Shown: in pieces, positions 1-64,000 of the stretch
How positions within the stretch are numbered: the stretch's first letter is position 1
How the letters are laid out: each line of letters starts with the position of its first letter
NCBI RefSeq assembly: GCF_012927455.1
Contig: NZ_JABBPE010000002.1
Span: 248,001 to 312,000 of the forward strand
Reading direction: 5' to 3'
Source of the DNA: Polaromonas sp.
GTDB lineage: Bacteria; Pseudomonadota; Gammaproteobacteria; Burkholderiales; Burkholderiaceae_C
Length of the DNA: 64,000 bases
The notes under the pieces: generated by a model
The model's database searches: none
Told to the model about the DNA's origin: nothing
The model's input: the letters and a program-made list of their open reading frames with translations, nothing else
Translations under genes and position numbers: made by a program

Positions 1-5
1 CATCA

Positions 6-1313
6 TCAGGATTTGACAGCCCGGTACCCAATGTCCTTGCGGTATTGCACGCCATCAAAGTCAATTCCCTGGGCCACTTCATAGGCCCGCTGCTGCGCCG
101 CCTTGACGGTACTGCCCAATGCCGTGACACACAGCACGCGGCCGCCCGCGGTCACGCTGATACGTTCTTGTTTAAGCGTTGCAGCATGGAACACCACGGC
201 GTCTTCAGCAGCCTTGGGCAAGCCATGAATGACATCACCCTTGCGCGGCGCGAGCGGGTAACCGAGCGCGGCCATCACGACGCCCAAGGCCGGGCGCCGG
301 TCCCACTCCAGTTCAATATGCTCCAGGCCACCCGATGTGGCCGCCATCATCACCTCGAACAAATCTGTTTTCAGCCGCAACATGATGGGCTGGGTTTCCG
401 GGTCACCCATGCGGCAATTGAACTCCAGCGTCTTGGGCCTTCCCTTCGCGTCGATCATTAGGCCGGCGTACAAAAAACCGGTGTAAGTGATGCCGTCTTT
501 TTCCATGCCCTTGATGGTGGGCAGAATGATCTCGCGCATGGCGCGCGCATGCACTTCGGGCGTCACCACCGGGGCCGGTGAATATGCGCCCATGCCGCCA
601 GTGTTCGGGCCCTGGTCGCCATCGAGCAGGCGCTTGTGGTCCTGGCTGGTGGCCATCGCCACTACGTTTTTACCGTCGCACATGACGATGAAGCTGGCCT
701 CCTCGCCTTGTAAGAATTCCTCAATGACAACGCGCGGCAGGGCCTTGCCGTCTTCACCTTCGTTGTGCTTCACACCCAGCACGTTGTGGTCAGGACTGGT
801 GGCCAGCATGAACTCGATGGCTTCGTGCGCCTCATGCAGCGTCATAGCAACCACCACGCCTTTGCCCGCCGCCAAGCCATCGGCCTTAACCACGATGGGT
901 GCGCCCTTTTCATCAACGTAGGCATGCGCGGCCACCGCATCGGTAAAGGTTTCGTAGTCTGCCGTCGGAATTTGGTGGCGCTTCATGAAGGCCTTGGAAA
1001 AGGCCTTGGAGCTTTCCAGCTGCGCCGCCGCCTTGGTCGGGCCAAATACCCGCAGGCCATGCTTGCGAAATTCATCGACGATGCCGGCAGCCAGCGGCTG
1101 CTCCGGGCCCACCACCGTCAGTGCTATCTTTTCTGTAGCTGCCCACGCCAGTAGCGCCTGGATATCCGTGATATCGACGTTCTCAAGCCGAGGGTCCAAC
1201 GCGGTTCCACCGTTGCCGGGCGCGACATAAACCGCCTGCACCTTGGGCGATTGCGCCAGTTTCCACGCCAGCGCGTGTTCCCGGCCACCGCCGCCCACTA
1301 CTAAAACTTTCAT
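6..1313 (-). CDS. purD: Phosphoribosylamine--glycine ligase
   Basis: N-term MKVLVVGGGGREHALAWKL, ATP-grasp motifs (GLAAGKGVVVA, EEFLQGEEASFIVMCDG). Confidence 0.97.
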   Translation of the reverse strand: MKVLVVGGGGREHALAWKLAQSPKVQAVYVAPGNGGTALDPRLENVDITDIQALLAWAATEKIALTVVGPEQPLAAGIVDEFRKHGLRVFGPTKAAAQLESSKAFSKAFMKRHQIPTADYETFTDAVAAHAYVDEKGAPIVVKADGLAAGKGVVVAMTLHEAHEAIEFMLATSPDHNVLGVKHNEGEDGKALPRVVIEEFLQGEEASFIVMCDGKNVVAMATSQDHKRLLDGDQGPNTGGMGAYSPAPVVTPEVHARAMREIILPTIKGMEKDGITYTGFLYAGLMIDAKGRPKTLEFNCRMGDPETQPIMLRLKTDLFEVMMAATSGGLEHIELEWDRRPALGVVMAALGYPLAPRKGDVIHGLPKAAEDAVVFHAATLKQERISVTAGGRVLCVTALGSTVKAAQQRAYEVAQGIDFDGVQYRKDIGYRAVKS

Positions 1314-1374
1314 GCTGCAGCTTTCATGGTTGTGCTCTTAATCTTGGGTAGCCAGTGCTGCGCTTGGAAAACAA

Positions 1375-2100
1375 TCATTCGGAAAGCGCTGCGTTGTGAA
1401 AGACTTCCTGCGTGTCGTCCAGGTCTTCCAGCACATCCAGCAGCCTTTGCATCTTCTGGGAATCTTCAGGCGTCAGCTCCACCGTGTTGTCGGCCCGCAT
1501 GGTGACTTCAGCCAGTTCGGGCTTCAGCCCCGCAGCTTCTAGCGCTTTCTTGACGGCTTCAAATCCGGTGTAAGGCGTCAGCACTTCTATGGCGCCATCG
1601 TCATGCGTGATCACATCGTCGGCACCCGCATCGAGCGCCACTTCCATGACTTTATCTTCACTGGTGCCGGGGGCAAAAATCATCTGGCCGCAGTGTTTAA
1701 ACTGAAACACCACGGAACCTTCGGCGCCCATGTGGCCGCCGTGCTTGGAAAAGGCATGGCGCACTTCGGCAACGGTACGCACCTTGTTGTCGGTCATGCA
1801 GTCGACCAGAATGGCGGCCCCGCTGACGCCATAGCCTTCATAGCGGATTTCCTCGTAGTGAACGCCTTCCAGGTTGCCCGTGGCCTTGTCAATATTGCGC
1901 TTGACGTTGTCGGCCGGCATGTTGGCCGCCTTGGCTTTGTCCACCGCCAGGCGCAGGCGCGGGTTGGTGTCCAGGTCGCCACCGCCCAGGCGTGCGGCCA
2001 CCATGATCTCGCGGATCACACGCGTCCAGACCTTGCCGCGCTTGTCGTCCTGACGCCCCTTGCGGTGTTGAATATTTGCCCATTTACTATGTCCAGCCAC
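1375..2100 (-). CDS. yebC: YebC/PmpR family transcriptional regulator
   Basis: N-term [23 protein letters not shown] typical of YebC. Confidence 0.97.
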
Positions 2101-2178
2101 GACAGACTCCCTTATTCGACGGATTAATTGATTTAATCTACAGCCTGTATTTTACTTTTTCACCTACAGGACACCCAG

Positions 2179-3708
2179 ATGGCCGAAACCTCAATTCCTT
2201 CGTTGCTGATCGCCCGGAACGCTTCCACGCAGTGTGAACTGTTGCCCGCGCTGGCCAATCGTCATGGTTTGATCACGGGTGCCACAGGCACCGGCAAGAC
2301 CGTCACCTTGCAGACACTGGCTGAAAATTTCTCAAAAATTGGCGTACCCGTCTTCATGGCCGACGTCAAGGGCGACCTGACGGGCATCAGCCAGGCCGGC
2401 AGCATGGGCGAAAAAATGGCCGCCATCCTGAAAGAGCGGAGCCTCGACACGCCCGAATCCCTCGCCTGCCCGGTCACGCTGTGGGACGTGTTTGGCGAGC
2501 AGGGGCACCCGGTGCGCGCCACCGTGTCCGACATGGGCCCGCTGTTGCTGGGCCGCATGCTTAACCTCAACGAGACCCAGGCTGGCGTGCTCAACCTGGT
2601 GTTCAAGATCGCCGATGACAACGGCATGCTGCTGCTTGACCTGAAAGACCTGCGCGCCATGCTGCAGTCCGTGGGCGACAACGCCAGCGAGTTCACCACC
2701 AAATACGGCAACGTCAGCGCCGCCAGCGTGGGTGCCATCCAGCGCGGGCTGATGCAGATCGAAAGCCAGGGCGGCGACCAATTTTTTGGCGAGCCCATGC
2801 TCAACATCGACGATTTCATGCAGACTGACAGCGCCGGCCATGGCGTCGTCAACATCCTCAGCGCCGACAAGCTGATGAATTCGCCGCGGCTGTACGCCAC
2901 CTTTCTGCTGTGGATGCTGTCCGAGCTGTTTGAGCAGTTGCCCGAAATTGGCGACCCTGAAAAACCCAAGCTGGTGTTCTTTTTTGACGAAGCGCATTTG
3001 CTGTTCAACGAAGCGCCCAAGGCGCTGATTGAGCGCATCGAGCTGGTGGTGCGGCTGGTGCGCTCCAAGGGAGTGGGGGTTTATTTCGTCACGCAAAACC
3101 CCCTCGACATCCCCGATTCGGTGCTGGCCCAACTGGGCAACCGGGTGCAGCACGCGCTGCGCGCCTACACCCCGCGCGACCAGAAAGCCGTCAAAGCCAC
3201 CGCCCAAACCATGCGGCAAAAGCCCGGGCTCGACATAGAGACCGCCATCACAGAACTGGCAGTCGGCGAAGCCCTCATCAGCCTGCTAGACGCCAAAGGC
3301 CGGCCCAGCGTCACCGAGCGGGTTTACGTACTGCCGCCGGGCAGCCAGATCGGTCCCATCACGTCCCAGCAACGCCAATCGCTGCGGCAGAACTCCTTGG
3401 TGGCCGGTACCTATGAGAAGGACGTCGACCGGGATTCGGCTTACGAAATGCTCAAGGGGCGCGCGGACGCAGCGGCCACTGCAGCAGCGCAGGCCCCCAA
3501 CGGCGGCGCTGCTGGCCAGGCCGAATCGGGCGGTATGCTGGGCGGGCTTAACGACATGCTGTTTGGCAGCACCGGCCCACGCGGCGCCAAACACGACGGC
3601 CTGGCTCAAAGCATGGCCAAGTCGGCGGTCCGCACCATGGGCTCCGCCGTGGGAAGGGAAATCATACGCGGCGTACTGGGCAGCATCTTTGGCGGCAAAA
3701 AACGATAA
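2179..3708 (+). CDS. DUF853 / HerA-like helicase family ATPase
   Basis: Walker [32 protein letters not shown] Walker B. Confidence 0.9.
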
Positions 3709-3787
3709 ACCACAACGCGGGCGGCCGAAGGTCTGCTGCGAGACCCTCAACACCCGACACTAACCACACAAGGAAAACCCTTAAGTT

Positions 3788-4417
3788 ATGAGCAACGTTC
3801 ACCTGATCAACCACCCGCTGGTGCAGCACAAACTGACACTGATGCGCCGCAAAGACGCCTCCACCAACACCTTTCGCACATTGCTCAATGAACTGAGCAG
3901 CTTGATGGCCTATGAAGTGACGCGCGACATGCCGCTGCAGGATGTTGAAGTCGAAACCCCGCTGGAAACCATGACCGGCAAGGTAATTGACGGCAAAAAG
4001 CTGGTGTTTGTTTCCATCCTGCGCGCCGGCAACGGCATTTTGGAAGGCATGCTCAGCGTGGTGCCGGGCGCCCGGGTCGGCCATGTAGGCCTGTACCGCG
4101 ACCCGAAGACGCTGGAACCGGTGGAGTATTACTTCAAGATGCCGCAGGAAATGGCAGAACGCGACATCGTCATCGTCGACCCCATGCTTGCCACCGGCAA
4201 CTCGGCTATCGCCGCCGTCAACCGGCTCAAAAAGCTCAAGCCCAAATCCATCAAGTTTGTCTGCCTGTTGACCTGCCCCGAAGGCATCGCTGCCTTGCAA
4301 AAAGCCCATCCGGACGTAGCCATCTACACCGCAGCGATTGACCGCCAGCTCAACGAACACGGCTACATACTGCCGGGCCTGGGCGATGCCGGCGACCGCA
4401 TCTTTGGCACCAAATAA
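3788..4417 (+). CDS. upp: Uracil phosphoribosyltransferase (copy 1)
   Basis: [36 protein letters not shown]-binding motif. Confidence 0.95.
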
Positions 4418-4419
4418 GC

Positions 4420-5655
4420 ATGTTTTGCCTTGACGCACGACCACTGGCCGTGGCATTGCTGCTGGCCTGCGCTTGGCCCGCCCATGCCGCGCCTTACACC
4501 CCCCAAAGCGACAGTGAGGTGGTGGAGCGCCTGCCTCTGACCAGCGACCCGTCGGTGCGGCGCGTTGAATCGCTGCGCAGGCAACTCGCCGCGCGGCCCG
4601 AAGACACCACGCTGCGGGTAGAAATTGCCCGCCGCTATTTCGAGCTGGCCATGGCCCAGGGCGACCCGCGCTTTGTCGGCTATGCCTCGTCAGCCATCGC
4701 GCCGCTGGCGGCCACGCCCCCAGCCAAAGCTGAAGACAGCGCCGGCTACTGGCTGGTGCGCGGACAAATCCAGCAGTTCAGCCATGATTTTGAAGCCGCC
4801 CTGATCAGCCTGGCCAAGGCCAGCCAGCTGGCACCCTCGTCACCCGATCCTTTGTCCTGGCGCATCGCGATTTTCATGGTGCAAGCGCGCTACGCCGAGG
4901 CGCTGGCCGAAGCCGAGCGGCTCACTCCACTGGCCGAGCCGCTGCTGGGCCTGGGCTGGAAAGCCTATGTTGGCGCCACCACGGGCCAGCTGGAAGCCGC
5001 TTTTCAGGAGGTGGCCAACGCCATCAAGCCTGCCACCAGCAACGCGGCCAGCGCCGCCAACACCGCGCCCACGCCGGCCCCCGAATTGCTGCTGTGGCAA
5101 TACACCCGGCTGGCCGACATGGCCTGGCGGCTGCAGCGCATTGAGCTGGCTGAGGACTATTTCAAAAGCGCGCTCAAGCTCGGCCTGACCGATCAGTACC
5201 TGCTCGGCGCGTACGCCGACTTTCTGCTGGCGCGCCAGCGTCCGGCCGAAGTGCTCAAGCTGCTGGCCGGCTGGGAGCGATCTGACATCCTGCTGCTGCG
5301 GCTGGCACTGGCTGGCCGTGCCGCTGGCGACGGGCGGGCGGCCGATTGGGCAGCGCAATTGCGCGACCGCTTCCAGGCCGCTGAACAACGCGGCGACCGG
5401 CTGCACGAACAGGAAGCCGCGCGCTTTGAACTGGATATTGAGCGCAACACCGCCAAAGCGCTGGCGCTTGCAAGCCGAAACTACCAAATCCAGAAGGAGC
5501 CGCGCGATGCCGAAATCCTGCTGCGTGCCGCGCTGGCGGCGAAGCAGCCCAAGGCAGCCCAGCCGGCACTCGACTGGTTGCGCAGCAGTCGCCATGAAGA
5601 CCCCTTGATCGTCAAGCTGGTAGAGCAGCTCGCGGCGCAGGGGGCGACTCGATGA
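4420..5655 (+). CDS. TPR-like exported protein
   Basis: Signal-like N-term, helical repeats; overlaps next CDS by 4 bp. Confidence 0.6.
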   Translation: MFCLDARPLAVALLLACAWPAHAAPYTPQSDSEVVERLPLTSDPSVRRVESLRRQLAARPEDTTLRVEIARRYFELAMAQGDPRFVGYASSAIAPLAATPPAKAEDSAGYWLVRGQIQQFSHDFEAALISLAKASQLAPSSPDPLSWRIAIFMVQARYAEALAEAERLTPLAEPLLGLGWKAYVGATTGQLEAAFQEVANAIKPATSNAASAANTAPTPAPELLLWQYTRLADMAWRLQRIELAEDYFKSALKLGLTDQYLLGAYADFLLARQRPAEVLKLLAGWERSDILLLRLALAGRAAGDGRAADWAAQLRDRFQAAEQRGDRLHEQEAARFELDIERNTAKALALASRNYQIQKEPRDAEILLRAALAAKQPKAAQPALDWLRSSRHEDPLIVKLVEQLAAQGATR

Positions 5656-6785
5656 AGCGCTGGCTACTTTTTATCGCGCTGCTGCCTGTGCTGATGTTTC
5701 AAGCTCCAGCCTGGGCTCACAAACCCAGCGACAGCTACCTGACGCTGCGCGCCACCGCCGGCAGCGGCGACATCGCGGTGCGCTGGGACATCGCCCTGCG
5801 CGACCTGGACTATGTGCTCCAGCTCGACCGCAACGGCAATGGCGAGATCAGCTGGGGCGAGGTGCGCCAGCGCAGCGAAGACATTACGCGGCTGGCCACC
5901 AGCCGGCTGCAACTGAGCTCGGCCGACCAGCCTTGCACCTGGACCACCGCCGGCCCCCTGATGCTGGACAAACACAGCGACGGCAGCTACGCGGTACTCA
6001 GCCTCACGGCGCAGTGCGCCAGCCTGTCCAGCGCGCTCAAAGCACGTTATTCGCTGCTGTTCGATGTCGATCCGTCGCACCGCGGTCTGGTTCAATGGAT
6101 TGGCCCAGGCAGCGAGAGCCCCCAGGCGCTCGTCTTCGGGACCGAGTCGGCTGAGCAGACGCTTGCGCTGCAAGCGCAGGGTCCCTGGCAGACACTGCGT
6201 CAATACCTGGTCGACGGCGTCTGGCACATCTGGATTGGCTATGACCACATCCTGTTCCTGCTGGCCCTGCTGCTGCCTGCGGTGCTGGTACGCCGGCAGG
6301 GCCAGTGGGAGGGTGCCCCGCGCTTTTCGGGCGCGGCCAGGGAAGTGGTCAAGGTCGTCACCGCTTTCACGCTGGCGCATTCCATCACGCTAAGCCTGGC
6401 CGCGCTGGGCGTCATCAGCCTGCCCTCGCGCCTGGTGGAGTCCGCCATCGCCGCCTCGGTGGTGCTGGCGGCGCTCAACAACCTGCGCGGCACGATAGAG
6501 GGTAGGCGCTGGGTCATGGCCTTTGTGTTCGGCCTGCTGCATGGTTTCGGCTTTGCCTCGGTGCTGGCCGACCTGGGACTGCCGCAGGGGGCGCTGGCGC
6601 TGGCGCTGGTGGGTTTCAACGTCGGCGTGGAATTGGGTCAACTGGCCATCGTCGCCATCTTCCTGCCAGTGGCGTTTGCGCTGCGCGGCACCGGGTTCTA
6701 CCGGTTCGGTGTGCTGAAAGTCGGCTCGCTGCTGGTGGCGCTGCTGGCGAGCTGGTGGCTGGCCCAGCGGCTGTTTAACCTGTAG
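5652..6785 (+). CDS. HupE/UreJ-family membrane protein
   Basis: Signal peptide, WHIWIGYDHILFLLALLLP and FGLLHGFGFASVLADLGLP motifs. Confidence 0.8.
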   Translation: MKRWLLFIALLPVLMFQAPAWAHKPSDSYLTLRATAGSGDIAVRWDIALRDLDYVLQLDRNGNGEISWGEVRQRSEDITRLATSRLQLSSADQPCTWTTAGPLMLDKHSDGSYAVLSLTAQCASLSSALKARYSLLFDVDPSHRGLVQWIGPGSESPQALVFGTESAEQTLALQAQGPWQTLRQYLVDGVWHIWIGYDHILFLLALLLPAVLVRRQGQWEGAPRFSGAAREVVKVVTAFTLAHSITLSLAALGVISLPSRLVESAIAASVVLAALNNLRGTIEGRRWVMAFVFGLLHGFGFASVLADLGLPQGALALALVGFNVGVELGQLAIVAIFLPVAFALRGTGFYRFGVLKVGSLLVALLASWWLAQRLFNL

Positions 6786-6948
6786 GCGGGCGGCGGTGAA
6801 AGGCTAGCGAACAGCTAGCCCTTCGTTACTGACAGCTGCCGCTCACGCGGGCAGCCTGTCGGCTGTCGCAAATTAGTGACCCATCGCCCACAATCGGCTT
6901 GTCAAGCCCGGGGTTCATCGCTACATTGGATTTTTTAAAGGATCTGCA

Positions 6949-8289
6949 ATGTCTGCTGACGCTGTCTCGAAACCTTTTGATGCGGCGCCCGAATCACCCA
7001 GCTTGGCGGGCGCGCTGCCCACCTCCACCTCCACCGCCATCCTTGCTGCCGAGGCCAGCCAGCACATTCGCCTGACATCCCATGCCAGTGGCCATGGGGC
7101 GCTGCCTATTCATTGGGCGGCTGCCACGGCGATAGAGCGGGGCCCGGTGGTGGGCACCACCACCCGACGCAGTCACCGCAACGTGATTGGCACGCACAGC
7201 GGCTCTTACAGCGTGTACCGGGCGCTCGCGGTGGCCTCGGGCGCGCTGTCGCGCCAGCACAAGGCGGACCTGACCAACACCTCGCCGACCGACATCATCG
7301 GCCCCTACCCGCAATGGAGCGAGCCTGGCCGCATCGTCGCCATGGACCCTTGGGGAGCTGCGGTGGCCGATGTGTTCGCAAACGAGCTGGCTGCCGGCTA
7401 TGACATTCGCCCGACGATTGCGGTGACCCGGGCGCATGTGATCCTGCCCGAGGTGATAGAGGCACTGCAGTCGGGCCGGCTGAAAGCCGACGGCAAATTC
7501 TTGACTGCGGGTGGTGCCGCCATGGTCACCAAAGTGGCGGTGGAGCCCGTGTGGTTCCTGCCAGAGGTCGCCAGACGCTTTGGCTGCAGCGAGGCCAACT
7601 TGCGCCGCGTGCTGTTCGAAGAAACCGGCGGCATGTACCCCGAACTGGTCACACGCAGTGACCTGGAAGTGTTTTTGCCACCGATAGGCGGTTTGACGGC
7701 CTACATTTTTGGCAAGCCGCGCGACCTGGCCAACCCCGACGTCGAACTGACCGCCCGCGTGCACGACGAATGCAACGGTTCGGACGTTTTTGGCTCTGAC
7801 ATCTGCACCTGCCGCCCCTACCTGACGCACGCGATTGAAGAATGCATTCAGGGCGCGCAGCGTGGCGGCGTGGGTTTGGTGTGCTACTTTCGAAAAGAAG
7901 GCCGGGCGCTGGGCGAAGTCACCAAATTCCTGGTTTACAACGCGCGTAAACGGCAGGTGGGCGGCGATTCAGCTGACCAGTATTTCATCCGCACCGAATG
8001 CGTGGCAGGGGTGCAGGACATGCGCTTTCAGGAGCTCATGCCCGACGTGCTGAACTGGCTCGGTATACGCAAAATTCATCGTCTGGTGTCCATGAGCAAT
8101 ATGAAATACGACGCCATCACCCGAGCGGGCATTGAAGTGGTCAAACGCGTCAACATTCCCGACGCCCTGATTCCGGCAGATGCGCGGGTAGAGATGGACG
8201 CCAAGATGGCCGCTGGGTATTTCACGCCGGGTGCCGTGCCTGAGCCGGATGAGCTGAAGAAACCCAAGGGACGTGGCCTTGATGTCTGA
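6949..8289 (+). CDS. GTP cyclohydrolase II homolog, URC1-like (uracil catabolism)
   Basis: CNGSDVFGSDICTCRPYL Zn motif; adjacent to URC4 and upp. Confidence 0.85.
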   Translation: MSADAVSKPFDAAPESPSLAGALPTSTSTAILAAEASQHIRLTSHASGHGALPIHWAAATAIERGPVVGTTTRRSHRNVIGTHSGSYSVYRALAVASGALSRQHKADLTNTSPTDIIGPYPQWSEPGRIVAMDPWGAAVADVFANELAAGYDIRPTIAVTRAHVILPEVIEALQSGRLKADGKFLTAGGAAMVTKVAVEPVWFLPEVARRFGCSEANLRRVLFEETGGMYPELVTRSDLEVFLPPIGGLTAYIFGKPRDLANPDVELTARVHDECNGSDVFGSDICTCRPYLTHAIEECIQGAQRGGVGLVCYFRKEGRALGEVTKFLVYNARKRQVGGDSADQYFIRTECVAGVQDMRFQELMPDVLNWLGIRKIHRLVSMSNMKYDAITRAGIEVVKRVNIPDALIPADARVEMDAKMAAGYFTPGAVPEPDELKKPKGRGLDV

Positions 8290-8316
8290 AAGCCTGCTCC
8301 CTGGGGGCCGGTTGCT

Positions 8317-9600
8317 ATGAATATAATAGCTAGCAGCGCCCGATTGACGGCTTCTGTGGCCGATTTGCGCTCTACCCACACGATACGTTCGCGTGCCGCG
8401 GCCTTGCTTGAACGGGCGCGCCGCAACGAGTCAGCCTGGTTTGTCGTCAACGACGGCGCCATGGTCAACACCGCAGCGCTGGTGGCCAAGGTGACCCGCG
8501 CCCGTTACCCCGACCTGAAGATCCCGTACCACAGCCGCTGGCGACATTTTGCAGCCGGCGGCGTTGACCGGGCCGGCCAGCTCGACCGGGCACTGGAGAA
8601 AGCTTGCGGCACTGTCTCGGTGGCTGAGCGGGCGCGCGCCCGGATTGACCTGGCGCTGGTCAGCGTGCTGCTCGATGCTGGTGCCGGCCCCGATTGGCGC
8701 TACCGGGAGCCGCCACTGGGTCAACAGCCCGGGCACGAGTACAGCCGCTCAGAAGGCCTCGGCGTGGCCAGCTTTCACGCCTTCATGGCTGGCCTTTTTT
8801 CCAGCAACCCCGCGCAGCCCCTGCAAGCCGACGCGCGCGGATTGCAGAGGCTCACGGCCGGGCAACTCGGCGATGCTTTTCAGGTGAGCGAAAGCAACCC
8901 GCTGGTTGGGCTGGATGGGCGCGCGGCACTGTTGCGCCGCCTGGGTCAGGCGCTGAAGGACCAGCCCGAGACCTTCGGCGAGCCGGGCCGACCCGGTCAT
9001 CTGTTTGATCTGCTGACGCAAGAGCAAAGCGGGCCCGCCGTGATCCGGGCGCATGCCCTGCTGTCGGTACTGCTAACCGGCCTCGCCCCCATCTGGCCTG
9101 CGCAAAACGCTATGAAAAATGTAGCACTCGGTGACTGCTGGCGGCACCCCGCGGCGGGCGACAGCGAGCTGCCAGGCAGTGACAGCCATGGCTGGATGCC
9201 GTTTCACAAGCTGTCGCAGTGGCTGACTTACTCGCTGCTGGAGCCGTTTGAATGGGCCGGTGTGCGGGTTGATGGGCTGGACGAACTGACCGGGCTGCCC
9301 GAATACCGAAACGGCGGCCTGTTTCTCGACGCGGGCGTGCTGCGCCTGAAAGATGCTTCGCAAACAGAGCGCTTGCACGCGCCCGGCGCTGAGCTGATTG
9401 TCGAGTGGCGGGCCCTGACAGTTGCGCTGCTCGACGAGCTGGCGCCAATGGTCCGCGCGCAATTGCGGCTAAGCCTTGGACAGATGCCGCTGGCCTGCGT
9501 TCTTGAGGGCGGCACCTGGGCCGCGGGCCGTGCACTGGCGCAGCAATTGCGCGAAGGCAGGCCGCCTCTGAACATCCAGAGTGATGGCACGGTTTTCTGA
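8317..9600 (+). CDS. URC4/Urg3 family protein (DUF1688)
   Basis: [31 protein letters not shown]...[10 protein letters not shown]; operonic position between URC1-like and upp. Confidence 0.85.
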
Positions 9601-9626
9601 AAATTCAACAACAAGCGGCCGACAAA

Positions 9627-10268
9627 ATGACCACCTTTCCAGAAAACCTCCACCTTATTGACCACCCGCTGGTGCAGCACAAGCTCACGCTGATGCGCCG
9701 AAAAGACGCCTCGTCCAACACCTTTCGCACCCTGCTCAATGAGGTCAGCATGCTGATGGCCTATGAAGTCACGCGCGACATGCCGATGCAGGACATCGAG
9801 ATTGAAACGCCGCTGGAGACCATGACGGCCAGAGTCATTGACGGCAAGAAACTGGTCTTTGTCTCCATCCTGCGCGCCGGCAACGGCATTTTGGGAGGCA
9901 TGCTAAGCGTGGTGCCGGGCGCCCGCGTAGGCCATGTCGGCCTGTACCGCGACCCAAAAACGCTGACCGCCATCGAGTACTACTTCAAGATGCCGCACGA
10001 CATGCACGAGCGCGATGTCATCGTGGTTGACCCGATGCTGGCCACCGGCAACTCGGCAATTGCCGCCGTGGAGCGAATCAAGGAGCTCAATCCGAAATCT
10101 ATCAAGTTCGTCTGCCTGCTGACCTGCCCCGAAGGCATCGCCGCCCTGCACAAAGCCCATCCGGACGTGCCCCTCTACACCGCGGCGATAGACCGCCAGC
10201 TCGATGAACACGGCTACATCCTGCCCGGCCTGGGCGACGCGGGGGACCGTATTTTTGGAACTAAATGA
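9627..10268 (+). CDS. upp: Uracil phosphoribosyltransferase (copy 2)
   Basis: Close paralog of 3788..4417. Confidence 0.95.
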
Positions 10269-10300
10269 CCCCCACGGTCGCGCACTGCGTGTCGCTTCCT

Positions 10301-10320
10301 GCCCCCCGAGGGGGCTGTGT
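10301..10320 (+). repeat. GC-rich intergenic repeat (GCCCCCCGAGGGGGCTGTG core), copy 1
   Basis: Same core at 11471..11490, each preceded by a CACTGCGTGT-type flank. Confidence 0.6.
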
Positions 10321-10513
10321 GCCGCGGCTCCAAGCCTGCGATGCAGTCTTGGAGGGCACGCAGAAGGGCTGCGTCTCGCAGCCCGGCGCCTGCGGTCTGG
10401 CGAAGCCAGTCCCGCGGCCCTTGCTTGAAAAATCGGGGAGCTGCGAGCTCTTGAATTTTTGCTAAATTTTTCTATCTGTCAGACCAACGCCTGAACATGA
10501 ACCGGAGAACGCC

Positions 10514-11435
10514 GTGCATCAGACTCTCAAGCGCCGCAAACTCGTCCTGCTCGCCGCCGCGATGGCCGTGCCCTGCCCGGCCCGGCGCTCGCGCTGACAA
10601 AAACCAAGGTCGCGGCGAGATCGAATACAAGGCCAGCGATAACGTCGCCAACGCCGACTACGAGCCCGTCATGCGCGAATACGCCACCGCCGGCAATGCA
10701 CTCATCGTGGGGAAAGCTTTTGCGGTTGAAGCGGCGGCACGCAAGGTCGCTAAAGATTTTTCGAAGGTGTCTTTTTTGTTGGGCTCATCGGGCAAGGTGC
10801 AGGCGCCCAACCTGGCGGTGTTTGACAACTACATCCAGAAGCCAGCATATTTGACCGGCATGGTGGCGGGCGGCATGACCAAGACCAACAAGATCGGCAT
10901 GGTCGGCGGTTTCCCGATTCCCGAAGTCAACCGCCTGATGAACGCCTTCATGGCCGGCGCGAAGGAAACCAACCCCAACGTGGAGTTCAGCGTGAGCTTC
11001 ATCAACAGCTGATTTGACCCGCCCAAAGCCAAGGAAGCCGCGTTCGACATGATAGACAAGGGTGCCGACGTGATGTACGCCGAACGCTTTGGCGTCAGCG
11101 ACGCGGCCAAGGAAAAAGGCAAGCTGGCGATTGGCAACGTGATCAACACCCAGGACAAGTACCCCGACACCGTGGTCGCCTCGGCGCTGTGGCGCATGGA
11201 GCCCAGCATAGACCGCGCCCTCAAGCTGGTGAAAGACGGCAAGTTCACGGCCGAAGACTACGGCCCTTACTCGATGATGAAACACAAAGGCTCCGAACTG
11301 GCAACGTTGGGCACTTTCGAGATGAAGGTTCCGGCGGAGGTGCTGGCCAAGGTCAAGGCCAAAGAGAAGGCGATTCTGGACGGCAAATTCAGCGTCAAGG
11401 TGGACGACAGCCAGCCCAAGTCAAGCTCCAGATAA
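10514..11435 (+). pseudogene. BMP/PnrA-type substrate-binding lipoprotein of an ABC transporter, degraded
   Basis: VHQTLKRRKLVLLAAAMAVP signal peptide frameshifted near 10570; apparent in-frame loss of N-lobe; in-frame TGA at ~11010 within INS*FDPPKAKEA (W expected). Confidence 0.85.
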
Positions 11436-11470
11436 TGGGCTCCCACGCTTGCCACTGCGTGTGCTGCGCT

Positions 11471-11490
11471 GCCCCCCGAGGGGGCTGTGC
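11471..11490 (+). repeat. GC-rich intergenic repeat, copy 2
   Basis: GCCCCCCGAGGGGGCTGTG, as at 10301. Confidence 0.6.
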
Positions 11491-11693
11491 TTGCTTAGGG
11501 CGGCCCGGCGCAGCGCACGGCGGCCCCCACACTTGCCACTGCGTGTGCTGCGCGAGGCCTTGCAGGCCGCGGCTCGCGAGACGCTTCGCCTCTGTCGCCT
11601 GTCCAACCCTGCACAAGCAGGCTTGGAGCCGCAGGCTCCAGCCCCTCCGGAGCTGTGCTTGCTCGGGGCGCCCTCCCCGCAGCGCGAGTGACC

Positions 11694-11865
11694 CTGTCCT
11701 TGTCTTGTCCGGCATCAGCAAGCACTTTGGCGCCCTGGTGGCCAACGACGACATCTCGCTGCAGCTGCAGGCGGGTGAGGTGCTGGCACCGCTGGGCGAG
11801 AGGCCGGCAAATCGACCCTGGTGTCCATCCTGTTTGGGCAATACCGGCGGATCTGGCGCCAGCGC
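11694..11865 (+). pseudogene. ABC transporter ATPase fragment
   Basis: LSGISKHFGALVANDDISLQLQAGEV then frameshift inside Walker A (AGKSTLVSILFG recovered in another frame), then truncated. Confidence 0.8.
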
Positions 11866-11881
11866 ACGCCATGAAATTCAA

Positions 11882-11943
11882 ACAAAAAAGGCCTGTAGCC
11901 CAATCAGGACGGGCGCAAGCAGCTATTTATTTTATAGCAAGCG
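11882..11943 (-). repeat. Dispersed ~45-60 bp repeat (AATAGCTGCTTGCGCCCG...TTGGGCTA)
   Basis: Reverse complement matches 22942..22990. Confidence 0.7.
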
Positions 11944-11979
11944 ACACGTATTTTACAAGGGCTGCGAGGCTTTTGCGAT

Positions 11980-12296
11980 GACCGAGCTGCTCGACATCCT
12001 GGCCAATCCGCAGTTCTGGAGCGCCGTGCTGCGCATCGCCCCGCCACTACTCCTGGGTGGTGTTTGCCTCGTGGCGCCCCGGCAAGGCGCTGCTGGGCGC
12101 CCTTCTCTTTGCTTTTTTTGACGCCTTGCAGCTGCGGCTGCAAACGTCGGGCATCGCTAACTCGTCGTTTCAGGTGCCCTACCAGCTGTATTTGATGCTG
12201 CCTTATGTGCTGTCCATCCTGGCGTTAGTGCTTGCCGCGCGCAAAGCCGCCTACCCGCAGGCGCTGATGAAACCTTATCGCAAGGGCGAGCGTTAA
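11980..12296 (+). pseudogene. ABC transporter permease remnant(s)
   Basis: Short permease N-term like segment (MTELLDILANPQFWSAVLRIAPPLLLGG) fused to a permease C-term (FASWRPGKALLGALLFAFFDALQLRLQ...LPYVLSILALVLAARKA). Confidence 0.75.
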
Positions 12297-12327
12297 GCTT
12301 GCGCCATCCACCCCAGGAGGTTTCCCC

Positions 12328-13602
12328 ATGCTGGACTTACTGATCAAGAACGCCACCCTGCCCGACGGCAGAACCAATATGGCCGTCGCCGTGCAGGACG
12401 GCCGCATCACAGCCGCAGTGCCCGGCCTGGACGCGCCGGCCCATGAAACGCTGGACGCCGGCGGCTACCTGCTGAGCCCGCATTTTGTCGACCCACATTT
12501 CCACATGGACGCCACGCTGAGCTACGGCCTGCCGCGCGTGAATGAGTCCGGCACGCTGCTCGAAGGCATCGCGCTGTGGGGCGAGCTCAAGCCACTGCTG
12601 ACGCCCGAGGCGCTGATCGAGCGCGCCCTGACCTACTGCGACTGGGCCGTGGCCAAGGGCCTGCTGGCCATCCGCAGCCATGTCGACACCAGCGACCCGA
12701 GCCTGCTGGCGGTGGATGCGCTGCTGGAGGTGAAGAAACAAGTCGCACCCTATATCGATCTGCAGCTGGTGGCTTTTCCGCAAGACGGTGTTCTAAGGAT
12801 AAAGGGCGGCGTGGAGAATCTGAAACGCGCGCTGGACAAGGGGGTGGATGTCGTCGGCGGCATCCCGCACTTTGAACGCACCATGGCCGAGGGCGCCGCC
12901 AGCGTGAAGCTGCTGTGCGAGATCGCGGCCGAGCGCGGCTTGCTGGTGGACATGCACTGCGACGAATCAGACGACCCGCTGTCGCGCCACATAGAGACGC
13001 TGGCTTTTGAGGCCCAGCGCCTGAGCCTGCAGGGCCGCGTCAACGGCTCACACTGTACGTCGATGCACAGCATGGACAACTACTACGTAAGCAAGCTGAT
13101 TCCCCTCATAGCCGAATCACAGGTCAGCGTGATCGCCAACCCGTTGATCAACATCACGCTGCAGGGCCGGCACGACAGCTACCCCAAGCGGCGCGGCATG
13201 ACCCGCGTGCCCGAGCTGATGGCCGCCGGCGTCAACGTCGCTTTCGGCCACGACTGCGTGATGGACCCCTGGTACGGCATGGGCAGCGGCGACATGCTGG
13301 AAGTGGCGCATATGGGCCTGCATGTGGCGCAGATGACCAGCCAGAAAGGCATACGAGCCTGTTTCGACGCAGTGACAACCAACGCAGCGAAGGTGATGCA
13401 TCTGCAGGGCTACGGGCTGGAGGCGGGCTGCGATGCGAGCTTTGTGCTGCTGCAGGCGCGCGACCCGGTTGAGGCGATCCGGCTGCGGGCCAATCGCTTG
13501 AAGGTTTGGAGGAAAGGGACGCTTCTGGCCGAGACTGCGGAGGTGGTGGCGCGGTTGAATCTGCTGGAGCGGCCAGAAAAAGTCAATTTTATGCGCCGCT
13601 AA
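12328..13602 (+). CDS. codA: Cytosine deaminase-like amidohydrolase
   Basis: FVDPHFHMDATLSYG, HVDTSDPSLLAVDALLEVK, DMHCDESDDPLSRHIET, FGHDCVMDPWYGMGSGDMLEVAHMGLHV align with E. coli CodA from memory. Confidence 0.8.
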   Translation: MLDLLIKNATLPDGRTNMAVAVQDGRITAAVPGLDAPAHETLDAGGYLLSPHFVDPHFHMDATLSYGLPRVNESGTLLEGIALWGELKPLLTPEALIERALTYCDWAVAKGLLAIRSHVDTSDPSLLAVDALLEVKKQVAPYIDLQLVAFPQDGVLRIKGGVENLKRALDKGVDVVGGIPHFERTMAEGAASVKLLCEIAAERGLLVDMHCDESDDPLSRHIETLAFEAQRLSLQGRVNGSHCTSMHSMDNYYVSKLIPLIAESQVSVIANPLINITLQGRHDSYPKRRGMTRVPELMAAGVNVAFGHDCVMDPWYGMGSGDMLEVAHMGLHVAQMTSQKGIRACFDAVTTNAAKVMHLQGYGLEAGCDASFVLLQARDPVEAIRLRANRLKVWRKGTLLAETAEVVARLNLLERPEKVNFMRR

Positions 13603-13651
13603 GCTGCTCCTGAGCCGCTTTTTTGCCAGAGCGATTCAGACCTCCAGGAGG

Positions 13652-14065
13652 TCAGCCAAGCGCATTCTCAAACGGGTTAAAAATCTCAACACCAAAATCG
13701 GATAAGTCCGCAACATTGCGCGTCACCACCTTCAGTTGATGGCGAATGGCCGTTGCGGCAATCATCGCGTCCTCATACAAGGTGTCAGAGCGCCGGTGCA
13801 TGAGCTTTGCCCAGTGGCGAAAGCTTGCAGCATCCATCGGCAGCACGTTGTAAGACGCGGCCACCAAGTCGGCCCATTGCTCTATCTCCGCAGCCTTGGC
13901 CGCATCCTGATCGCGTGTGAGCTCAATGCCCGCCTGAATCTCGCCAAGGCTTACAGCCGAAATGTGCAGGTCGCTGTCAGCCACAGACTGAAACCACGCC
14001 AGTACTGCGCCATGCGGCCTGGGGCGACGCAGTTCAGAAATAACGTTCGTATCCAGCAAGTACAT
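13652..14065 (-). CDS. PIN-domain toxin, VapC family
   Basis: MYLLDTNVISELRRPRPHG...YEDAMIAATAIRHQLKVVTRNVADLSDFGVEIFNPF; trimmed start. Confidence 0.92.
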   Translation of the reverse strand: MYLLDTNVISELRRPRPHGAVLAWFQSVADSDLHISAVSLGEIQAGIELTRDQDAAKAAEIEQWADLVAASYNVLPMDAASFRHWAKLMHRRSDTLYEDAMIAATAIRHQLKVVTRNVADLSDFGVEIFNPFENALG

Positions 14066-14070
14066 GGCGC

Positions 14071-14328
14071 TTAGCCCAGCGCCATAACCTGCCGCCGGCG
14101 GGCAGAACCACGTGGTGGCACCAGAAATTCGGTGCGGGCAGCATCCGATAAAAGCAACTCCTTCAGCGACGGCCTGGCAGCAGACTGCAAGCGCCGCCAC
14201 TCTGCAGCTGGCACCAACACAGCCGCCTCAGCACCCCGGCGCGTCACCATCTGCGGCCCTTCGGCCAGGCAGGCATCAAGGAATTCACTGAAACGTGCTT
14301 TTGCGTGTTGTACTGGCCATGTGTTCAT
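14071..14328 (-). CDS. Phd/YefM-family antitoxin
   Basis: WPVQHAKARFSEFLDACLAEGPQMVTRRGAEAAVLVPAAEW. Confidence 0.9.
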   Translation of the reverse strand: MNTWPVQHAKARFSEFLDACLAEGPQMVTRRGAEAAVLVPAAEWRRLQSAARPSLKELLLSDAARTEFLVPPRGSARRRQVMALG

Positions 14329-14347
14329 TGAAATACCCCTTATTTAA

Positions 14348-14367
14348 CTAGTCATCTGTCTAGTCAT
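14348..14367. promoter_or_regulatory. Direct repeat CTAGTCAT-N4-CTAGTCAT upstream of TA pair, candidate operator
   Basis: Two identical octamers 12 bp apart immediately upstream of the antitoxin start. Confidence 0.5.
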
Positions 14368-14406
14368 TTTAATATAAACCGCAATAGGTTACTGCGGCTT
14401 GCCCCC

Positions 14407-15738
14407 TCAAGGCGCAGGCAACTTAATCTCCACCCGCCCGCCGCCCATCGAGCCGCGCGAAAGCTTCAGCTCCCCCTGGTGGCTGGCCACCAGGTCGCTC
14501 ACCACCGCCAGCCCGACGCCGTGCCCGGGCACGCGCTCGTCGCCCCGCACATGCAGCCGCAGGACGGACTCGGTGTCGCTGAAGCCGGGGCCGTCGTCTT
14601 CGATGCGGATGCACAAGCGCCGTGTTTCGCGCCACACGCGCACCAAAACCCGGCTCTGCGCCCACTTGGCCGCGTTGTCCAGCAGGTTACCCAGCATCTC
14701 GAACAGGTCGCCCTCGTCGATGCGCCAGGCCAGCTCTAGCGGGCACTCGATGCTGAAGTCCAAGGCCTTTTCGGCATAGACCTTGGCCAGCGCGTCGCGA
14801 ATGCGCTCCACGATCGGCGCCAGCGGAAGCGGCGGCGCAAAGCGCGCGGCGCCGCCCGCGATGGCGCGCCCCAGCTGGTGCTGCACGATGTCGTCCATGC
14901 GGTTCACCTGCTGGGCCACGGTGGCTGGCAGTTGGGCCGGCTCGGCCAGGGCGCTGCGCAGCACGGCCAGCGGCGTTTTCAGGCTGTGGGCCAGAAAGCT
15001 CAGTGCGTCGCGCTGCCGGGTCTGGCGCACGCGCTCTTGCTGGATCAAGGTGTTCAGGTTGTCCGTGAGGCCGGAGATTTCGGTGGGGTAGCGGCCCTCA
15101 ATGCGCGATTGCCCGCCCTCTTCGATGCGCCGGATCTCGCTGGCCACCTGCCGCAGCGGCGCCAGGCCCCAGCGCAGCAGCCACAGCTGGGCCAGCAACA
15201 GCAATACGGCGGCGCCGCCCAGCCAGAGCCACAGCGTGCGTGTGAAGGCGCCGACCTCGCGGTCAAAGGCCGCGCGGTCTTCCAGTACCGTAAGCACCAG
15301 CGGCGCCTCACGCGCGGAGGCCTTCCAAGTGACGGCGTAGCTGACCGACAGGAAGGACCCGCTAATCCCCTCCACCGTTTCGTTACGCCACTGACCGGCT
15401 TGCAGGCTGCGCTGGAACGGCGGCTGTTGGCCCAAGGTGGAAGCCGACTGCCATTGCTTCCCCCACGACACGTTGTAGATGCCGGCATACAGGCCGGAAC
15501 CCGGCAGCGAGAGGCGCGGCTCGGCAAACCCCGGCGGCATCACCAGCGCCCCGCCGGCATCGAGTTCGGCCGCTGCCAGCAGCAGGTAGATGGTGCTCTG
15601 CAGCCGGCCGAAATAGGCCGCCCGCACACTTTCAGCATTGGCACGCTGCACCGCCAGCCCTGCGCCCGTTAAAAAGGCCAGCAGCACCAAGGCGGCACCC
15701 AGCAGGAGCCGGGCACGGATGGAGGTGCCGGCCCTCAT
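14407..15738 (-). CDS. Sensor histidine kinase (PhoQ/QseC-like)
   Basis: FLAHSLKTPLAVLRSAL H-box, HATPase motifs. Confidence 0.92.
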   Translation of the reverse strand: MRAGTSIRARLLLGAALVLLAFLTGAGLAVQRANAESVRAAYFGRLQSTIYLLLAAAELDAGGALVMPPGFAEPRLSLPGSGLYAGIYNVSWGKQWQSASTLGQQPPFQRSLQAGQWRNETVEGISGSFLSVSYAVTWKASAREAPLVLTVLEDRAAFDREVGAFTRTLWLWLGGAAVLLLLAQLWLLRWGLAPLRQVASEIRRIEEGGQSRIEGRYPTEISGLTDNLNTLIQQERVRQTRQRDALSFLAHSLKTPLAVLRSALAEPAQLPATVAQQVNRMDDIVQHQLGRAIAGGAARFAPPLPLAPIVERIRDALAKVYAEKALDFSIECPLELAWRIDEGDLFEMLGNLLDNAAKWAQSRVLVRVWRETRRLCIRIEDDGPGFSDTESVLRLHVRGDERVPGHGVGLAVVSDLVASHQGELKLSRGSMGGGRVEIKLPAP

Positions 15739-16406
15739 TCCAGGGTGAACCGGTAGCCCCGTCCGCGCACGGTCTCGATCGGACCGAGGCTGCCTTCCGG
15801 GTCAAGCTTGCGCCGCAGCCGGCCCACCAGCACCTCCAGCACGTTGCTGTCGCGGTCTTCGCCGTGCGGGTACAGGTAGTCCGACAGCGCCTGCCGGGTG
15901 ACGATGGCCGGGCGCTGACGCACCAGGGTTTCGAGCAGGCGGTACTCAAAGGCCGTAAGCTCCAGCGCCGCGCCATTAAGCCGCACCGCCTGCGCCGTCA
16001 GGTCAATGCTGAGGGGGCCGAGCATTAGCACGTCGGACGCGGTCTTAAGCGAGCGCCGCAGCAAGGCCTTAAGACGCGCCGCCAGCTCCGGGTATTCGAA
16101 AGGCTTGACCAGGTAGTCGTCGGCGCCGGCTTCCAGGCCGACCACCTTGTCTTGCCAGCTGCCGCGCGCGGTGAGGATCAGGATGGGCAGGGCGCTCCCG
16201 TCCTGGCGCAGGTGCTGCACGATGGTCAGCCCATTCAGCTTCGGCAGTCCCAAGTCAACGATGGCCAGATCGACCGGGTACTCGCGCGCCAGGAACAGGC
16301 CCTCTTCGCCGTCTTTGGCCTGGTCAACCCGGTAGCCATCGGCCTCCAGCTGGCGGGCCAGGGTGAGCCGCAGCGCGGCATCGTCCTCGATCAGCAACAG
16401 GCGCAT
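15735..16406 (-). CDS. OmpR/PhoP-family response regulator
   Basis: MRLLLIEDDAALRLTLARQL receiver, winged helix C-term RGRGYRFTLE. Confidence 0.95.
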   Translation of the reverse strand: MRLLLIEDDAALRLTLARQLEADGYRVDQAKDGEEGLFLAREYPVDLAIVDLGLPKLNGLTIVQHLRQDGSALPILILTARGSWQDKVVGLEAGADDYLVKPFEYPELAARLKALLRRSLKTASDVLMLGPLSIDLTAQAVRLNGAALELTAFEYRLLETLVRQRPAIVTRQALSDYLYPHGEDRDSNVLEVLVGRLRRKLDPEGSLGPIETVRGRGYRFTLE

Positions 16407-16432
16407 GAGATTTGGGCTGCCGCAAGCCGGCC

Positions 16433-16669
16433 TTAGCGGACCTGGCCGGTGGCAACGTCCACCTGGATCACGCGGACTTCACCCGCTGGCGTAACCACCT
16501 TGACGCGCCAGACCGGTTGGCCCGAAGACTCGGACTTCTCGACCGACAACACGCGGCCACCACTGGCCTGCTGGGCCACCGTGGCCGCGTCGTCGCGGCT
16601 CAGGTCGGCCCAAGCCAGGTTGGATGCCAGCAGCAAGGTGGCGCAGAGCAGTTTGGCAAATGCGTTCAT
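16433..16669 (-). CDS. Small PepSY-domain exported protein
   Basis: Signal peptide; GRVLSVEKSESSGQPVWRVKVVTPAGEVRVIQVDVATGQV. Confidence 0.8.
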   Translation of the reverse strand: MNAFAKLLCATLLLASNLAWADLSRDDAATVAQQASGGRVLSVEKSESSGQPVWRVKVVTPAGEVRVIQVDVATGQVR

Positions 16670-17283
16670 CGGTTGTAGGCACCATAGTACTCGCGACCGC
16701 CACGGTCATCGCGCTTGCCCTGGTATTCGCGTGCGCCCTGATAACCCTGGTAATCGCCCCCCGCCGGCTCTACCGGGGCCACCGAAACGCGCACGGGCAG
16801 GGTGCGGCCCGGGTTCTCGCGGGTCACCGTGCTGTAGACCTGACCGCGGTACTCGTACTCGACCTGGTAGCCCGTGAGCCGTGACTGCACGTCATTGACG
16901 GTGCGACAGTTCTGCACCTGGCGCTGCTGCTGCTGCGCTGCCTGTTGGTAGCCGCCCCAGCCGTTCTGGTTAGCAAAGTGCTCGCCGGTCAGCGCGCCGA
17001 CCACGGCACCGACGGCGGTGGCGGCGTCGCGGCCGCGGCCCCCGCCGACCTGGTTGCCCAGCAACGCGCCGGCCACACCGCCAATCGCCAGCCCGCCGTA
17101 ATTGCGCGAAGCCGGCACGGCTTGCTGCTCGGTTACCCACTGGCTGGTGCACTCGTTGCGCGGCACGGAGATGCTCTCGTGCTGTGGGGTGACATTGCGC
17201 ACGCGGGCAGTGTCGTTGAAGGTCTGGGCCTGGACGCCCGCTGCCAGCAGCGTGGTCAGGCAAAGAATGGCAGAACGTTTCAT
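16666..17283 (-). CDS. Glycine-zipper 2TM outer-membrane/periplasmic protein
   Basis: MKRSAILCLTTLLAAGVQA signal; GGVAGALLGNQVGGGRGRDAATAVGAVVGAL. Confidence 0.8.
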   Translation of the reverse strand: MKRSAILCLTTLLAAGVQAQTFNDTARVRNVTPQHESISVPRNECTSQWVTEQQAVPASRNYGGLAIGGVAGALLGNQVGGGRGRDAATAVGAVVGALTGEHFANQNGWGGYQQAAQQQQRQVQNCRTVNDVQSRLTGYQVEYEYRGQVYSTVTRENPGRTLPVRVSVAPVEPAGGDYQGYQGAREYQGKRDDRGGREYYGAYNR

Positions 17284-17479
17284 GGAGAGCTCCTTGGTTG
17301 ATGTGATACAGAGCTTACGAAGGAGTGGGTGAATGGAAGCTGAACGAAATCGATAAAAGGTTGTTTTCTGCTTTTTGTGCAGGCGCACCCGGCTTGAGTG
17401 CCCCGAGAGCGTCAGGCTGCTCTGCGAGATCGCGCCGTTGGCCAAGTCCGATTCAGACTCTCCAGAAGTCAGCTACGGC

Positions 17480-17640
17480 AGATTCGAACGGGTGACTCAG
17501 ATGGGTTTAGCAACTGAACGCCAAAAGCAGAAAAATCTGCGCCTTTGCACGTGACCACCGCCAGCTGATGTCGAACTGCCGTCGCTGCGATCATCGCATC
17601 CTCATACAAGGTGTCGGCGCGGCGGTGCATGGCGTTTTTA
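17480..17640 (-). pseudogene. C-terminal remnant of a second VapC-like PIN toxin
   Basis: MHRRADTLYEDAMIAATAVRHQLAVVTCKGADFSAFGVQLLNPSES parallels the 13652..14065 toxin; no N-terminal domain. Confidence 0.7.
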
Positions 17641-17932
17641 TTCAAGGCTTTACTGGAAAGCTGCCGTGCGTCGCCGGCGACCGGCACCACGCTTTGCCAC
17701 CTTGGGCTCCGACTGCATGATGCGCTCCGATGGCGAGTTAAGCATCTTGCTTCCAATTTCAACGCCTGGTTTTGGTTAAGAATTCCTGCATGCGTCAGGC
17801 CAGGGACCTGGTTGACCCGGCCAGCCTGGCCCCCGCTCACCGGAAGGAGCTTAAAGCTTTCCTGGCTGCCATCGATGCAAACGACAATGTGCAGAATATG
17901 TTTTGTCGGCTTGGCGGAGTAAGGAAACTTTG

Positions 17933-18544
17933 ATGCAAAAAATCTCGTGGCACCCAGCGTTTTGGCTTTTGCTCGCCTTGCTGGGAGGCTTCCAACAAGT
18001 TCAGGCCCAAGAGGTTCAGGCCCGGCACCCCGCAGACCATTGGGAGTTCGCAGTGGAGACGGGTTACCTGAGAAAGATTAGAAACAACTCACCGCTCGAC
18101 TACCGCATCGTCCCGACGCAGGCGGTCTGGCGCAGCCCCCCGCTGTTCGATCTGTGGCGAGGCGAAAGTGGCGCCAGGTTGACAGTGCGCAATCGGCTGG
18201 CGCTGGTGGCTGAGACATTTGTCAGAGGGCCGGAGGACTACTATGTCGCGTTTGCCGGTTCGCCAACCTTCGAGCTGTGGTCGGCCGACCAGAAAACCGC
18301 GCTTTTCTATGAAATAGGCGGCGGCGTTGGCCTGTTGAATTCAAAGGGCGTGCCGGGCGGGCAAGGGCAGGATCTGGCTTTCAACTGGTTCACCCAACTG
18401 GGTCTGCGCCGTCAACTGAGCAACAAGCTGGGCCTGACGGGCGGCGTCTATTTCACGCACCATTCCAATCTCGGCATGACTGACCCCAATCCAGGCATTG
18501 ACGTGCTGGGCGTCAATTTCGGTGTGGTCTGGCAGCTCGATTGA
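17933..18544 (+). CDS. PagL-like lipid A deacylase / acyloxyacyl hydrolase family
   Basis: Signal peptide; YFTHHSNLGMTDPNPGIDVLGV active-site-like motif. Confidence 0.8.
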   Translation: MQKISWHPAFWLLLALLGGFQQVQAQEVQARHPADHWEFAVETGYLRKIRNNSPLDYRIVPTQAVWRSPPLFDLWRGESGARLTVRNRLALVAETFVRGPEDYYVAFAGSPTFELWSADQKTALFYEIGGGVGLLNSKGVPGGQGQDLAFNWFTQLGLRRQLSNKLGLTGGVYFTHHSNLGMTDPNPGIDVLGVNFGVVWQLD

Positions 18545-18636
18545 TGGCGAGATGCAACTACCTTGCCTGGGTCGTTTTTAACGCCATAGGTCGAACGCCG
18601 GCATGCTGCGTTGAGGTGCAACCGGGCCGCTCGCAA

Positions 18637-20694
18637 TCAACGTGACCGGACGACCTTCCCGGCATTGAGCCGCAAGTTCTGCGCAGGCACCGGCCATGCG
18701 CCTTGCTCGATGACACGCCCGTCCTGAAACAAAAGCCAGCTCTGCCGCCCATAGTGCGGCAGCGAGCGCTGCAGCGTGCCGAGTAAGTCCGGGCTGTCAG
18801 CCATCACGAAGGCGAAGGTCCTGCCGCTTGGCGCACGCGCGGTCCATGCCTGGGCGGACCCCTTGAGCGGCCGCTGCCCAACTGGATTGGCCGGGTTCGC
18901 CTGCAGTAGAACATCAGGCAATCCGCCAATGCCCAAGCGAGGCAGCAAACGACGGATGCTGTTCGCGTCTCCAATAACAAGGGTCGGCAGCGCCGATGCA
19001 GACAGCAATTCCGCCTCGCGCACCTCGCGGGCCTGCGCGTCCAGCAGTCGGGCCGCCAGAGCCGTGGCTGGAACCTTCCACTGGAGTGCCTGGTTGGCGA
19101 GAAACAGCTTTGGTCGCGGAGAAATAAAGATCTCCCTGAAAATCGGCGGCACCGTCGCAGGGTCCAGCCGGCGCCACAGCCGCAACTCGGGATCGAGCTC
19201 GACCTGCGCCGCGTCTGGCGCAGCGTGTATTGAAGCCAGGTCGACCACTGTTTCCCAATCCCGCACACGCACACCGATATCACGGCTTGCACCAGAGGCC
19301 GGGCGCACGCGCAAAGGCACGAGCATGTCAAACACCCCACCCTGCTGAATCAGGCGAAAGCTGCCTTTGGAGTCGGTATTGCGGCGTGGCGCAAGGACCA
19401 GTTGGGCCGATGATGGCCGATGCACCCATTGCGCGAAAAAGCGCGACAAGTCTCGCCCGGCGGCCAGTGAAAACGCCGCTTCGAGATCTTTCCAGCTGGC
19501 GGCCTTGAAGCGCTGTCCTTGCCAGAACAGGCGAATTGCCTTGTCGAACGCCGCTGCTCCGATCTCATCGCGCAGCATGAAAAACAGCATGGCCGATTTG
19601 GAGTACCCGACGACGGAGGAGATGCCGTGCTGGCGTGATTTGAAGTCCGCCAGCGCTGTCTCATCGGGCGCTGCAATGGCCGTCAGGTCCCTGAGCCAAT
19701 TAAGCCGCATCTCGCGGGCGGACGGTTCGGACTGGTCCTCGCGGAAGGCGTAATCGGCCATGAAGGTCGTCAGCCCCTCGGACCAGTTGCCGCTGGACCA
19801 TTCGGGATACACGCCATTGCCCCACCAGTTGTGCAAGACCTCATGACCGAGTGAGGTGGCACGAATGAATGGCAGGCGCAAGACGTCGCGTCCGAGGTAG
19901 GTCAGGCTGGGCATGCCAAGGCCGTGCGACAGCGGGCTGGAGACCACGCTGAAATCGTCGAAAGGATAGTCGCCGATGAGGCGGCTGTAGCGCTGGATGT
20001 AGCGGGCGCTGTCCTGCAAGTAGCCGCCGGCCAGGCCAGCAAGCTCGGCATGAAACCAGGTCCGGACCGTCACGATTTTGCCGTTGTCCAGCGCAACGGA
20101 TTGTTGCGCCACCTCGTAAGGTCCGGCCATGATCCAGACACCTTCAGCAGGCTGCGCAAACTCGTACTCTGCGACGGTGCGCGCGCCGATTTCACTCACG
20201 CGCTGCTGGCTGCCCGGTGCGAGCCCCTTCTGGCCTGTTGGCAGCGACAACTTGAGCGTGTACGTGAAGGGCACGCCCGGGTCGGGATACCAGCCCGCGC
20301 CGGGCGACAGGTAACTGCCCTCGGGTGAAGCAAACAGCGCGGCCTGAACCGAGGCGTCGCGCTGATCGCTTTTGGGAAGGGCCGGCAAGGTCCCCGAATA
20401 CGCCATGCTGAAATGTTGCGGTGTTTCGGGTGCTGAGGCCTGGGGCGGTGACGGCTTTCTCCCGGAATCCGTCGACCCGGCAACGGACATTGCCACGCCG
20501 TTCAACGTGACACTGGAAACCCTGAATAGCGGGTTCAGCTGCAGCTGCGGCGGCCCTGCGGCCGTTGTCAATTCCGCCCTGGCGTTGAAGGCCCGGGTGT
20601 CGGGGTCGAGCGTAACTTCCAAATCAAGGTGCGGCGGCGCGGCGTGGGCACTGTGAAACAAGACCAGCAGCGCAAATCCCGCCAACCACTTCAT
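18637..20694 (-). CDS. M1/M61-like gluzincin metallopeptidase, exported
   Basis: LGHEVLHNWWGNGVYPEWSSGNWSEGLTTFMADY (HEXXH); signal peptide MKWLAGFALLVLFHSAHA. Confidence 0.8.
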   Translation of the reverse strand: MKWLAGFALLVLFHSAHAAPPHLDLEVTLDPDTRAFNARAELTTAAGPPQLQLNPLFRVSSVTLNGVAMSVAGSTDSGRKPSPPQASAPETPQHFSMAYSGTLPALPKSDQRDASVQAALFASPEGSYLSPGAGWYPDPGVPFTYTLKLSLPTGQKGLAPGSQQRVSEIGARTVAEYEFAQPAEGVWIMAGPYEVAQQSVALDNGKIVTVRTWFHAELAGLAGGYLQDSARYIQRYSRLIGDYPFDDFSVVSSPLSHGLGMPSLTYLGRDVLRLPFIRATSLGHEVLHNWWGNGVYPEWSSGNWSEGLTTFMADYAFREDQSEPSAREMRLNWLRDLTAIAAPDETALADFKSRQHGISSVVGYSKSAMLFFMLRDEIGAAAFDKAIRLFWQGQRFKAASWKDLEAAFSLAAGRDLSRFFAQWVHRPSSAQLVLAPRRNTDSKGSFRLIQQGGVFDMLVPLRVRPASGASRDIGVRVRDWETVVDLASIHAAPDAAQVELDPELRLWRRLDPATVPPIFREIFISPRPKLFLANQALQWKVPATALAARLLDAQAREVREAELLSASALPTLVIGDANSIRRLLPRLGIGGLPDVLLQANPANPVGQRPLKGSAQAWTARAPSGRTFAFVMADSPDLLGTLQRSLPHYGRQSWLLFQDGRVIEQGAWPVPAQNLRLNAGKVVRSR

Positions 20695-20840
20695 GCAGTC
20701 CGCCCAGTTCAGCACGCGCCACGCTCCCCATGCTTGCGCCTGCAGGGCAGACCGCTGTGCCGGTGTGGCCGAAGCCGTGGCGTCAACGCTGGCGTGACCT
20801 TCAGCAACTTCGCTGAAGTCGAAATTTGGGTGGTTCAGAG

Positions 20841-21755
20841 TCATTGGGAGGAATGGGAAGGCTTTCCCTCCATCAACTTCACCAACGCCCATAGCACCCG
20901 ATTTGCCGGCGTCGCAATACCCAGCGCCTTGCCGCGCCGCACGATCAGGCCATTGAGGTAATCAATCTCGCTGCGTTTGCCGCGCGCCAGATCTTGTGCG
21001 GTGGATGAAAACTGACTGGGCATGCTGGCGGCGAGCTTGGCCACGGACGCATGCACATCGCCCGCCACCTGCACGCCATCGGCCTGGGCCACGGCCAGGC
21101 ATTCGGCCACCACGTCGCGCATCACGTCCTTGATGCCCTCGCCTGCCACCGTCTTGCCATAAGGCAGCTGGGCAATGGCCGAGACGGCGTTGTAGGCGCA
21201 GTTGAGGATCAGCTTGGCCCACAACTCGCCGCGCACGTTGTCTGAAATTTCGGTGGGCACGGCGGCGGCGATCAGCGCCTGCGCGACGGCTTCGCTGGCG
21301 CTTGAAGGCTCGATCACCAGTTCGCCGCGGCCATGGTGTTTGACGTGTCCAGGGCCGGCCATTTCAGTGGCAACGTAAACCACGGCGGCAGCCACCGCGT
21401 GCTCCGGCAGCACGGTGCGCAGCCGGTCGGCGTTGTCCACGCCGTTTTGCAGGCACAGCACCAGCGCATCGGACGCGAGGTGCGGCCGCAGCAGCGCGCC
21501 GGCGGCTTCGGTATCAAGCGACTTGACGCAGAACAGCACCAGCTTGGCGCCCTGCACCGCGGCCGGCTCGCTGCTGGCAGCCAGGCACACGCGTTCGTCG
21601 AAGGTTGTGGTCTGCATGCGCAGGCCGTCTTTAGCTATGGCTTCGACATGCAGGGGCCGCGCTATCAGCACCACCTCATGCCTGGCGCGCGCCAGCATGC
21701 CGCCGAAGTAACAACCGACGGCGCCTGCGCCCATGACGGCGACCTTGAAACTCAT
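20841..21755 (-). CDS. 2-dehydropantoate 2-reductase family
   Basis: MSFKVAVMGAGAVGCYFGGMLARA, LQNGVDN, ELWAKLILNCAYNAVSA. Confidence 0.88.
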   Translation of the reverse strand: MSFKVAVMGAGAVGCYFGGMLARARHEVVLIARPLHVEAIAKDGLRMQTTTFDERVCLAASSEPAAVQGAKLVLFCVKSLDTEAAGALLRPHLASDALVLCLQNGVDNADRLRTVLPEHAVAAAVVYVATEMAGPGHVKHHGRGELVIEPSSASEAVAQALIAAAVPTEISDNVRGELWAKLILNCAYNAVSAIAQLPYGKTVAGEGIKDVMRDVVAECLAVAQADGVQVAGDVHASVAKLAASMPSQFSSTAQDLARGKRSEIDYLNGLIVRRGKALGIATPANRVLWALVKLMEGKPSHSSQ

Positions 21756-21888
21756 TTTTGCTGCGTGCGGTTCGGTGAGCGGGATGCCGACCATGGTGGA
21801 CCTCTCGTGGGTGGAACAGAAAAAGCCATTTTAGGGAGGGCGGAAGAAGCGCGTGCAATGTGGGCCCGACGCTGGCAAACTTGAGACG

Positions 21889-22359
21889 ATGAACTACTGG
21901 CTGATGAAATCCGAGCCCAAAGAATGCTCGGTGGACGATGCGCTCGCCGCGCCCGATGCCACGGTGCCCTGGACAGGCGTGCGCAACTACCAGGCCCGCA
22001 ACTTTATGAAGGGCGCCATGCACGTAGGCGACGGCGTGCTTTTCTACCACTCAAGCTGTGACCAGCCGGGCATCGTAGGCATCGCACGCGTGGCTTCCAC
22101 GCCCTACCCCGACCCGACCCAGTTCGACCCGAAGTCGCCCTACTTCGATCCGGCTTCAAAACCCGACGCGCCGCGCTGGTTGCTGGTGGACGTGCAACTG
22201 CTGCGCAAGATCCCCACCTTGAGCTTGCCCGCGCTACGCGCCCGGCCCGAGCTGGCCGATCTGCTGGTGCTGAAAAAGGGCAATCGCCTGTCCATCACGC
22301 CAGTAGAGCCGCGCCACTGGCAAGCCATCACGGGAAGTCGCTCATGTGGGCTTGTTTGA
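21889..22359 (+). CDS. EVE domain-containing protein
   Basis: MNYWLMKSEPKECSVDD...VPWTGVRNYQARNFM. Confidence 0.93.
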   Translation: MNYWLMKSEPKECSVDDALAAPDATVPWTGVRNYQARNFMKGAMHVGDGVLFYHSSCDQPGIVGIARVASTPYPDPTQFDPKSPYFDPASKPDAPRWLLVDVQLLRKIPTLSLPALRARPELADLLVLKKGNRLSITPVEPRHWQAITGSRSCGLV

Positions 22360-22440
22360 ACGCTGACGTTCATGCTTAAAATTGGTCTTGACCCATATGG
22401 AATCGGCGCGGGTAGCTATTAATTCAGGAGTAGTTCAGCC

Positions 22441-22953
22441 ATGAAAATCATCGGATACGTTGCCCTGCTGGCGCTTGTGCTGGTTGTCGTTATTTTTGCC
22501 GCCGGCCAGCTCGGCTTTCTGCGCGGCCAGCCGCCACCTGGGCTGGGCGTGCAGCAAGACCGGCTCAAAACGCCGTCCCTGACGCCCAATAGCGTCTCCA
22601 GCCAGGCCGGACTCTATCCCGACCATCCGCAGCGCAGCTACGCCGAAGTGACGCCGTTCAAGTTCGTGGGCGATGGCAAGGCAGCCCTGCACAGTCTGGC
22701 CGCGTTGCTGGAGGCCAACGAGGGCTGCGTGCTGGTCAAGCGCGAACCTGACTACCTGTACGCGCAATGCACGACTCGCTGGCTGAAATTCACCGACGAC
22801 GTGGAGTTCTTTCTGGACAAAGCGGCCGCTGTGATTCACGTCCGCTCGGCCAGCCGACTGGGCCAGAAAGACCTTGGCGTCAACCGGGCGCGGGTGGAGG
22901 CCTTGCGCGCACGCTTTGAGCAGAACGCCACCACCAATCTGCTACAAAAATAA
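22441..22953 (+). CDS. DUF1499 domain protein
   Basis: N-term TM; VEFFLDKAAAVIHVRSASRLGQKDLGVNRARVEALR. Confidence 0.8.
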   Translation: MKIIGYVALLALVLVVVIFAAGQLGFLRGQPPPGLGVQQDRLKTPSLTPNSVSSQAGLYPDHPQRSYAEVTPFKFVGDGKAALHSLAALLEANEGCVLVKREPDYLYAQCTTRWLKFTDDVEFFLDKAAAVIHVRSASRLGQKDLGVNRARVEALRARFEQNATTNLLQK

Positions 22954-22990
22954 TAGCTGCTTGCGCCCGTAGCTATTGGGCTAGAGGCAT
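22942..22990 (+). repeat. Dispersed ~45 bp repeat, copy overlapping a stop codon
   Basis: CTACAAAAATAATAGCTGCTTGCGCCCGTAGCTATTGGGCTAGAGGCA; see 11882..11943. Confidence 0.7.
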
Positions 22991-23088
22991 ATTCGATCAC
23001 TTTTTTACCTACGGATGCTCAAAAACGCAACCTCAGCATTCGGCGGCAGCATCGCGACGTTGCGAGCTATGCCGGAACACGGGCCCTG

Positions 23089-24246
23089 TCAGGGCTTGGG
23101 CACTAGCGCAATTCGCCGGTGCAGCGCAAAAAAAGTCCACATCAGCAGCGTCGCGTCAGGGCCTTCCCGCGCGCTGAAGGCCAGCCGCTCGTCCCCGCCG
23201 CTCCAGGCGTGGCCCAGCGCATCAATCTGGCAGCGCAGCAGCTGTGGTTTTCTGCCGGCATAGTAGCTGGTGGTCTGGTAGCCGTGACGCGGGCTGCGCC
23301 CACCCCTGCGCGCCGCATAGCTGCGGCGCACCGGCTGGTCGCGGGTGATGAAGGCGGCATTGATGATTTCGAACTGCCGGGTCAGCTGCTCGGCATTGAT
23401 GCGCCGCACCACCGCATCGCGCTCGCCGTGGATCAGTACCGCCGGCATGCCGGGGAATTGCGGCAGCGCTTCGGCAAAGGCAGTCGCCTCACTGTGCGCC
23501 CGGCCAGAGCCCTGCTGCATGGCGCGAAAAGCGCTCATCGGCGAGTCGCTGGTGCCAAACACCGGCGTCGAGTGCAGCCCCACTGCGGCAATCATGTGGG
23601 GGTAGCGCAGCGCCACGATGGTGGCCAGCGCCGCGCCGGCCGACAGCCCCGTCACATAAGTGCGAGACGCATCCAAGCCGTGCTTGCCCTGGACCTGCGC
23701 AATCATGGCGGCAATCAGTCCGGCCTCGCCCTGCCCCTGTTGCGTGGCGCGCTGGTACCAGTGCCAGCAGCGGTGTGAATCGCTGGCCACGGATTGCTGT
23801 GGATACAGCACGGCAAAGCCCTTGCGTTCGGCCAGTTCGTTCATGCGCGTGGCGGCGGCAAAATCGGTTGCTGTCTGCTGGCAGCCGTGCAGCATGACCA
23901 CCAGCGGGCGCGGCGTTGGGGCTTTGCCCGCAGGCTGGTAGAGCCAGTACAGCAGGCGCCGCGCGGGCGCCAGCTGGCCTGCGCCGGGCACGGAAAAGTA
24001 CGATTTTTGCCAGCTCCCGGGCAAGCCAGGGACGGGGGGCACCGGCTTGGCTACCACTTGGCGGCTGCGCTTGACCGCTTTGGGCGCTGCGGTTTTGACT
24101 GGCTTGGCACGCCGCACTGGCGCCGCGCGCACGGCCTTGGGCAGCAGGCTTTTGATAAGCTTGCGGCCGCGCGCCTGCTGCGTCTTCTGGACTTTGCTCA
24201 GGCGCCGCACGCTCTTGAGCCACAGGCTGCTCAGGCTCTTGGCCAT
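23089..24246 (-). CDS. PHB depolymerase-family esterase
   Basis: [48 protein letters not shown] lipase box. Confidence 0.88.
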   Translation of the reverse strand: MAKSLSSLWLKSVRRLSKVQKTQQARGRKLIKSLLPKAVRAAPVRRAKPVKTAAPKAVKRSRQVVAKPVPPVPGLPGSWQKSYFSVPGAGQLAPARRLLYWLYQPAGKAPTPRPLVVMLHGCQQTATDFAAATRMNELAERKGFAVLYPQQSVASDSHRCWHWYQRATQQGQGEAGLIAAMIAQVQGKHGLDASRTYVTGLSAGAALATIVALRYPHMIAAVGLHSTPVFGTSDSPMSAFRAMQQGSGRAHSEATAFAEALPQFPGMPAVLIHGERDAVVRRINAEQLTRQFEIINAAFITRDQPVRRSYAARRGGRSPRHGYQTTSYYAGRKPQLLRCQIDALGHAWSGGDERLAFSAREGPDATLLMWTFFALHRRIALVPKP

Positions 24247-24532
24247 GGCGCGGAGCACGGGGTGGGAGTGGGAGTGGACGATGTCATGGGGGGGGGCGCC
24301 ATGCCTGCGTAGGACGGTGCCAAGACTAACTTTTGATGACTGGAAATAAGCATAACTCATTTTGCTGCACTGCAACAAATTCACCTGAACACACGCGGGA
24401 AACTTAAAATCTGGTGTTTCTGGCGAGACTCCCCAGCTATTGTCCTCAGCGGCTCGCGCTTGGCGGTCAAGCCGTTACGATTGAGACTGCGGGCTTTTTG
24501 CCCGCCACCCTCTTCACCTGTCCCTTCATCCC

Positions 24533-25516
24533 ATGCCTGACTTCCTGACCGCCGCACTGTACAAATTCGTCGAGCTGCCCGACTTTGCCGAACTGCAGGC
24601 GCCGCTGCTGGCGTGCTGTGAAGCGCACGGCGTGAAAGGCACGCTGCTGCTGGCGTCGGAGGGCATTAACGGCACCATCGCTGGACGCGTTGACGGCGTG
24701 TATGCCGTACTGGCATTTCTGCGCCGCGACCCACGCCTGGCTTCGCTGGAGCACAAAGAGGCCTCTACCAAGCTGCTACCGTTTTACCGCATGAAAGTAC
24801 GCCTCAAACGCGAAATCGTCACCCTGGGCGTGCCCGGCGTGCACCCCGCCCTCATGGCGGGCCAGTACGTCAAGCCGGCCGACTGGAACCAGTTGCTCGA
24901 CGACCCGGGCGTGGTGCTGGTCGACACGCGCAACGACTACGAAGTGGCCATCGGCACGTTTAAAGGAGCGGTCAACCCGGCCACCCGCAGCTTTTCAGAG
25001 CTGCCTGGCTGGGTTGAGCGCGAAATGCGTGAGGGCGGCAAGCTGGCTGCGGCTAACGGCCAAAAGCCCAAGGTGGCGATGTTCTGCACCGGCGGCATTC
25101 GATGCGAAAAATCCACGGCGTTCTTGCGGGCGCAGGGCTTTGAGGAGGTCTACCACCTCGAAGGCGGCATCCTGAAATACCTGGAAACCGTGCCCCAGGC
25201 GCAAAGCCGCTGGCAGGGCGAATGTTTTGTATTTGATGAGCGCGTATCGGTCGGCCAGGGGCTGAGCGCGGGCCACTACACGCTGTGCCGCTCTTGTCGC
25301 GACCCCTTGAGCGAGAAGGACCGAGCCTCGGCGTTGTTTGAATTGGGCGTCAGTTGCGCACGCTGCCATGCTACGACCACCGAGCAGCAAAAGCGCGGAT
25401 ACCGGGAGCGCCAGCGCCAGGTCGGGCTGGCAGAGGCGCGCGAGCAGGGCCATATCGGCATGCGCGCAGCGACCGAGGCGGCGCCCCAAGCAGCGACTCC
25501 AGACAGCGCCGATTGA
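24533..25516 (+). CDS. trhO: tRNA uridine(34) hydroxylase, rhodanese family (YceA)
   Basis: VDTRNDYEVAIGTFKGAVNPATRSF, CTGGIRCEKSTAFLRAQGFEEVYHLEGGILKYLE. Confidence 0.92.
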   Translation: MPDFLTAALYKFVELPDFAELQAPLLACCEAHGVKGTLLLASEGINGTIAGRVDGVYAVLAFLRRDPRLASLEHKEASTKLLPFYRMKVRLKREIVTLGVPGVHPALMAGQYVKPADWNQLLDDPGVVLVDTRNDYEVAIGTFKGAVNPATRSFSELPGWVEREMREGGKLAAANGQKPKVAMFCTGGIRCEKSTAFLRAQGFEEVYHLEGGILKYLETVPQAQSRWQGECFVFDERVSVGQGLSAGHYTLCRSCRDPLSEKDRASALFELGVSCARCHATTTEQQKRGYRERQRQVGLAEAREQGHIGMRAATEAAPQAATPDSAD

Positions 25517-25537
25517 CAGCACCGATCAAGCGACAAC

Positions 25538-26224
25538 GTGCCGGCCAGCCTGCCCATCCTGTATTCCTTTCGGCGCTGCCCGTATGCCATGCGGGCGCGT
25601 CTGGCGCTGGCAGTTAGCGGCGTGGTCTGCGAGTTGCGCGAAGTGATGTTGCGAAGCAAGCCACAGGGGCTGCTGGAGGCTTCGCCCAAAGGCACGGTGC
25701 CGGTACTGATCACGCGGCACGGTCAAGTGCTGGACCAAAGCCTGGACATCATGCGCTGGGCGTTGGAGCAGCATGATCCCGACCACTGGCTGATGCCAGA
25801 GCTTGGCTCACTGCCAGACATGCAGGCGTTGATCGCCGAATGTGATGGCGGTTTCAAGCGACAGCTGGACCGCTACAAATACCCCGGACGCTTTGCGAGT
25901 GAACGTGTCGACGAAACCATCGAACAGAACGGGTGCACAGCTGCGCAGTTTCAGCGCACCGAAGGCGCGCGCTTTCTGGCACAGCTCGATGCGCAGCTGG
26001 CCAAGACAAGCCACCTTTTCGGCGAGCGCGCGGCGTGGGCGGACATGGCGGTTGCGCCGTTTGTGCGACAGTTTGCGCAAACCGACCAAGCCTGGTTTGA
26101 CCAGCAGCCCTGGCCAGACCTGCAGCGCTGGCTGACGAACTGGCTGGCGTCCGATCTGTATAGCTGCACGATGGACAAGTATCCGCCCTGGGTGCCGGGT
26201 GCGGCGGCGGTTCGCTTTCCTTGA
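25538..26224 (+). CDS. Glutathione S-transferase-like protein
   Basis: LYSFRRCPYAMRARLAL thioredoxin-fold N-term; first ATG of the ORF track used. Confidence 0.75.
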   Translation: MPASLPILYSFRRCPYAMRARLALAVSGVVCELREVMLRSKPQGLLEASPKGTVPVLITRHGQVLDQSLDIMRWALEQHDPDHWLMPELGSLPDMQALIAECDGGFKRQLDRYKYPGRFASERVDETIEQNGCTAAQFQRTEGARFLAQLDAQLAKTSHLFGERAAWADMAVAPFVRQFAQTDQAWFDQQPWPDLQRWLTNWLASDLYSCTMDKYPPWVPGAAAVRFP

Positions 26225-26357
26225 GCACGCGATGGCTTAATTCCGTTTCCAGAACATTGGTTAACGCGAAGGCGAAACGACTACAGCACAGACGTTCGGC
26301 TAAACGAAGCCGACAAAGTGTACGAACGATCTGAAAATGAAATAAGGGATTCGCTCA

Positions 26358-26400
26358 GCTTTTGCTGATCAATCCTGAATAGAACCGGGTCAGCAAAAGC
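26358..26400 (-). terminator. Candidate terminator/stem at the 3' end of the minus-strand locus
   Basis: Perfect 11 bp inverted repeat GCTTTTGCTGA / TCAGCAAAAGC, 21 nt loop, just past the 26424 stop; no clear T-tract. Confidence 0.45.
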
Positions 26401-26423
26401 GGCGAGACTCCAGCGCTATCACG

Positions 26424-27701
26424 CTATTTTGGCGGCGCCTTCAAATGGGCGACACCACCGAAACTGCCGATCCACTGATCACCAGCCGGGCCGGTCGCCA
26501 TCGAAAATACATTGTCTGAAAACAGGCCCTGCTCGGTCGTCATGACAGTGAATTTATCGCCGTCCATGCGAGCCAAACCGGCGTTTGTGCCAACCCACAG
26601 TTTTCCCTTGGGGTCCTGATGCAGCATGAACACGTGGTTGCCCGGCAAGCCTTCGGCCACCGTGTAATTGCGCCAGGTCTTGCCATCGAAGCGCGCCAGC
26701 CCGCCGCCCCAGGTACCGGCCCAGACCACGCCGTCGTTATCGACCTGCAAGGCAACAATATAGTTGGGGTTGTAGGCGACCGTGATGCCTTTCAGTCCCA
26801 TCTCCTCTTTTTGCTTGGCATGGTGCTCCGAAACCTGAGCCGGATCAGTGTTGAACTTGATGTCGTCCTTCACCTTTTCAAACGGTGCACCGAGGCCTTT
26901 GGCGTGGTTCCAGTTGTCCCACTTGTTGTCTTTATAGCGTGCCAGACCGCCTTCGGTGGCCAACCATATTTCGCCATTCTTACCTTCGGCCACGCCATAG
27001 ACCCAATCGTTGGGCAAACCGTTTTTGGTGTTTTCGACGGTATATAGATCCCATTTTGAGCGGTCTTTGAGCGCGCCGCCGCGTATCCGGTTGACGCCTG
27101 ACCAGGTCGCCACCCAGACGTCGCCGTTCTTGACCGTCAGCGCACCGTATACAAAGGCATCGCCCAGGCCGTCTGGAATGTTGTAGTTTTCCCAGGTGTC
27201 TTTGACTGGATCGTACAAAGACATGCCGCCGCCATAAGTTCCGGCCAGTATCTTGTCGCCCAGTTTACTGACGTGGAAGATGCCGTTTGACAATAAGCCG
27301 TTGCGGGCATCGAACAAGCGATAGTTATCGGTACTGGTGTCATAACGAATTACGCCGCCAGAGGTGCCAACCCACAGCACTTTTTCCTCCAGAAACATGG
27401 ACTTGACATTGCGGTTGCCGACTCTGAAATGGGTGAACTTGGCGTTTGGGTCAACCTGCACCTTGCCAGCCTGCGCTGGTGGCGCGTTCGCGCCCGCGCT
27501 CGCACTGGCATTGGCTTGGGGATGCGATGGCGGCGTCTGCGCGCCAGCTTTGAGTTGCCCAGCGACCGGCAACTGCATCGCCGATTCCGGCGCCTTTTGC
27601 GTCTGTTTCATGCCGCTGTAATAGGCCGCGCCCACCAAAGCCGCCACACCAACCACACTGGCCGCGATAATACTTGCCGATTTTGTGTTCATTTTCGCCA
27701 T
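26424..27701 (-). CDS. Exported two-component-regulator-propeller protein 1
   Basis: LWVGTSGGVIRYDT, VWAGTWGGGLARFDGKTWRNYTVAEGLPGNHVF repeats; N-terminal anchor; trimmed start. Confidence 0.85.
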   Translation of the reverse strand: MAKMNTKSASIIAASVVGVAALVGAAYYSGMKQTQKAPESAMQLPVAGQLKAGAQTPPSHPQANASASAGANAPPAQAGKVQVDPNAKFTHFRVGNRNVKSMFLEEKVLWVGTSGGVIRYDTSTDNYRLFDARNGLLSNGIFHVSKLGDKILAGTYGGGMSLYDPVKDTWENYNIPDGLGDAFVYGALTVKNGDVWVATWSGVNRIRGGALKDRSKWDLYTVENTKNGLPNDWVYGVAEGKNGEIWLATEGGLARYKDNKWDNWNHAKGLGAPFEKVKDDIKFNTDPAQVSEHHAKQKEEMGLKGITVAYNPNYIVALQVDNDGVVWAGTWGGGLARFDGKTWRNYTVAEGLPGNHVFMLHQDPKGKLWVGTNAGLARMDGDKFTVMTTEQGLFSDNVFSMATGPAGDQWIGSFGGVAHLKAPPK

Positions 27702-27708
27702 GTTCTTC

Positions 27709-28803
27709 CTATTTACCTTTTGATTGACCCACATGCGCGACGCCGCGCCGGGTTCCGGCCCAGATGTCCCCGTTAGGGCCAACCGCGACGGCATATACGT
27801 TGTTGTCGAGCAGTCCGGTCGTGCTGTCGATGCTGGTCCAGGTTTTGCCGTCGTAACGACTCAGTCCTTTGTTGGTACCAAACCAAAATACGCCCTTGGC
27901 ATCCTGCGCGATGCTGTACACGATGTCGCCGGCCAAGCCATCCTTGACCGTGAAATTTTTCCATGTCTTGCCGTCGAAGCGGCTGACTCCGCCACCCCAA
28001 GTGCCAGCCCAGACCGATTGATCCTGCGCCACCTGAATCGAAAACACATAGTTGGGGTTGTAAGACGGTGCTCCGTCTTTCGAAGCCATTCCAAGGTCAT
28101 GGCGTGAACGTGTTCCCAACCCGGTATTCGGGCTGGCCAGCAACTTGTTGGGGTTGCCCGCTCCCAAGCCATCCTTGTGCGTCCATGACTTCCAGGTCTT
28201 GCCGTCCAACATGGAGACACCGCCCTCGGTGCCAAACCACACACGGTCCTTGGCATCAACGCCAAGACCGTACACCCACTCATTGATAAGCTCTTTGACA
28301 TAGGTCTTGAATTTCAGATTCTTCATGTCGACCACATTGGCGCCGGCCCAGGTACCTATCCACAAATCGCCATTCTTCTGGCTGGCAAATGAGTAAATCC
28401 AATAATCGGCTAGGCCGTGCATCGGGAAATAGGTTTTCCATTTGCCGTCGCGGTAGCGCGATACGCCACCCGCATTGGTGCCAAACCACTTGTAGCCTTC
28501 GTGGTCAATGCCGATGGCGAACACGTATTCGTTGGCCAGCCCGCTGTCGCGGTTAAAAGTCTGTCGCAGCTTGCCGGAATTCACATCTATTTCGTGAACC
28601 CCCTTGGATGTTCCCACCCACAGGGCGTTGGTTTTTTGCTCGACTGTCAGAGCGCGGACATAGACGTTGTCGCCAACGTCAAAAGTCTCAATCACATTGA
28701 GCGGCGTCACGCTGTCGGCCTTTTTTCCTTGCTGCGCATGAGTGACATGAGCGGACGTTGCAAGCAGTGCGCTTAACAATAAGTATTTAAACGAACGGAT
28801 CAA
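27709..28803 (-). CDS. Exported two-component-regulator-propeller protein 2
   Basis: Signal peptide; VWAGTWGGGVSRFDGKTWKNFTVKDGLAGDIVYSIAQD repeats; tandem paralog of 26424..27701. Confidence 0.85.
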   Translation of the reverse strand: MIRSFKYLLLSALLATSAHVTHAQQGKKADSVTPLNVIETFDVGDNVYVRALTVEQKTNALWVGTSKGVHEIDVNSGKLRQTFNRDSGLANEYVFAIGIDHEGYKWFGTNAGGVSRYRDGKWKTYFPMHGLADYWIYSFASQKNGDLWIGTWAGANVVDMKNLKFKTYVKELINEWVYGLGVDAKDRVWFGTEGGVSMLDGKTWKSWTHKDGLGAGNPNKLLASPNTGLGTRSRHDLGMASKDGAPSYNPNYVFSIQVAQDQSVWAGTWGGGVSRFDGKTWKNFTVKDGLAGDIVYSIAQDAKGVFWFGTNKGLSRYDGKTWTSIDSTTGLLDNNVYAVAVGPNGDIWAGTRRGVAHVGQSKGK

Positions 28804-29150
28804 TGCAAGGTCCTCATGTAGGCGATGACATCCATGATGTCGCGGTCGGACAGAATGCCCCGGAAGGCAGGCATGGCGTTTTTGCCGGAGCGAATGGCGT
28901 TAAGCAGGGTGAAATCGGGGCGCATCATGCCGTCGCCCAGACCTAAATTGGGGGCGCCCGGAATCACGCTTTTGCCGGTTGCGCCGTGACAAGTCACACA
29001 GTTGGTTGTATACAGCTGCCTGCCTTTAAAGGTGTCGGCGGCATGCAGCGCGCCACCCGCCGTCAGCAACACGTATCCGATCACCGCCGCGCCGGCTAGC
29101 CGCCCCGCTCCGGGCATTGTGCTGGCCCGGCCTTTCATATCTGGTTTCAT
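28800..29150 (-). CDS. Monoheme class I cytochrome c
   Basis: CVTCHGATGK, distal M (KNAMPAFRGILSDRDIMDVIAYMR). Confidence 0.9.
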   Translation of the reverse strand: MKPDMKGRASTMPGAGRLAGAAVIGYVLLTAGGALHAADTFKGRQLYTTNCVTCHGATGKSVIPGAPNLGLGDGMMRPDFTLLNAIRSGKNAMPAFRGILSDRDIMDVIAYMRTLH

Positions 29151-29743
29151 TTACCGTTTACCTTTTTCGGTTTGCCCTGAGTGCTCACAGGATCTTTTTT
29201 GTAGGTTGGAGAAAGCGCGACCAACTTTGCTTCCCATGCATCGGCTTGCGCTGCATCGGGAGTCACACCCAGGCCACCAACTCTGTAAGCTCCCATCATC
29301 ACCATCATCGCGGGCAGATGGTTCTTTTCGGCAGCGAGCAAAATATGCGATCGCGCTTCCACCAAATCCTTTTTCACCCCTTCGCCTTTGGCGTACATCT
29401 GTCCCAATCCATATTCACCGGCGGCATCACCCTGCGCAGCGGCCTTGCGGTACCACTCAACAGCTTCTGCATCCTCCTCGGATTTATCGAGGACATCGCC
29501 GAGCCAGACTTGCGCCGGCGCGTAACCCGCGTTGGCGGCCTTTCGCCACAAAGCTATTGAAGCGACCAGATCACCTCGGTTAAATTCCTTGACGGCCTGT
29601 TCGTTGTCTTGCTCCGGCCCAGCCATCGCCAAAGGCGCGACAAGCCCCAACATCAGCGTCAGCGCACCCAACAGTAGCCATTTGTTGTGCATGCCATGCT
29701 TCGTGCCAGTTTGCTTTTTGCTAGTTTTCATATGCTTCTCCAT
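29147..29743 (-). CDS. Sel1/TPR-repeat exported protein
   Basis: VEWYRKAAAQGDAAGEYGLGQMYAKGEGVKKD. Confidence 0.85.
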   Translation of the reverse strand: MEKHMKTSKKQTGTKHGMHNKWLLLGALTLMLGLVAPLAMAGPEQDNEQAVKEFNRGDLVASIALWRKAANAGYAPAQVWLGDVLDKSEEDAEAVEWYRKAAAQGDAAGEYGLGQMYAKGEGVKKDLVEARSHILLAAEKNHLPAMMVMMGAYRVGGLGVTPDAAQADAWEAKLVALSPTYKKDPVSTQGKPKKVNGK

Positions 29744-29775
29744 TCCGATTCAAACGATCTCGCTTGACCACCGGG

Positions 29776-31194
29776 TCAAGCCTGACGAGGGTCGTCTTGT
29801 AGCGCTGCGCTGACCTGCAACAGTCCCAACGTTTCATACTCTTCCAATTTCCGGTAAAGACTGGACAAACCAATTCCCAGCTTTTGCGCCGCTATTCGCC
29901 TGTCACCGTCGGCATCACTGATAGCCTTTCCAATTAGCGCACTTTCAAAGCTTCTCACCTGCTCGCGCAAGTTGTTGCCCGAATCCAGCGGCGTCGTGAC
30001 CGTCGTTCCCACGCCCTTGCCCTTGGCAATCTGCGGCGGAAGATCGGCGCAAGTCACGTGTCCGTCGTCCGCCAGGATCAGCGCACGATCAATCACATTT
30101 TCCATTTCCCGTACGTTGCCCGGCCATTCATAAGCTGCAAGAAGCTCTTCCACTTCAGGATCGATCAGAATCGGAGCGCCTTCGAGCAAACGCTTGGCAC
30201 CTCTTTGAAGCAAGAATCGCACCAATCCGGGGATATCTTGCCGCCGCTCGCGCAATGGGGGCGCATGGATCTGAAAGACGCTCAAACGGAAATACAGATC
30301 CTCGCGAAACTTGCCTTCGGCGACCATCTGCGCCAAATTGCGATTGGTCGCCGCCACGATACGTACGTCGGCGCGCTTGGCCTGCTCACTCCCCACCGGC
30401 CGGATCGACTTCTCCTCAATGACATGCAATAGCTTGACCTGCAGCTGCAGCGGCAACTCACCAATCTCGTCAAGAAAAATGGTTCCCTTGTCAGCCTCCA
30501 GAAAAAGTCCCTTCCTGGCCCTGTCGGCGCCGGTGAATGCGCCCTTGGTATGACCAAATAATTCGCTTTCCATGAGGTTCTCTGGCAGCGCACCGCAATT
30601 GACCGGAATGAAGGCCTCGCTGGCCCGGGGACTCTGCTGATGAATACGCCGCGCAATAACGCCCTTGCCCGTGCCACTTTCGCCTGTTATAAGAACGGTG
30701 CTGTCTGTCGGCGAGACTTTGTCTATCAATCGCTCCAGATCGCGCATAGGCGCTGACGCGAAGCCGAACAAATCCTTTTTCTTACCTAACACCAGGCTCC
30801 GCAAAACACGATTTTCGGCACGCAAACCGCGCAGGTCCGCTATTTTCACGAGCCGGTGCAAAACTTCCTCGTTTCGCACCGGCTTAATCATGTAATCGGC
30901 AGCGCCGGCCTGAATGGCTTCGATCGCGGTATCGACCGACGCAAACGCAGTCATCATGATGAAACTTGTGTCGATGCCGGCAGCGCGCGCGCGCCTCACC
31001 AGCTCGATGCCACTGATGTCTGGCATTTTGATATCGCAAATTGCGACATCAATATCACCTTTGGAGAGCAACTCGAAGGCGTTCAACCCGTTCGATGCCT
31101 GCAGCACGTTGTAGCCTGCCCGGCTTAAATGCGCTGTCAATATCTGTCGGATCGCCGGCTCATCATCAATCACCATGACGTCCATCGATTTCAT
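29776..31194 (-). CDS. Sigma54-dependent response regulator (NtrC family)
   Basis: Receiver domain, AAA+ GESGTGKG, GAFTGA sigma54-contact loop, Fis-type HTH. Confidence 0.95.
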   Translation of the reverse strand: MKSMDVMVIDDEPAIRQILTAHLSRAGYNVLQASNGLNAFELLSKGDIDVAICDIKMPDISGIELVRRARAAGIDTSFIMMTAFASVDTAIEAIQAGAADYMIKPVRNEEVLHRLVKIADLRGLRAENRVLRSLVLGKKKDLFGFASAPMRDLERLIDKVSPTDSTVLITGESGTGKGVIARRIHQQSPRASEAFIPVNCGALPENLMESELFGHTKGAFTGADRARKGLFLEADKGTIFLDEIGELPLQLQVKLLHVIEEKSIRPVGSEQAKRADVRIVAATNRNLAQMVAEGKFREDLYFRLSVFQIHAPPLRERRQDIPGLVRFLLQRGAKRLLEGAPILIDPEVEELLAAYEWPGNVREMENVIDRALILADDGHVTCADLPPQIAKGKGVGTTVTTPLDSGNNLREQVRSFESALIGKAISDADGDRRIAAQKLGIGLSSLYRKLEEYETLGLLQVSAALQDDPRQA

Positions 31195-32786
31195 ATGGAG
31201 TTCGCTTGGTTGTAGGCAGTTTCAGACAAAGGGAAAAAAACTTGCACCCGGGTTCCCACACCAGGTGTCGACTCAATCTCGATGGTGCCGCCATGTTTTT
31301 TCATAATGGAGTAACACAGGGACAGCCCCAAGCCAGTACCCTTGCCCGCCGGCTTGGTCGTGAAGAAAGCTTCAAACACGCGCACCAAGGTGGCCTGGTC
31401 CATGCCATGGCCGTTGTCTTCAACTTTCATGACGATCCGTTCCAAGTCGCAACGTGTCGAAATGGTGATTGCCGCCGCGCGTCCCTGCATGCCGTCCAGC
31501 GCATCCATGGCGTTGATGAGAAGGTTCATGATGAGTTGAGTCAATTGGTCGGCGACACCATAAATAGCCGGTAACTGCGGGTCAAGGTCGAGCTTCAGTG
31601 CCACGCGCTGAAGACGTTTGTCGTAGCGAATCAAGCTGCTTGTGCTGCGCAATTGGCCATTCAAGTCCAGGAACTGCGGTTCAACAGCCTGCGGCGATGC
31701 GAACTCCGAGATCTCCCGCGTAATGGCGGTCAGGCGCTGCGTCTGCGCATAAATCAGGTCAGGCCTGCATTCGTGGCAGGCCTTCAGCTTCTCCATTTTG
31801 CGTTCGGCCATCTCTTGCGCAATGCCCGAAATAGCGGCGATCGGATTGCCAATTTCGTGCGCCACACCGGCCGCAAGAGTGCCGATTGCCGCCATCTTTT
31901 CTTGATGGAAATACTTTTGTCGTTCCACCATGAGCTCCTTTTCGCGCGTATCCAAAGCACGCTCCATCCCATTGACGGCTGATATCAGTTGCCCGACCTC
32001 GTCATGACGCGTGACTGGAATCGGCGCACCTCGATAGCCTTTCACAATGTCCAGCGCTCTGGCTTGCAAAGTCCGCAAATCGTCTGTCAATCGCCGGAAA
32101 AAGAGCCCAATAATTGCGCCCAGCAAAGCCAGGCCCAACATGCCCAGCATGAATGTAGTGATAGCCACCGAATCGCTATGGGTGCGGTAACGTTCCGACA
32201 ATTGCTTGCGCCGGTCTTGCGATTGTTCGGTCATCGCCCCAACCGAATTTTTTATCTTGATCAATTCCACCACCAGACGATTCAGGTTGTTTCTGGACGG
32301 GTCCTGGCGCGCATCGTCCCAGGCAGCATTCATGTTCACCAAACTCAGTTCTAATTTCGGCAAGCGGCTGACAAGCTCTGCGTGGCGACTCAGAATTGAT
32401 TGCTGATGCATTGCGATGCGTTGCAGTCCAGCACCGCGATCTGGCGCGTCAAAATTAGCAAATATCGCCATCACTGTGTGGAATGTCGAAACATCCACTT
32501 GCTTCAACAGGCCTTCGGCTTCGAGTGTTTGTTGAATTTCATCAAAATCACGAAGCAATAATTCTTTTTGGTGATAAATGAATGCATCTACTATGAGCGT
32601 GTAAATCATCAGCGCCGCAAAAACTATCAGGCCTTTGGTGCGAATCGACAAATTGAAACGGGACGGCTTGCGCGAAGCAGGAAGCATCTGGGTTGGTAGA
32701 TCTGGCGTCGGCGTTCCCGAGGCCGATTTGGCCAGCTCTGCAGAATTAGTAACGGGGACGATTTTTATGAATTTAATTGCGGACAT
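31191..32786 (-). CDS. Membrane sensor histidine kinase with HAMP and an unusual CHEC motif after the H-box
   Basis: AAGVAHEIGNPIAAISGIAQEMAERKMEKLKACHECRPDL; HATPase GLGLSLCYSIMKKHGG. Confidence 0.93.
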   Translation of the reverse strand: MSAIKFIKIVPVTNSAELAKSASGTPTPDLPTQMLPASRKPSRFNLSIRTKGLIVFAALMIYTLIVDAFIYHQKELLLRDFDEIQQTLEAEGLLKQVDVSTFHTVMAIFANFDAPDRGAGLQRIAMHQQSILSRHAELVSRLPKLELSLVNMNAAWDDARQDPSRNNLNRLVVELIKIKNSVGAMTEQSQDRRKQLSERYRTHSDSVAITTFMLGMLGLALLGAIIGLFFRRLTDDLRTLQARALDIVKGYRGAPIPVTRHDEVGQLISAVNGMERALDTREKELMVERQKYFHQEKMAAIGTLAAGVAHEIGNPIAAISGIAQEMAERKMEKLKACHECRPDLIYAQTQRLTAITREISEFASPQAVEPQFLDLNGQLRSTSSLIRYDKRLQRVALKLDLDPQLPAIYGVADQLTQLIMNLLINAMDALDGMQGRAAAITISTRCDLERIVMKVEDNGHGMDQATLVRVFEAFFTTKPAGKGTGLGLSLCYSIMKKHGGTIEIESTPGVGTRVQVFFPLSETAYNQANSI

Positions 32787-33390
32787 TGCTACCCCGCTCA
32801 GTTCGATAAATATCCTCCAGCAAGGCTAACATCTCCGGACTGCTCCAGTCTTGCAGACCAGTAACGCGCCGCACCAAAGTACCGTCTGGCGCAATCAGAA
32901 AAGTCTCTGGATAAACCCTTAGCCCAAGCTGCTTGGACATTTTTCCGTTCGGGTCAAAAAAGTTGCTGAAAGTGACGCCGCCTTGCGCAAGGAACTCGGT
33001 TGCCAACAGAGCGTCGCGGTCGGTAGACAAACCTATCACCGAGAAGCGTTTCGGATCGAGCGTCTGACTCAAGCGTTGCAGGCTGGGCATCTCCTTGCGG
33101 CACGGCGGACACCAAGTGGCCCAAACATTGAGCACCAACACCTTCCCCTGGAAAGCCGGTGTATTGGCGTTTTCGCCCAGCACGTAATTCAACATGAACG
33201 ATGGAAATGCCTGCCCTTCCACCAACTGAGGAGCTACGGATTCCGGCCTTTTACACCCAGCAACCGACATCAACAATACAGCCATGATGGACAGGGCTAT
33301 TCGCTGCGATTTCCTTCGCACAGGAGCCTCCAATATAGCGCCAAAGCAGCGACAAAACCTGACCATCTCAATGCGCGCCCAGGATTGCAT
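32773..33390 (-). CDS. TlpA/ResA-like thioredoxin-fold lipoprotein
   Basis: VLNVWATWCPPCRKEMPSL; lipobox SVAGC; start uncertain. Confidence 0.85.
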   Translation of the reverse strand: MQSWARIEMVRFCRCFGAILEAPVRRKSQRIALSIMAVLLMSVAGCKRPESVAPQLVEGQAFPSFMLNYVLGENANTPAFQGKVLVLNVWATWCPPCRKEMPSLQRLSQTLDPKRFSVIGLSTDRDALLATEFLAQGGVTFSNFFDPNGKMSKQLGLRVYPETFLIAPDGTLVRRVTGLQDWSSPEMLALLEDIYRTERGSNVRN

Positions 33391-34414
33391 CGGGGAGCCA
33401 CAAGCTCAATTGATCATATGAATGCAAGCCTGAAAATATCAAATTAACGCCGAAGAAACAAAATACGGTTACGGCAAATCCGATGATTGCCCACCACGCC
33501 GCGCGCATGCCACTCCAGTGATTGACGTAGCGCAAGTAAAAATAAAACGCATAGGTTAACCAGACAACCAGTGCCCACGTTTCCTTGGGGTCCCATGCCC
33601 AAAATCGTCCCCAGACCTCGTAGGCCGAAACGGCGCCCAGGATGGTTGCAAACGTAAACAGCGGAAATCCCACCAAGATTGCCTGATGTATCAACCGGTC
33701 AATCTTCCACAAATCCGGCAACGATCGCATCGCAAATCCTTCAGTAACACCGTGGCGCTCGGCACGATGACGCAGCAAGTACACCCCACCCAATAGCGCG
33801 GCAACAGCAAACGCGCCATAGCCAAGGAAATTGGTCAAGACATGCGCATGGATCCAGTAACTCTTGAATAATGGCACCTGATAGTCAGGAGCCGCCTGGT
33901 CATTGGAGACCAGCCAAATCTCGAACAACACCGCGCTAACAACAATGGGCATGACAAAAGCGCCTGCCGAACGGGTCCTATAAACCTTCTCCATGACGAG
34001 ATAGATCACTACGGTAATAGCGCTGAACAGCGACATAACTTCGTACAAACCAGCAATCGGCGCCTGACCTACCGGATGCACGTAGAAAGCTTCAACCCTG
34101 CGCACCAGCATACCCAGCGTGAGGCAGATTGCACCGACTGTAGCGAAGCCCGATGCCCAGCGCCCGACCCTTTCAGAAGTGAAGCGAAGATGGCTTAAAT
34201 AAAGGATGGTAGAACCAATCAGCAGCAAATTGGCATAACTAACCAACTGATAGGAAACTAATCGTTCAAACGGCATGCCCAAGCGGGAAGTTCTTGTTGC
34301 CAAATACTCCACCAAAATCATGAGACCCAAGGCAACAACAGCCAATCCAATCCAGAACACCACAGCGGGCATGGAACGGGCCTGCCCCCCATCACGTAAG
34401 CGTTCTGTATTCAT
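33368..34414 (-). CDS. Second CcsA/ResC-type System II cytochrome c biogenesis protein
   Basis: WGRFWAWDPKETWALVVWL WWD motif, multi-TM; AGGAGG SD before MNTERL. Confidence 0.88.
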   Translation of the reverse strand: MNTERLRDGGQARSMPAVVFWIGLAVVALGLMILVEYLATRTSRLGMPFERLVSYQLVSYANLLLIGSTILYLSHLRFTSERVGRWASGFATVGAICLTLGMLVRRVEAFYVHPVGQAPIAGLYEVMSLFSAITVVIYLVMEKVYRTRSAGAFVMPIVVSAVLFEIWLVSNDQAAPDYQVPLFKSYWIHAHVLTNFLGYGAFAVAALLGGVYLLRHRAERHGVTEGFAMRSLPDLWKIDRLIHQAILVGFPLFTFATILGAVSAYEVWGRFWAWDPKETWALVVWLTYAFYFYLRYVNHWSGMRAAWWAIIGFAVTVFCFFGVNLIFSGLHSYDQLSLWLPDAILGAH

Positions 34415-34659
34415 GACCTGGTTTCCTCCTAGCCCTTGCAATGGCTGATTCTGCGGCACGGGCTCTTTATCTCGTCCCGACGCGATCCGGGCGACGTTCG
34501 CAGTTGACATCCGATTTCCACGCAGACCGTGCCAGTCGGCATCGACGGCGCGTGAAGAATTAGGTTACTTCACCGCGTTTTGCGAGGCGGTTAATCGCTC
34601 GATGCCAGGCCTGTGAAAGACGTTGGGCGGCACTGTTGACCTAAACAAGTTGGAAATCA

Positions 34660-34675
34660 TGCAATTTTTACGCCA
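34660..34675 (-). promoter_or_regulatory. Candidate sigma54 promoter
   Basis: TGGCGTAAAAATTGCA, 1 mismatch to TGGCAYRNNNNTTGCW, correct GG-N10-GC spacing. Confidence 0.5.
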
Positions 34676-34735
34676 ACGTTACGTTTATTCGTACTTATTG
34701 TTGAGCTTGCGTCACATTGTTTGCCAAGAATTCCA

Positions 34736-36769
34736 TCAGGGTGACTTTTTCTCGGTAATGGGACGGGGGACCGGGATTTTCTCAATTGCGGGAAGTGACT
34801 TATTGGTGAGCACTGTGGCCACCGACCCTTGTTTTTTCAAGTCCTCTTCCCATTCCCAAATTGCTGCATTGGCCTTGCGCAAATACGGATCGTCTGACTT
34901 GCTCAAATGTACGTAACTGCGCATTGCGCCCAACGCACCTTGCAAATCGCGCAAGCCTTCAAGCGCAACTGCCAGGCCAAAATACGCATTAAGTTGATCC
35001 CGCTTCAAGGCAGTGGCATTTTCAAACGATGTCCTGGCCATGTCGTAACGCTGCAAACCCAACAAGGCGAATCCCATGTTGACATGCGCTTCCGGCATCT
35101 TCGGGGCCAATTCGAGCACCCGATGCAATTGACTTGCCGCGGCGTCGTACTGCTTTAAATTGAGTGAGGCAACACCCTGAGAGAAAAGATGATCAATTTC
35201 GGACTTGCTTTTCAGTGTGGCCGGACCGATTGCATCTTTGCGCGGATCCGCGCCCTGCGCCGTAACGACGCCGCCACTGTCGGCTGGCCAATAAGCTAGC
35301 AGGGTGCCAAGCGTTACAGTCAATGCGGCCGTGAGCGCGATGGCCGACCACCGCACATCGCGCCGGTCCCGGCGTAGCGGTGTTGGCCGCGCCTTGGCTC
35401 GCAGGCTGCGCAAAATATTCAAGACAAACAGCGCAGCCCCGCTGATAGCCAGAAAGCCGCCCAGCCCGGCCAGGCTCATGGCTGCAAAATACGCCGGGTA
35501 CTGAACGATGACATCAACATGCAAGGTTTTGCGCGGCACGCCAAGCCAACCCGACCAGGCAAGAGCCAGTGCCAGAATTACCAAGCCTGAGCCGTACAAC
35601 ACTGGCTGCCAGCGAACCAGACGCCCTTGATAGCCAACCAGCCCGAACGCCGGCAACAACTGGTAGCCGAGCGCCATATAGGCTAGGGTTACCGCGCCGA
35701 CGGTGCCGTGGTAATGAGCGGGCACCATGGTCGTGTCGTTACGAATCATCGCGCCCAAAACGCATCCTAGCAAGAACAGCAGAATCGACATCAACAACGC
35801 TGGCGCTTGCGGCGCCGACCAAACGGCGCGCCCCGCCCGCTTGAGCTGCAGCAACAGGCGCAGCGCCAGCAGCGCGGCTGCTGGCCAGACGCCCAGAGCC
35901 ATTAGCAGCGTGAAGGCACGCCGAAAATCAGGGCTGTCAATGGGATAGGCGAGGTAAATGAAAGGCACGACCAGAACCGGCGCAGCGGCCAGCACCAGCA
36001 GGCCAGCCAGCCACCGGCGCGGCGCAATAGGTTGCTCCAGTACCTGCTCGCCCAGAACGGTCCAGACACTCATCAGCAAGATCACATGGAGGAACTGCAG
36101 GACGTGGCCCGGACCCCACGCCAAAATCTCAAATGCCGCTTGGCTGGGCGGCCACTGCGCCTTGGCGATGGAGGTGATCAATGCGCCCAGCGCTGCCGCT
36201 GCGACAAGCAGTGACAGCAATGCGCCCAGACGCCAGGCCGGTGCTTCTTTTAATCGGCGCACCATGCCGCGCAAAGAAGCTACGCCGCACAGCGCAACAG
36301 CGGCAAGAAACAGCAACAGACCCGTGAGAAACATCGGATGATTGAGAACCGGCACGTAGTTGGCCAGCACCGGCGCGGCGGCGCCAAAAAATAGCGGTGT
36401 CACCATCGAGGCCAGTCCCGCCGCTGCCAGCGCCAGAACAGCCCAGCGTAAAGGGCTCGCCGCAACGCCAGCTGCCAGCGACCAAAAGCCGGAAGCGCAC
36501 GCTAGAAACCAGACCACCACCGCGAGGCTGACATGAAGCACCAGGGCTCGGCCAAACAATTCGCCAGAAGTGGCGACTGTTCCGAACAAGGGTGTGCGCG
36601 CGGCAATCAGCAGCACGGCACACAGTGTCGAGAGCGCGAGTGCGCTCAACGCCAGCAGCAGCCAGCCCCCCGCCACGCCGCGCACATCGGGATGCACCCT
36701 TAGCGCGGACGGCCTATCTGTATCAGTGCCGCGAAAACCTGGCCGGTCGTATTGGGTTGCTGCAGGCAT
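34736..36769 (-). CDS. Multi-TM heme-copper-oxidase-subunit-I-like protein fused to C-terminal TPR domain
   Basis: WGPGHVLQFLHVILL and DTTMVPAHYHGTVGAV resemble HCO helix VI/X; TPR at C-term (YDAAASQLHRVLELAPKMPEAHVNMGFALL); trimmed start. Confidence 0.65.
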   Translation of the reverse strand: MPAATQYDRPGFRGTDTDRPSALRVHPDVRGVAGGWLLLALSALALSTLCAVLLIAARTPLFGTVATSGELFGRALVLHVSLAVVVWFLACASGFWSLAAGVAASPLRWAVLALAAAGLASMVTPLFFGAAAPVLANYVPVLNHPMFLTGLLLFLAAVALCGVASLRGMVRRLKEAPAWRLGALLSLLVAAAALGALITSIAKAQWPPSQAAFEILAWGPGHVLQFLHVILLMSVWTVLGEQVLEQPIAPRRWLAGLLVLAAAPVLVVPFIYLAYPIDSPDFRRAFTLLMALGVWPAAALLALRLLLQLKRAGRAVWSAPQAPALLMSILLFLLGCVLGAMIRNDTTMVPAHYHGTVGAVTLAYMALGYQLLPAFGLVGYQGRLVRWQPVLYGSGLVILALALAWSGWLGVPRKTLHVDVIVQYPAYFAAMSLAGLGGFLAISGAALFVLNILRSLRAKARPTPLRRDRRDVRWSAIALTAALTVTLGTLLAYWPADSGGVVTAQGADPRKDAIGPATLKSKSEIDHLFSQGVASLNLKQYDAAASQLHRVLELAPKMPEAHVNMGFALLGLQRYDMARTSFENATALKRDQLNAYFGLAVALEGLRDLQGALGAMRSYVHLSKSDDPYLRKANAAIWEWEEDLKKQGSVATVLTNKSLPAIEKIPVPRPITEKKSP

Positions 36770-36771
36770 TT

Positions 36772-37584
36772 TCAAAACGTCCCTTGATGGGGTCGATCCG
36801 ACAGAAATGGCACACCGAAAAACGTCAAAAAAGCAATGACAAACACTGCAAACGCCATCACCGACGACAGCCGGGGCGATGGCTTGTACGTCATGCGCAG
36901 ATGCAATGCGAGTGCCAGCAACAGCCAAGTGATGAAGGCCCAGGTTTCAAGTGGATCCCAAGCCCAATAGCGCCCCCATGCGTCCTGCGCCCAAATAGCG
37001 CCGGCCACCAGCATCAAGCCGTTGAATATCAGCGCCAGCGCCATGAAGCGATAGGCCAGGTCATCAAGCCGCTTGTCTTCGGGCAGACGCAGAAACCAGG
37101 ACGAGCCCGAAGCCGTGCGTCGCATCTGGATCACACCTGCCAGTCCAACCGCCACCAGCATCGAGCCCAGAAAAACTTTACCCAAGCCGACATGAATATA
37201 CAACCAGGGCGTGCGAAACGTGCGCGGAAAATGCACTTCGCCAGGGCTCGACAGCATCAGCCAACCCATCATCACAAACAGTATGGGCATGACCACTGCC
37301 GCCGATGGCCGGATCGACGGAATACGCCAATAGGTGATGACGAACACCAGTACCAAACTCCAGATATTGCTCGACAGTATCTCGAACATGGAGACGAACG
37401 GCCCCTGCCCCAGCCGCTCCCAGCGGATCAGCAGTGCTGCGGTATGCAGCAACCAGCCGAACGCAATCAGCGCCAGCACGACTCGCTCCGGACACCTTTT
37501 CAGCACCACCGCGCCTATCGCCAGCGAGCCGCCCAGCACATAACAGATGATGGCTGCCCACAAGGTTCTCAGTTCAAGTTCCAT
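36772..37584 (-). CDS. CcsA-type System II cytochrome c biogenesis protein
   Basis: WGRYWAWDPLETWAFITWL WWD motif, multi-TM. Confidence 0.88.
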   Translation of the reverse strand: MELELRTLWAAIICYVLGGSLAIGAVVLKRCPERVVLALIAFGWLLHTAALLIRWERLGQGPFVSMFEILSSNIWSLVLVFVITYWRIPSIRPSAAVVMPILFVMMGWLMLSSPGEVHFPRTFRTPWLYIHVGLGKVFLGSMLVAVGLAGVIQMRRTASGSSWFLRLPEDKRLDDLAYRFMALALIFNGLMLVAGAIWAQDAWGRYWAWDPLETWAFITWLLLALALHLRMTYKPSPRLSSVMAFAVFVIAFLTFFGVPFLSDRPHQGTF

Positions 37585-37708
37585 TTAGTCTTTCCTGACG
37601 GGATGCTTTACTTTAAATTTATACAATTTTAGCCTCTAACGCTTATGCAGTATGCGTATCCCGCTATCAATTTAAGAGCTAATCGGCAAAATACATGCGC
37701 CATTCGGA

Positions 37709-38677
37709 TTAATTTCTTTCTGTATTCCAGGGTGTTGACTCAAATTTGCGCCAAAAGTGCCAAGACAGACTCAGCACGCCAACCGCGCAGGCTGCCAGCA
37801 TCCATGAAATGGTCCAGTCGTAAAAGAAACGGTATCCCATCCAGGTGCGCAGTTCCCGATACTCCAGCGTTCCATCGGCCAATGCGATGCGCTCACCGGG
37901 CTGCATTTCCCAGCGCGTTCCCTGATAACGCACGACAATTTTTCGCTGGTCCGGCAACTGAAAGCGCGAGGCGCGGTCCGACGGAATCAGGTTCTCTTCG
38001 ACGTTGAGCATTACCCAGATATCTTCTTTGCTGCCGGCCGGTCGCCAACTCTGCGCCTGTCCGGTGGCATTGGCCGGGTAGCTCGGCAAGTGGACCGCCG
38101 CCAGCAACGCCTCGCCGTTCACCGGACGCCACAAAAACAAAGGAGCAAAGCCCTTGTTGGAAGTGGGATAGATGCGGTATCCGAGCAGCACCAGCGGTTT
38201 ATTGATCTCTATCTCGCCAAAACGTTCCTCGCCATTGCTATCGTGCCAGCGCAGCCGGTTGATCAGCCGATCCAATATCGGGCCGGCCATGTAGGCGATC
38301 TCAAAGCCGTCGTTAACAAAATCAACTTCATCAATCCGCCCCATATGCAAAGGCCCTGCGTCCCGCGACTTCAAACCGGTAAAAGCCGCACCATCGGTGA
38401 CCTCGGCGGTCCCTTTCAAGTACATCAATTGGCCAGCAGCCGCCAGCAGCACCAGCGCGATCAGCGCCAGATGAAAAACCAACAGTGGCATTTGCCTGCG
38501 AAACACACCATTGGTAACGACCGCAGCGATCAGATTAATGGCCAGTAACAGCAGCGGCGCAGCCAGCCAGGGCGCGGCAGCCTGATCGAGCTTATAAACA
38601 GCGACAGAGGCGATACCAAGCAGCAGCAGTCCAACCGGTGTGAATTTGAGTGATGCCAGCGCCAGAATCAGTCGCAT
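37709..38677 (-). CDS. ResB-like cytochrome c biogenesis protein
   Basis: Multi-TM with periplasmic domain; next to CcsA; EYRELRTWMGYRFFYDWTISWMLAACAVGVLSLSWHFWRK. Confidence 0.75.
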   Translation of the reverse strand: MRLILALASLKFTPVGLLLLGIASVAVYKLDQAAAPWLAAPLLLLAINLIAAVVTNGVFRRQMPLLVFHLALIALVLLAAAGQLMYLKGTAEVTDGAAFTGLKSRDAGPLHMGRIDEVDFVNDGFEIAYMAGPILDRLINRLRWHDSNGEERFGEIEINKPLVLLGYRIYPTSNKGFAPLFLWRPVNGEALLAAVHLPSYPANATGQAQSWRPAGSKEDIWVMLNVEENLIPSDRASRFQLPDQRKIVVRYQGTRWEMQPGERIALADGTLEYRELRTWMGYRFFYDWTISWMLAACAVGVLSLSWHFWRKFESTPWNTERN

Positions 38678-41274
38678 CAGGGCGGCGAGTCGCAGGTGTT
38701 TCTCATGCCGTCTCTACCACCGTTGCAATTGTTCTCCGTCCAGTTGCTACCGCTTGGGAAGGAAGTGACCTTAATGAAGGCCTTACGGTAATACGGCCCG
38801 TTGGTGTAGCCGACGTTCTGGGCGGGAGTCACCGAGGTGCCCGCCGCAAGCCCGGCTTCAGGTCCAACGTCGTTGAGGTTGGCCAGCAAACCGCGGTTCT
38901 TCCAGCCATGGGGGACCGCCACATGGCAATAATTGCACTTGATGCCGCCACCGATTTTGTCCGAATGTATCCCATGGCCGTCGCCCTTGTCGGTGCTGAA
39001 TCCGGTTCCACCGCCGTCCCTTGTCGCGTAATTAGTGGCATTGTGGCACTTGAAGCACAGAGCATCCGCTTGGCCTGTGCCGGTGGCGGCGTCATATTTT
39101 CCTTTAAGCAAAAAGTTGTTTTCCGAACCGTGCGGCCCCCAGGGTTTGCCGTTCTCGCTGGTGTTGGTGTTGCCCGCAGGCATAACAGTCCCCTGGCCCG
39201 TGGCCGAACCATGGCAGTCGGAGCAATACATGGTCTGAGTGCCGAGCGCCCCTGAATTGTTCCACGGCGGAAGCCACCTGCCTAAGCGGTTAACACCACG
39301 GCCGGTGGGCGCCATAACCGGGTGCCACGACCGGTGGTTGTTGTTGTTGGTCGTCGTAGCCACTGCAGAGGCGCCCGCGCCGCCATCGAAGCCGTTGCTG
39401 ACCGTGCCGACTGGAACAGCATGCGTTAAAGGCGCCTGGAACTCCTTGGCCTGATTGGTGTAACGCGTGAAGTTGTTATGACCGTTTGAATTTGGTGGCG
39501 TCAACCCCAAACCGCCGAGCAGCGGGCGCGTTGCACCGTTCGGATAGATGTTGTCATCCGCGTATGCGTAGTTGGAATGGCACTTCAGGCAGATCTGGTA
39601 TTCGCGCGTGACGTACTTTTCGCCCACCAGGTTGCTGGCACTTGCGCCAGGGTCCCCACGTTTGGCGTTAAAGCTCAGCGGCATTGACTGGAACGAATTT
39701 CCCCCGTAGACCGGCTCGACCCCAAACGATCCGCGCAGCACGCCGGAGATGACGTTGGTGTGCACATAGCCAGCGGCATCTTCATGGCGGTGAGTACCCG
39801 CCTTTTCGTTCGTATTGCCAGCGGAAAGAGGGCCCGGCAGCCCGTTTTGCGTCTTGATCACACGATGCGGATTGTGGCAATCGGAGCATTCAGCATGGCG
39901 GTTATTGGGATTATCCAGGCCGAGGCCGCTACGTGACTCCAGCAAGTCCTTGCCGCATTTGCCGGTAAGCTTGCTGCAATTGGTGTCGGGTCCATCGTTG
40001 AAAACACCACCGACGTTGTGCGTTTCGGTTCCTGCGGCCTGCTCGCTTGACTTGATAGGCATGTGTCGGCCGAGCGCGAAATCCGACTTGATATCCGGAA
40101 TTGCGTTCGAGGATTGCGTGATGTAGCTCACCGCTGAATCGGCGCTGGTGGTGTGGCATTGGTAGCAGGTTTCTTCGAGCGCGGCGGCGCCACCGATCTT
40201 TGGTTTAGCGGCACTGTCGGTGCCTTCGCGCAGCAAACGGCGTGCGCCCTGCACAGTGTGCGTGTCGTGGCAATTCAGACAGCCGACCTGCCAGACTGGC
40301 GGATTGGCATTGGCAGGAATTCCAATTGACGAAGGAAATTCACGCTGCTTTGCCGCCTCAGGCGTATAGGTCTGCGTTGCAACCAGACTGTTGGCGTGCG
40401 CCGAAAAGGCCCAGGCACTGCCGCCCTTGTCATGGCAAGCCAGGCAGATGATGTCATTGGTCGCACTGAAGGCGCCGCCGACAGGCTGGGTTACCTGAAA
40501 GCGATTCATGCGCAAAAATTTGGCGTTGCCGTTGGTGGTGGTCTTGTCGCGTAAATGCGGATCATGGCAAGTCGAGCACTGCATCTGGTTGTTTTCCAGC
40601 GGCAGTTGAGGTTTCGCGGCCCCGGTGACGCGATTCCCGACGAGTGAACCATCGGGACTACGCAACTCGCCGTCCAGATTGGCAAGTGCAGCGTTATACG
40701 TGAATGAAATCGGATGATCGGCACTCAGATCAGTCCCCAGATTGCGGGTAAAGCCAGTCGCCGCGTTGCCCGGCACCTTGACGGGTGTGGGTGTGTTCAT
40801 TGCAATCGTGGCGTTCTTCGCGCCATTGAGCGCATTGACTTTGTCGATGGCCATAGTGCCGTCATGGCAGGACAGGCAGAGCTTGGAACTGCCACCGGGC
40901 TGCGTAGCCAGTTCCGCCGCGTCGGCTTCCATTGAGGTGGAGGAGTAAAGCGTATAGGTCTGGCCGGACAATTTTCGGTTCCAGAGCGGCGCTCCTAGCG
41001 CAGTCGAGCCACCGCCAAAACTGATGGTTTCGGCTTCATGCGGTGTGTGGCAGAACACACAAACCTGCGTTTCCGAAGTCGCCTTTACGCTACGCGCCGG
41101 CACTGTGCCCCCAGATGGCGTAGCCGATCCGTCCGGCACGGCAGAGAAATTGTGTTTGGTTCCCCGCACGTCCGGAATTTTGTTAGTAGGAGCGATTTGG
41201 GCGTGCGTAAAGTTACCCACCAGCAGAAGAGCCAACATAAGCAAGGCCGCTGCAGGATATTTGGGTAACTGCAT
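38677..41274 (-). CDS. Exported 11-heme multiheme cytochrome c
   Basis: 11 CXXCH motifs (CVFCH, CLSCH, CSTCH, CLACH, CLNCH, CYQCH, CSDCH, CLKCH, CSDCH, CFKCH, CNYCH); signal peptide. Confidence 0.92.
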   Translation of the reverse strand: MQLPKYPAAALLMLALLLVGNFTHAQIAPTNKIPDVRGTKHNFSAVPDGSATPSGGTVPARSVKATSETQVCVFCHTPHEAETISFGGGSTALGAPLWNRKLSGQTYTLYSSTSMEADAAELATQPGGSSKLCLSCHDGTMAIDKVNALNGAKNATIAMNTPTPVKVPGNAATGFTRNLGTDLSADHPISFTYNAALANLDGELRSPDGSLVGNRVTGAAKPQLPLENNQMQCSTCHDPHLRDKTTTNGNAKFLRMNRFQVTQPVGGAFSATNDIICLACHDKGGSAWAFSAHANSLVATQTYTPEAAKQREFPSSIGIPANANPPVWQVGCLNCHDTHTVQGARRLLREGTDSAAKPKIGGAAALEETCYQCHTTSADSAVSYITQSSNAIPDIKSDFALGRHMPIKSSEQAAGTETHNVGGVFNDGPDTNCSKLTGKCGKDLLESRSGLGLDNPNNRHAECSDCHNPHRVIKTQNGLPGPLSAGNTNEKAGTHRHEDAAGYVHTNVISGVLRGSFGVEPVYGGNSFQSMPLSFNAKRGDPGASASNLVGEKYVTREYQICLKCHSNYAYADDNIYPNGATRPLLGGLGLTPPNSNGHNNFTRYTNQAKEFQAPLTHAVPVGTVSNGFDGGAGASAVATTTNNNNHRSWHPVMAPTGRGVNRLGRWLPPWNNSGALGTQTMYCSDCHGSATGQGTVMPAGNTNTSENGKPWGPHGSENNFLLKGKYDAATGTGQADALCFKCHNATNYATRDGGGTGFSTDKGDGHGIHSDKIGGGIKCNYCHVAVPHGWKNRGLLANLNDVGPEAGLAAGTSVTPAQNVGYTNGPYYRKAFIKVTSFPSGSNWTENNCNGGRDGMRNTCDSPP

Positions 41275-42350
41275 CAGGTACCTCCTAAAAGCTGAAAAAT
41301 AGCAATCCGTCCATTGAACATATCGGCCACATAAATTCGTCCACGCGGGTCACTCCAGACGCCGGCCGGCAAGTAGAACTGGCCCACTTCTTTTCCGGTT
41401 CCACCGAGAGGCATCAAAAAGCTTCCTTCGCTGTTGAACACCAGTAAATTGTCGTAAAAAGATTCCACCACGTAAATGTTGCCTGAAGCATCCACCGTCA
41501 CGCCCTTGGGCCGGGTGAAATTGCCAATAAACAGCCCGCGCTGCCCAAGCGTTCCTGTCACCTGACCCCGTGTGTCGTAGATTTGAACGCGAGCATTCAT
41601 GCCGTCGGTCACGTACAGCTTGTCGGCGGCAAAAGCCAGATGGGTCGGAAAGTTCAGTTCACCTTCGCCCTCCCCGCGATGGCCTATGGTTTCCAGCAAA
41701 ATACCGTTGTCATCAAAGACCTTGACGTCATGCGCGTGGGTATCAGACACGTAGATCCGGCCGCGTTGCGCATCGCGCGCCAAACCAGTGGGCCGCGTCA
41801 ATACACCCTGGCCAAAACTTCCGATCGGCTTGCCTTCCCGGTCCAGGCGAAACACACCACCCAATTCGGCATCGGCGACCAGAATCTGCCCGCCCGCACC
41901 CATGGCGATCCCTATGGGCGTGACGAATCGTTTGTTTGGCATAGCCCGGTTCCACACCAGCAACTTGCCAGCCGCCTGGTCAAACACAAACACCGCATGG
42001 TTGCTGACGTCGGTGACGTAGATGCGGCCGTCGGCATCAACCGTCCCGCTTTGTGGCCGCTTTAATGCGGTACGGTCCTCGTCACCATCGAACAGCCCGA
42101 CCAGCCAGGCCAGCACTTTCATGCCCTTGCTGCGTGTATCACCTGTTTCGGGGACGAAATTCTGTTCACCGACCAATTCGCCAACATAACCGTAGCGAGG
42201 CGTTTCCGGAGCTGCCGGCCAGGTTGCCGTCGTACCGCCAGCCCGCTGCTCCGGGTCGAAGCGCATGACGTATTTGGTCTCGGCACAGCCGGACAGCGCC
42301 AGCCACGACGCGAGCAATAGCAAAAATGGACCGAAAATCAGCCTATTCAC
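41274..42350 (-). CDS. NHL-repeat beta-propeller lipoprotein 1
   Basis: Likely GTG start; LLASWLALSGC lipobox; GRIYVTDVSNHAVFVFD, PTGLARDAQRGRIYVSDTHAHDVKVFD. Confidence 0.85.
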   Translation of the reverse strand: MNRLIFGPFLLLLASWLALSGCAETKYVMRFDPEQRAGGTTATWPAAPETPRYGYVGELVGEQNFVPETGDTRSKGMKVLAWLVGLFDGDEDRTALKRPQSGTVDADGRIYVTDVSNHAVFVFDQAAGKLLVWNRAMPNKRFVTPIGIAMGAGGQILVADAELGGVFRLDREGKPIGSFGQGVLTRPTGLARDAQRGRIYVSDTHAHDVKVFDDNGILLETIGHRGEGEGELNFPTHLAFAADKLYVTDGMNARVQIYDTRGQVTGTLGQRGLFIGNFTRPKGVTVDASGNIYVVESFYDNLLVFNSEGSFLMPLGGTGKEVGQFYLPAGVWSDPRGRIYVADMFNGRIAIFQLLGGT

Positions 42351-43347
42351 TTGAGGAAGCCTTCTTTTGGGGAGGTGCGATGCGAAATATTTGGATGCGC
42401 GCATGCACACTGTCCGCAACATGAAGCATGTTTTGTTCCACCCACAAGCCAGTGATGCGGTTGAAACTGGGCGGTACCGCACCACCGCCGACAAAGCTTG
42501 TCAGCAATTCCCCATTTTCAAAGACTTTGATCGTATTGTCGAAACTGTCACTTACAAAAACGCGGTTAAAGCGGTCAACTGCAATAACGCCAGGCATTTT
42601 CAATAAACCGGAACCAAGCGTATATCGATCCCGCCCGTCTCGACCGATGACCACAATTTTGCGGCCAACACGGTCGACAAGGTACAGGCCATCAGGTCCG
42701 CTCGCCAGCGCTTCGATACTTCGGCTCTCATCAGAGCGAAGGACCGACAAGACGCGGCCCAGGCTATTAAAAACGACGACATGATTGCGCAAACTATCGG
42801 CGACCAGCACCTCCCCATTGGACGCGTCCACCAGAACCCCAACGGGACGAGCGATCTCAAGCGCATTGTCAAAGCTGCGCAGCAGTCTGCCATCTACAGA
42901 GTAGTGCAACACCTTTTGCGACCCAATGTCGGCCACATAAAGTGACAGGTCCGACGCGACCGCGATGTTGCCCATTGCCCCGCCAGCATAGTCAGCAAAC
43001 GAGGTCATGCTCTGCTGGGCGGTGTCATAGCGATAGATCTTTCGGCGACCGGCATCGGCCACAAAGACGTAATTGCCACGCGCTGCCACCGCAGCAAGAG
43101 ATATCCACTGAAGATTTCCGGAAAAGTCGGGCTTGCGTGCAAAGGGGCTCAGCGGATCGGGAAGCGCACTGACGCGCGCACCTGTCAACGTTGACCAATG
43201 CGTCAACAACGATTGCTTACCCGCTTCGCCACTGGAACGCGGCGCTGATGGCGATGCGGCGCAGCCCAGCGTCAACGCACCGGCCCCAAACAGCATACCG
43301 AGGCACCATGCGCGGCGAGGGTGAAGAAGCTCGGATTTTTTCATCAT
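42343..43347 (-). CDS. NHL-repeat beta-propeller lipoprotein 2
   Basis: ALTLGCAASP lipobox; PVGVLVDASNGEVLVADSLRNHVVVFN; 8 bp overlap with the next gene. Confidence 0.85.
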   Translation of the reverse strand: MMKKSELLHPRRAWCLGMLFGAGALTLGCAASPSAPRSSGEAGKQSLLTHWSTLTGARVSALPDPLSPFARKPDFSGNLQWISLAAVAARGNYVFVADAGRRKIYRYDTAQQSMTSFADYAGGAMGNIAVASDLSLYVADIGSQKVLHYSVDGRLLRSFDNALEIARPVGVLVDASNGEVLVADSLRNHVVVFNSLGRVLSVLRSDESRSIEALASGPDGLYLVDRVGRKIVVIGRDGRDRYTLGSGLLKMPGVIAVDRFNRVFVSDSFDNTIKVFENGELLTSFVGGGAVPPSFNRITGLWVEQNMLHVADSVHARIQIFRIAPPQKKASSSE

Positions 43348-43380
43348 GAACGCTCAGTTTCTTTCTAATGGCAATTTACG

Positions 43381-43815
43381 CTACCACTTCCCCGGGCCCG
43401 TTGTGGAGTCGCCGCCATAGATGCCACTGGGCAGGCCAGGTTTTCCTGAATGGCACAAGTCGCAATTCGCCGCCCCCCATGCGACCTGGTCGTTATGGCA
43501 CATGCCGCAAAACTTGCCATTGATGATGTCGGACATCAACACATCGTTGCTCCCAGCGCGCATCTTGAAGCCAAGTTCGGAATGACAGACTTTGCAGCGA
43601 AAGCGGATGCGATGAAACCAATGCGGAAAAACCACCGGTCGAACACCCTCTTTTTCTGCGCGCTTGTTTAGCACCACATCTCCATATTCGGCATGCACCG
43701 GAATAGAGACGGCAGCCAGCCAGAGCGCAAGCGCACTGCCCAGCGCGCACTTGACCAAGTGTGTGCACCTTGTCGCGCCCCTGCTGTATTTGCGCCAGAG
43801 ACAGACGGCTTTCAT
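43381..43815 (-). CDS. Triheme c7-type cytochrome, family A'
   Basis: FPHWFHRIRFRCKVCHSELGF, CGMCH, CDLCHSGKPG. Confidence 0.92.
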   Translation of the reverse strand: MKAVCLWRKYSRGATRCTHLVKCALGSALALWLAAVSIPVHAEYGDVVLNKRAEKEGVRPVVFPHWFHRIRFRCKVCHSELGFKMRAGSNDVLMSDIINGKFCGMCHNDQVAWGAANCDLCHSGKPGLPSGIYGGDSTTGPGKW

Positions 43816-44345
43816 TTCCGCTCCACGCTATGGCAACGCTTGCACTCGGTCAGCGGAAAAGAAACCGCTCCGTGACACACGCCGCAATATTCGCCTTGCA
43901 GTATCTGAAACATGTTCATCTGCTTGGTGCCACCGGCCTTGGACTTGAACAGCTGCTCATGGCAATTGCTACAGTCCAGCCATTCGGTATGCTGCTTGTG
44001 GGGGAAGCGCACCATAGGCATTTCGCCGGTGCGCGGCATGATCACATCCTGATCCAACACCTTGATCTTGGTATCCGGCAAGATATTGGTTCGCGGAGCG
44101 ATCAGGCCCTGCTCAAGCGCCTGAACCCAACGGACGCGATTGCCCACCGCATCGGGAGGCAGTTTTGCCAGCGCCTCTGCAGGTTCCTGCAGTAGCTTGA
44201 TAGCAGGATTGGCGGGATCATGCACGCCGTCTTTGGCCAAGGGAAGGCGGTCAGCAGCCAAGGCGGCGCCTGCAAACAAACACGCGGTCACGACCCAAAG
44301 CCGGATTGATATGCTGCGAAGGATGTGCCCTGAAAGCATCGACAT
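43812..44345 (-). CDS. Triheme c7-type cytochrome, family B'
   Basis: FPHKQHTEWLDCSNCHEQLF, CGVCHGAVSFPL, CKRCHS; trimmed start. Confidence 0.92.
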   Translation of the reverse strand: MSMLSGHILRSISIRLWVVTACLFAGAALAADRLPLAKDGVHDPANPAIKLLQEPAEALAKLPPDAVGNRVRWVQALEQGLIAPRTNILPDTKIKVLDQDVIMPRTGEMPMVRFPHKQHTEWLDCSNCHEQLFKSKAGGTKQMNMFQILQGEYCGVCHGAVSFPLTECKRCHSVERK

Positions 44346-44361
44346 GACCGCCTCTATTTTT

Positions 44362-45306
44362 CTATCCTGGAATATAGACACCAGCACTGCGGATGGCGCG
44401 CACCAACTCTTTGGTCGAGTCCTCCAACAGCTTGACCCCCGACTCGTAATCTTTCTTGGCCGCCATCCCTTCGGCATTTCCGCGTAAAACCGCCGCCTGT
44501 TCAAGGGACTTCTGCACCATCCCATCGAGTCCCGCATTACTGGCACGCTTCTCATCAAGCAAGACCTTGACCAGCATCTTGTGCGTATCGTTGCGATCAA
44601 CCTCGTAGCGATACTCTTCTTCCTTGCTCGCAAAATTAAGCGAACGCACAAGGGTATCGCCTTCGCGCAAACCTTCTATTGCCTTTCTGGCCGTTACATA
44701 AACTTTATCAAGCAAGACGCGGCCCTGGTCGATTTTTCCGGCGGCGGCAAGCGCGGCGGCTTCGCGTGCCTGCGCTTCCATCGCGCTTGTGTTTTCCGCG
44801 CCCTTTGAGCCCTGATTCTTTTCCGTATTTATGCGCTTCAATGCTGCCAGCAAGGCCTTTACACTCTCCATACGCCCGTCAAAGTCGCTTTTATCTTTCG
44901 CCCCGGTGACCTGTCCCGGAGAAGCCAGATGAACACCCTCAAACATCAGTTTTGCTGCCTGATCCAGCATGCGGGACGCTTCAACAGCGTTGCCCGCCTT
45001 GTACGCATCTTCTGCCTGCTTACGCAATTCACGCGCTTTAACGCGCAAAGCAAGAGCCTCAGGGACCGCACTACTTTCAATCTGCTTCGCAGCCGACGAT
45101 TTTTCAATCAATGTTGAAACCGATGCCAAACGGCGCTCTAACTGCTCCTTGTCCTCCGGCGTGCGGGCAGGACGTGCTGCGGGTACGGCAGGCGGATTGA
45201 CAACCTGCGCCGGTTCGGCGGCGCCCGCTGATGCCATGGGTAGACTGGCACTCCACAGCATCAGCATCATGCTTTTTTTGAGATTTTTTTTCATAATAGA
45301 CTTCAC
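44362..45306 (-). CDS. Helical exported protein H' (paralog of 45303..46271)
   Basis: Signal peptide; long helical repeats; shared C-term LVRAIRSAGVYIPG. Confidence 0.65.
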   Translation of the reverse strand: MKSIMKKNLKKSMMLMLWSASLPMASAGAAEPAQVVNPPAVPAARPARTPEDKEQLERRLASVSTLIEKSSAAKQIESSAVPEALALRVKARELRKQAEDAYKAGNAVEASRMLDQAAKLMFEGVHLASPGQVTGAKDKSDFDGRMESVKALLAALKRINTEKNQGSKGAENTSAMEAQAREAAALAAAGKIDQGRVLLDKVYVTARKAIEGLREGDTLVRSLNFASKEEEYRYEVDRNDTHKMLVKVLLDEKRASNAGLDGMVQKSLEQAAVLRGNAEGMAAKKDYESGVKLLEDSTKELVRAIRSAGVYIPG

Positions 45307-46271
45307 GGAGGGACCTCGGATGAATGCGGTACGACCACTCCAGCAATGCGCAATGAGCGCTGCAAATGGCTGGTCGCGCCTTCTATCGTTTTCACGGCAG
45401 CGATGTAGTCTTGACCGCTTGCCTGCTTCTGCGCAATAACGCGAAGGTCGCGGCTCTGCTGCGCGTAGTGCTCGGCAACTACAGCCGTTTCACGCACCGT
45501 ATTGAGCTGTGCGATGGCGATCGGAATCAATTCTTCGTAACTGCGGTTGCGAGCCAATTCGTGTCTAAACTCCTCAGCCGGCAAATCGAACTTCAGCCCG
45601 TACACAATTGTTTCTGCCGCAAGTATCTTATTCAATGTCGCGACGACGCTCTGGTAGGCGCTATTCAATACCACGTTAGCTTCGTCCTGATTGCCACCCA
45701 GAATCAGCGCGTCGGCCTTGTCCACCATGCCGTCAATTCGGTCGACATCGGCAACGACCGTGGAGGCCTGCAGTTTTTTGGGGGACATGCGGCTTGAAAG
45801 GCCCTTTTGCTGCATTTGAAACGTACGTATCGCTTCGCGCAATTGCGTATTGCGGCTGCGTTTTTGCGCAAGCTGTTGCACAGGATCAGGTACCAGAGAT
45901 GATGCTGCAGCGATTTGCCGCAACGACTCATCGAGTAGCAGCATCGCAGCTTCCCCGCGACTGGCATTGAACTCGGTTTCCGCCTTTGCATACCGAGCCT
46001 GTGCCTCAGCCAGTTTCCTTTTCGCTTGAGCGTTGTTGCTCTGGGGTATGCGCAGGACTGCCGGTGATAGCGACAGCAATTGCTTGACCAATCGCAGTTT
46101 GCGCTCCAGCGTCGCACGGAAAGAATTGGCGCGGACCTCGACGCCGCCTGTCGCATCGGGTTTGGCAAGTACAACAGAAACCGGTTCGGCAGCCGCGGCC
46201 GCATCCGCAGCCGCACCAGCCAGCATCAGACCGAACCATGCAAAAGACGCGGTTATCCGAAAATTTCTCAT
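45303..46271 (-). CDS. Helical exported protein H
   Basis: Signal peptide; C-term HLQRSLRIAGVVVPH matches H'; trimmed start. Confidence 0.65.
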   Translation of the reverse strand: MRNFRITASFAWFGLMLAGAAADAAAAAEPVSVVLAKPDATGGVEVRANSFRATLERKLRLVKQLLSLSPAVLRIPQSNNAQAKRKLAEAQARYAKAETEFNASRGEAAMLLLDESLRQIAAASSLVPDPVQQLAQKRSRNTQLREAIRTFQMQQKGLSSRMSPKKLQASTVVADVDRIDGMVDKADALILGGNQDEANVVLNSAYQSVVATLNKILAAETIVYGLKFDLPAEEFRHELARNRSYEELIPIAIAQLNTVRETAVVAEHYAQQSRDLRVIAQKQASGQDYIAAVKTIEGATSHLQRSLRIAGVVVPHSSEVPP

Positions 46272-47863
46272 GGCTTGGCTGCCGCCTTCACAACTGGCGT
46301 TTTGGTCTTCGAATGGCAACGACGGCAGTCCGATACTGGAAAAGCAACTTTGCCGTGGCAAACGCCACATTTCTGACCGAGCAGAATGGCCGCCATGCTG
46401 ATCTGGTTAGCGCCCTTTTGCGGGATAAAAATTGCAGGATGACAGTTCGAGCAATCCAGCCACTGCGTGTGCTCTTTGTGGGGATAGACCACATCTGGCA
46501 TCGAGCCTTTGACTTCACGCACGATGTTCATGTCCATCACCATCGGCTTGGCATTCGGGTCGATGCGGTCAAAGCGCGGATTGATCTTGTTTTCATTGAG
46601 AGACTTGACCCAGTCCACCCGATTCCCATCATTGCTCTTGGTCAGCGCCCCGAACGCGGCCAGCGGCGGCTGCAGCGACAGCGTGCCGTCGTTCGCGGGG
46701 TCGTGAATGCCATCTTCAGCCGGTGGCAGGTTTCGCTTTGCTGCCGGCTGCATGAGTCGATTAAAGGTATTCACACCGCCTGCGGCTGCAACCGTTGGTG
46801 GACCTGCAGGGGCTGCGGCCGCGGGTGGTGCTTCAGCTGGGGCCGCAACCGGCGCTGCAGCTGCGATTTTGGTCGAAGCATCTGCCGGTGGCGCGGCGGC
46901 CTCGACGCTCTTCGCGCCAGAACCCGATTGACTGACGATGTATTTGACCGCAGACTGCATTTCGGCATCGGTCAGCTTGGCGTTTCCGCCTTTTGCTGGC
47001 ATCGCGCCCTTGCCCTTGGTTGCATTGGCGACCATAGCAGCCTGACCGGCTTTGATGCGTGGCGCCCATGCAGCAGCGTCGCCAAGTTTGGGCGCACCCG
47101 CCGCGCCAGTTGCATGACAAGCTCCGCAGGTGCTGTCGTAAACAGCCTTGCCGTTAGCATCTCCACCGGCCGCAGCCACCACCGCTGGCGCCGCAGGGGC
47201 TGACGGAGCAGCCGCCTCGGCATTCTTCGTACCAGAACCCGATTGACTGACGATGTATTTGACCGCAGACTGCATTTCGGCATCGGTCAGCTTGGCGTTT
47301 CCGCCTTTTGCTGGCATCGCGCCCTTGCCCTTGGTTGCATTGGCGACCATAGCAGCCTGACCGGCTTTGATGCGCGGCGCCCATGCGGCAGCGTCGCCGA
47401 GTTTGGGCGCACCCGCCGCGCCGGTCGCATGACAAGCACCGCAGGTACTGTCGTAGACAGTCTTGCCGTTGGCATCGCCACCGACCGCAGCTACAACCGC
47501 GGGCGCACCAGCTGCTGCTGGGGCGGCCGCCTCGGCACTCTTCGCGCCCGAACCCGATTGACTGACGATGTAATTTACCGCAGCCTGCACCTCGGCATTG
47601 GACAAGCTGGCGTTTCCGCCTTTTGCCGGCATCACGCCCTTGCCTTTGATGGCGCTGGCAACCAGAGCTTTTGAACCGGCCTTGATACGCGGCGCCCACG
47701 CAGCAGCATCACCCAGCTTGGGCGCGCCCGTAGCGCCCGTGCCATGACAGGCGACACAGGTGCGGTCGTAAATGGCTTTTCCGTCTGGCGGGCTCGCTGC
47801 ATTGACCTGCACACAGAGCAGCGACAACAAAACTGCCCCAAGCCGCACAATTAATTTATTCAT
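46268..47863 (-). CDS. Hexaheme cytochrome: three tandem class I cytochrome c domains plus triheme family B domain
   Basis: CVACH, CGACH, CGACH then CSNCH, CGVCH, CRRCH; trimmed start. Confidence 0.92.
   Translation of the reverse strand: MNKLIVRLGAVLLSLLCVQVNAASPPDGKAIYDRTCVACHGTGATGAPKLGDAAAWAPRIKAGSKALVASAIKGKGVMPAKGGNASLSNAEVQAAVNYIVSQSGSGAKSAEAAAPAAAGAPAVVAAVGGDANGKTVYDSTCGACHATGAAGAPKLGDAAAWAPRIKAGQAAMVANATKGKGAMPAKGGNAKLTDAEMQSAVKYIVSQSGSGTKNAEAAAPSAPAAPAVVAAAGGDANGKAVYDSTCGACHATGAAGAPKLGDAAAWAPRIKAGQAAMVANATKGKGAMPAKGGNAKLTDAEMQSAVKYIVSQSGSGAKSVEAAAPPADASTKIAAAAPVAAPAEAPPAAAAPAGPPTVAAAGGVNTFNRLMQPAAKRNLPPAEDGIHDPANDGTLSLQPPLAAFGALTKSNDGNRVDWVKSLNENKINPRFDRIDPNAKPMVMDMNIVREVKGSMPDVVYPHKEHTQWLDCSNCHPAIFIPQKGANQISMAAILLGQKCGVCHGKVAFPVSDCRRCHSKTKTPVVKAAAKP
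46921..47860. repeat. Tandem in-gene repeat, 315 bp period, 3 copies
   Basis: AACCCGATTG landmark at 46921, 47236, 47551; adjacent copies near-identical. Confidence 0.9.
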
Positions 47864-47871
47864 GATGCGTC

Positions 47872-48321
47872 CTATTTCTTCTGCTGGGTTTGCGGCTTCG
47901 CAGGCGCAGCTGCGGCAGCCGGCGCCACCAGCGAATTGATGGTGCTTTGGTGCACCTGGGTCGGCGTGCGGGGTTTGCCGGAGTGGCACAGGTCGCAATT
48001 TTCTACCGACCACGCTATGCTGCCGTTGTGACAAGCGCCACAATACTGGCCATCAATAATCTTGACCATGTCAATTTCATTGCCGCCCGCTTTGAACTTG
48101 AAGCCCAGGTCGGCGTGACATACTTTGCAGCGAAATCGGATACGGTGAAACCAATGAGGAAATACGGCAGGTCGCATGCCAGCAGCATCGGAATAGTTGT
48201 TGATGACAATGTCACCATACTCGGCGTTAGCCGTCTGCATGGTGAACAGGCCGCCCACCAAGATCATAAGTATTAGCAGCCCCCTTTTGATGGCTGAGCC
48301 GTATATCTTCAACGTTATCAT
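47872..48321 (-). CDS. Triheme c7-type cytochrome, family A
   Basis: FPHWFHRIRFRCKVCHADLGF, CGACH, CDLCHSGKP; start chosen at MITLKIYGS. Confidence 0.9.
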   Translation of the reverse strand: MITLKIYGSAIKRGLLILMILVGGLFTMQTANAEYGDIVINNYSDAAGMRPAVFPHWFHRIRFRCKVCHADLGFKFKAGGNEIDMVKIIDGQYCGACHNGSIAWSVENCDLCHSGKPRTPTQVHQSTINSLVAPAAAAAPAKPQTQQKK

Positions 48322-48365
48322 TCCAATAATCCTCTCATAGATACCAAAAGCAAAAATCAAAAGAC

Positions 48366-50444
48366 TCAAAACGTGCGAGTCACGGAAAATAATATGGACC
48401 GGTTCAGGGTCGTGGCGCGCTGCACGGCTGCTGTAGTGGCCCTGGGGACGGAGTTTCTCGCTATCAGCATGTTCAACCTCAACTGGGTGCGCCCAATTGA
48501 GTAGTCAAAACGGTTTTCCCATGCCGCGGTTTCCTGGTCTTGCGGGCCGCCCAGCAGCGGCAGCAATGCCTGACTGTTCAGCCGCAGGTCCGATACGAAG
48601 CGCAGACGCCGGACGCCGAATACGCGTTGGTGTTGATAGGTCAATGAACCGCCGGAGGTCGTTACAAAACCATGCTGCTCGCTGGAGTTCTGTTGCAGGA
48701 TTCCCAGCTCGGTCGTGTTACCAAGGATCGCGAATTCTTGACGCACCCCTTGAATAGTAAGATTTCCGGTCCACGAGCTGTACTCGCCAGTCGGCAGATT
48801 GCTTGACGCCTGCAAATTGATAAGCTGGAAAAACTCCTTCCGGCCGCTTACGGTGCGCGAATCACTCGCACTGAGCCGTATCATCGCGTCCCCTGGCTCC
48901 TTGCTAATGTTCCATGACAAGGAACCGCTGTGGGTCAATCGCAAGGTCGATCCGGAATCCTCGCTGAAAGTACCGTCACTCAAAGTAGTGCGATTTGAAT
49001 TTCCGCTGCTCGCCACAGCTGCAACGCTTTGCGACAAGTCCATAGAAACCGTCGATATCGGGCTGACAGTGAAACTGCGACTCAGGCCGTGGCTCAATTG
49101 CAGGGAGACCTGACGGCTTGCCTCTTCGCTGCCCGTGGTGTTGGTAAAGCTGCTCCCGGCGGACCAGTTGTAGCGGAACTTGCCCAGCTCGGTGAAATCG
49201 GGTTGATAGGTTGCACCGATGGTTTGATTCGTGTTGTTGCTTCGCAGTCCGTTAGTTGTAATCAGATTTACATTGGCGCCCGCATTGAGTCGGGTAAATC
49301 TGCTGAGTTCGTAGTTGATGCCCAGATTGACGTTCGCGTTGCTGTTGCGGGCTCCAGCAGAGTTGCCGTCAAATCCAAAACTGGTATCGCGAAAGCCAGT
49401 GCTGTCAGATGCCAGCGTGAACAGCCGGGCACCGCCAGTAACCGTCAACGGCTGATCGTCCGGGCGCCAGAAAGCCAGAGTACTCAGTTGCGTAATGCGG
49501 GTGTTATTGTCCCCACTTACAAGGTGATAGTTGGACCGACTGATGTTGCTCATGCTCTCCACCGAAAGTGACGAGCTCGGTGTGTAGCTGTGCTGTAAGG
49601 TCAAATTGTTTTGAACCGCAGACTCATCAGTATCCTCATGCGTGTTGACCGAGCGGTTGCCAATCAACTGCATGCGCTGATTTTGCAGCGCGTGCGAAAT
49701 ACTCAGTTGCCAACTGTCTTGCTGGTCGCGACCATTCAGGTCGCTGTCTTGCGTGCTACGGTCCCAGCCAAACATCGAGTCGCCCTGCGACTGTGTGTAA
49801 TGCTGAGAAAAGCCGTAGCGTTGACTGGCGTACCCATTGCCGATAGCCAGTTGGCTGGAGATACGGCTGTCATTGCGATTGAAATGCGCTTCGAACGGAA
49901 ATCGGCTTTGCGGCAGTATCGACAATTGTCCGCCGCCGGTCAGAATGACGTTGCGGCTTTTGTTGCTATTGCTGTTGCCGAACTCCGTCGCATTGCTGTC
50001 GCTGCTGGACTTTGCAAACGTCAGTCCGACGTTGCCGGTCAGTTGCGAAAACCACGGCTGCCAAATAAAAGTTTGGGTACTGGCGTTCAGCGTCGTGCTG
50101 AATCCATGCTGCGTCCTGGTTTGATCTCCAACGGTATCGCGCCTAAGGTCGTAGGACACCGCGCCGCCAATGCGCACCGGGGGCAAGGCCCAAACGTTTC
50201 CCTGTGTCGTTTCTCCATCAGCAGTGCCGCCACTCTGCAAAGGCCCCGGTTGCTCGATAGGACCGGAATCTCTATTTTGTGAAGCCCCATCCGCTGAAGG
50301 CAAGGCCGAGCGACCTACACCCGGCCACAGCAAAGCCACCACTGCCATCAACAAAGTCGGCGAGAAGACCCCATGCTTTACCAGTCGATCAGACACACTA
50401 CACCTTGCTTGTTTAAGCAGGCACAACCACGCGCCTGCCGGCAT
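48366..50444 (-). CDS. Outer-membrane beta-barrel protein (candidate porin of a porin-cytochrome conduit)
   Basis: Alternating amphipathic strands throughout; C-terminal aromatic ILFSVTRTF; between cytochrome and PPIase genes. Confidence 0.75.
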   Translation of the reverse strand: MPAGAWLCLLKQARCSVSDRLVKHGVFSPTLLMAVVALLWPGVGRSALPSADGASQNRDSGPIEQPGPLQSGGTADGETTQGNVWALPPVRIGGAVSYDLRRDTVGDQTRTQHGFSTTLNASTQTFIWQPWFSQLTGNVGLTFAKSSSDSNATEFGNSNSNKSRNVILTGGGQLSILPQSRFPFEAHFNRNDSRISSQLAIGNGYASQRYGFSQHYTQSQGDSMFGWDRSTQDSDLNGRDQQDSWQLSISHALQNQRMQLIGNRSVNTHEDTDESAVQNNLTLQHSYTPSSSLSVESMSNISRSNYHLVSGDNNTRITQLSTLAFWRPDDQPLTVTGGARLFTLASDSTGFRDTSFGFDGNSAGARNSNANVNLGINYELSRFTRLNAGANVNLITTNGLRSNNTNQTIGATYQPDFTELGKFRYNWSAGSSFTNTTGSEEASRQVSLQLSHGLSRSFTVSPISTVSMDLSQSVAAVASSGNSNRTTLSDGTFSEDSGSTLRLTHSGSLSWNISKEPGDAMIRLSASDSRTVSGRKEFFQLINLQASSNLPTGEYSSWTGNLTIQGVRQEFAILGNTTELGILQQNSSEQHGFVTTSGGSLTYQHQRVFGVRRLRFVSDLRLNSQALLPLLGGPQDQETAAWENRFDYSIGRTQLRLNMLIARNSVPRATTAAVQRATTLNRSILFSVTRTF

Positions 50445-50471
50445 GACCTAACGGTGCCCCGTGCCCTCCAA

Positions 50472-51521
50472 TTACTTTGACTTTGCCTTTGCCTTTGCCA
50501 GCGGCAGAAAACCCGACTGATCAACCTCCGCCGGGGTTTTTTTCTTCAGATCTGCCACGAAGGTGTTCCATGCCGCCTCGCTCTGATCTCTTTGCGCCAA
50601 TTCCTGCGCACGCACCTTGACCTCGTCAAACGGGTGTGCCTGTGCTGGTTTGCGATCAACCATTCGAAACACGGCGATTCCCTCCAGCAAGCGCAACGTC
50701 TCCGTGGTCTCGCCGGCCTTTAGTTTACTAAGCACCTCCTGAGTACCGTCGGGCAGCATGCCTTCGTGCAGGTAACCCATGTCGCCGCCCTGCTTGGCAG
50801 AGGGGTCCGCCGAATGCTTGCGCGCCAGCTCTGCAAAATCGGCACCGCCGCGCAATAGCTTGACTAGACTTTTCGCTTCTTCATCGGTCTTGACCCATGT
50901 CTCTTTTGGCGACGATGGATCGACCTTCAACAATATTGCTGAAACACGAAGCTTCTCAGGCTCGGTGAATTTTTCGGGATGCTTGAGAAAATACGTTTTC
51001 GCATCCTTCACGTCAGCCTTGACATTGGCGCGCGTTGCGGCCTCAAGCTGACCCAGAATGTTGTCTTCTTCCAGACGCGCTGTGAGGCCCGGCAGCACTT
51101 GCGCACGGTTCTTTTTCCACTGCTCGCTGTTGGCATAACGCTGCTCATAAGTCTGCATAGTCTTCTGAATTTCGGCAGCATCCGGGCGCAGGCCGCGCCG
51201 TTTGGCTTCGCGCAGCAGCAGCACGCGCGCAACCAGCTTGTCGCCTACTTCACGTTGCAGCACTGCGATTTCGTTCTCAGGCGGTTTGCCGTGATAGAAC
51301 TTGCCGCGCGAGGCGGTACCGAAAGCTTCGTCGTATTCTTTGCGGGTAATGACCGTGTCGCCTACCTTGGCGAACACACTGTTCGGCCCGGCTGTGCTGC
51401 CGGCTTTGGCCGGAGTTGCAGAAGCTGCTGGAGCTGCTGGAGCTGCAACAATATTGCTGGTGCCCAGCATAGCGAACGACAGCATAGCTGCGTTGCATAG
51501 ATATTTTTTCGCTATTCTCAT
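50472..51521 (-). CDS. SurA/PpiC-type parvulin peptidyl-prolyl isomerase
   Basis: FAELARKHSADPSAKQGGDMGYLHEGMLPDGTQEVLSKLKAGETTE; signal peptide; trimmed start. Confidence 0.92.
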   Translation of the reverse strand: MRIAKKYLCNAAMLSFAMLGTSNIVAAPAAPAASATPAKAGSTAGPNSVFAKVGDTVITRKEYDEAFGTASRGKFYHGKPPENEIAVLQREVGDKLVARVLLLREAKRRGLRPDAAEIQKTMQTYEQRYANSEQWKKNRAQVLPGLTARLEEDNILGQLEAATRANVKADVKDAKTYFLKHPEKFTEPEKLRVSAILLKVDPSSPKETWVKTDEEAKSLVKLLRGGADFAELARKHSADPSAKQGGDMGYLHEGMLPDGTQEVLSKLKAGETTETLRLLEGIAVFRMVDRKPAQAHPFDEVKVRAQELAQRDQSEAAWNTFVADLKKKTPAEVDQSGFLPLAKAKAKSK

Positions 51522-51616
51522 ATTCAAGAAACCTTTCGTTCTCGGGCAAAACCTGCCCCAAACAAGAGGGAGACAAGATGCTTGTCTCCCTCTTAGGTGC
51601 CTTAGCAATCCACTAT

Positions 51617-52489
51617 TTATTTAATGTGGCAAGCCAGGCAAACTGCGCTGTTGGTATTGGCAACACGCAGGAAAGTCGGGTTCTCGCTATGGGGGTCATG
51701 GCAGCTCGCGCATTCAACCAGAGCCTGGTTGCCAGTAGCCCCGGGGACCGGGCTGGTACCAGTTGCAAGACGGGTGTAAAGCTGCATGTCGGTCTTCTCA
51801 CGAGTGCCGGCAGCTCCGGTCCCTGGAGTATCAACCCACCAGACGTCATTACCGTTCAGGTTTGACCACTGGACGCCACGGAAATCTTTATCCCTGAATC
51901 CGCCGTCTGCGACTGCGGCTGCAGGATACGCAATGTTTCCGGGCATACCGCCACCATACTGAATACCGATCGGATGATCGTTCCTCAGATCCGTTCCAAT
52001 ATTGGTAATAACCCCTGCACCAATTTTGCCGTCGGCGGTCAGGTTTCCTTGACCAGTCACGGGAGTGATGTTGAGGCCAGCAACTGTAGTGCCTGATCCA
52101 GGCTGATTGATCATCACGTTCATGGCCTGCCCGCCATCATGACAGGACAGACAAGCCAGCGAAACCGAACCTACCGGAGCCGTCGCTCCGTCTAAGCTGG
52201 AAGTGCCCAGACTGTTGTAGGTCTGATATGTAGTCGGCGCCGCCAGAACACGATTCCACAAAGGCACAGCGGCGGAGATATCCGCGCCGTGCGGCGTATG
52301 GCAGAACACGCAGATTTCCTGGGTACCGGTAAACTTGTTAGCACCAGTACCGAGGGCTCCAAGGTTGTGCTTGGTATTAGCAATACCCGCCAACGCCGGC
52401 GCACTGCCCAGCACTCCCAGCGCCAGCAACGCAGTGGCTACGCCACCTGCCCAGCGCGCTCGCCCATCTTTAAATAAACTCATTTTCAT
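51617..52489 (-). CDS. Tetraheme cytochrome c (doubled-CXXCH type)
   Basis: CVFCHTPH, CLSCHDG, CASCHDPH, CLACH; N-terminal half resembles that of 38677..41274. Confidence 0.92.
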   Translation of the reverse strand: MKMSLFKDGRARWAGGVATALLALGVLGSAPALAGIANTKHNLGALGTGANKFTGTQEICVFCHTPHGADISAAVPLWNRVLAAPTTYQTYNSLGTSSLDGATAPVGSVSLACLSCHDGGQAMNVMINQPGSGTTVAGLNITPVTGQGNLTADGKIGAGVITNIGTDLRNDHPIGIQYGGGMPGNIAYPAAAVADGGFRDKDFRGVQWSNLNGNDVWWVDTPGTGAAGTREKTDMQLYTRLATGTSPVPGATGNQALVECASCHDPHSENPTFLRVANTNSAVCLACHIK

Positions 52490-52572
52490 GATTTCCTAAC
52501 CTACCTTTCTTGGTAACCACGTTTTCAAGACCACTCTCTCCAACCCGGATTGTTTAAGTACACCTTAAAGCA

Positions 52573-52588
52573 TGCAAATAACAGGCCA
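52573..52588 (-). promoter_or_regulatory. Candidate sigma54 promoter of tetraheme/PPIase/barrel operon
   Basis: TGGCCTGTTATTTGCA, 1 mismatch to consensus. Confidence 0.55.
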
Positions 52589-52597
52589 AGTGCCTAC

Positions 52598-52611
52598 TTG
52601 ATCCACATCAA
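52598..52611. promoter_or_regulatory. Perfect FNR-type box TTGATCCACATCAA
   Basis: TTGAT-N4-ATCAA palindrome ~110 bp upstream of 52489. Confidence 0.7.
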
Positions 52612-52732
52612 GGAATTTCTGTGACACACTGATTTTTCTACGCATCGGCACCTCCCTAATTCCTGAAAACGAGAATCACATCCCAAAGACTGGAAACTTC
52701 TCCGGGCAGAGGAGGGGCTTTAAACCACACAG

Positions 52733-53842
52733 CTACTTTTTCGCCGCGGCTTGCTTCTTCACTGCGAAGCCGGCATCGGCCGCGAGTTTGGCGGGCCGGT
52801 AAATGTCTACCTTGCGATAGAACTGGTCGACCACATAGACTCGGCCGTCACCATCAATCGCGATGCCTGAGGGAAGCAGGTATTTCGCCATACCGTCCTT
52901 TTCCGCACGGTTACCCACTGACAGCAACAACTTGCCATCGGGTGTAAAAATCTGAAAGTTACCGAATGCGCTGTCGACGATATAGACATTGCCGTCCGGG
53001 TCAGTGGCAACTTCCTTGGGTCGGGAAAATTGCCCGCCCTGCCTTCCTATGCCACCAAACACCCGGACAAACGTACCGTCTGACTTAAACACTTGCACAC
53101 GGAAATTGGCGCCATCAACGACGTACAGCAAGCCGTCTTTTCCAATTGTCACGTCTCTCGGCAAATTGAACTCTCCCGGGGCCGAACCGCGCTTACCGAT
53201 GTCGAGCAAGTGCTTGCCGCTTTGCGCGTCGAACACACGCACCCGATGGTTTTCGCTGTCGATGCCGCCGGCATCTACTACGTAAATCCGGCTTCCCTCT
53301 GCGTCCACCGCAATGCCCACCGGCCGGGAGAACATTTTCGCCTCGCCTACAGTACGCAGGAATTTACCGTCCTTGTCGTACACCTGAACATGTTTGGCGG
53401 AACTGTCGACCACATACAGATTGCCCTGACCATCGACGTCAAGACCCAACGGCGTCTCCAGTCGGCCCAACTCGTCCTCGCCGATCTTGAAATAGCGCTG
53501 ATTCGGGATATCGAATACCGAGACATAGCGAAGGGCCGTGTCACTGACAAAAACACGACCATGGAAGACCGCAACACCATACGGCTTACCCATGCCTTCG
53601 CCAATCCTGGGTTCGCCGGTAAACAGCCGCCTTAAATTGGCATTCTTGTCTTCAGCAACGACATCAGCGCTGGTGTAAATGGAGCGTTCAAAAAAGAACC
53701 GCGCTTCGTCGGGCGGCGGCGGAAACACCGGAATTTCCTGCTCTTTGAGAGACTGCTGTGGCAGCGCGCAACCCGCAACGAGCACTACGAAAATCAGTTG
53801 AAGGATGCCCAGGGAGGTTTTGCTGGAAGTTGGAATTCTCAT
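52733..53842 (-). CDS. NHL-repeat beta-propeller lipoprotein 3
   Basis: LVAGCALPQQ lipobox; PLGLDVDGQGNLYVVDSSAKHVQVYDKDGKF; trimmed start. Confidence 0.87.
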   Translation of the reverse strand: MRIPTSSKTSLGILQLIFVVLVAGCALPQQSLKEQEIPVFPPPPDEARFFFERSIYTSADVVAEDKNANLRRLFTGEPRIGEGMGKPYGVAVFHGRVFVSDTALRYVSVFDIPNQRYFKIGEDELGRLETPLGLDVDGQGNLYVVDSSAKHVQVYDKDGKFLRTVGEAKMFSRPVGIAVDAEGSRIYVVDAGGIDSENHRVRVFDAQSGKHLLDIGKRGSAPGEFNLPRDVTIGKDGLLYVVDGANFRVQVFKSDGTFVRVFGGIGRQGGQFSRPKEVATDPDGNVYIVDSAFGNFQIFTPDGKLLLSVGNRAEKDGMAKYLLPSGIAIDGDGRVYVVDQFYRKVDIYRPAKLAADAGFAVKKQAAAKK

Positions 53843-53861
53843 TTTCGTCTTTCCTTCGTCA

Positions 53862-53894
53862 GGTTGTGGCGGACACAACCGCAAAACGGTTGTG
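53862..53894 (-). promoter_or_regulatory. Leader with three overlapping complementary arms (alternative hairpins)
   Basis: RNA sense: CACAACCG-N5-CGGTTGTG-N5-CACAACC between the candidate promoter and ATG. Confidence 0.5.
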
Positions 53895-53908
53895 AGAGGG
53901 CACTTGCA

Positions 53909-53924
53909 AGCAAACACCGTACCA
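53909..53924 (-). promoter_or_regulatory. Candidate sigma54 promoter for NHL lipoprotein 3
   Basis: TGGTACGGTGTTTGCT, 1 mismatch to consensus. Confidence 0.6.
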
Positions 53925-53994
53925 CCTGACAACACTCTCTTGGATTGTGCGAGATCCCATGAGCTGGTCATTTCAGTGTGAGACCTTTCCCGTT

Positions 53995-54010
53995 AGGCAT
54001 TGTTCTTGCG
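53995..54010 (+). promoter_or_regulatory. Weaker candidate sigma54 promoter for 54088..55209
   Basis: AGGCATTGTTCTTGCG, GG-N10-GC spacing, 3 mismatches. Confidence 0.35.
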
Positions 54011-54087
54011 TGCGCCATCAATCAATATCAAACAGCTGCAGAAGGTCACGTCGTCCAGCCCGTGATCGCCACCTCGCTTTTATAAAA

Positions 54088-55209
54088 ATGACCAAAACTA
54101 ACACCCTGTTTCTAACCAACTGCTGGCGACTCGTTTTATTACTCATAGTCTGGTTTGCCTCCGGCTCGACGCCAGCCATGGCGGGCGAAAAAAGTGCTCC
54201 CTCCTCCTCAAAAGGCGAGATCCGTCCGGCCGTGCTTTACCATGACTACTGCTCTGTTTGTCACGGTGACAAAGGCGACGGCCGCAGCCGAGCCCAGAAC
54301 AGCCTGGTGCCGCCGCCGCGCGACTTCACGACAACTGACTCAACCTCACAACTGACACGTGCCCGCATGATCGAGTCGATAACCAACGGTCGTGCCGGCA
54401 CCGCCATGACTGCCTACAAAACGCAGCTCAATCCGAAAGAAATCGAAGCGCTCACTGACTATGTACGCAGTTCTTTCATGCAAGGCTCGGCTGCGCCAGA
54501 CAACAGCCGTGGTCGCATGGTGTTTTCCAAGAACTGCTCGGTTTGCCACGGCGAGAAAGGTGACGGACGCAGCCGCGCACAAGCTAGCCTAATGCCCCCG
54601 CCGCGCGACTTCACATCCCCTGCGTCCAAATCAGACCTGACACAACAACGCATGATCGCCTCAGTGACCTACGGTCGCCCTGACACCGCGATGGCCGGAT
54701 TCAAAGGCCAGCTAAGTGCGAGTGATATAAATGCTGTCGTCGACTACATTCGCACCGGCTTTATGGCAGCCCCTTACACAGAGGGCATTTCGGGTATCAA
54801 GAACGGCCGGCGCGCGGCACCACCGGAGGCGACCGCACCGCCCGACAAGCCCGTCGCTGTCAACATGTCACTGCCGATGCCGAGCGCCTTGAAAGGCGAT
54901 GCAGTCAAGGGCGCGGCCTTCTACATGAGCAACTGTGCGACCTGCCACGGCACCACCGGCGACGGCCGCGGCCCTCGCGCCTATTTTATCAATCCGAAAC
55001 CGCGCAACTTCCTGCATCCTGCATCACGCCAGCAATTCAATCGGGTCGCAATATTTGATGCAGTTTCAGCCGGCAAGCAAGGCACCGAAATGCCGGCGTG
55101 GCGCCAGGTACTGAACCAGCAAGAGATGGCCGATGTTTCCGAATTTGTGTTCAAGCGCTTCATTCAGCCGGTACCAGGAAACTCTAAACCAGCAAAAACA
55201 TCGAAGTAA
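54088..55209 (+). CDS. Triheme cytochrome with three class I cytochrome c domains
   Basis: CSVCHGDKGDGRSR, CSVCHGEKGDGRSR, CATCHGTTGDGRG; trimmed start. Confidence 0.9.
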   Translation: MTKTNTLFLTNCWRLVLLLIVWFASGSTPAMAGEKSAPSSSKGEIRPAVLYHDYCSVCHGDKGDGRSRAQNSLVPPPRDFTTTDSTSQLTRARMIESITNGRAGTAMTAYKTQLNPKEIEALTDYVRSSFMQGSAAPDNSRGRMVFSKNCSVCHGEKGDGRSRAQASLMPPPRDFTSPASKSDLTQQRMIASVTYGRPDTAMAGFKGQLSASDINAVVDYIRTGFMAAPYTEGISGIKNGRRAAPPEATAPPDKPVAVNMSLPMPSALKGDAVKGAAFYMSNCATCHGTTGDGRGPRAYFINPKPRNFLHPASRQQFNRVAIFDAVSAGKQGTEMPAWRQVLNQQEMADVSEFVFKRFIQPVPGNSKPAKTSK

Positions 55210-56288
55210 TGAGAATCGCGCTTTTTATGGCACTGCTGGTGTCGCTAACAGCCTGTTTCGATTCAACAGCGCCTGCCAACGTTGCACTCAAGACATCAAG
55301 CGTTGCCCAGCCGGCGGCGACGCCAAACGATCATGAGCTGGGGCGCAGCATTTATAACTTTCGCTGCTATTTCTGCCACGGTTATTCTGGCGATGCGCAG
55401 ACATTGGCCAGCAGCTACCTTGAACCTCGCCCGCGCGACTTTAACGCAACATCTGCCGATAAGCTGAGCCGGGATAGCATGCTTGACGCCGTGAAGAACG
55501 GACGTTCCGGCACGGCAATGAAAGGTTTTGAAGGCATATTGAAGCCGGCTGAGATCGCTTTAGTTACGGATTTCGTTCGCCGTGAGTTCATGATCGACAA
55601 ATCACCAAATACCCGTTATCACACGACAGAAAACGGCTGGCCTAATCATGAGCGGTATGCTGCAGCATTTCCATTTGCCACCGGCACAATCATGCTCGAC
55701 GCTCCGGTCGAATCAATGACACCCGAACAACGCGCGGGCCGCCGATTGTTCATGTCAAGCTGCGTTAGTTGTCACGACCGCGCAAAAGTCAGCGAGCCTG
55801 GCGCGCCCTGGGAATCGCGTCCGCTGTCTTATCCGCGAAATGGATTTTCGCCCGGCGACAATTACGCTTCGCCTGGCCGAACCGGGCCCGGCGCGACACC
55901 TGGAGTGGACGCCGTCACCAGTGCCACGCCCTACCATTTGCATGACAAAGTGCCGCAACTTGCAGGCTTGTCGGCGCAACAGCGAATGGGCGAATCCCTG
56001 TACCAAGAGAATTGTGCGTTCTGCCATGCAGCCGACGGCACCGGTCGCAACTGGATTGGCAGTTTTCTGGAGCCGCATCCACGAGACCTGACTTCGAAAG
56101 TAGTCATGTCTGCCATGACGCCTGAGCGTCTGTCGGGCGTGATTCGCGATGGCCTGCCCGAAACGTCCATGCCCGCATGGAAATCCGTCCTCAAGGAGGA
56201 CGAAATTGAGGCCGTCGTCGCTTACGTTGGCAGAGCCTTTCACCCCTTGTCGCAAAGCCCATCGGTCGCTGCCAGCGGCGCCCGCTGA
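55209..56288 (+). CDS. Triheme cytochrome c lipoprotein-like
   Basis: LVSLTACFDS lipobox; CYFCHGYSGD, CVSCHD, CAFCHAADGTG. Confidence 0.9.
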   Translation: MRIALFMALLVSLTACFDSTAPANVALKTSSVAQPAATPNDHELGRSIYNFRCYFCHGYSGDAQTLASSYLEPRPRDFNATSADKLSRDSMLDAVKNGRSGTAMKGFEGILKPAEIALVTDFVRREFMIDKSPNTRYHTTENGWPNHERYAAAFPFATGTIMLDAPVESMTPEQRAGRRLFMSSCVSCHDRAKVSEPGAPWESRPLSYPRNGFSPGDNYASPGRTGPGATPGVDAVTSATPYHLHDKVPQLAGLSAQQRMGESLYQENCAFCHAADGTGRNWIGSFLEPHPRDLTSKVVMSAMTPERLSGVIRDGLPETSMPAWKSVLKEDEIEAVVAYVGRAFHPLSQSPSVAASGAR

Positions 56289-56405
56289 CAACGCCACGTC
56301 CTGTTGCTTAACTCAGGTCCACGCGTCGGACCAAGCGCGATCGAAAAGGCAACTGAATTTATAAAGAGAGAACTTGCCACCAGCTGCGGCGCATGCATTA
56401 ATTGG

Positions 56406-56421
56406 TGGCACATTTATTGCT
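56406..56421 (+). promoter_or_regulatory. Sigma54 promoter, full consensus
   Basis: TGGCACATTTATTGCT, 64 bp upstream of the cytochrome ATG. Confidence 0.75.
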
Positions 56422-56484
56422 GATCATTTCTGCAGCAGTTCAACACTACCTGTTGGCATTATTTGTTCACTTCAAAGAAAGCAT

Positions 56485-56793
56485 ATGAAAACCTATCTCC
56501 TGAGCAGCATCGTTGTAGCTGGATCATTGTTAGTAGCCACTCAAGCCTATGCCGCCAGCGGCAAGGATGTTTACGAAGCCAGCTGCGTCGCTTGCCACGC
56601 CAGCGGCGCTGCCGGTGCCCCCAAGCTTGAGGACAAGGCTGCCTGGGCACCGCGCCTTACAACAGGTGCCGCCGCCCTTCACACATCCGCACTTAAAGGC
56701 AAGGGTGCCATGCCGGCCAAAGGTGGCAATGCCGCGCTTTCCGATGCAGATGTCATTTCGGCCGTGGACTTCATGATGAGCAAAGCCAAATAA
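56485..56793 (+). CDS. Cytochrome c5-like monoheme protein
   Basis: CVACHASGAAGAPKLEDKAAWAPR; signal peptide; resembles the repeated domains of 46268..47863. Confidence 0.93.
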   Translation: MKTYLLSSIVVAGSLLVATQAYAASGKDVYEASCVACHASGAAGAPKLEDKAAWAPRLTTGAAALHTSALKGKGAMPAKGGNAALSDADVISAVDFMMSKAK

Positions 56794-56816
56794 GCCGTTT
56801 TTTTCTTTAACTGACG

Positions 56817-56850
56817 TTGAAAGGCATGCGTAAAAGCTCGGGCCTTTCAA
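56817..56850 (+). terminator. Candidate stem-loop after cytochrome c5-like gene
   Basis: TTGAAAGGC / GCCTTTCAA perfect 9 bp inverted repeat, 16 nt loop. Confidence 0.4.
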
Positions 56851-57509
56851 CCTTTCCTACTCTCTTTCTCTTTCGAAATATTTCTCTGCGCTGATATATC
56901 GCAGTTTGTGCGCTTTTACCCTGCGCTGTTAAACACTCGCCATCGCACGACACCTGATTCGCCCGCGACAGGATGGACGCCATCTGGGCGAAGAGTTCGC
57001 AATCTATGGCGAAGGCCATCCGACCAAAGCGCCTGGTCCGCTTGAAAAATCGGGCTACTCTACAGTGCAACGAAATTCCGCATTCGATTGAGTACCCGCA
57101 AGCCAACTAACGCCTGCAGTAATGAAGCCCAACGCTGTCCCACCAGTTTCTGTGATCAGGCGCATCAGCGCAAAATTCTGTTCTCCAGAATCGACGTCAT
57201 CGCGCTTGCAACGCTGGGTGTGGTGAGAGTGGACAGCAACGCTTCTCGCTATAACGCTACGGGTTCGCGTAGCGCCTAAAAACGGTAGTGCTAAATTCAA
57301 CGCCATCATGTTTGAGGTGGAAGCTCATGATGGCAGCAAGCCATCAATCACGATGCAGTTTTTGTGATGCCACTAGATACTTTTTGACAAACTTACCCAC
57401 TCAGGGGTTGGCCGGCATAGCGACCCCTGCGCCCATTGCGACCCATTTCGCCTCATATCCTGAAATTTTGCTTTTAAATGATTATGGATGGACGTTGATT
57501 GGCCAAAAA

Positions 57510-57523
57510 TTGATTTGCATCAA
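57510..57523. promoter_or_regulatory. Perfect FNR-type box TTGATTTGCATCAA upstream of Crp/Fnr gene
   Basis: Followed 21 bp later by TACTAT, class II FNR-like geometry. Confidence 0.7.
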
Positions 57524-57661
57524 CAAGCACAATAGCCATGCCGCTACTATGCAAGCTCATTCCATCAATCAAGGGAATCTACGTTTTCGGTGGTTTTTAA
57601 GCTCTTGAGTCGCCGGGTAAATGTTTGAAATTATCAAAATGTAATGCCTGAGTTAACGCCG

Positions 57662-58336
57662 ATGAATAACTCCACGCACACCTTGAAAAAAACTCTTGCG
57701 GACTCCTGGTTGTTCCGGATGCTCGATGACGAGCAACTTGACCAGATGGTTTCCCACACCTGTGTTTTGCCGGTCAGCCAGAACATGTGCGTGGTCAAGC
57801 AAGGCGATGCGCCAGAGGGTACCTATTGGATAGTCTCCGGGCAGGTAAAAATCGTTTTGCAGAGCAAAAAAGGCGGTGAAAAAACACTGGAGATATTAGG
57901 ACCGAACACGTGTTTCGGATTAGGTGAGATGCTTCTGAATCGGCCGCATCTGGCTTTCGCGAAGACCACGACAGACTCACTGATACTGCACATTGATCGC
58001 GATGCGATGCTCCAGGCCGCAAAAATGAATTTTGGCTTCGCCCGTGAACTGATGACCTGTGTTGGACGCCAATTCTATGGGCTGGTGCGCGACATCAAAA
58101 GCTATTCTCAAACCGCCAAACAGCGACTGGCCGGCTATTTGCTGCGACAAAGCCTACGCGAGGCCAGCGACGATATCGAATTGGTGGCAAACAAATCATT
58201 GATCGCCTCGCGCCTCAGCCTGACACCCGAGACCTTATCCCGCCTGTTTCATGACCTTGCGCAAGAAGGCATGATTTCCATTTCCGGGCGCCAGATCAGG
58301 ATACTCGACATCGAGAAGATGTCATTGATCGCGTAG
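57662..58336 (+). CDS. Crp/Fnr-family regulator with FNR-type recognition helix but no FNR Cys cluster
   Basis: cNMP-fold; HTH LTPETLSRLFHDL (E..SR); no N-terminal CxxC-type cluster; start MNNSTHT chosen. Confidence 0.88.
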   Translation: MNNSTHTLKKTLADSWLFRMLDDEQLDQMVSHTCVLPVSQNMCVVKQGDAPEGTYWIVSGQVKIVLQSKKGGEKTLEILGPNTCFGLGEMLLNRPHLAFAKTTTDSLILHIDRDAMLQAAKMNFGFARELMTCVGRQFYGLVRDIKSYSQTAKQRLAGYLLRQSLREASDDIELVANKSLIASRLSLTPETLSRLFHDLAQEGMISISGRQIRILDIEKMSLIA

Positions 58337-58428
58337 CCTCACATGGGCAATAGCCTGACGCACAAAGCGTCCTTCGCTGCTGCGTGTTCGAACCTGCTGT
58401 ACCATCCGTTTCCCAAGAGAGGACACCC

Positions 58429-59064
58429 ATGACTTTGCAGGCGTTCGAGCTGATTTGCACACGTGGCGACCGGCAACTGTTTAACAATGTAAATTTTGAG
58501 ATTCATCCAGGTGAAGCGCTGCGCGTGGCTGGCACCAATGGTAGCGGCAAGACCAGCTTGCTACGCATGCTGTGTGGCCTTGCATCGCCTGCTGCCGGAG
58601 AAGTCCGGTGGAGCGGCCGCAATATCCGGTCTGTGCGCGAAGAGTTCGCCAGCCAGCTCCTTTATATGGGACACGCCAACGGTGTAAAAGATGACTTGAC
58701 TGCTTGGGAGAATGTAGTGGTTGCTGCAACCTTGTCCGGCAACAGCGTGACGCGCACCGATGCGTATCAGGCGTTAGACCAACTCGGTTTGGGCAAAGCT
58801 GCCGATTTACCCACCAGGGCACTGTCGCAAGGCCAGCGCAAACGCGTGGCGCTAGCGCGGCTCCCGCTTGGCATGGCGACCCCTCTGTGGATTCTCGATG
58901 AGCCATTTACCGCCCTAGACCAGAAAGCAGTGACTGAGCTATGCGGCACACTCAACCACCACCTCGCCCACGGCGGCATGGTGATTTACACCACACATCA
59001 GGAAATTGAGCTCACCGCGCAGCGCACGCAGCTTCTGGACCTCAATCTGGCCAGCGCATGTTGA
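58429..59064 (+). CDS. ccmA: Heme exporter ATP-binding protein
   Basis: GTNGSGKTSLLRMLCGL, LSQGQRKRVALARL, LWILDEPFTALD. Confidence 0.95.
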   Translation: MTLQAFELICTRGDRQLFNNVNFEIHPGEALRVAGTNGSGKTSLLRMLCGLASPAAGEVRWSGRNIRSVREEFASQLLYMGHANGVKDDLTAWENVVVAATLSGNSVTRTDAYQALDQLGLGKAADLPTRALSQGQRKRVALARLPLGMATPLWILDEPFTALDQKAVTELCGTLNHHLAHGGMVIYTTHQEIELTAQRTQLLDLNLASAC

Positions 59065-59726
59065 AGGCCCTGCGATGCGTGATACAGCGGGACCTGCTGC
59101 TAGCCTTCCGGCGCCGCTCGGATGTGTTGACCACCTTATTCTTCTTTGTCATTGTCGCCACCCTGTTTCCCCTGGGCGTAGGACCAGAGCAGGCGCTGTT
59201 ACGCACGATGGCGCCTGGCATTCTTTGGGTGGCAGCTTTGTTGGCCTCGATGCTGGCGCTGGGCAGGCTGTTTGCACTTGACTATGCGGACGGTACGCTG
59301 GAACAAATGGCTTTGTCATCCGAACCGCTGACGGTCATCGTAATCGGCAAGGTGATCGCGCATTGGCTGGTTTCGGGCTTCCCTCTGGTTTTGCTGGCGC
59401 CACTGCTCGCAGTGCAGTTCGACCTGCCGCGCGGATCGGTCGGCGTACTATTTTTGAGTTTGTTAATCGGAACGCCGGTGTTGAGCCTTATCGGCTCGAT
59501 CGGGGCAGCGCTGACACTGGGCGTGCGCGGCGGCGGGGTGCTGGTTTCACTCTTGGTGCTGCCTCTTTATATTCCCGTGCTGATCTTTGGCGCTGGTGCG
59601 GTTGGCGCCGAAGCCAGCGGGCTTGGCAGCAGCGCCCATTTGTTGTTGCTGGGCGGTCTATTGGCGGGCGCTGCGGCTTTGGCACCCTGGGCAACCGCTG
59701 CGGCGGTACGCATCGCTCTGGAATAA
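59058..59726 (+). CDS. ccmB: Heme exporter permease
   Basis: RDLLLAFRRRSDVLTTLFFFVIVATLFPLGVGPE. Confidence 0.95.
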   Translation: MLKALRCVIQRDLLLAFRRRSDVLTTLFFFVIVATLFPLGVGPEQALLRTMAPGILWVAALLASMLALGRLFALDYADGTLEQMALSSEPLTVIVIGKVIAHWLVSGFPLVLLAPLLAVQFDLPRGSVGVLFLSLLIGTPVLSLIGSIGAALTLGVRGGGVLVSLLVLPLYIPVLIFGAGAVGAEASGLGSSAHLLLLGGLLAGAAALAPWATAAAVRIALE

Positions 59727-59730
59727 CCTA

Positions 59731-59746
59731 TGGCACGAAAATTGCG
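59731..59746 (+). promoter_or_regulatory. Candidate sigma54 promoter between ccmB and ccmC
   Basis: TGGCACGAAAATTGCG, matches consensus except last W. Confidence 0.65.
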
Positions 59747-59912
59747 GAAATTAAAGAACTTTTACCCAGGTTGCGTATCTACGCTTATGACCAACTCTAT
59801 GGCATTGAATGCCACGAAGAATGGCGTTAATTAGGCATTAAGCTCTTTTTACGGGTTTTTGGGATCGGTAACGCAGAGCTCGTCTCAATTTCGGGAATGC
59901 TGATGTACTGCA

Positions 59913-60746
59913 ATGTCGCCTCACCGGGTAACCGCAGAAACTTTTTTTTGGATCATTACTACAGTGTCAATCTCCAACAACGCGCCCTCCAGCTTGCGTC
60001 CTTCGAATGGCTTTCACTGGTTCAAGTACGCGTCGCCGCAGACGTTTTTCCCACTTGCAGGAAAACTGATTCCCTGGTTTGTGTCCATCGCGGTGGTTCT
60101 GTCCGTAGTTGGACTGTATGTCGGGTTTTTCGTCGCGCCTACCGATCACCAACAGGGCGATGCCTATCGCATCATCTTCCTGCATGTGCCGGCCGCCTGG
60201 ATGTCGATGTTCATCTACCTCGTGATGGCTTTCTGGGCGGGTATTGGGCTGGCTTTCAACACCAGGATGTCGTCGATGATGGCAAGCGCCCTGGCACCGA
60301 CAGGTGCCATATTCACCTTTCTCGCGCTGTGGACGGGTGCTCTGTGGGGCAAGCCGACCTGGGGAGCTTGGTGGGTCTGGGACGCACGGCTGACGTCTGA
60401 ACTGATCCTGTTGTTTTTGTATGTCGGCTTCATGGCTCTGCAGGCATCGATAGATGAGCCTCGGCGTGCCGACAAGGCCGGTGCGGTGCTCGCGCTGGTC
60501 GGTGTGGTCAACGTTCCCGTGATCTACTTCTCAGTTCAGTGGTGGAACACTCTGCACCAAGGTTCATCCATCAATCTGCGCAGCGCGCCGTCCATGGCCA
60601 TGACCATGCTGCTGGGAATGTTGATCATGGCGCTCGCATTTTGGGCGTACACGATTGCGGTATCACTGACTCGCGCGCGCTGCATTCTTCTTGAGCGCGA
60701 ACGGCACACCGATTGGGTCAAGCACTACATGGAGAGCAACAAATGA
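59913..60746 (+). CDS. ccmC: Heme lyase/exporter membrane protein
   Basis: [31 protein letters not shown] domain; start uncertain. Confidence 0.95.
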
Positions 60747-60919
60747 TTTGGAACAGCTGGAGCGATTTTTTCGCCATGGGCGGATACGCCCTTTACGTAT
60801 GGGGTTCGTTTGTCGTGGTTTTCGGTTCGATGCTGTGGGAAGTCGCCGCGCTAAAACTGCGCGGCAAGTCCATCCGCAAAGAACTCGCGCGCACAAGTTA
60901 CATGGGAGGCCGCCCATGA
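60743..60919 (+). CDS. ccmD: Heme exporter protein CcmD
   Basis: [30 protein letters not shown] overlap with ccmC. Confidence 0.9.
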
Positions 60920-61410
60920 AACCCAGACACAAACGCATGGTTCTGATTTCCGCCGGTCTGGCAACACTGGGCGTAGCGGCCTGGCTGGTCCTGTCAGCGG
61001 CGCAAAAAAACCTCGTTTTCTTCTTTACACCGACTCAGATCATGGCGGGTGAGGCGCCGCAAGGCCGCAGTTTTCGTGTGGGTGGCATGGTCGAAAACGG
61101 CAGCCTGAAACGGCAGGCCGATGGCATGACAGTCAGCTTCCTGGTGACCGACAACGCACAGACCATTCGCGTTAACTACCGCGGCATGCTGCCCGATTTG
61201 TTCAAAGAAGGTAAAGGCGTGGTCGCCCAAGGAAAACTTGGCGACGACAAGCTCTTTGTTGCGGATGAAGTATTGGCCAAGCATGATGAAAATTACATGC
61301 CGCCGGATGCCGCCTATGCGCTCAAAAAGGGCAGCGAAGGCAAAGCACCGAATCAAAATAACGGTGCTTCGGTGATCACCGGCGGCGACAAGACAAAGGA
61401 AAGCAAATGA
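60916..61410 (+). CDS. ccmE: Cytochrome c-type biogenesis heme chaperone
   Basis: [43 protein letters not shown] heme-binding H. Confidence 0.96.
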
Positions 61411-63401
61411 TTCCGGAACTCGGTAATTTTTCATTGATGCTGGGGCTATTCCTGGCGCTGGTTCAAGGCATTCTTCCTATTGCCGGTTCGTTTCGCGGCA
61501 ATGCCCGCTGGATGTCAGTGGCTCGACCGGCTGCCGCCGGCCAGTTCGTATTTGTCACGCTGGCTTTCGTCTGCCTGGTCTATGCGTTCGTCAGCAACGA
61601 TTTTTCAGTGACCTACGTCGCGTCCAATTCGAACTCGATGTTGCCTGTCTATTACCGGATCGCGGGTACATGGGGCGGCCATGAGGGATCTCTGCTGCTG
61701 TGGAGCTGGATGCTGGTGGTATGGACCTTTGCCGTTGCCACATTCAGCCGCCAGTTGCCTGACGAAACCGTGGCGCGCGTACTCGGCGTAATGGGTCTGG
61801 TGAGCGTCGGCTTTCTGAGCTTCATGCTGTTCACCTCCAACCCATTTGACCGCCTTCTGCCCGCCGCCATTGACGGACGCGACCTGAACCCGCTGTTGCA
61901 GGATTTCGGCATGATCATTCATCCACCGTTGCTCTACATGGGTTACGTCGGCTTTTCGGTGGCGTTTTCTTTCGCCTTGGCCGCTCTGATGGGCGGGCAA
62001 CTTGACGCCGCCTGGGCGCGTTGGTCACGGCCGTGGACGCTGGTAGCGTGGTCGTTCCTGACGCTCGGCATTTTTATGGGCAGCTTCTGGGCCTACTATG
62101 AACTGGGCTGGGGCGGCTGGTGGTTTTGGGATGCGGTAGAAAACGCTTCTTTCATGCCGTGGCTGGTGGGCACTGCGTTGGTCCATTCATTGGCAGTTAC
62201 TGAAAAGCGTGGTTCCTTCAAGAACTGGACGGTGCTGCTTGCCATCATCGCGTTCTCCTTGTCATTGCTTGGCACCTTCCTAGTTCGTTCTGGCGTGTTG
62301 ACTTCGGTCCATTCCTTTGCCACCGACCCACGCCGCGGTTTGTTCATTCTGGTGTTTCTGGCGATCGTCATTGGCGGCTCCCTGCTGCTGTACGCATGGC
62401 GCGCACCCAAGGTCGGTCTGGGCGGAAAGTTCAGCCTGTTTTCCCGCGAATCCATGCTGCTGATGAATAATGTCTTGTTGCTTGTGGCGGCGGGAACCGT
62501 CTTGCTGGGAACACTTTATCCGCTGTTCCTAGACGCCCTCAACCTCGGGAAAATTTCAGTCGGCCCTCCGTATTTTGAAACGGTATTCGTGCCTTTGATG
62601 ATCCCCGTCCTGCTGCTGATGGCCATCGCCCCGTTCGTACGCTGGAAGGAAGCTTCATTGCCTGAAGTGCTGCGTCGTATGCGCTGGATTGCGCTTGTGA
62701 CACTCTTGCTGGGAGGTGCGGTCGCACTGTTGCTGGCAGCATCGCCCATGGTGATGCTCGGGATTACTTTTGCATTTTGGATATTGCTTGCGACCGCCTT
62801 TCAGCTGGTGCAGCGCTTGCGCCATGCAGCCGCAGGGACCTCGCTCTGGAAGCGGGTTTCCAGTCAGCCGCGCAGTTTCTGGGGCATGGTGGTGGCACAC
62901 GCCGGCATTGCCATCTTTGTGATTGGCGTTACGCTGGTCAAGGGCTTGGAGGCCGCCAATGATCTCACCATGCGAGTGGGTGACACCACCAGCGTCGCCG
63001 GCTACACCTTCCGCTTTGCCGATCTGAAGGAAATCAAGGGCCCGAACTACATCTCAGCGCAAGGCACCTTCGAGGTTACACGCGGCCAGACAAAAATCGC
63101 GACCCTGATGCCGGAAAAACGGCTATACACCGTGCAGCAAATGCCGCAGACGGAAGCGGGCATTGATCGAGGCTTTACGCGCGACCTGTATGTGTCCATG
63201 GGTGAATCCATCGGCAAGGATTTATGGGTCGTGCGGGTTCAGCACAAACCCTTCATTGGTTGGATCTGGGGGGGGTGCCTGATCATTGCATTCGGCGGTT
63301 TCCTGGCCGCATCTGATCGTCGCTACCGCGTGGCGTCGCGCAAGCGGCAAGTCGAGGCGCAAGAGGCGCTCGGCACACCACCCCTCAATGTTGCCACTTA
63401 A
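61407..63401 (+). CDS. ccmF: Heme lyase CcmF
   Basis: [33 protein letters not shown]. Confidence 0.97.
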
Positions 63402-63404
63402 GTC

Positions 63405-63932
63405 ATGAAACGCTTTCTTCTACCTTTTGCCGTCTTCCTCACGTTGGTGTTGTTTCTGGGTATCGGGCTGCGCTTGAACCCGCGCGAAATACCCTCGCCT
63501 TTTATTGGCAAGCCCGCTCCGGCCTTCAAGTTGGCACAACTGCACGAACCCGGCAAGACCATTTCGCCGCAGGACATGGTGGGCCAGGTCTGGCTTCTCA
63601 ATGTGTGGGCATCGTGGTGTGTCGCGTGCCGCCAGGAGCACCCGGTGCTGATGGATTTCGCCAAGCAGGGCGCGGTGCCGCTGCTCGGACTCAACTACAA
63701 GGATGGCACTGAAAACGGTGCCATCTGGCTGCGTCAGTTCGGCAATCCTTACTCGATTTCTGGCGTCGATGCCGACGGCAGAGTAGGCATTGACTACGGC
63801 GTCTACGGCGTACCAGAAACGTTTGTCATCGATAAAAAAGGCGTGATTCGCATGAAGCATATCGGACCCGTTACACCGGAAGTCATCACGGAAAAACTTC
63901 TGCCTTTGATCAAAGAGTTGAACCGTGCGTAA
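63405..63932 (+). CDS. ccmG: Thiol:disulfide interchange protein DsbE/CcmG
   Basis: LLNVWASWCVACRQEHPVL; GVYGVPETFVIDKKGVIR. Confidence 0.95.
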   Translation: MKRFLLPFAVFLTLVLFLGIGLRLNPREIPSPFIGKPAPAFKLAQLHEPGKTISPQDMVGQVWLLNVWASWCVACRQEHPVLMDFAKQGAVPLLGLNYKDGTENGAIWLRQFGNPYSISGVDADGRVGIDYGVYGVPETFVIDKKGVIRMKHIGPVTPEVITEKLLPLIKELNRA

Positions 63933-64000
63933 GTTATTTCTTGCCTGCCTGCTGGTATTGACGACAGCAACGGCCGCAACGGCCTATGCGAGAGAAGCGC
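63925..64000 (+). CDS. ccmH: CcmH N-terminus (truncated by window end)
   Basis: GTG start overlapping the ccmG stop; VRKLFLACLLVLTTATAATAYAREA signal peptide; operon context. Confidence 0.7.
   Translation, partial: MRKLFLACLLVLTTATAATAYAREA

Follow-up and report, generated by a model that had tools for sequence, protein, structure and literature searches.

The open reading frame at 34736–36769 on the minus strand of the 64,000-nucleotide Polaromonas stretch analysed here (the window) encodes a heme-copper oxidase (HCO) subunit I-like domain fused to a C-terminal TPR domain. Judged by alignment, this protein retains all heme-ligand positions of the superfamily but a single CuB ligand out of three, and it has no catalytic fourth residue of a known kind. 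We tentatively propose, at a probability of a little under two in five, that the protein serves a dedicated ResB-CcsA-TPR cytochrome-maturation unit as a non-catalytic b-heme accessory, an HCO subunit I paralog that would act by analogy with CcmF/CcmI. The data suggest that an old oxidase has been reused as a non-catalytic heme protein helping to make or wire multiheme cytochromes.

Fold, heme-ligand positions and CuB site of the fusion protein

The reading frame singled out in the original prediction is real and is laid out as follows.

34736..36769 (−): COX1-like–TPR fusion ORF, 677 aa, with full-length orthologs in L025, L061, L062 and L063
35399..36691 (−): HCO subunit I-like domain, 12 TM helices, residues 27–457 (Pfam COX1, AlphaFold2 and PDB matches)
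35294..35362 (−): 13th TM helix, residues 470–492, predicted to lead the C-terminus to the periplasm (AlphaFold2 helix and positive-inside count)
34802..35230 (−): predicted periplasmic TPR domain, residues 514–656 (Pfam, AlphaFold2 and standalone homologs after CcsA)

On the strength of its sequence and predicted structure, we consider the window protein a genuine HCO subunit I homolog. Pfam COX1 matches residues 36–438 at 2.8e-18, exceeding the curated cut-off, and a PDB search with a profile of 59 family members returned ba3 oxidase as the best match (4g71, E 4.4e-10). With 55 related sequences in its input, AlphaFold2 modelled the protein confidently (mean pLDDT 84), with 12 long helices plus the additional helix 470–492. 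Foldseek matched this model to HCO subunit I chains in the PDB, Thermus ba3 first (4g72, E 1.2e-8), followed by aa3, bo3 and cbb3 chains. The 12-TM subunit I fold of the HCO superfamily is thus recovered by Pfam, profile, model and Foldseek comparison, and chance resemblance is ruled out by the COX1 score, the ba3 profile match, the fold and the ligand conservation in 72/72 members described below.

The C-terminal TPR region, already anticipated in the original prediction, is indeed fused to the COX1 domain: TPR families match from residue ~520 onward in Pfam, and the helical repeat domain begins at residue 514 of the model. Inner loops hold 26 basic residues (K/R) and outer loops 6, which places the N-terminus inside and, as a prediction, the TPR domain in the periplasm. 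The intact reading frame and full-length orthologs, 66% and 41–45% identical and with gene order kept, rule out a pseudogene of a broken oxidase. Among the five fused proteins the TPR domain is better conserved than the COX1 domain (mean identity 62% vs 47.5%), a point in favour of the maturation role.

Ligand conservation was counted on an alignment of 72 family members with nine eNOR-like enzymes. In Thermus ba3, as is established, H72 and H386 are the low-spin heme ligands, H384 is the high-spin heme ligand, and H233, H282 and H283 are the CuB ligands.

36533..36535 (−): H79, helix II; aligns with ba3 H72 (low-spin heme); invariant in 72/72
36104..36106 (−): H222, helix VI; aligns with ba3 H233 (one of three CuB ligands); invariant in 72/72
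35933..36019 (−): helix VII region, residues 251–279, expected CuB HH site; contains no His
35708..35716 (−): H352-Y353-H354, helix X; align with ba3 H384 (high-spin) and H386 (low-spin); invariant in 72/72

The three segments originally assigned to helices II, VI and X correspond to these helices of HCO subunit I in ba3 register. H79, H222, H352 and H354 are His in all 72 members, and the family thereby retains both the bis-His pair of the low-spin heme (helix II H79 and helix X H354) and the proximal His of the high-spin heme (helix X H352). Equally constant (72/72 each) are R58, W87, Y138, W218, Q225 and an RK pair that aligns, in the profile alignment, with the propionate-holding Arg pair of ba3. 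Such conservation of His and other residues is more than a scaffold would need, and we therefore regard it as very unlikely that the domain is a heme-free membrane scaffold, a mere anchor for the TPR, although standalone TPR proteins already do without a COX1 domain. Y353 and K414 are family-specific constants and M290 is nearly so (71/72); M290 (helix VIII), Y272 (in the lost HH site) and K414 (replacing the second propionate Arg) may be signature residues of the copper-less site.

The predicted loss of the helix VII pair extends throughout the family, with HH in 0/72 members vs 9/9 neighbouring eNOR-like enzymes; 6/6 other COX1 proteins of the same genome carry HH and HxH. In the profile alignment with the PDB, ba3 H282/H283 fall on non-His residues. 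The register of the site is 267–268 or 271–272, one helix turn apart between two alignments, and all of these positions are non-His. A scan of the whole 677-aa sequence found no HH pair, and no His lies between residues 228 and 352. The stretch originally cited for the missing pair (residues 273–296) does lack HH, but it begins at the end of helix VII, the true site being 267–272. Similarly, the description "without CuB ligands" is right for the helix VII pair but too strong overall, as H222 remains, the sole one kept of the CuB/FeB set of three His (helix VI plus helix VII HH). A shifted HH at the start of helix VIII, found in 14 eNOR-operon relatives, was rejected as an in-register pair: it sits ~10 residues beyond the HH site (window F282-R283), is variable, and is absent from the window protein. 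The retained His thus coincide with HCO ligands, no HH stands in register, and the prediction of an HCO-like protein stripped of its helix VII pair holds, with the heme itself still a prediction.

At the fourth position after the helix VI His (H+4), A/B-type oxidases carry a catalytic Tyr and cNOR a Glu. The corresponding residue in eNOR is Gln, which is why the neighbouring enzymes are named eNOR here (PMC8756737). The window protein has F226, and the family has F in 66/72 members, Y in 3, L in 2 and S in 1; the catalytic Tyr/Glu/Gln is neither present in the window protein nor characteristic of the family. With HH lost across the whole family, O2 reduction is unlikely, as originally predicted. 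It is highly improbable that the protein is a still-catalytic HCO with a metal site rewired through other or subunit-supplied ligands. The kept H222, the conserved Y272 and M290 near the site, and the helix VIII HH of the 14 relatives would fit such an enzyme, but two of three CuB ligands are gone together with the H+4 Tyr/Glu/Gln, the alternative HH is absent from the window protein and most members, and the Uet cluster contains no subunit II gene. By fold and heme-ligand positions, the fusion protein belongs to the HCO superfamily while failing, on its sequence, the definition of a catalytic HCO.

The Uet cluster and the CcsA–COX1–TPR arrangement

Read along the minus strand, the genes between 53971 and 34736 run in the order NHL, tetraheme cytochrome, PPIase, putative porin, triheme c7 cytochromes, two helical proteins, two NHL proteins, undecaheme cytochrome, ResB, CcsA and COX1-TPR. 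The features of this region, including two genes beyond the fusion, are:

51617..52489 (−): tetraheme paired-CXXCH cytochrome (UetA-like)
50472..51608 (−): peptidyl-prolyl isomerase (UetB-like)
48366..50444 (−): UetC-like putative outer-membrane beta-barrel, assigned from homology and position, with no hit in Pfam
43381..48369 (−): UetD-G-like genes: triheme c7 cytochromes, one of them carrying fused cbb3-III-like domains, plus two helical periplasmic proteins
41274..43347 (−): two NHL-repeat proteins (UetH/I-like)
38677..41274 (−): undecaheme cytochrome (UetJ-like), 11 CXXCH in orthologs
37709..38677 (−): ResB-like protein (Pfam ResB 1e-10)
36772..37584 (−): CcsA/ResC-type cytochrome c assembly protein with WWD-type motif (Pfam Cytochrom_C_asm 1.5e-25)
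33368..34510 (−): second CcsA-type protein (Pfam Cytochrom_C_asm 3.8e-41)
32773..33390 (−): TlpA/ResA-like thioredoxin (CPPC), from sequence

The published Uet set comprises UetA (tetraheme), UetB (PPIase), UetC (porin), UetDEG (triheme), UetHI (NHL) and UetJ (undecaheme) (PMC10734462), the genes being named uetABCDEFGHIJ (PMC12575090). This tetraheme, PPIase, porin, triheme, NHL and undecaheme set is complete in the window, the porin by homology and position only, and the cluster matches, at the sequence level, the Uet (undecaheme electron transfer) pathway type followed by ResB-CcsA. A System II unit, in which ResB adjoins CcsA with a WWD-type motif, is present in the window, L025, L061 and L062 (ResB of L062 detected by tblastn). 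A Ccm (System I) operon comes next: in the window it is encoded on the plus strand, and in L025, L061 and L062 it immediately follows the cluster.

As a whole, this Uet-type region for electron transfer across the outer membrane (29776–53971, minus strand) extends into CcsA2, TlpA, a histidine kinase, a sigma-54 regulator, a Sel1 protein, a monoheme cytochrome and Reg_prop propellers; some of these downstream genes are found again in L113, L114, L121, L125 and L130. Divergent from the cluster, at 53947–56288 on the plus strand, lie two adjacent cytochromes with several cbb3-subunit-III-like cytochrome c domains each. The same genome holds a second UetJ-like undecaheme gene (L129, G000:C14:140531-143047; 62% identical), in whose 20-kb neighbourhood other recognised Uet genes are absent.

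In 9/9 Uet loci with a COX1-like domain, the domain lies between CcsA and TPR. The two parts are fused in the window, L025, L061, L062 and L063 and separate in L113, L114, L115 and L121; a TlpA gene stands between them in L121, and the L115 locus may be damaged. In ten COX1-less Uet clusters (L116-L120, L122, L123, L125, L126, L130) a standalone TPR protein, homologous to the window TPR domain, directly follows CcsA, and two UetJ clusters (L127, L128) have neither a COX1-like protein nor a TPR. Placed after UetJ-ResB-CcsA in these ten clusters, the standalone protein is membrane-anchored and apparently a dedicated NrfG/CcmI-like partner; it is missing from the Uet gene names of published descriptions (PMC10734462, PMC12575090), though the primary Tenderiales paper may differ.

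The TPR accompanies ResB-CcsA whether a COX1 domain is present or not, which is most simply read as a dedicated lyase unit with an apocytochrome-recruiting TPR. The gene context is tied more tightly to cytochrome-c heme-attachment genes (CcsA before, TPR after) than to the electron conduit, and the fixed CcsA-TPR position favours maturation. The standalone TPR homologs also match PF23914 (TPR_CcmH_CycH), but at E 0.001–0.003, below the cut-off, and the match is weak because TPR repeats resemble each other. A further point for maturation is the combination of HCO homology with a ligand pattern that sets the 72 homologs apart from the 9 eNOR-like enzymes and the 6 HCOs of the genome itself. Against it, most sampled Uet clusters have no COX1-like part, which is thus not essential for maturation there.

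By analogy with CcmF/CcmI, we propose that an HCO subunit I paralog lost its oxidase or NO-reductase chemistry and became a non-catalytic membrane b-heme protein. H79 and H354 would bind a bis-His b-heme, and H352 a second heme, perhaps with H222 as distal ligand in CuB's former role. The TPRs of NrfG and CcmI bind apocytochrome (PMC3884852, PMC12285233), and the fused TPR may likewise recruit multiheme Uet apocytochromes to the CcsA lyase. In CcmF, a membrane b-heme is reducible by quinones in vitro (PMC3884852) and has been proposed as the reductant of substrate heme (PMC10746174); the b-hemes of the fusion protein could similarly pass on quinol electrons and keep incoming heme reduced. A stable b-heme is absent from CcsBA (PMC10746174), a gap that a copper-less oxidase with a bis-His heme, fused to a recruiting TPR, might fill.

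The main rival, less probable but a serious candidate, is an inner-membrane electron module of the Uet pathway, in which a b-heme pair on the periplasmic side would exchange electrons with quinol/quinone while the TPR docks periplasmic triheme or UetJ cytochromes; it comes close to the quinol/cytochrome module of the original prediction. The kept b-heme ligand positions agree with this, and the Uet genes of the window show no other obvious inner-membrane electron protein. UetJ is present in 9/9 genomes with a Uet-type COX1 protein (in L113 on another contig), with 0/9 showing Uet-type COX1 without UetJ; this pattern counts for maturation and for the module, and with UetJ in all nine genomes the occurrence test did not separate maturation from conduit. 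However, UetJ occurs in 14/399 genomes of the order and the fused protein in 5 of those 14, so Uet does not generally need it, and a TPR comes after CcsA in clusters without a COX1 domain as well. Moreover, HCO hemes lie at one membrane depth, as is established for HCO structures, and the fusion protein would therefore be no transmembrane wire.

Family branches and significance

The search for relatives covered ~430 genomes from the order and 369 from the class; searching genome contigs with the window protein alone gave a single COX1-like relative, from Balneolaceae (L001). The tree of the HH-less COX1 family, a clade separate from eNOR-type enzymes, has two branches of 63 and 9 sequences, the window protein being among the nine. 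The smaller branch sits in Uet clusters; its internal order is unsure because of long branches, and one of its members (L115) was omitted from the tree. The larger branch includes the divergent Balneolaceae member, and 54/63 of its sequences have eNOR-operon genes inside the fetched flanks. Neighbours in this sister clade are cytochrome b proteins with ferredoxin or FNR domains, a small conserved protein, SCO and eNOR-like subunits I and II, often with a CtaA/COX15-like gene nearby; at a greater distance, the longer loci also hold nirS, nirN, nirJ and a Crp-type regulator. Examples are L029 5000-18728, L027, L030, L065, L132 and L001 9899-17065. A further COX1 protein of the window's genome (L140, G000:C15:114718-115956) has an unusual HH context (GQVGGHHLIGGP), unlike the usual types.

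The position of the sister clade, whose genes mostly sit next to those of bc-type cytochrome b proteins in eNOR/nir operons, counts against the maturation role in that it suggests respiratory electron transfer instead. The cytochrome b-ferredoxin/FNR genes at its side support the Uet electron module and favour an electron-transfer ancestry. The adjoining eNOR/nirS genes would also suit a gas-binding sensor or scavenger, whose CuB-less heme binds NO, O2 or CO beside the invariant H222/Q225 and modulates cytochrome maturation, possibly via the nearby histidine kinase and sigma-54 regulator. Such a role is unlikely: the proximal His of the high-spin heme is retained, and the kinase and regulator lie downstream in several loci, but the same pair follows COX1-less Uet clusters (L125, L130) and the protein has no signalling domain.

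A literature search found neither a family of HCO subunit I proteins devoid of the helix VII pair nor a COX1-TPR fusion, though either may be mentioned in Tenderiales or NOR-diversity papers. The broadest statement, which we consider less likely than not, is that a widespread new clade of HCO paralogs lost the CuB site and was reused as membrane b-heme proteins, one branch in Uet bacteria contributing a TPR chaperone and b-heme electron donor to a System II cytochrome-c lyase. Automatic annotation labels such proteins oxidase subunits, and they would then be mistaken for terminal oxidases or NO reductases in counts. As b-heme redox proteins, they would exemplify an oxidase fold reused without copper chemistry, and would also explain either how reduced heme is supplied to multiheme conduit cytochromes in System II or by what route Uet electrons get to the inner membrane. 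Should the maturation reading be true, this would be the first HCO-fold protein in cytochrome maturation.

Comparison with known systems

Thermus thermophilus ba3 subunit I, a B-type HCO, shares H72, H384, H386, CuB H233 and the Arg pair in register. In contrast to ba3, the window protein has CuB H282/H283 and Tyr237 replaced, RR changed to RK, and a TM helix and TPR added, and its cluster has no CuA subunit gene. The eNOR-type NO reductase subunit I (PMC8756737), encoded near the sister clade, has the helix II/VI/X His, GHxxQ and Arg in common with the family, whereas the HH (9/9) and the H+4 Gln retained by the eNOR-like neighbours are both lacking from it. The Uet pathway of Ca. Tenderia electrophaga, Gallionella and Leptothrix shares the tetraheme, PPIase, porin, triheme, NHL and undecaheme genes with the window; ResB-CcsA-TPR and the COX1-like protein are unmentioned in its published descriptions (PMC10734462, PMC12575090), from which the primary 2022 paper may differ. 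The functional analogy is with CcmF-CcmI (System I) and NrfEFG, where a membrane b-heme protein and a TPR apocytochrome chaperone are grouped around a WWD heme lyase. These systems are not homologous to the window unit: CcmF is itself a WWD protein, whereas the window unit divides the lyase (CcsA), the putative b-heme protein (HCO fold) and the TPR into distinct parts.
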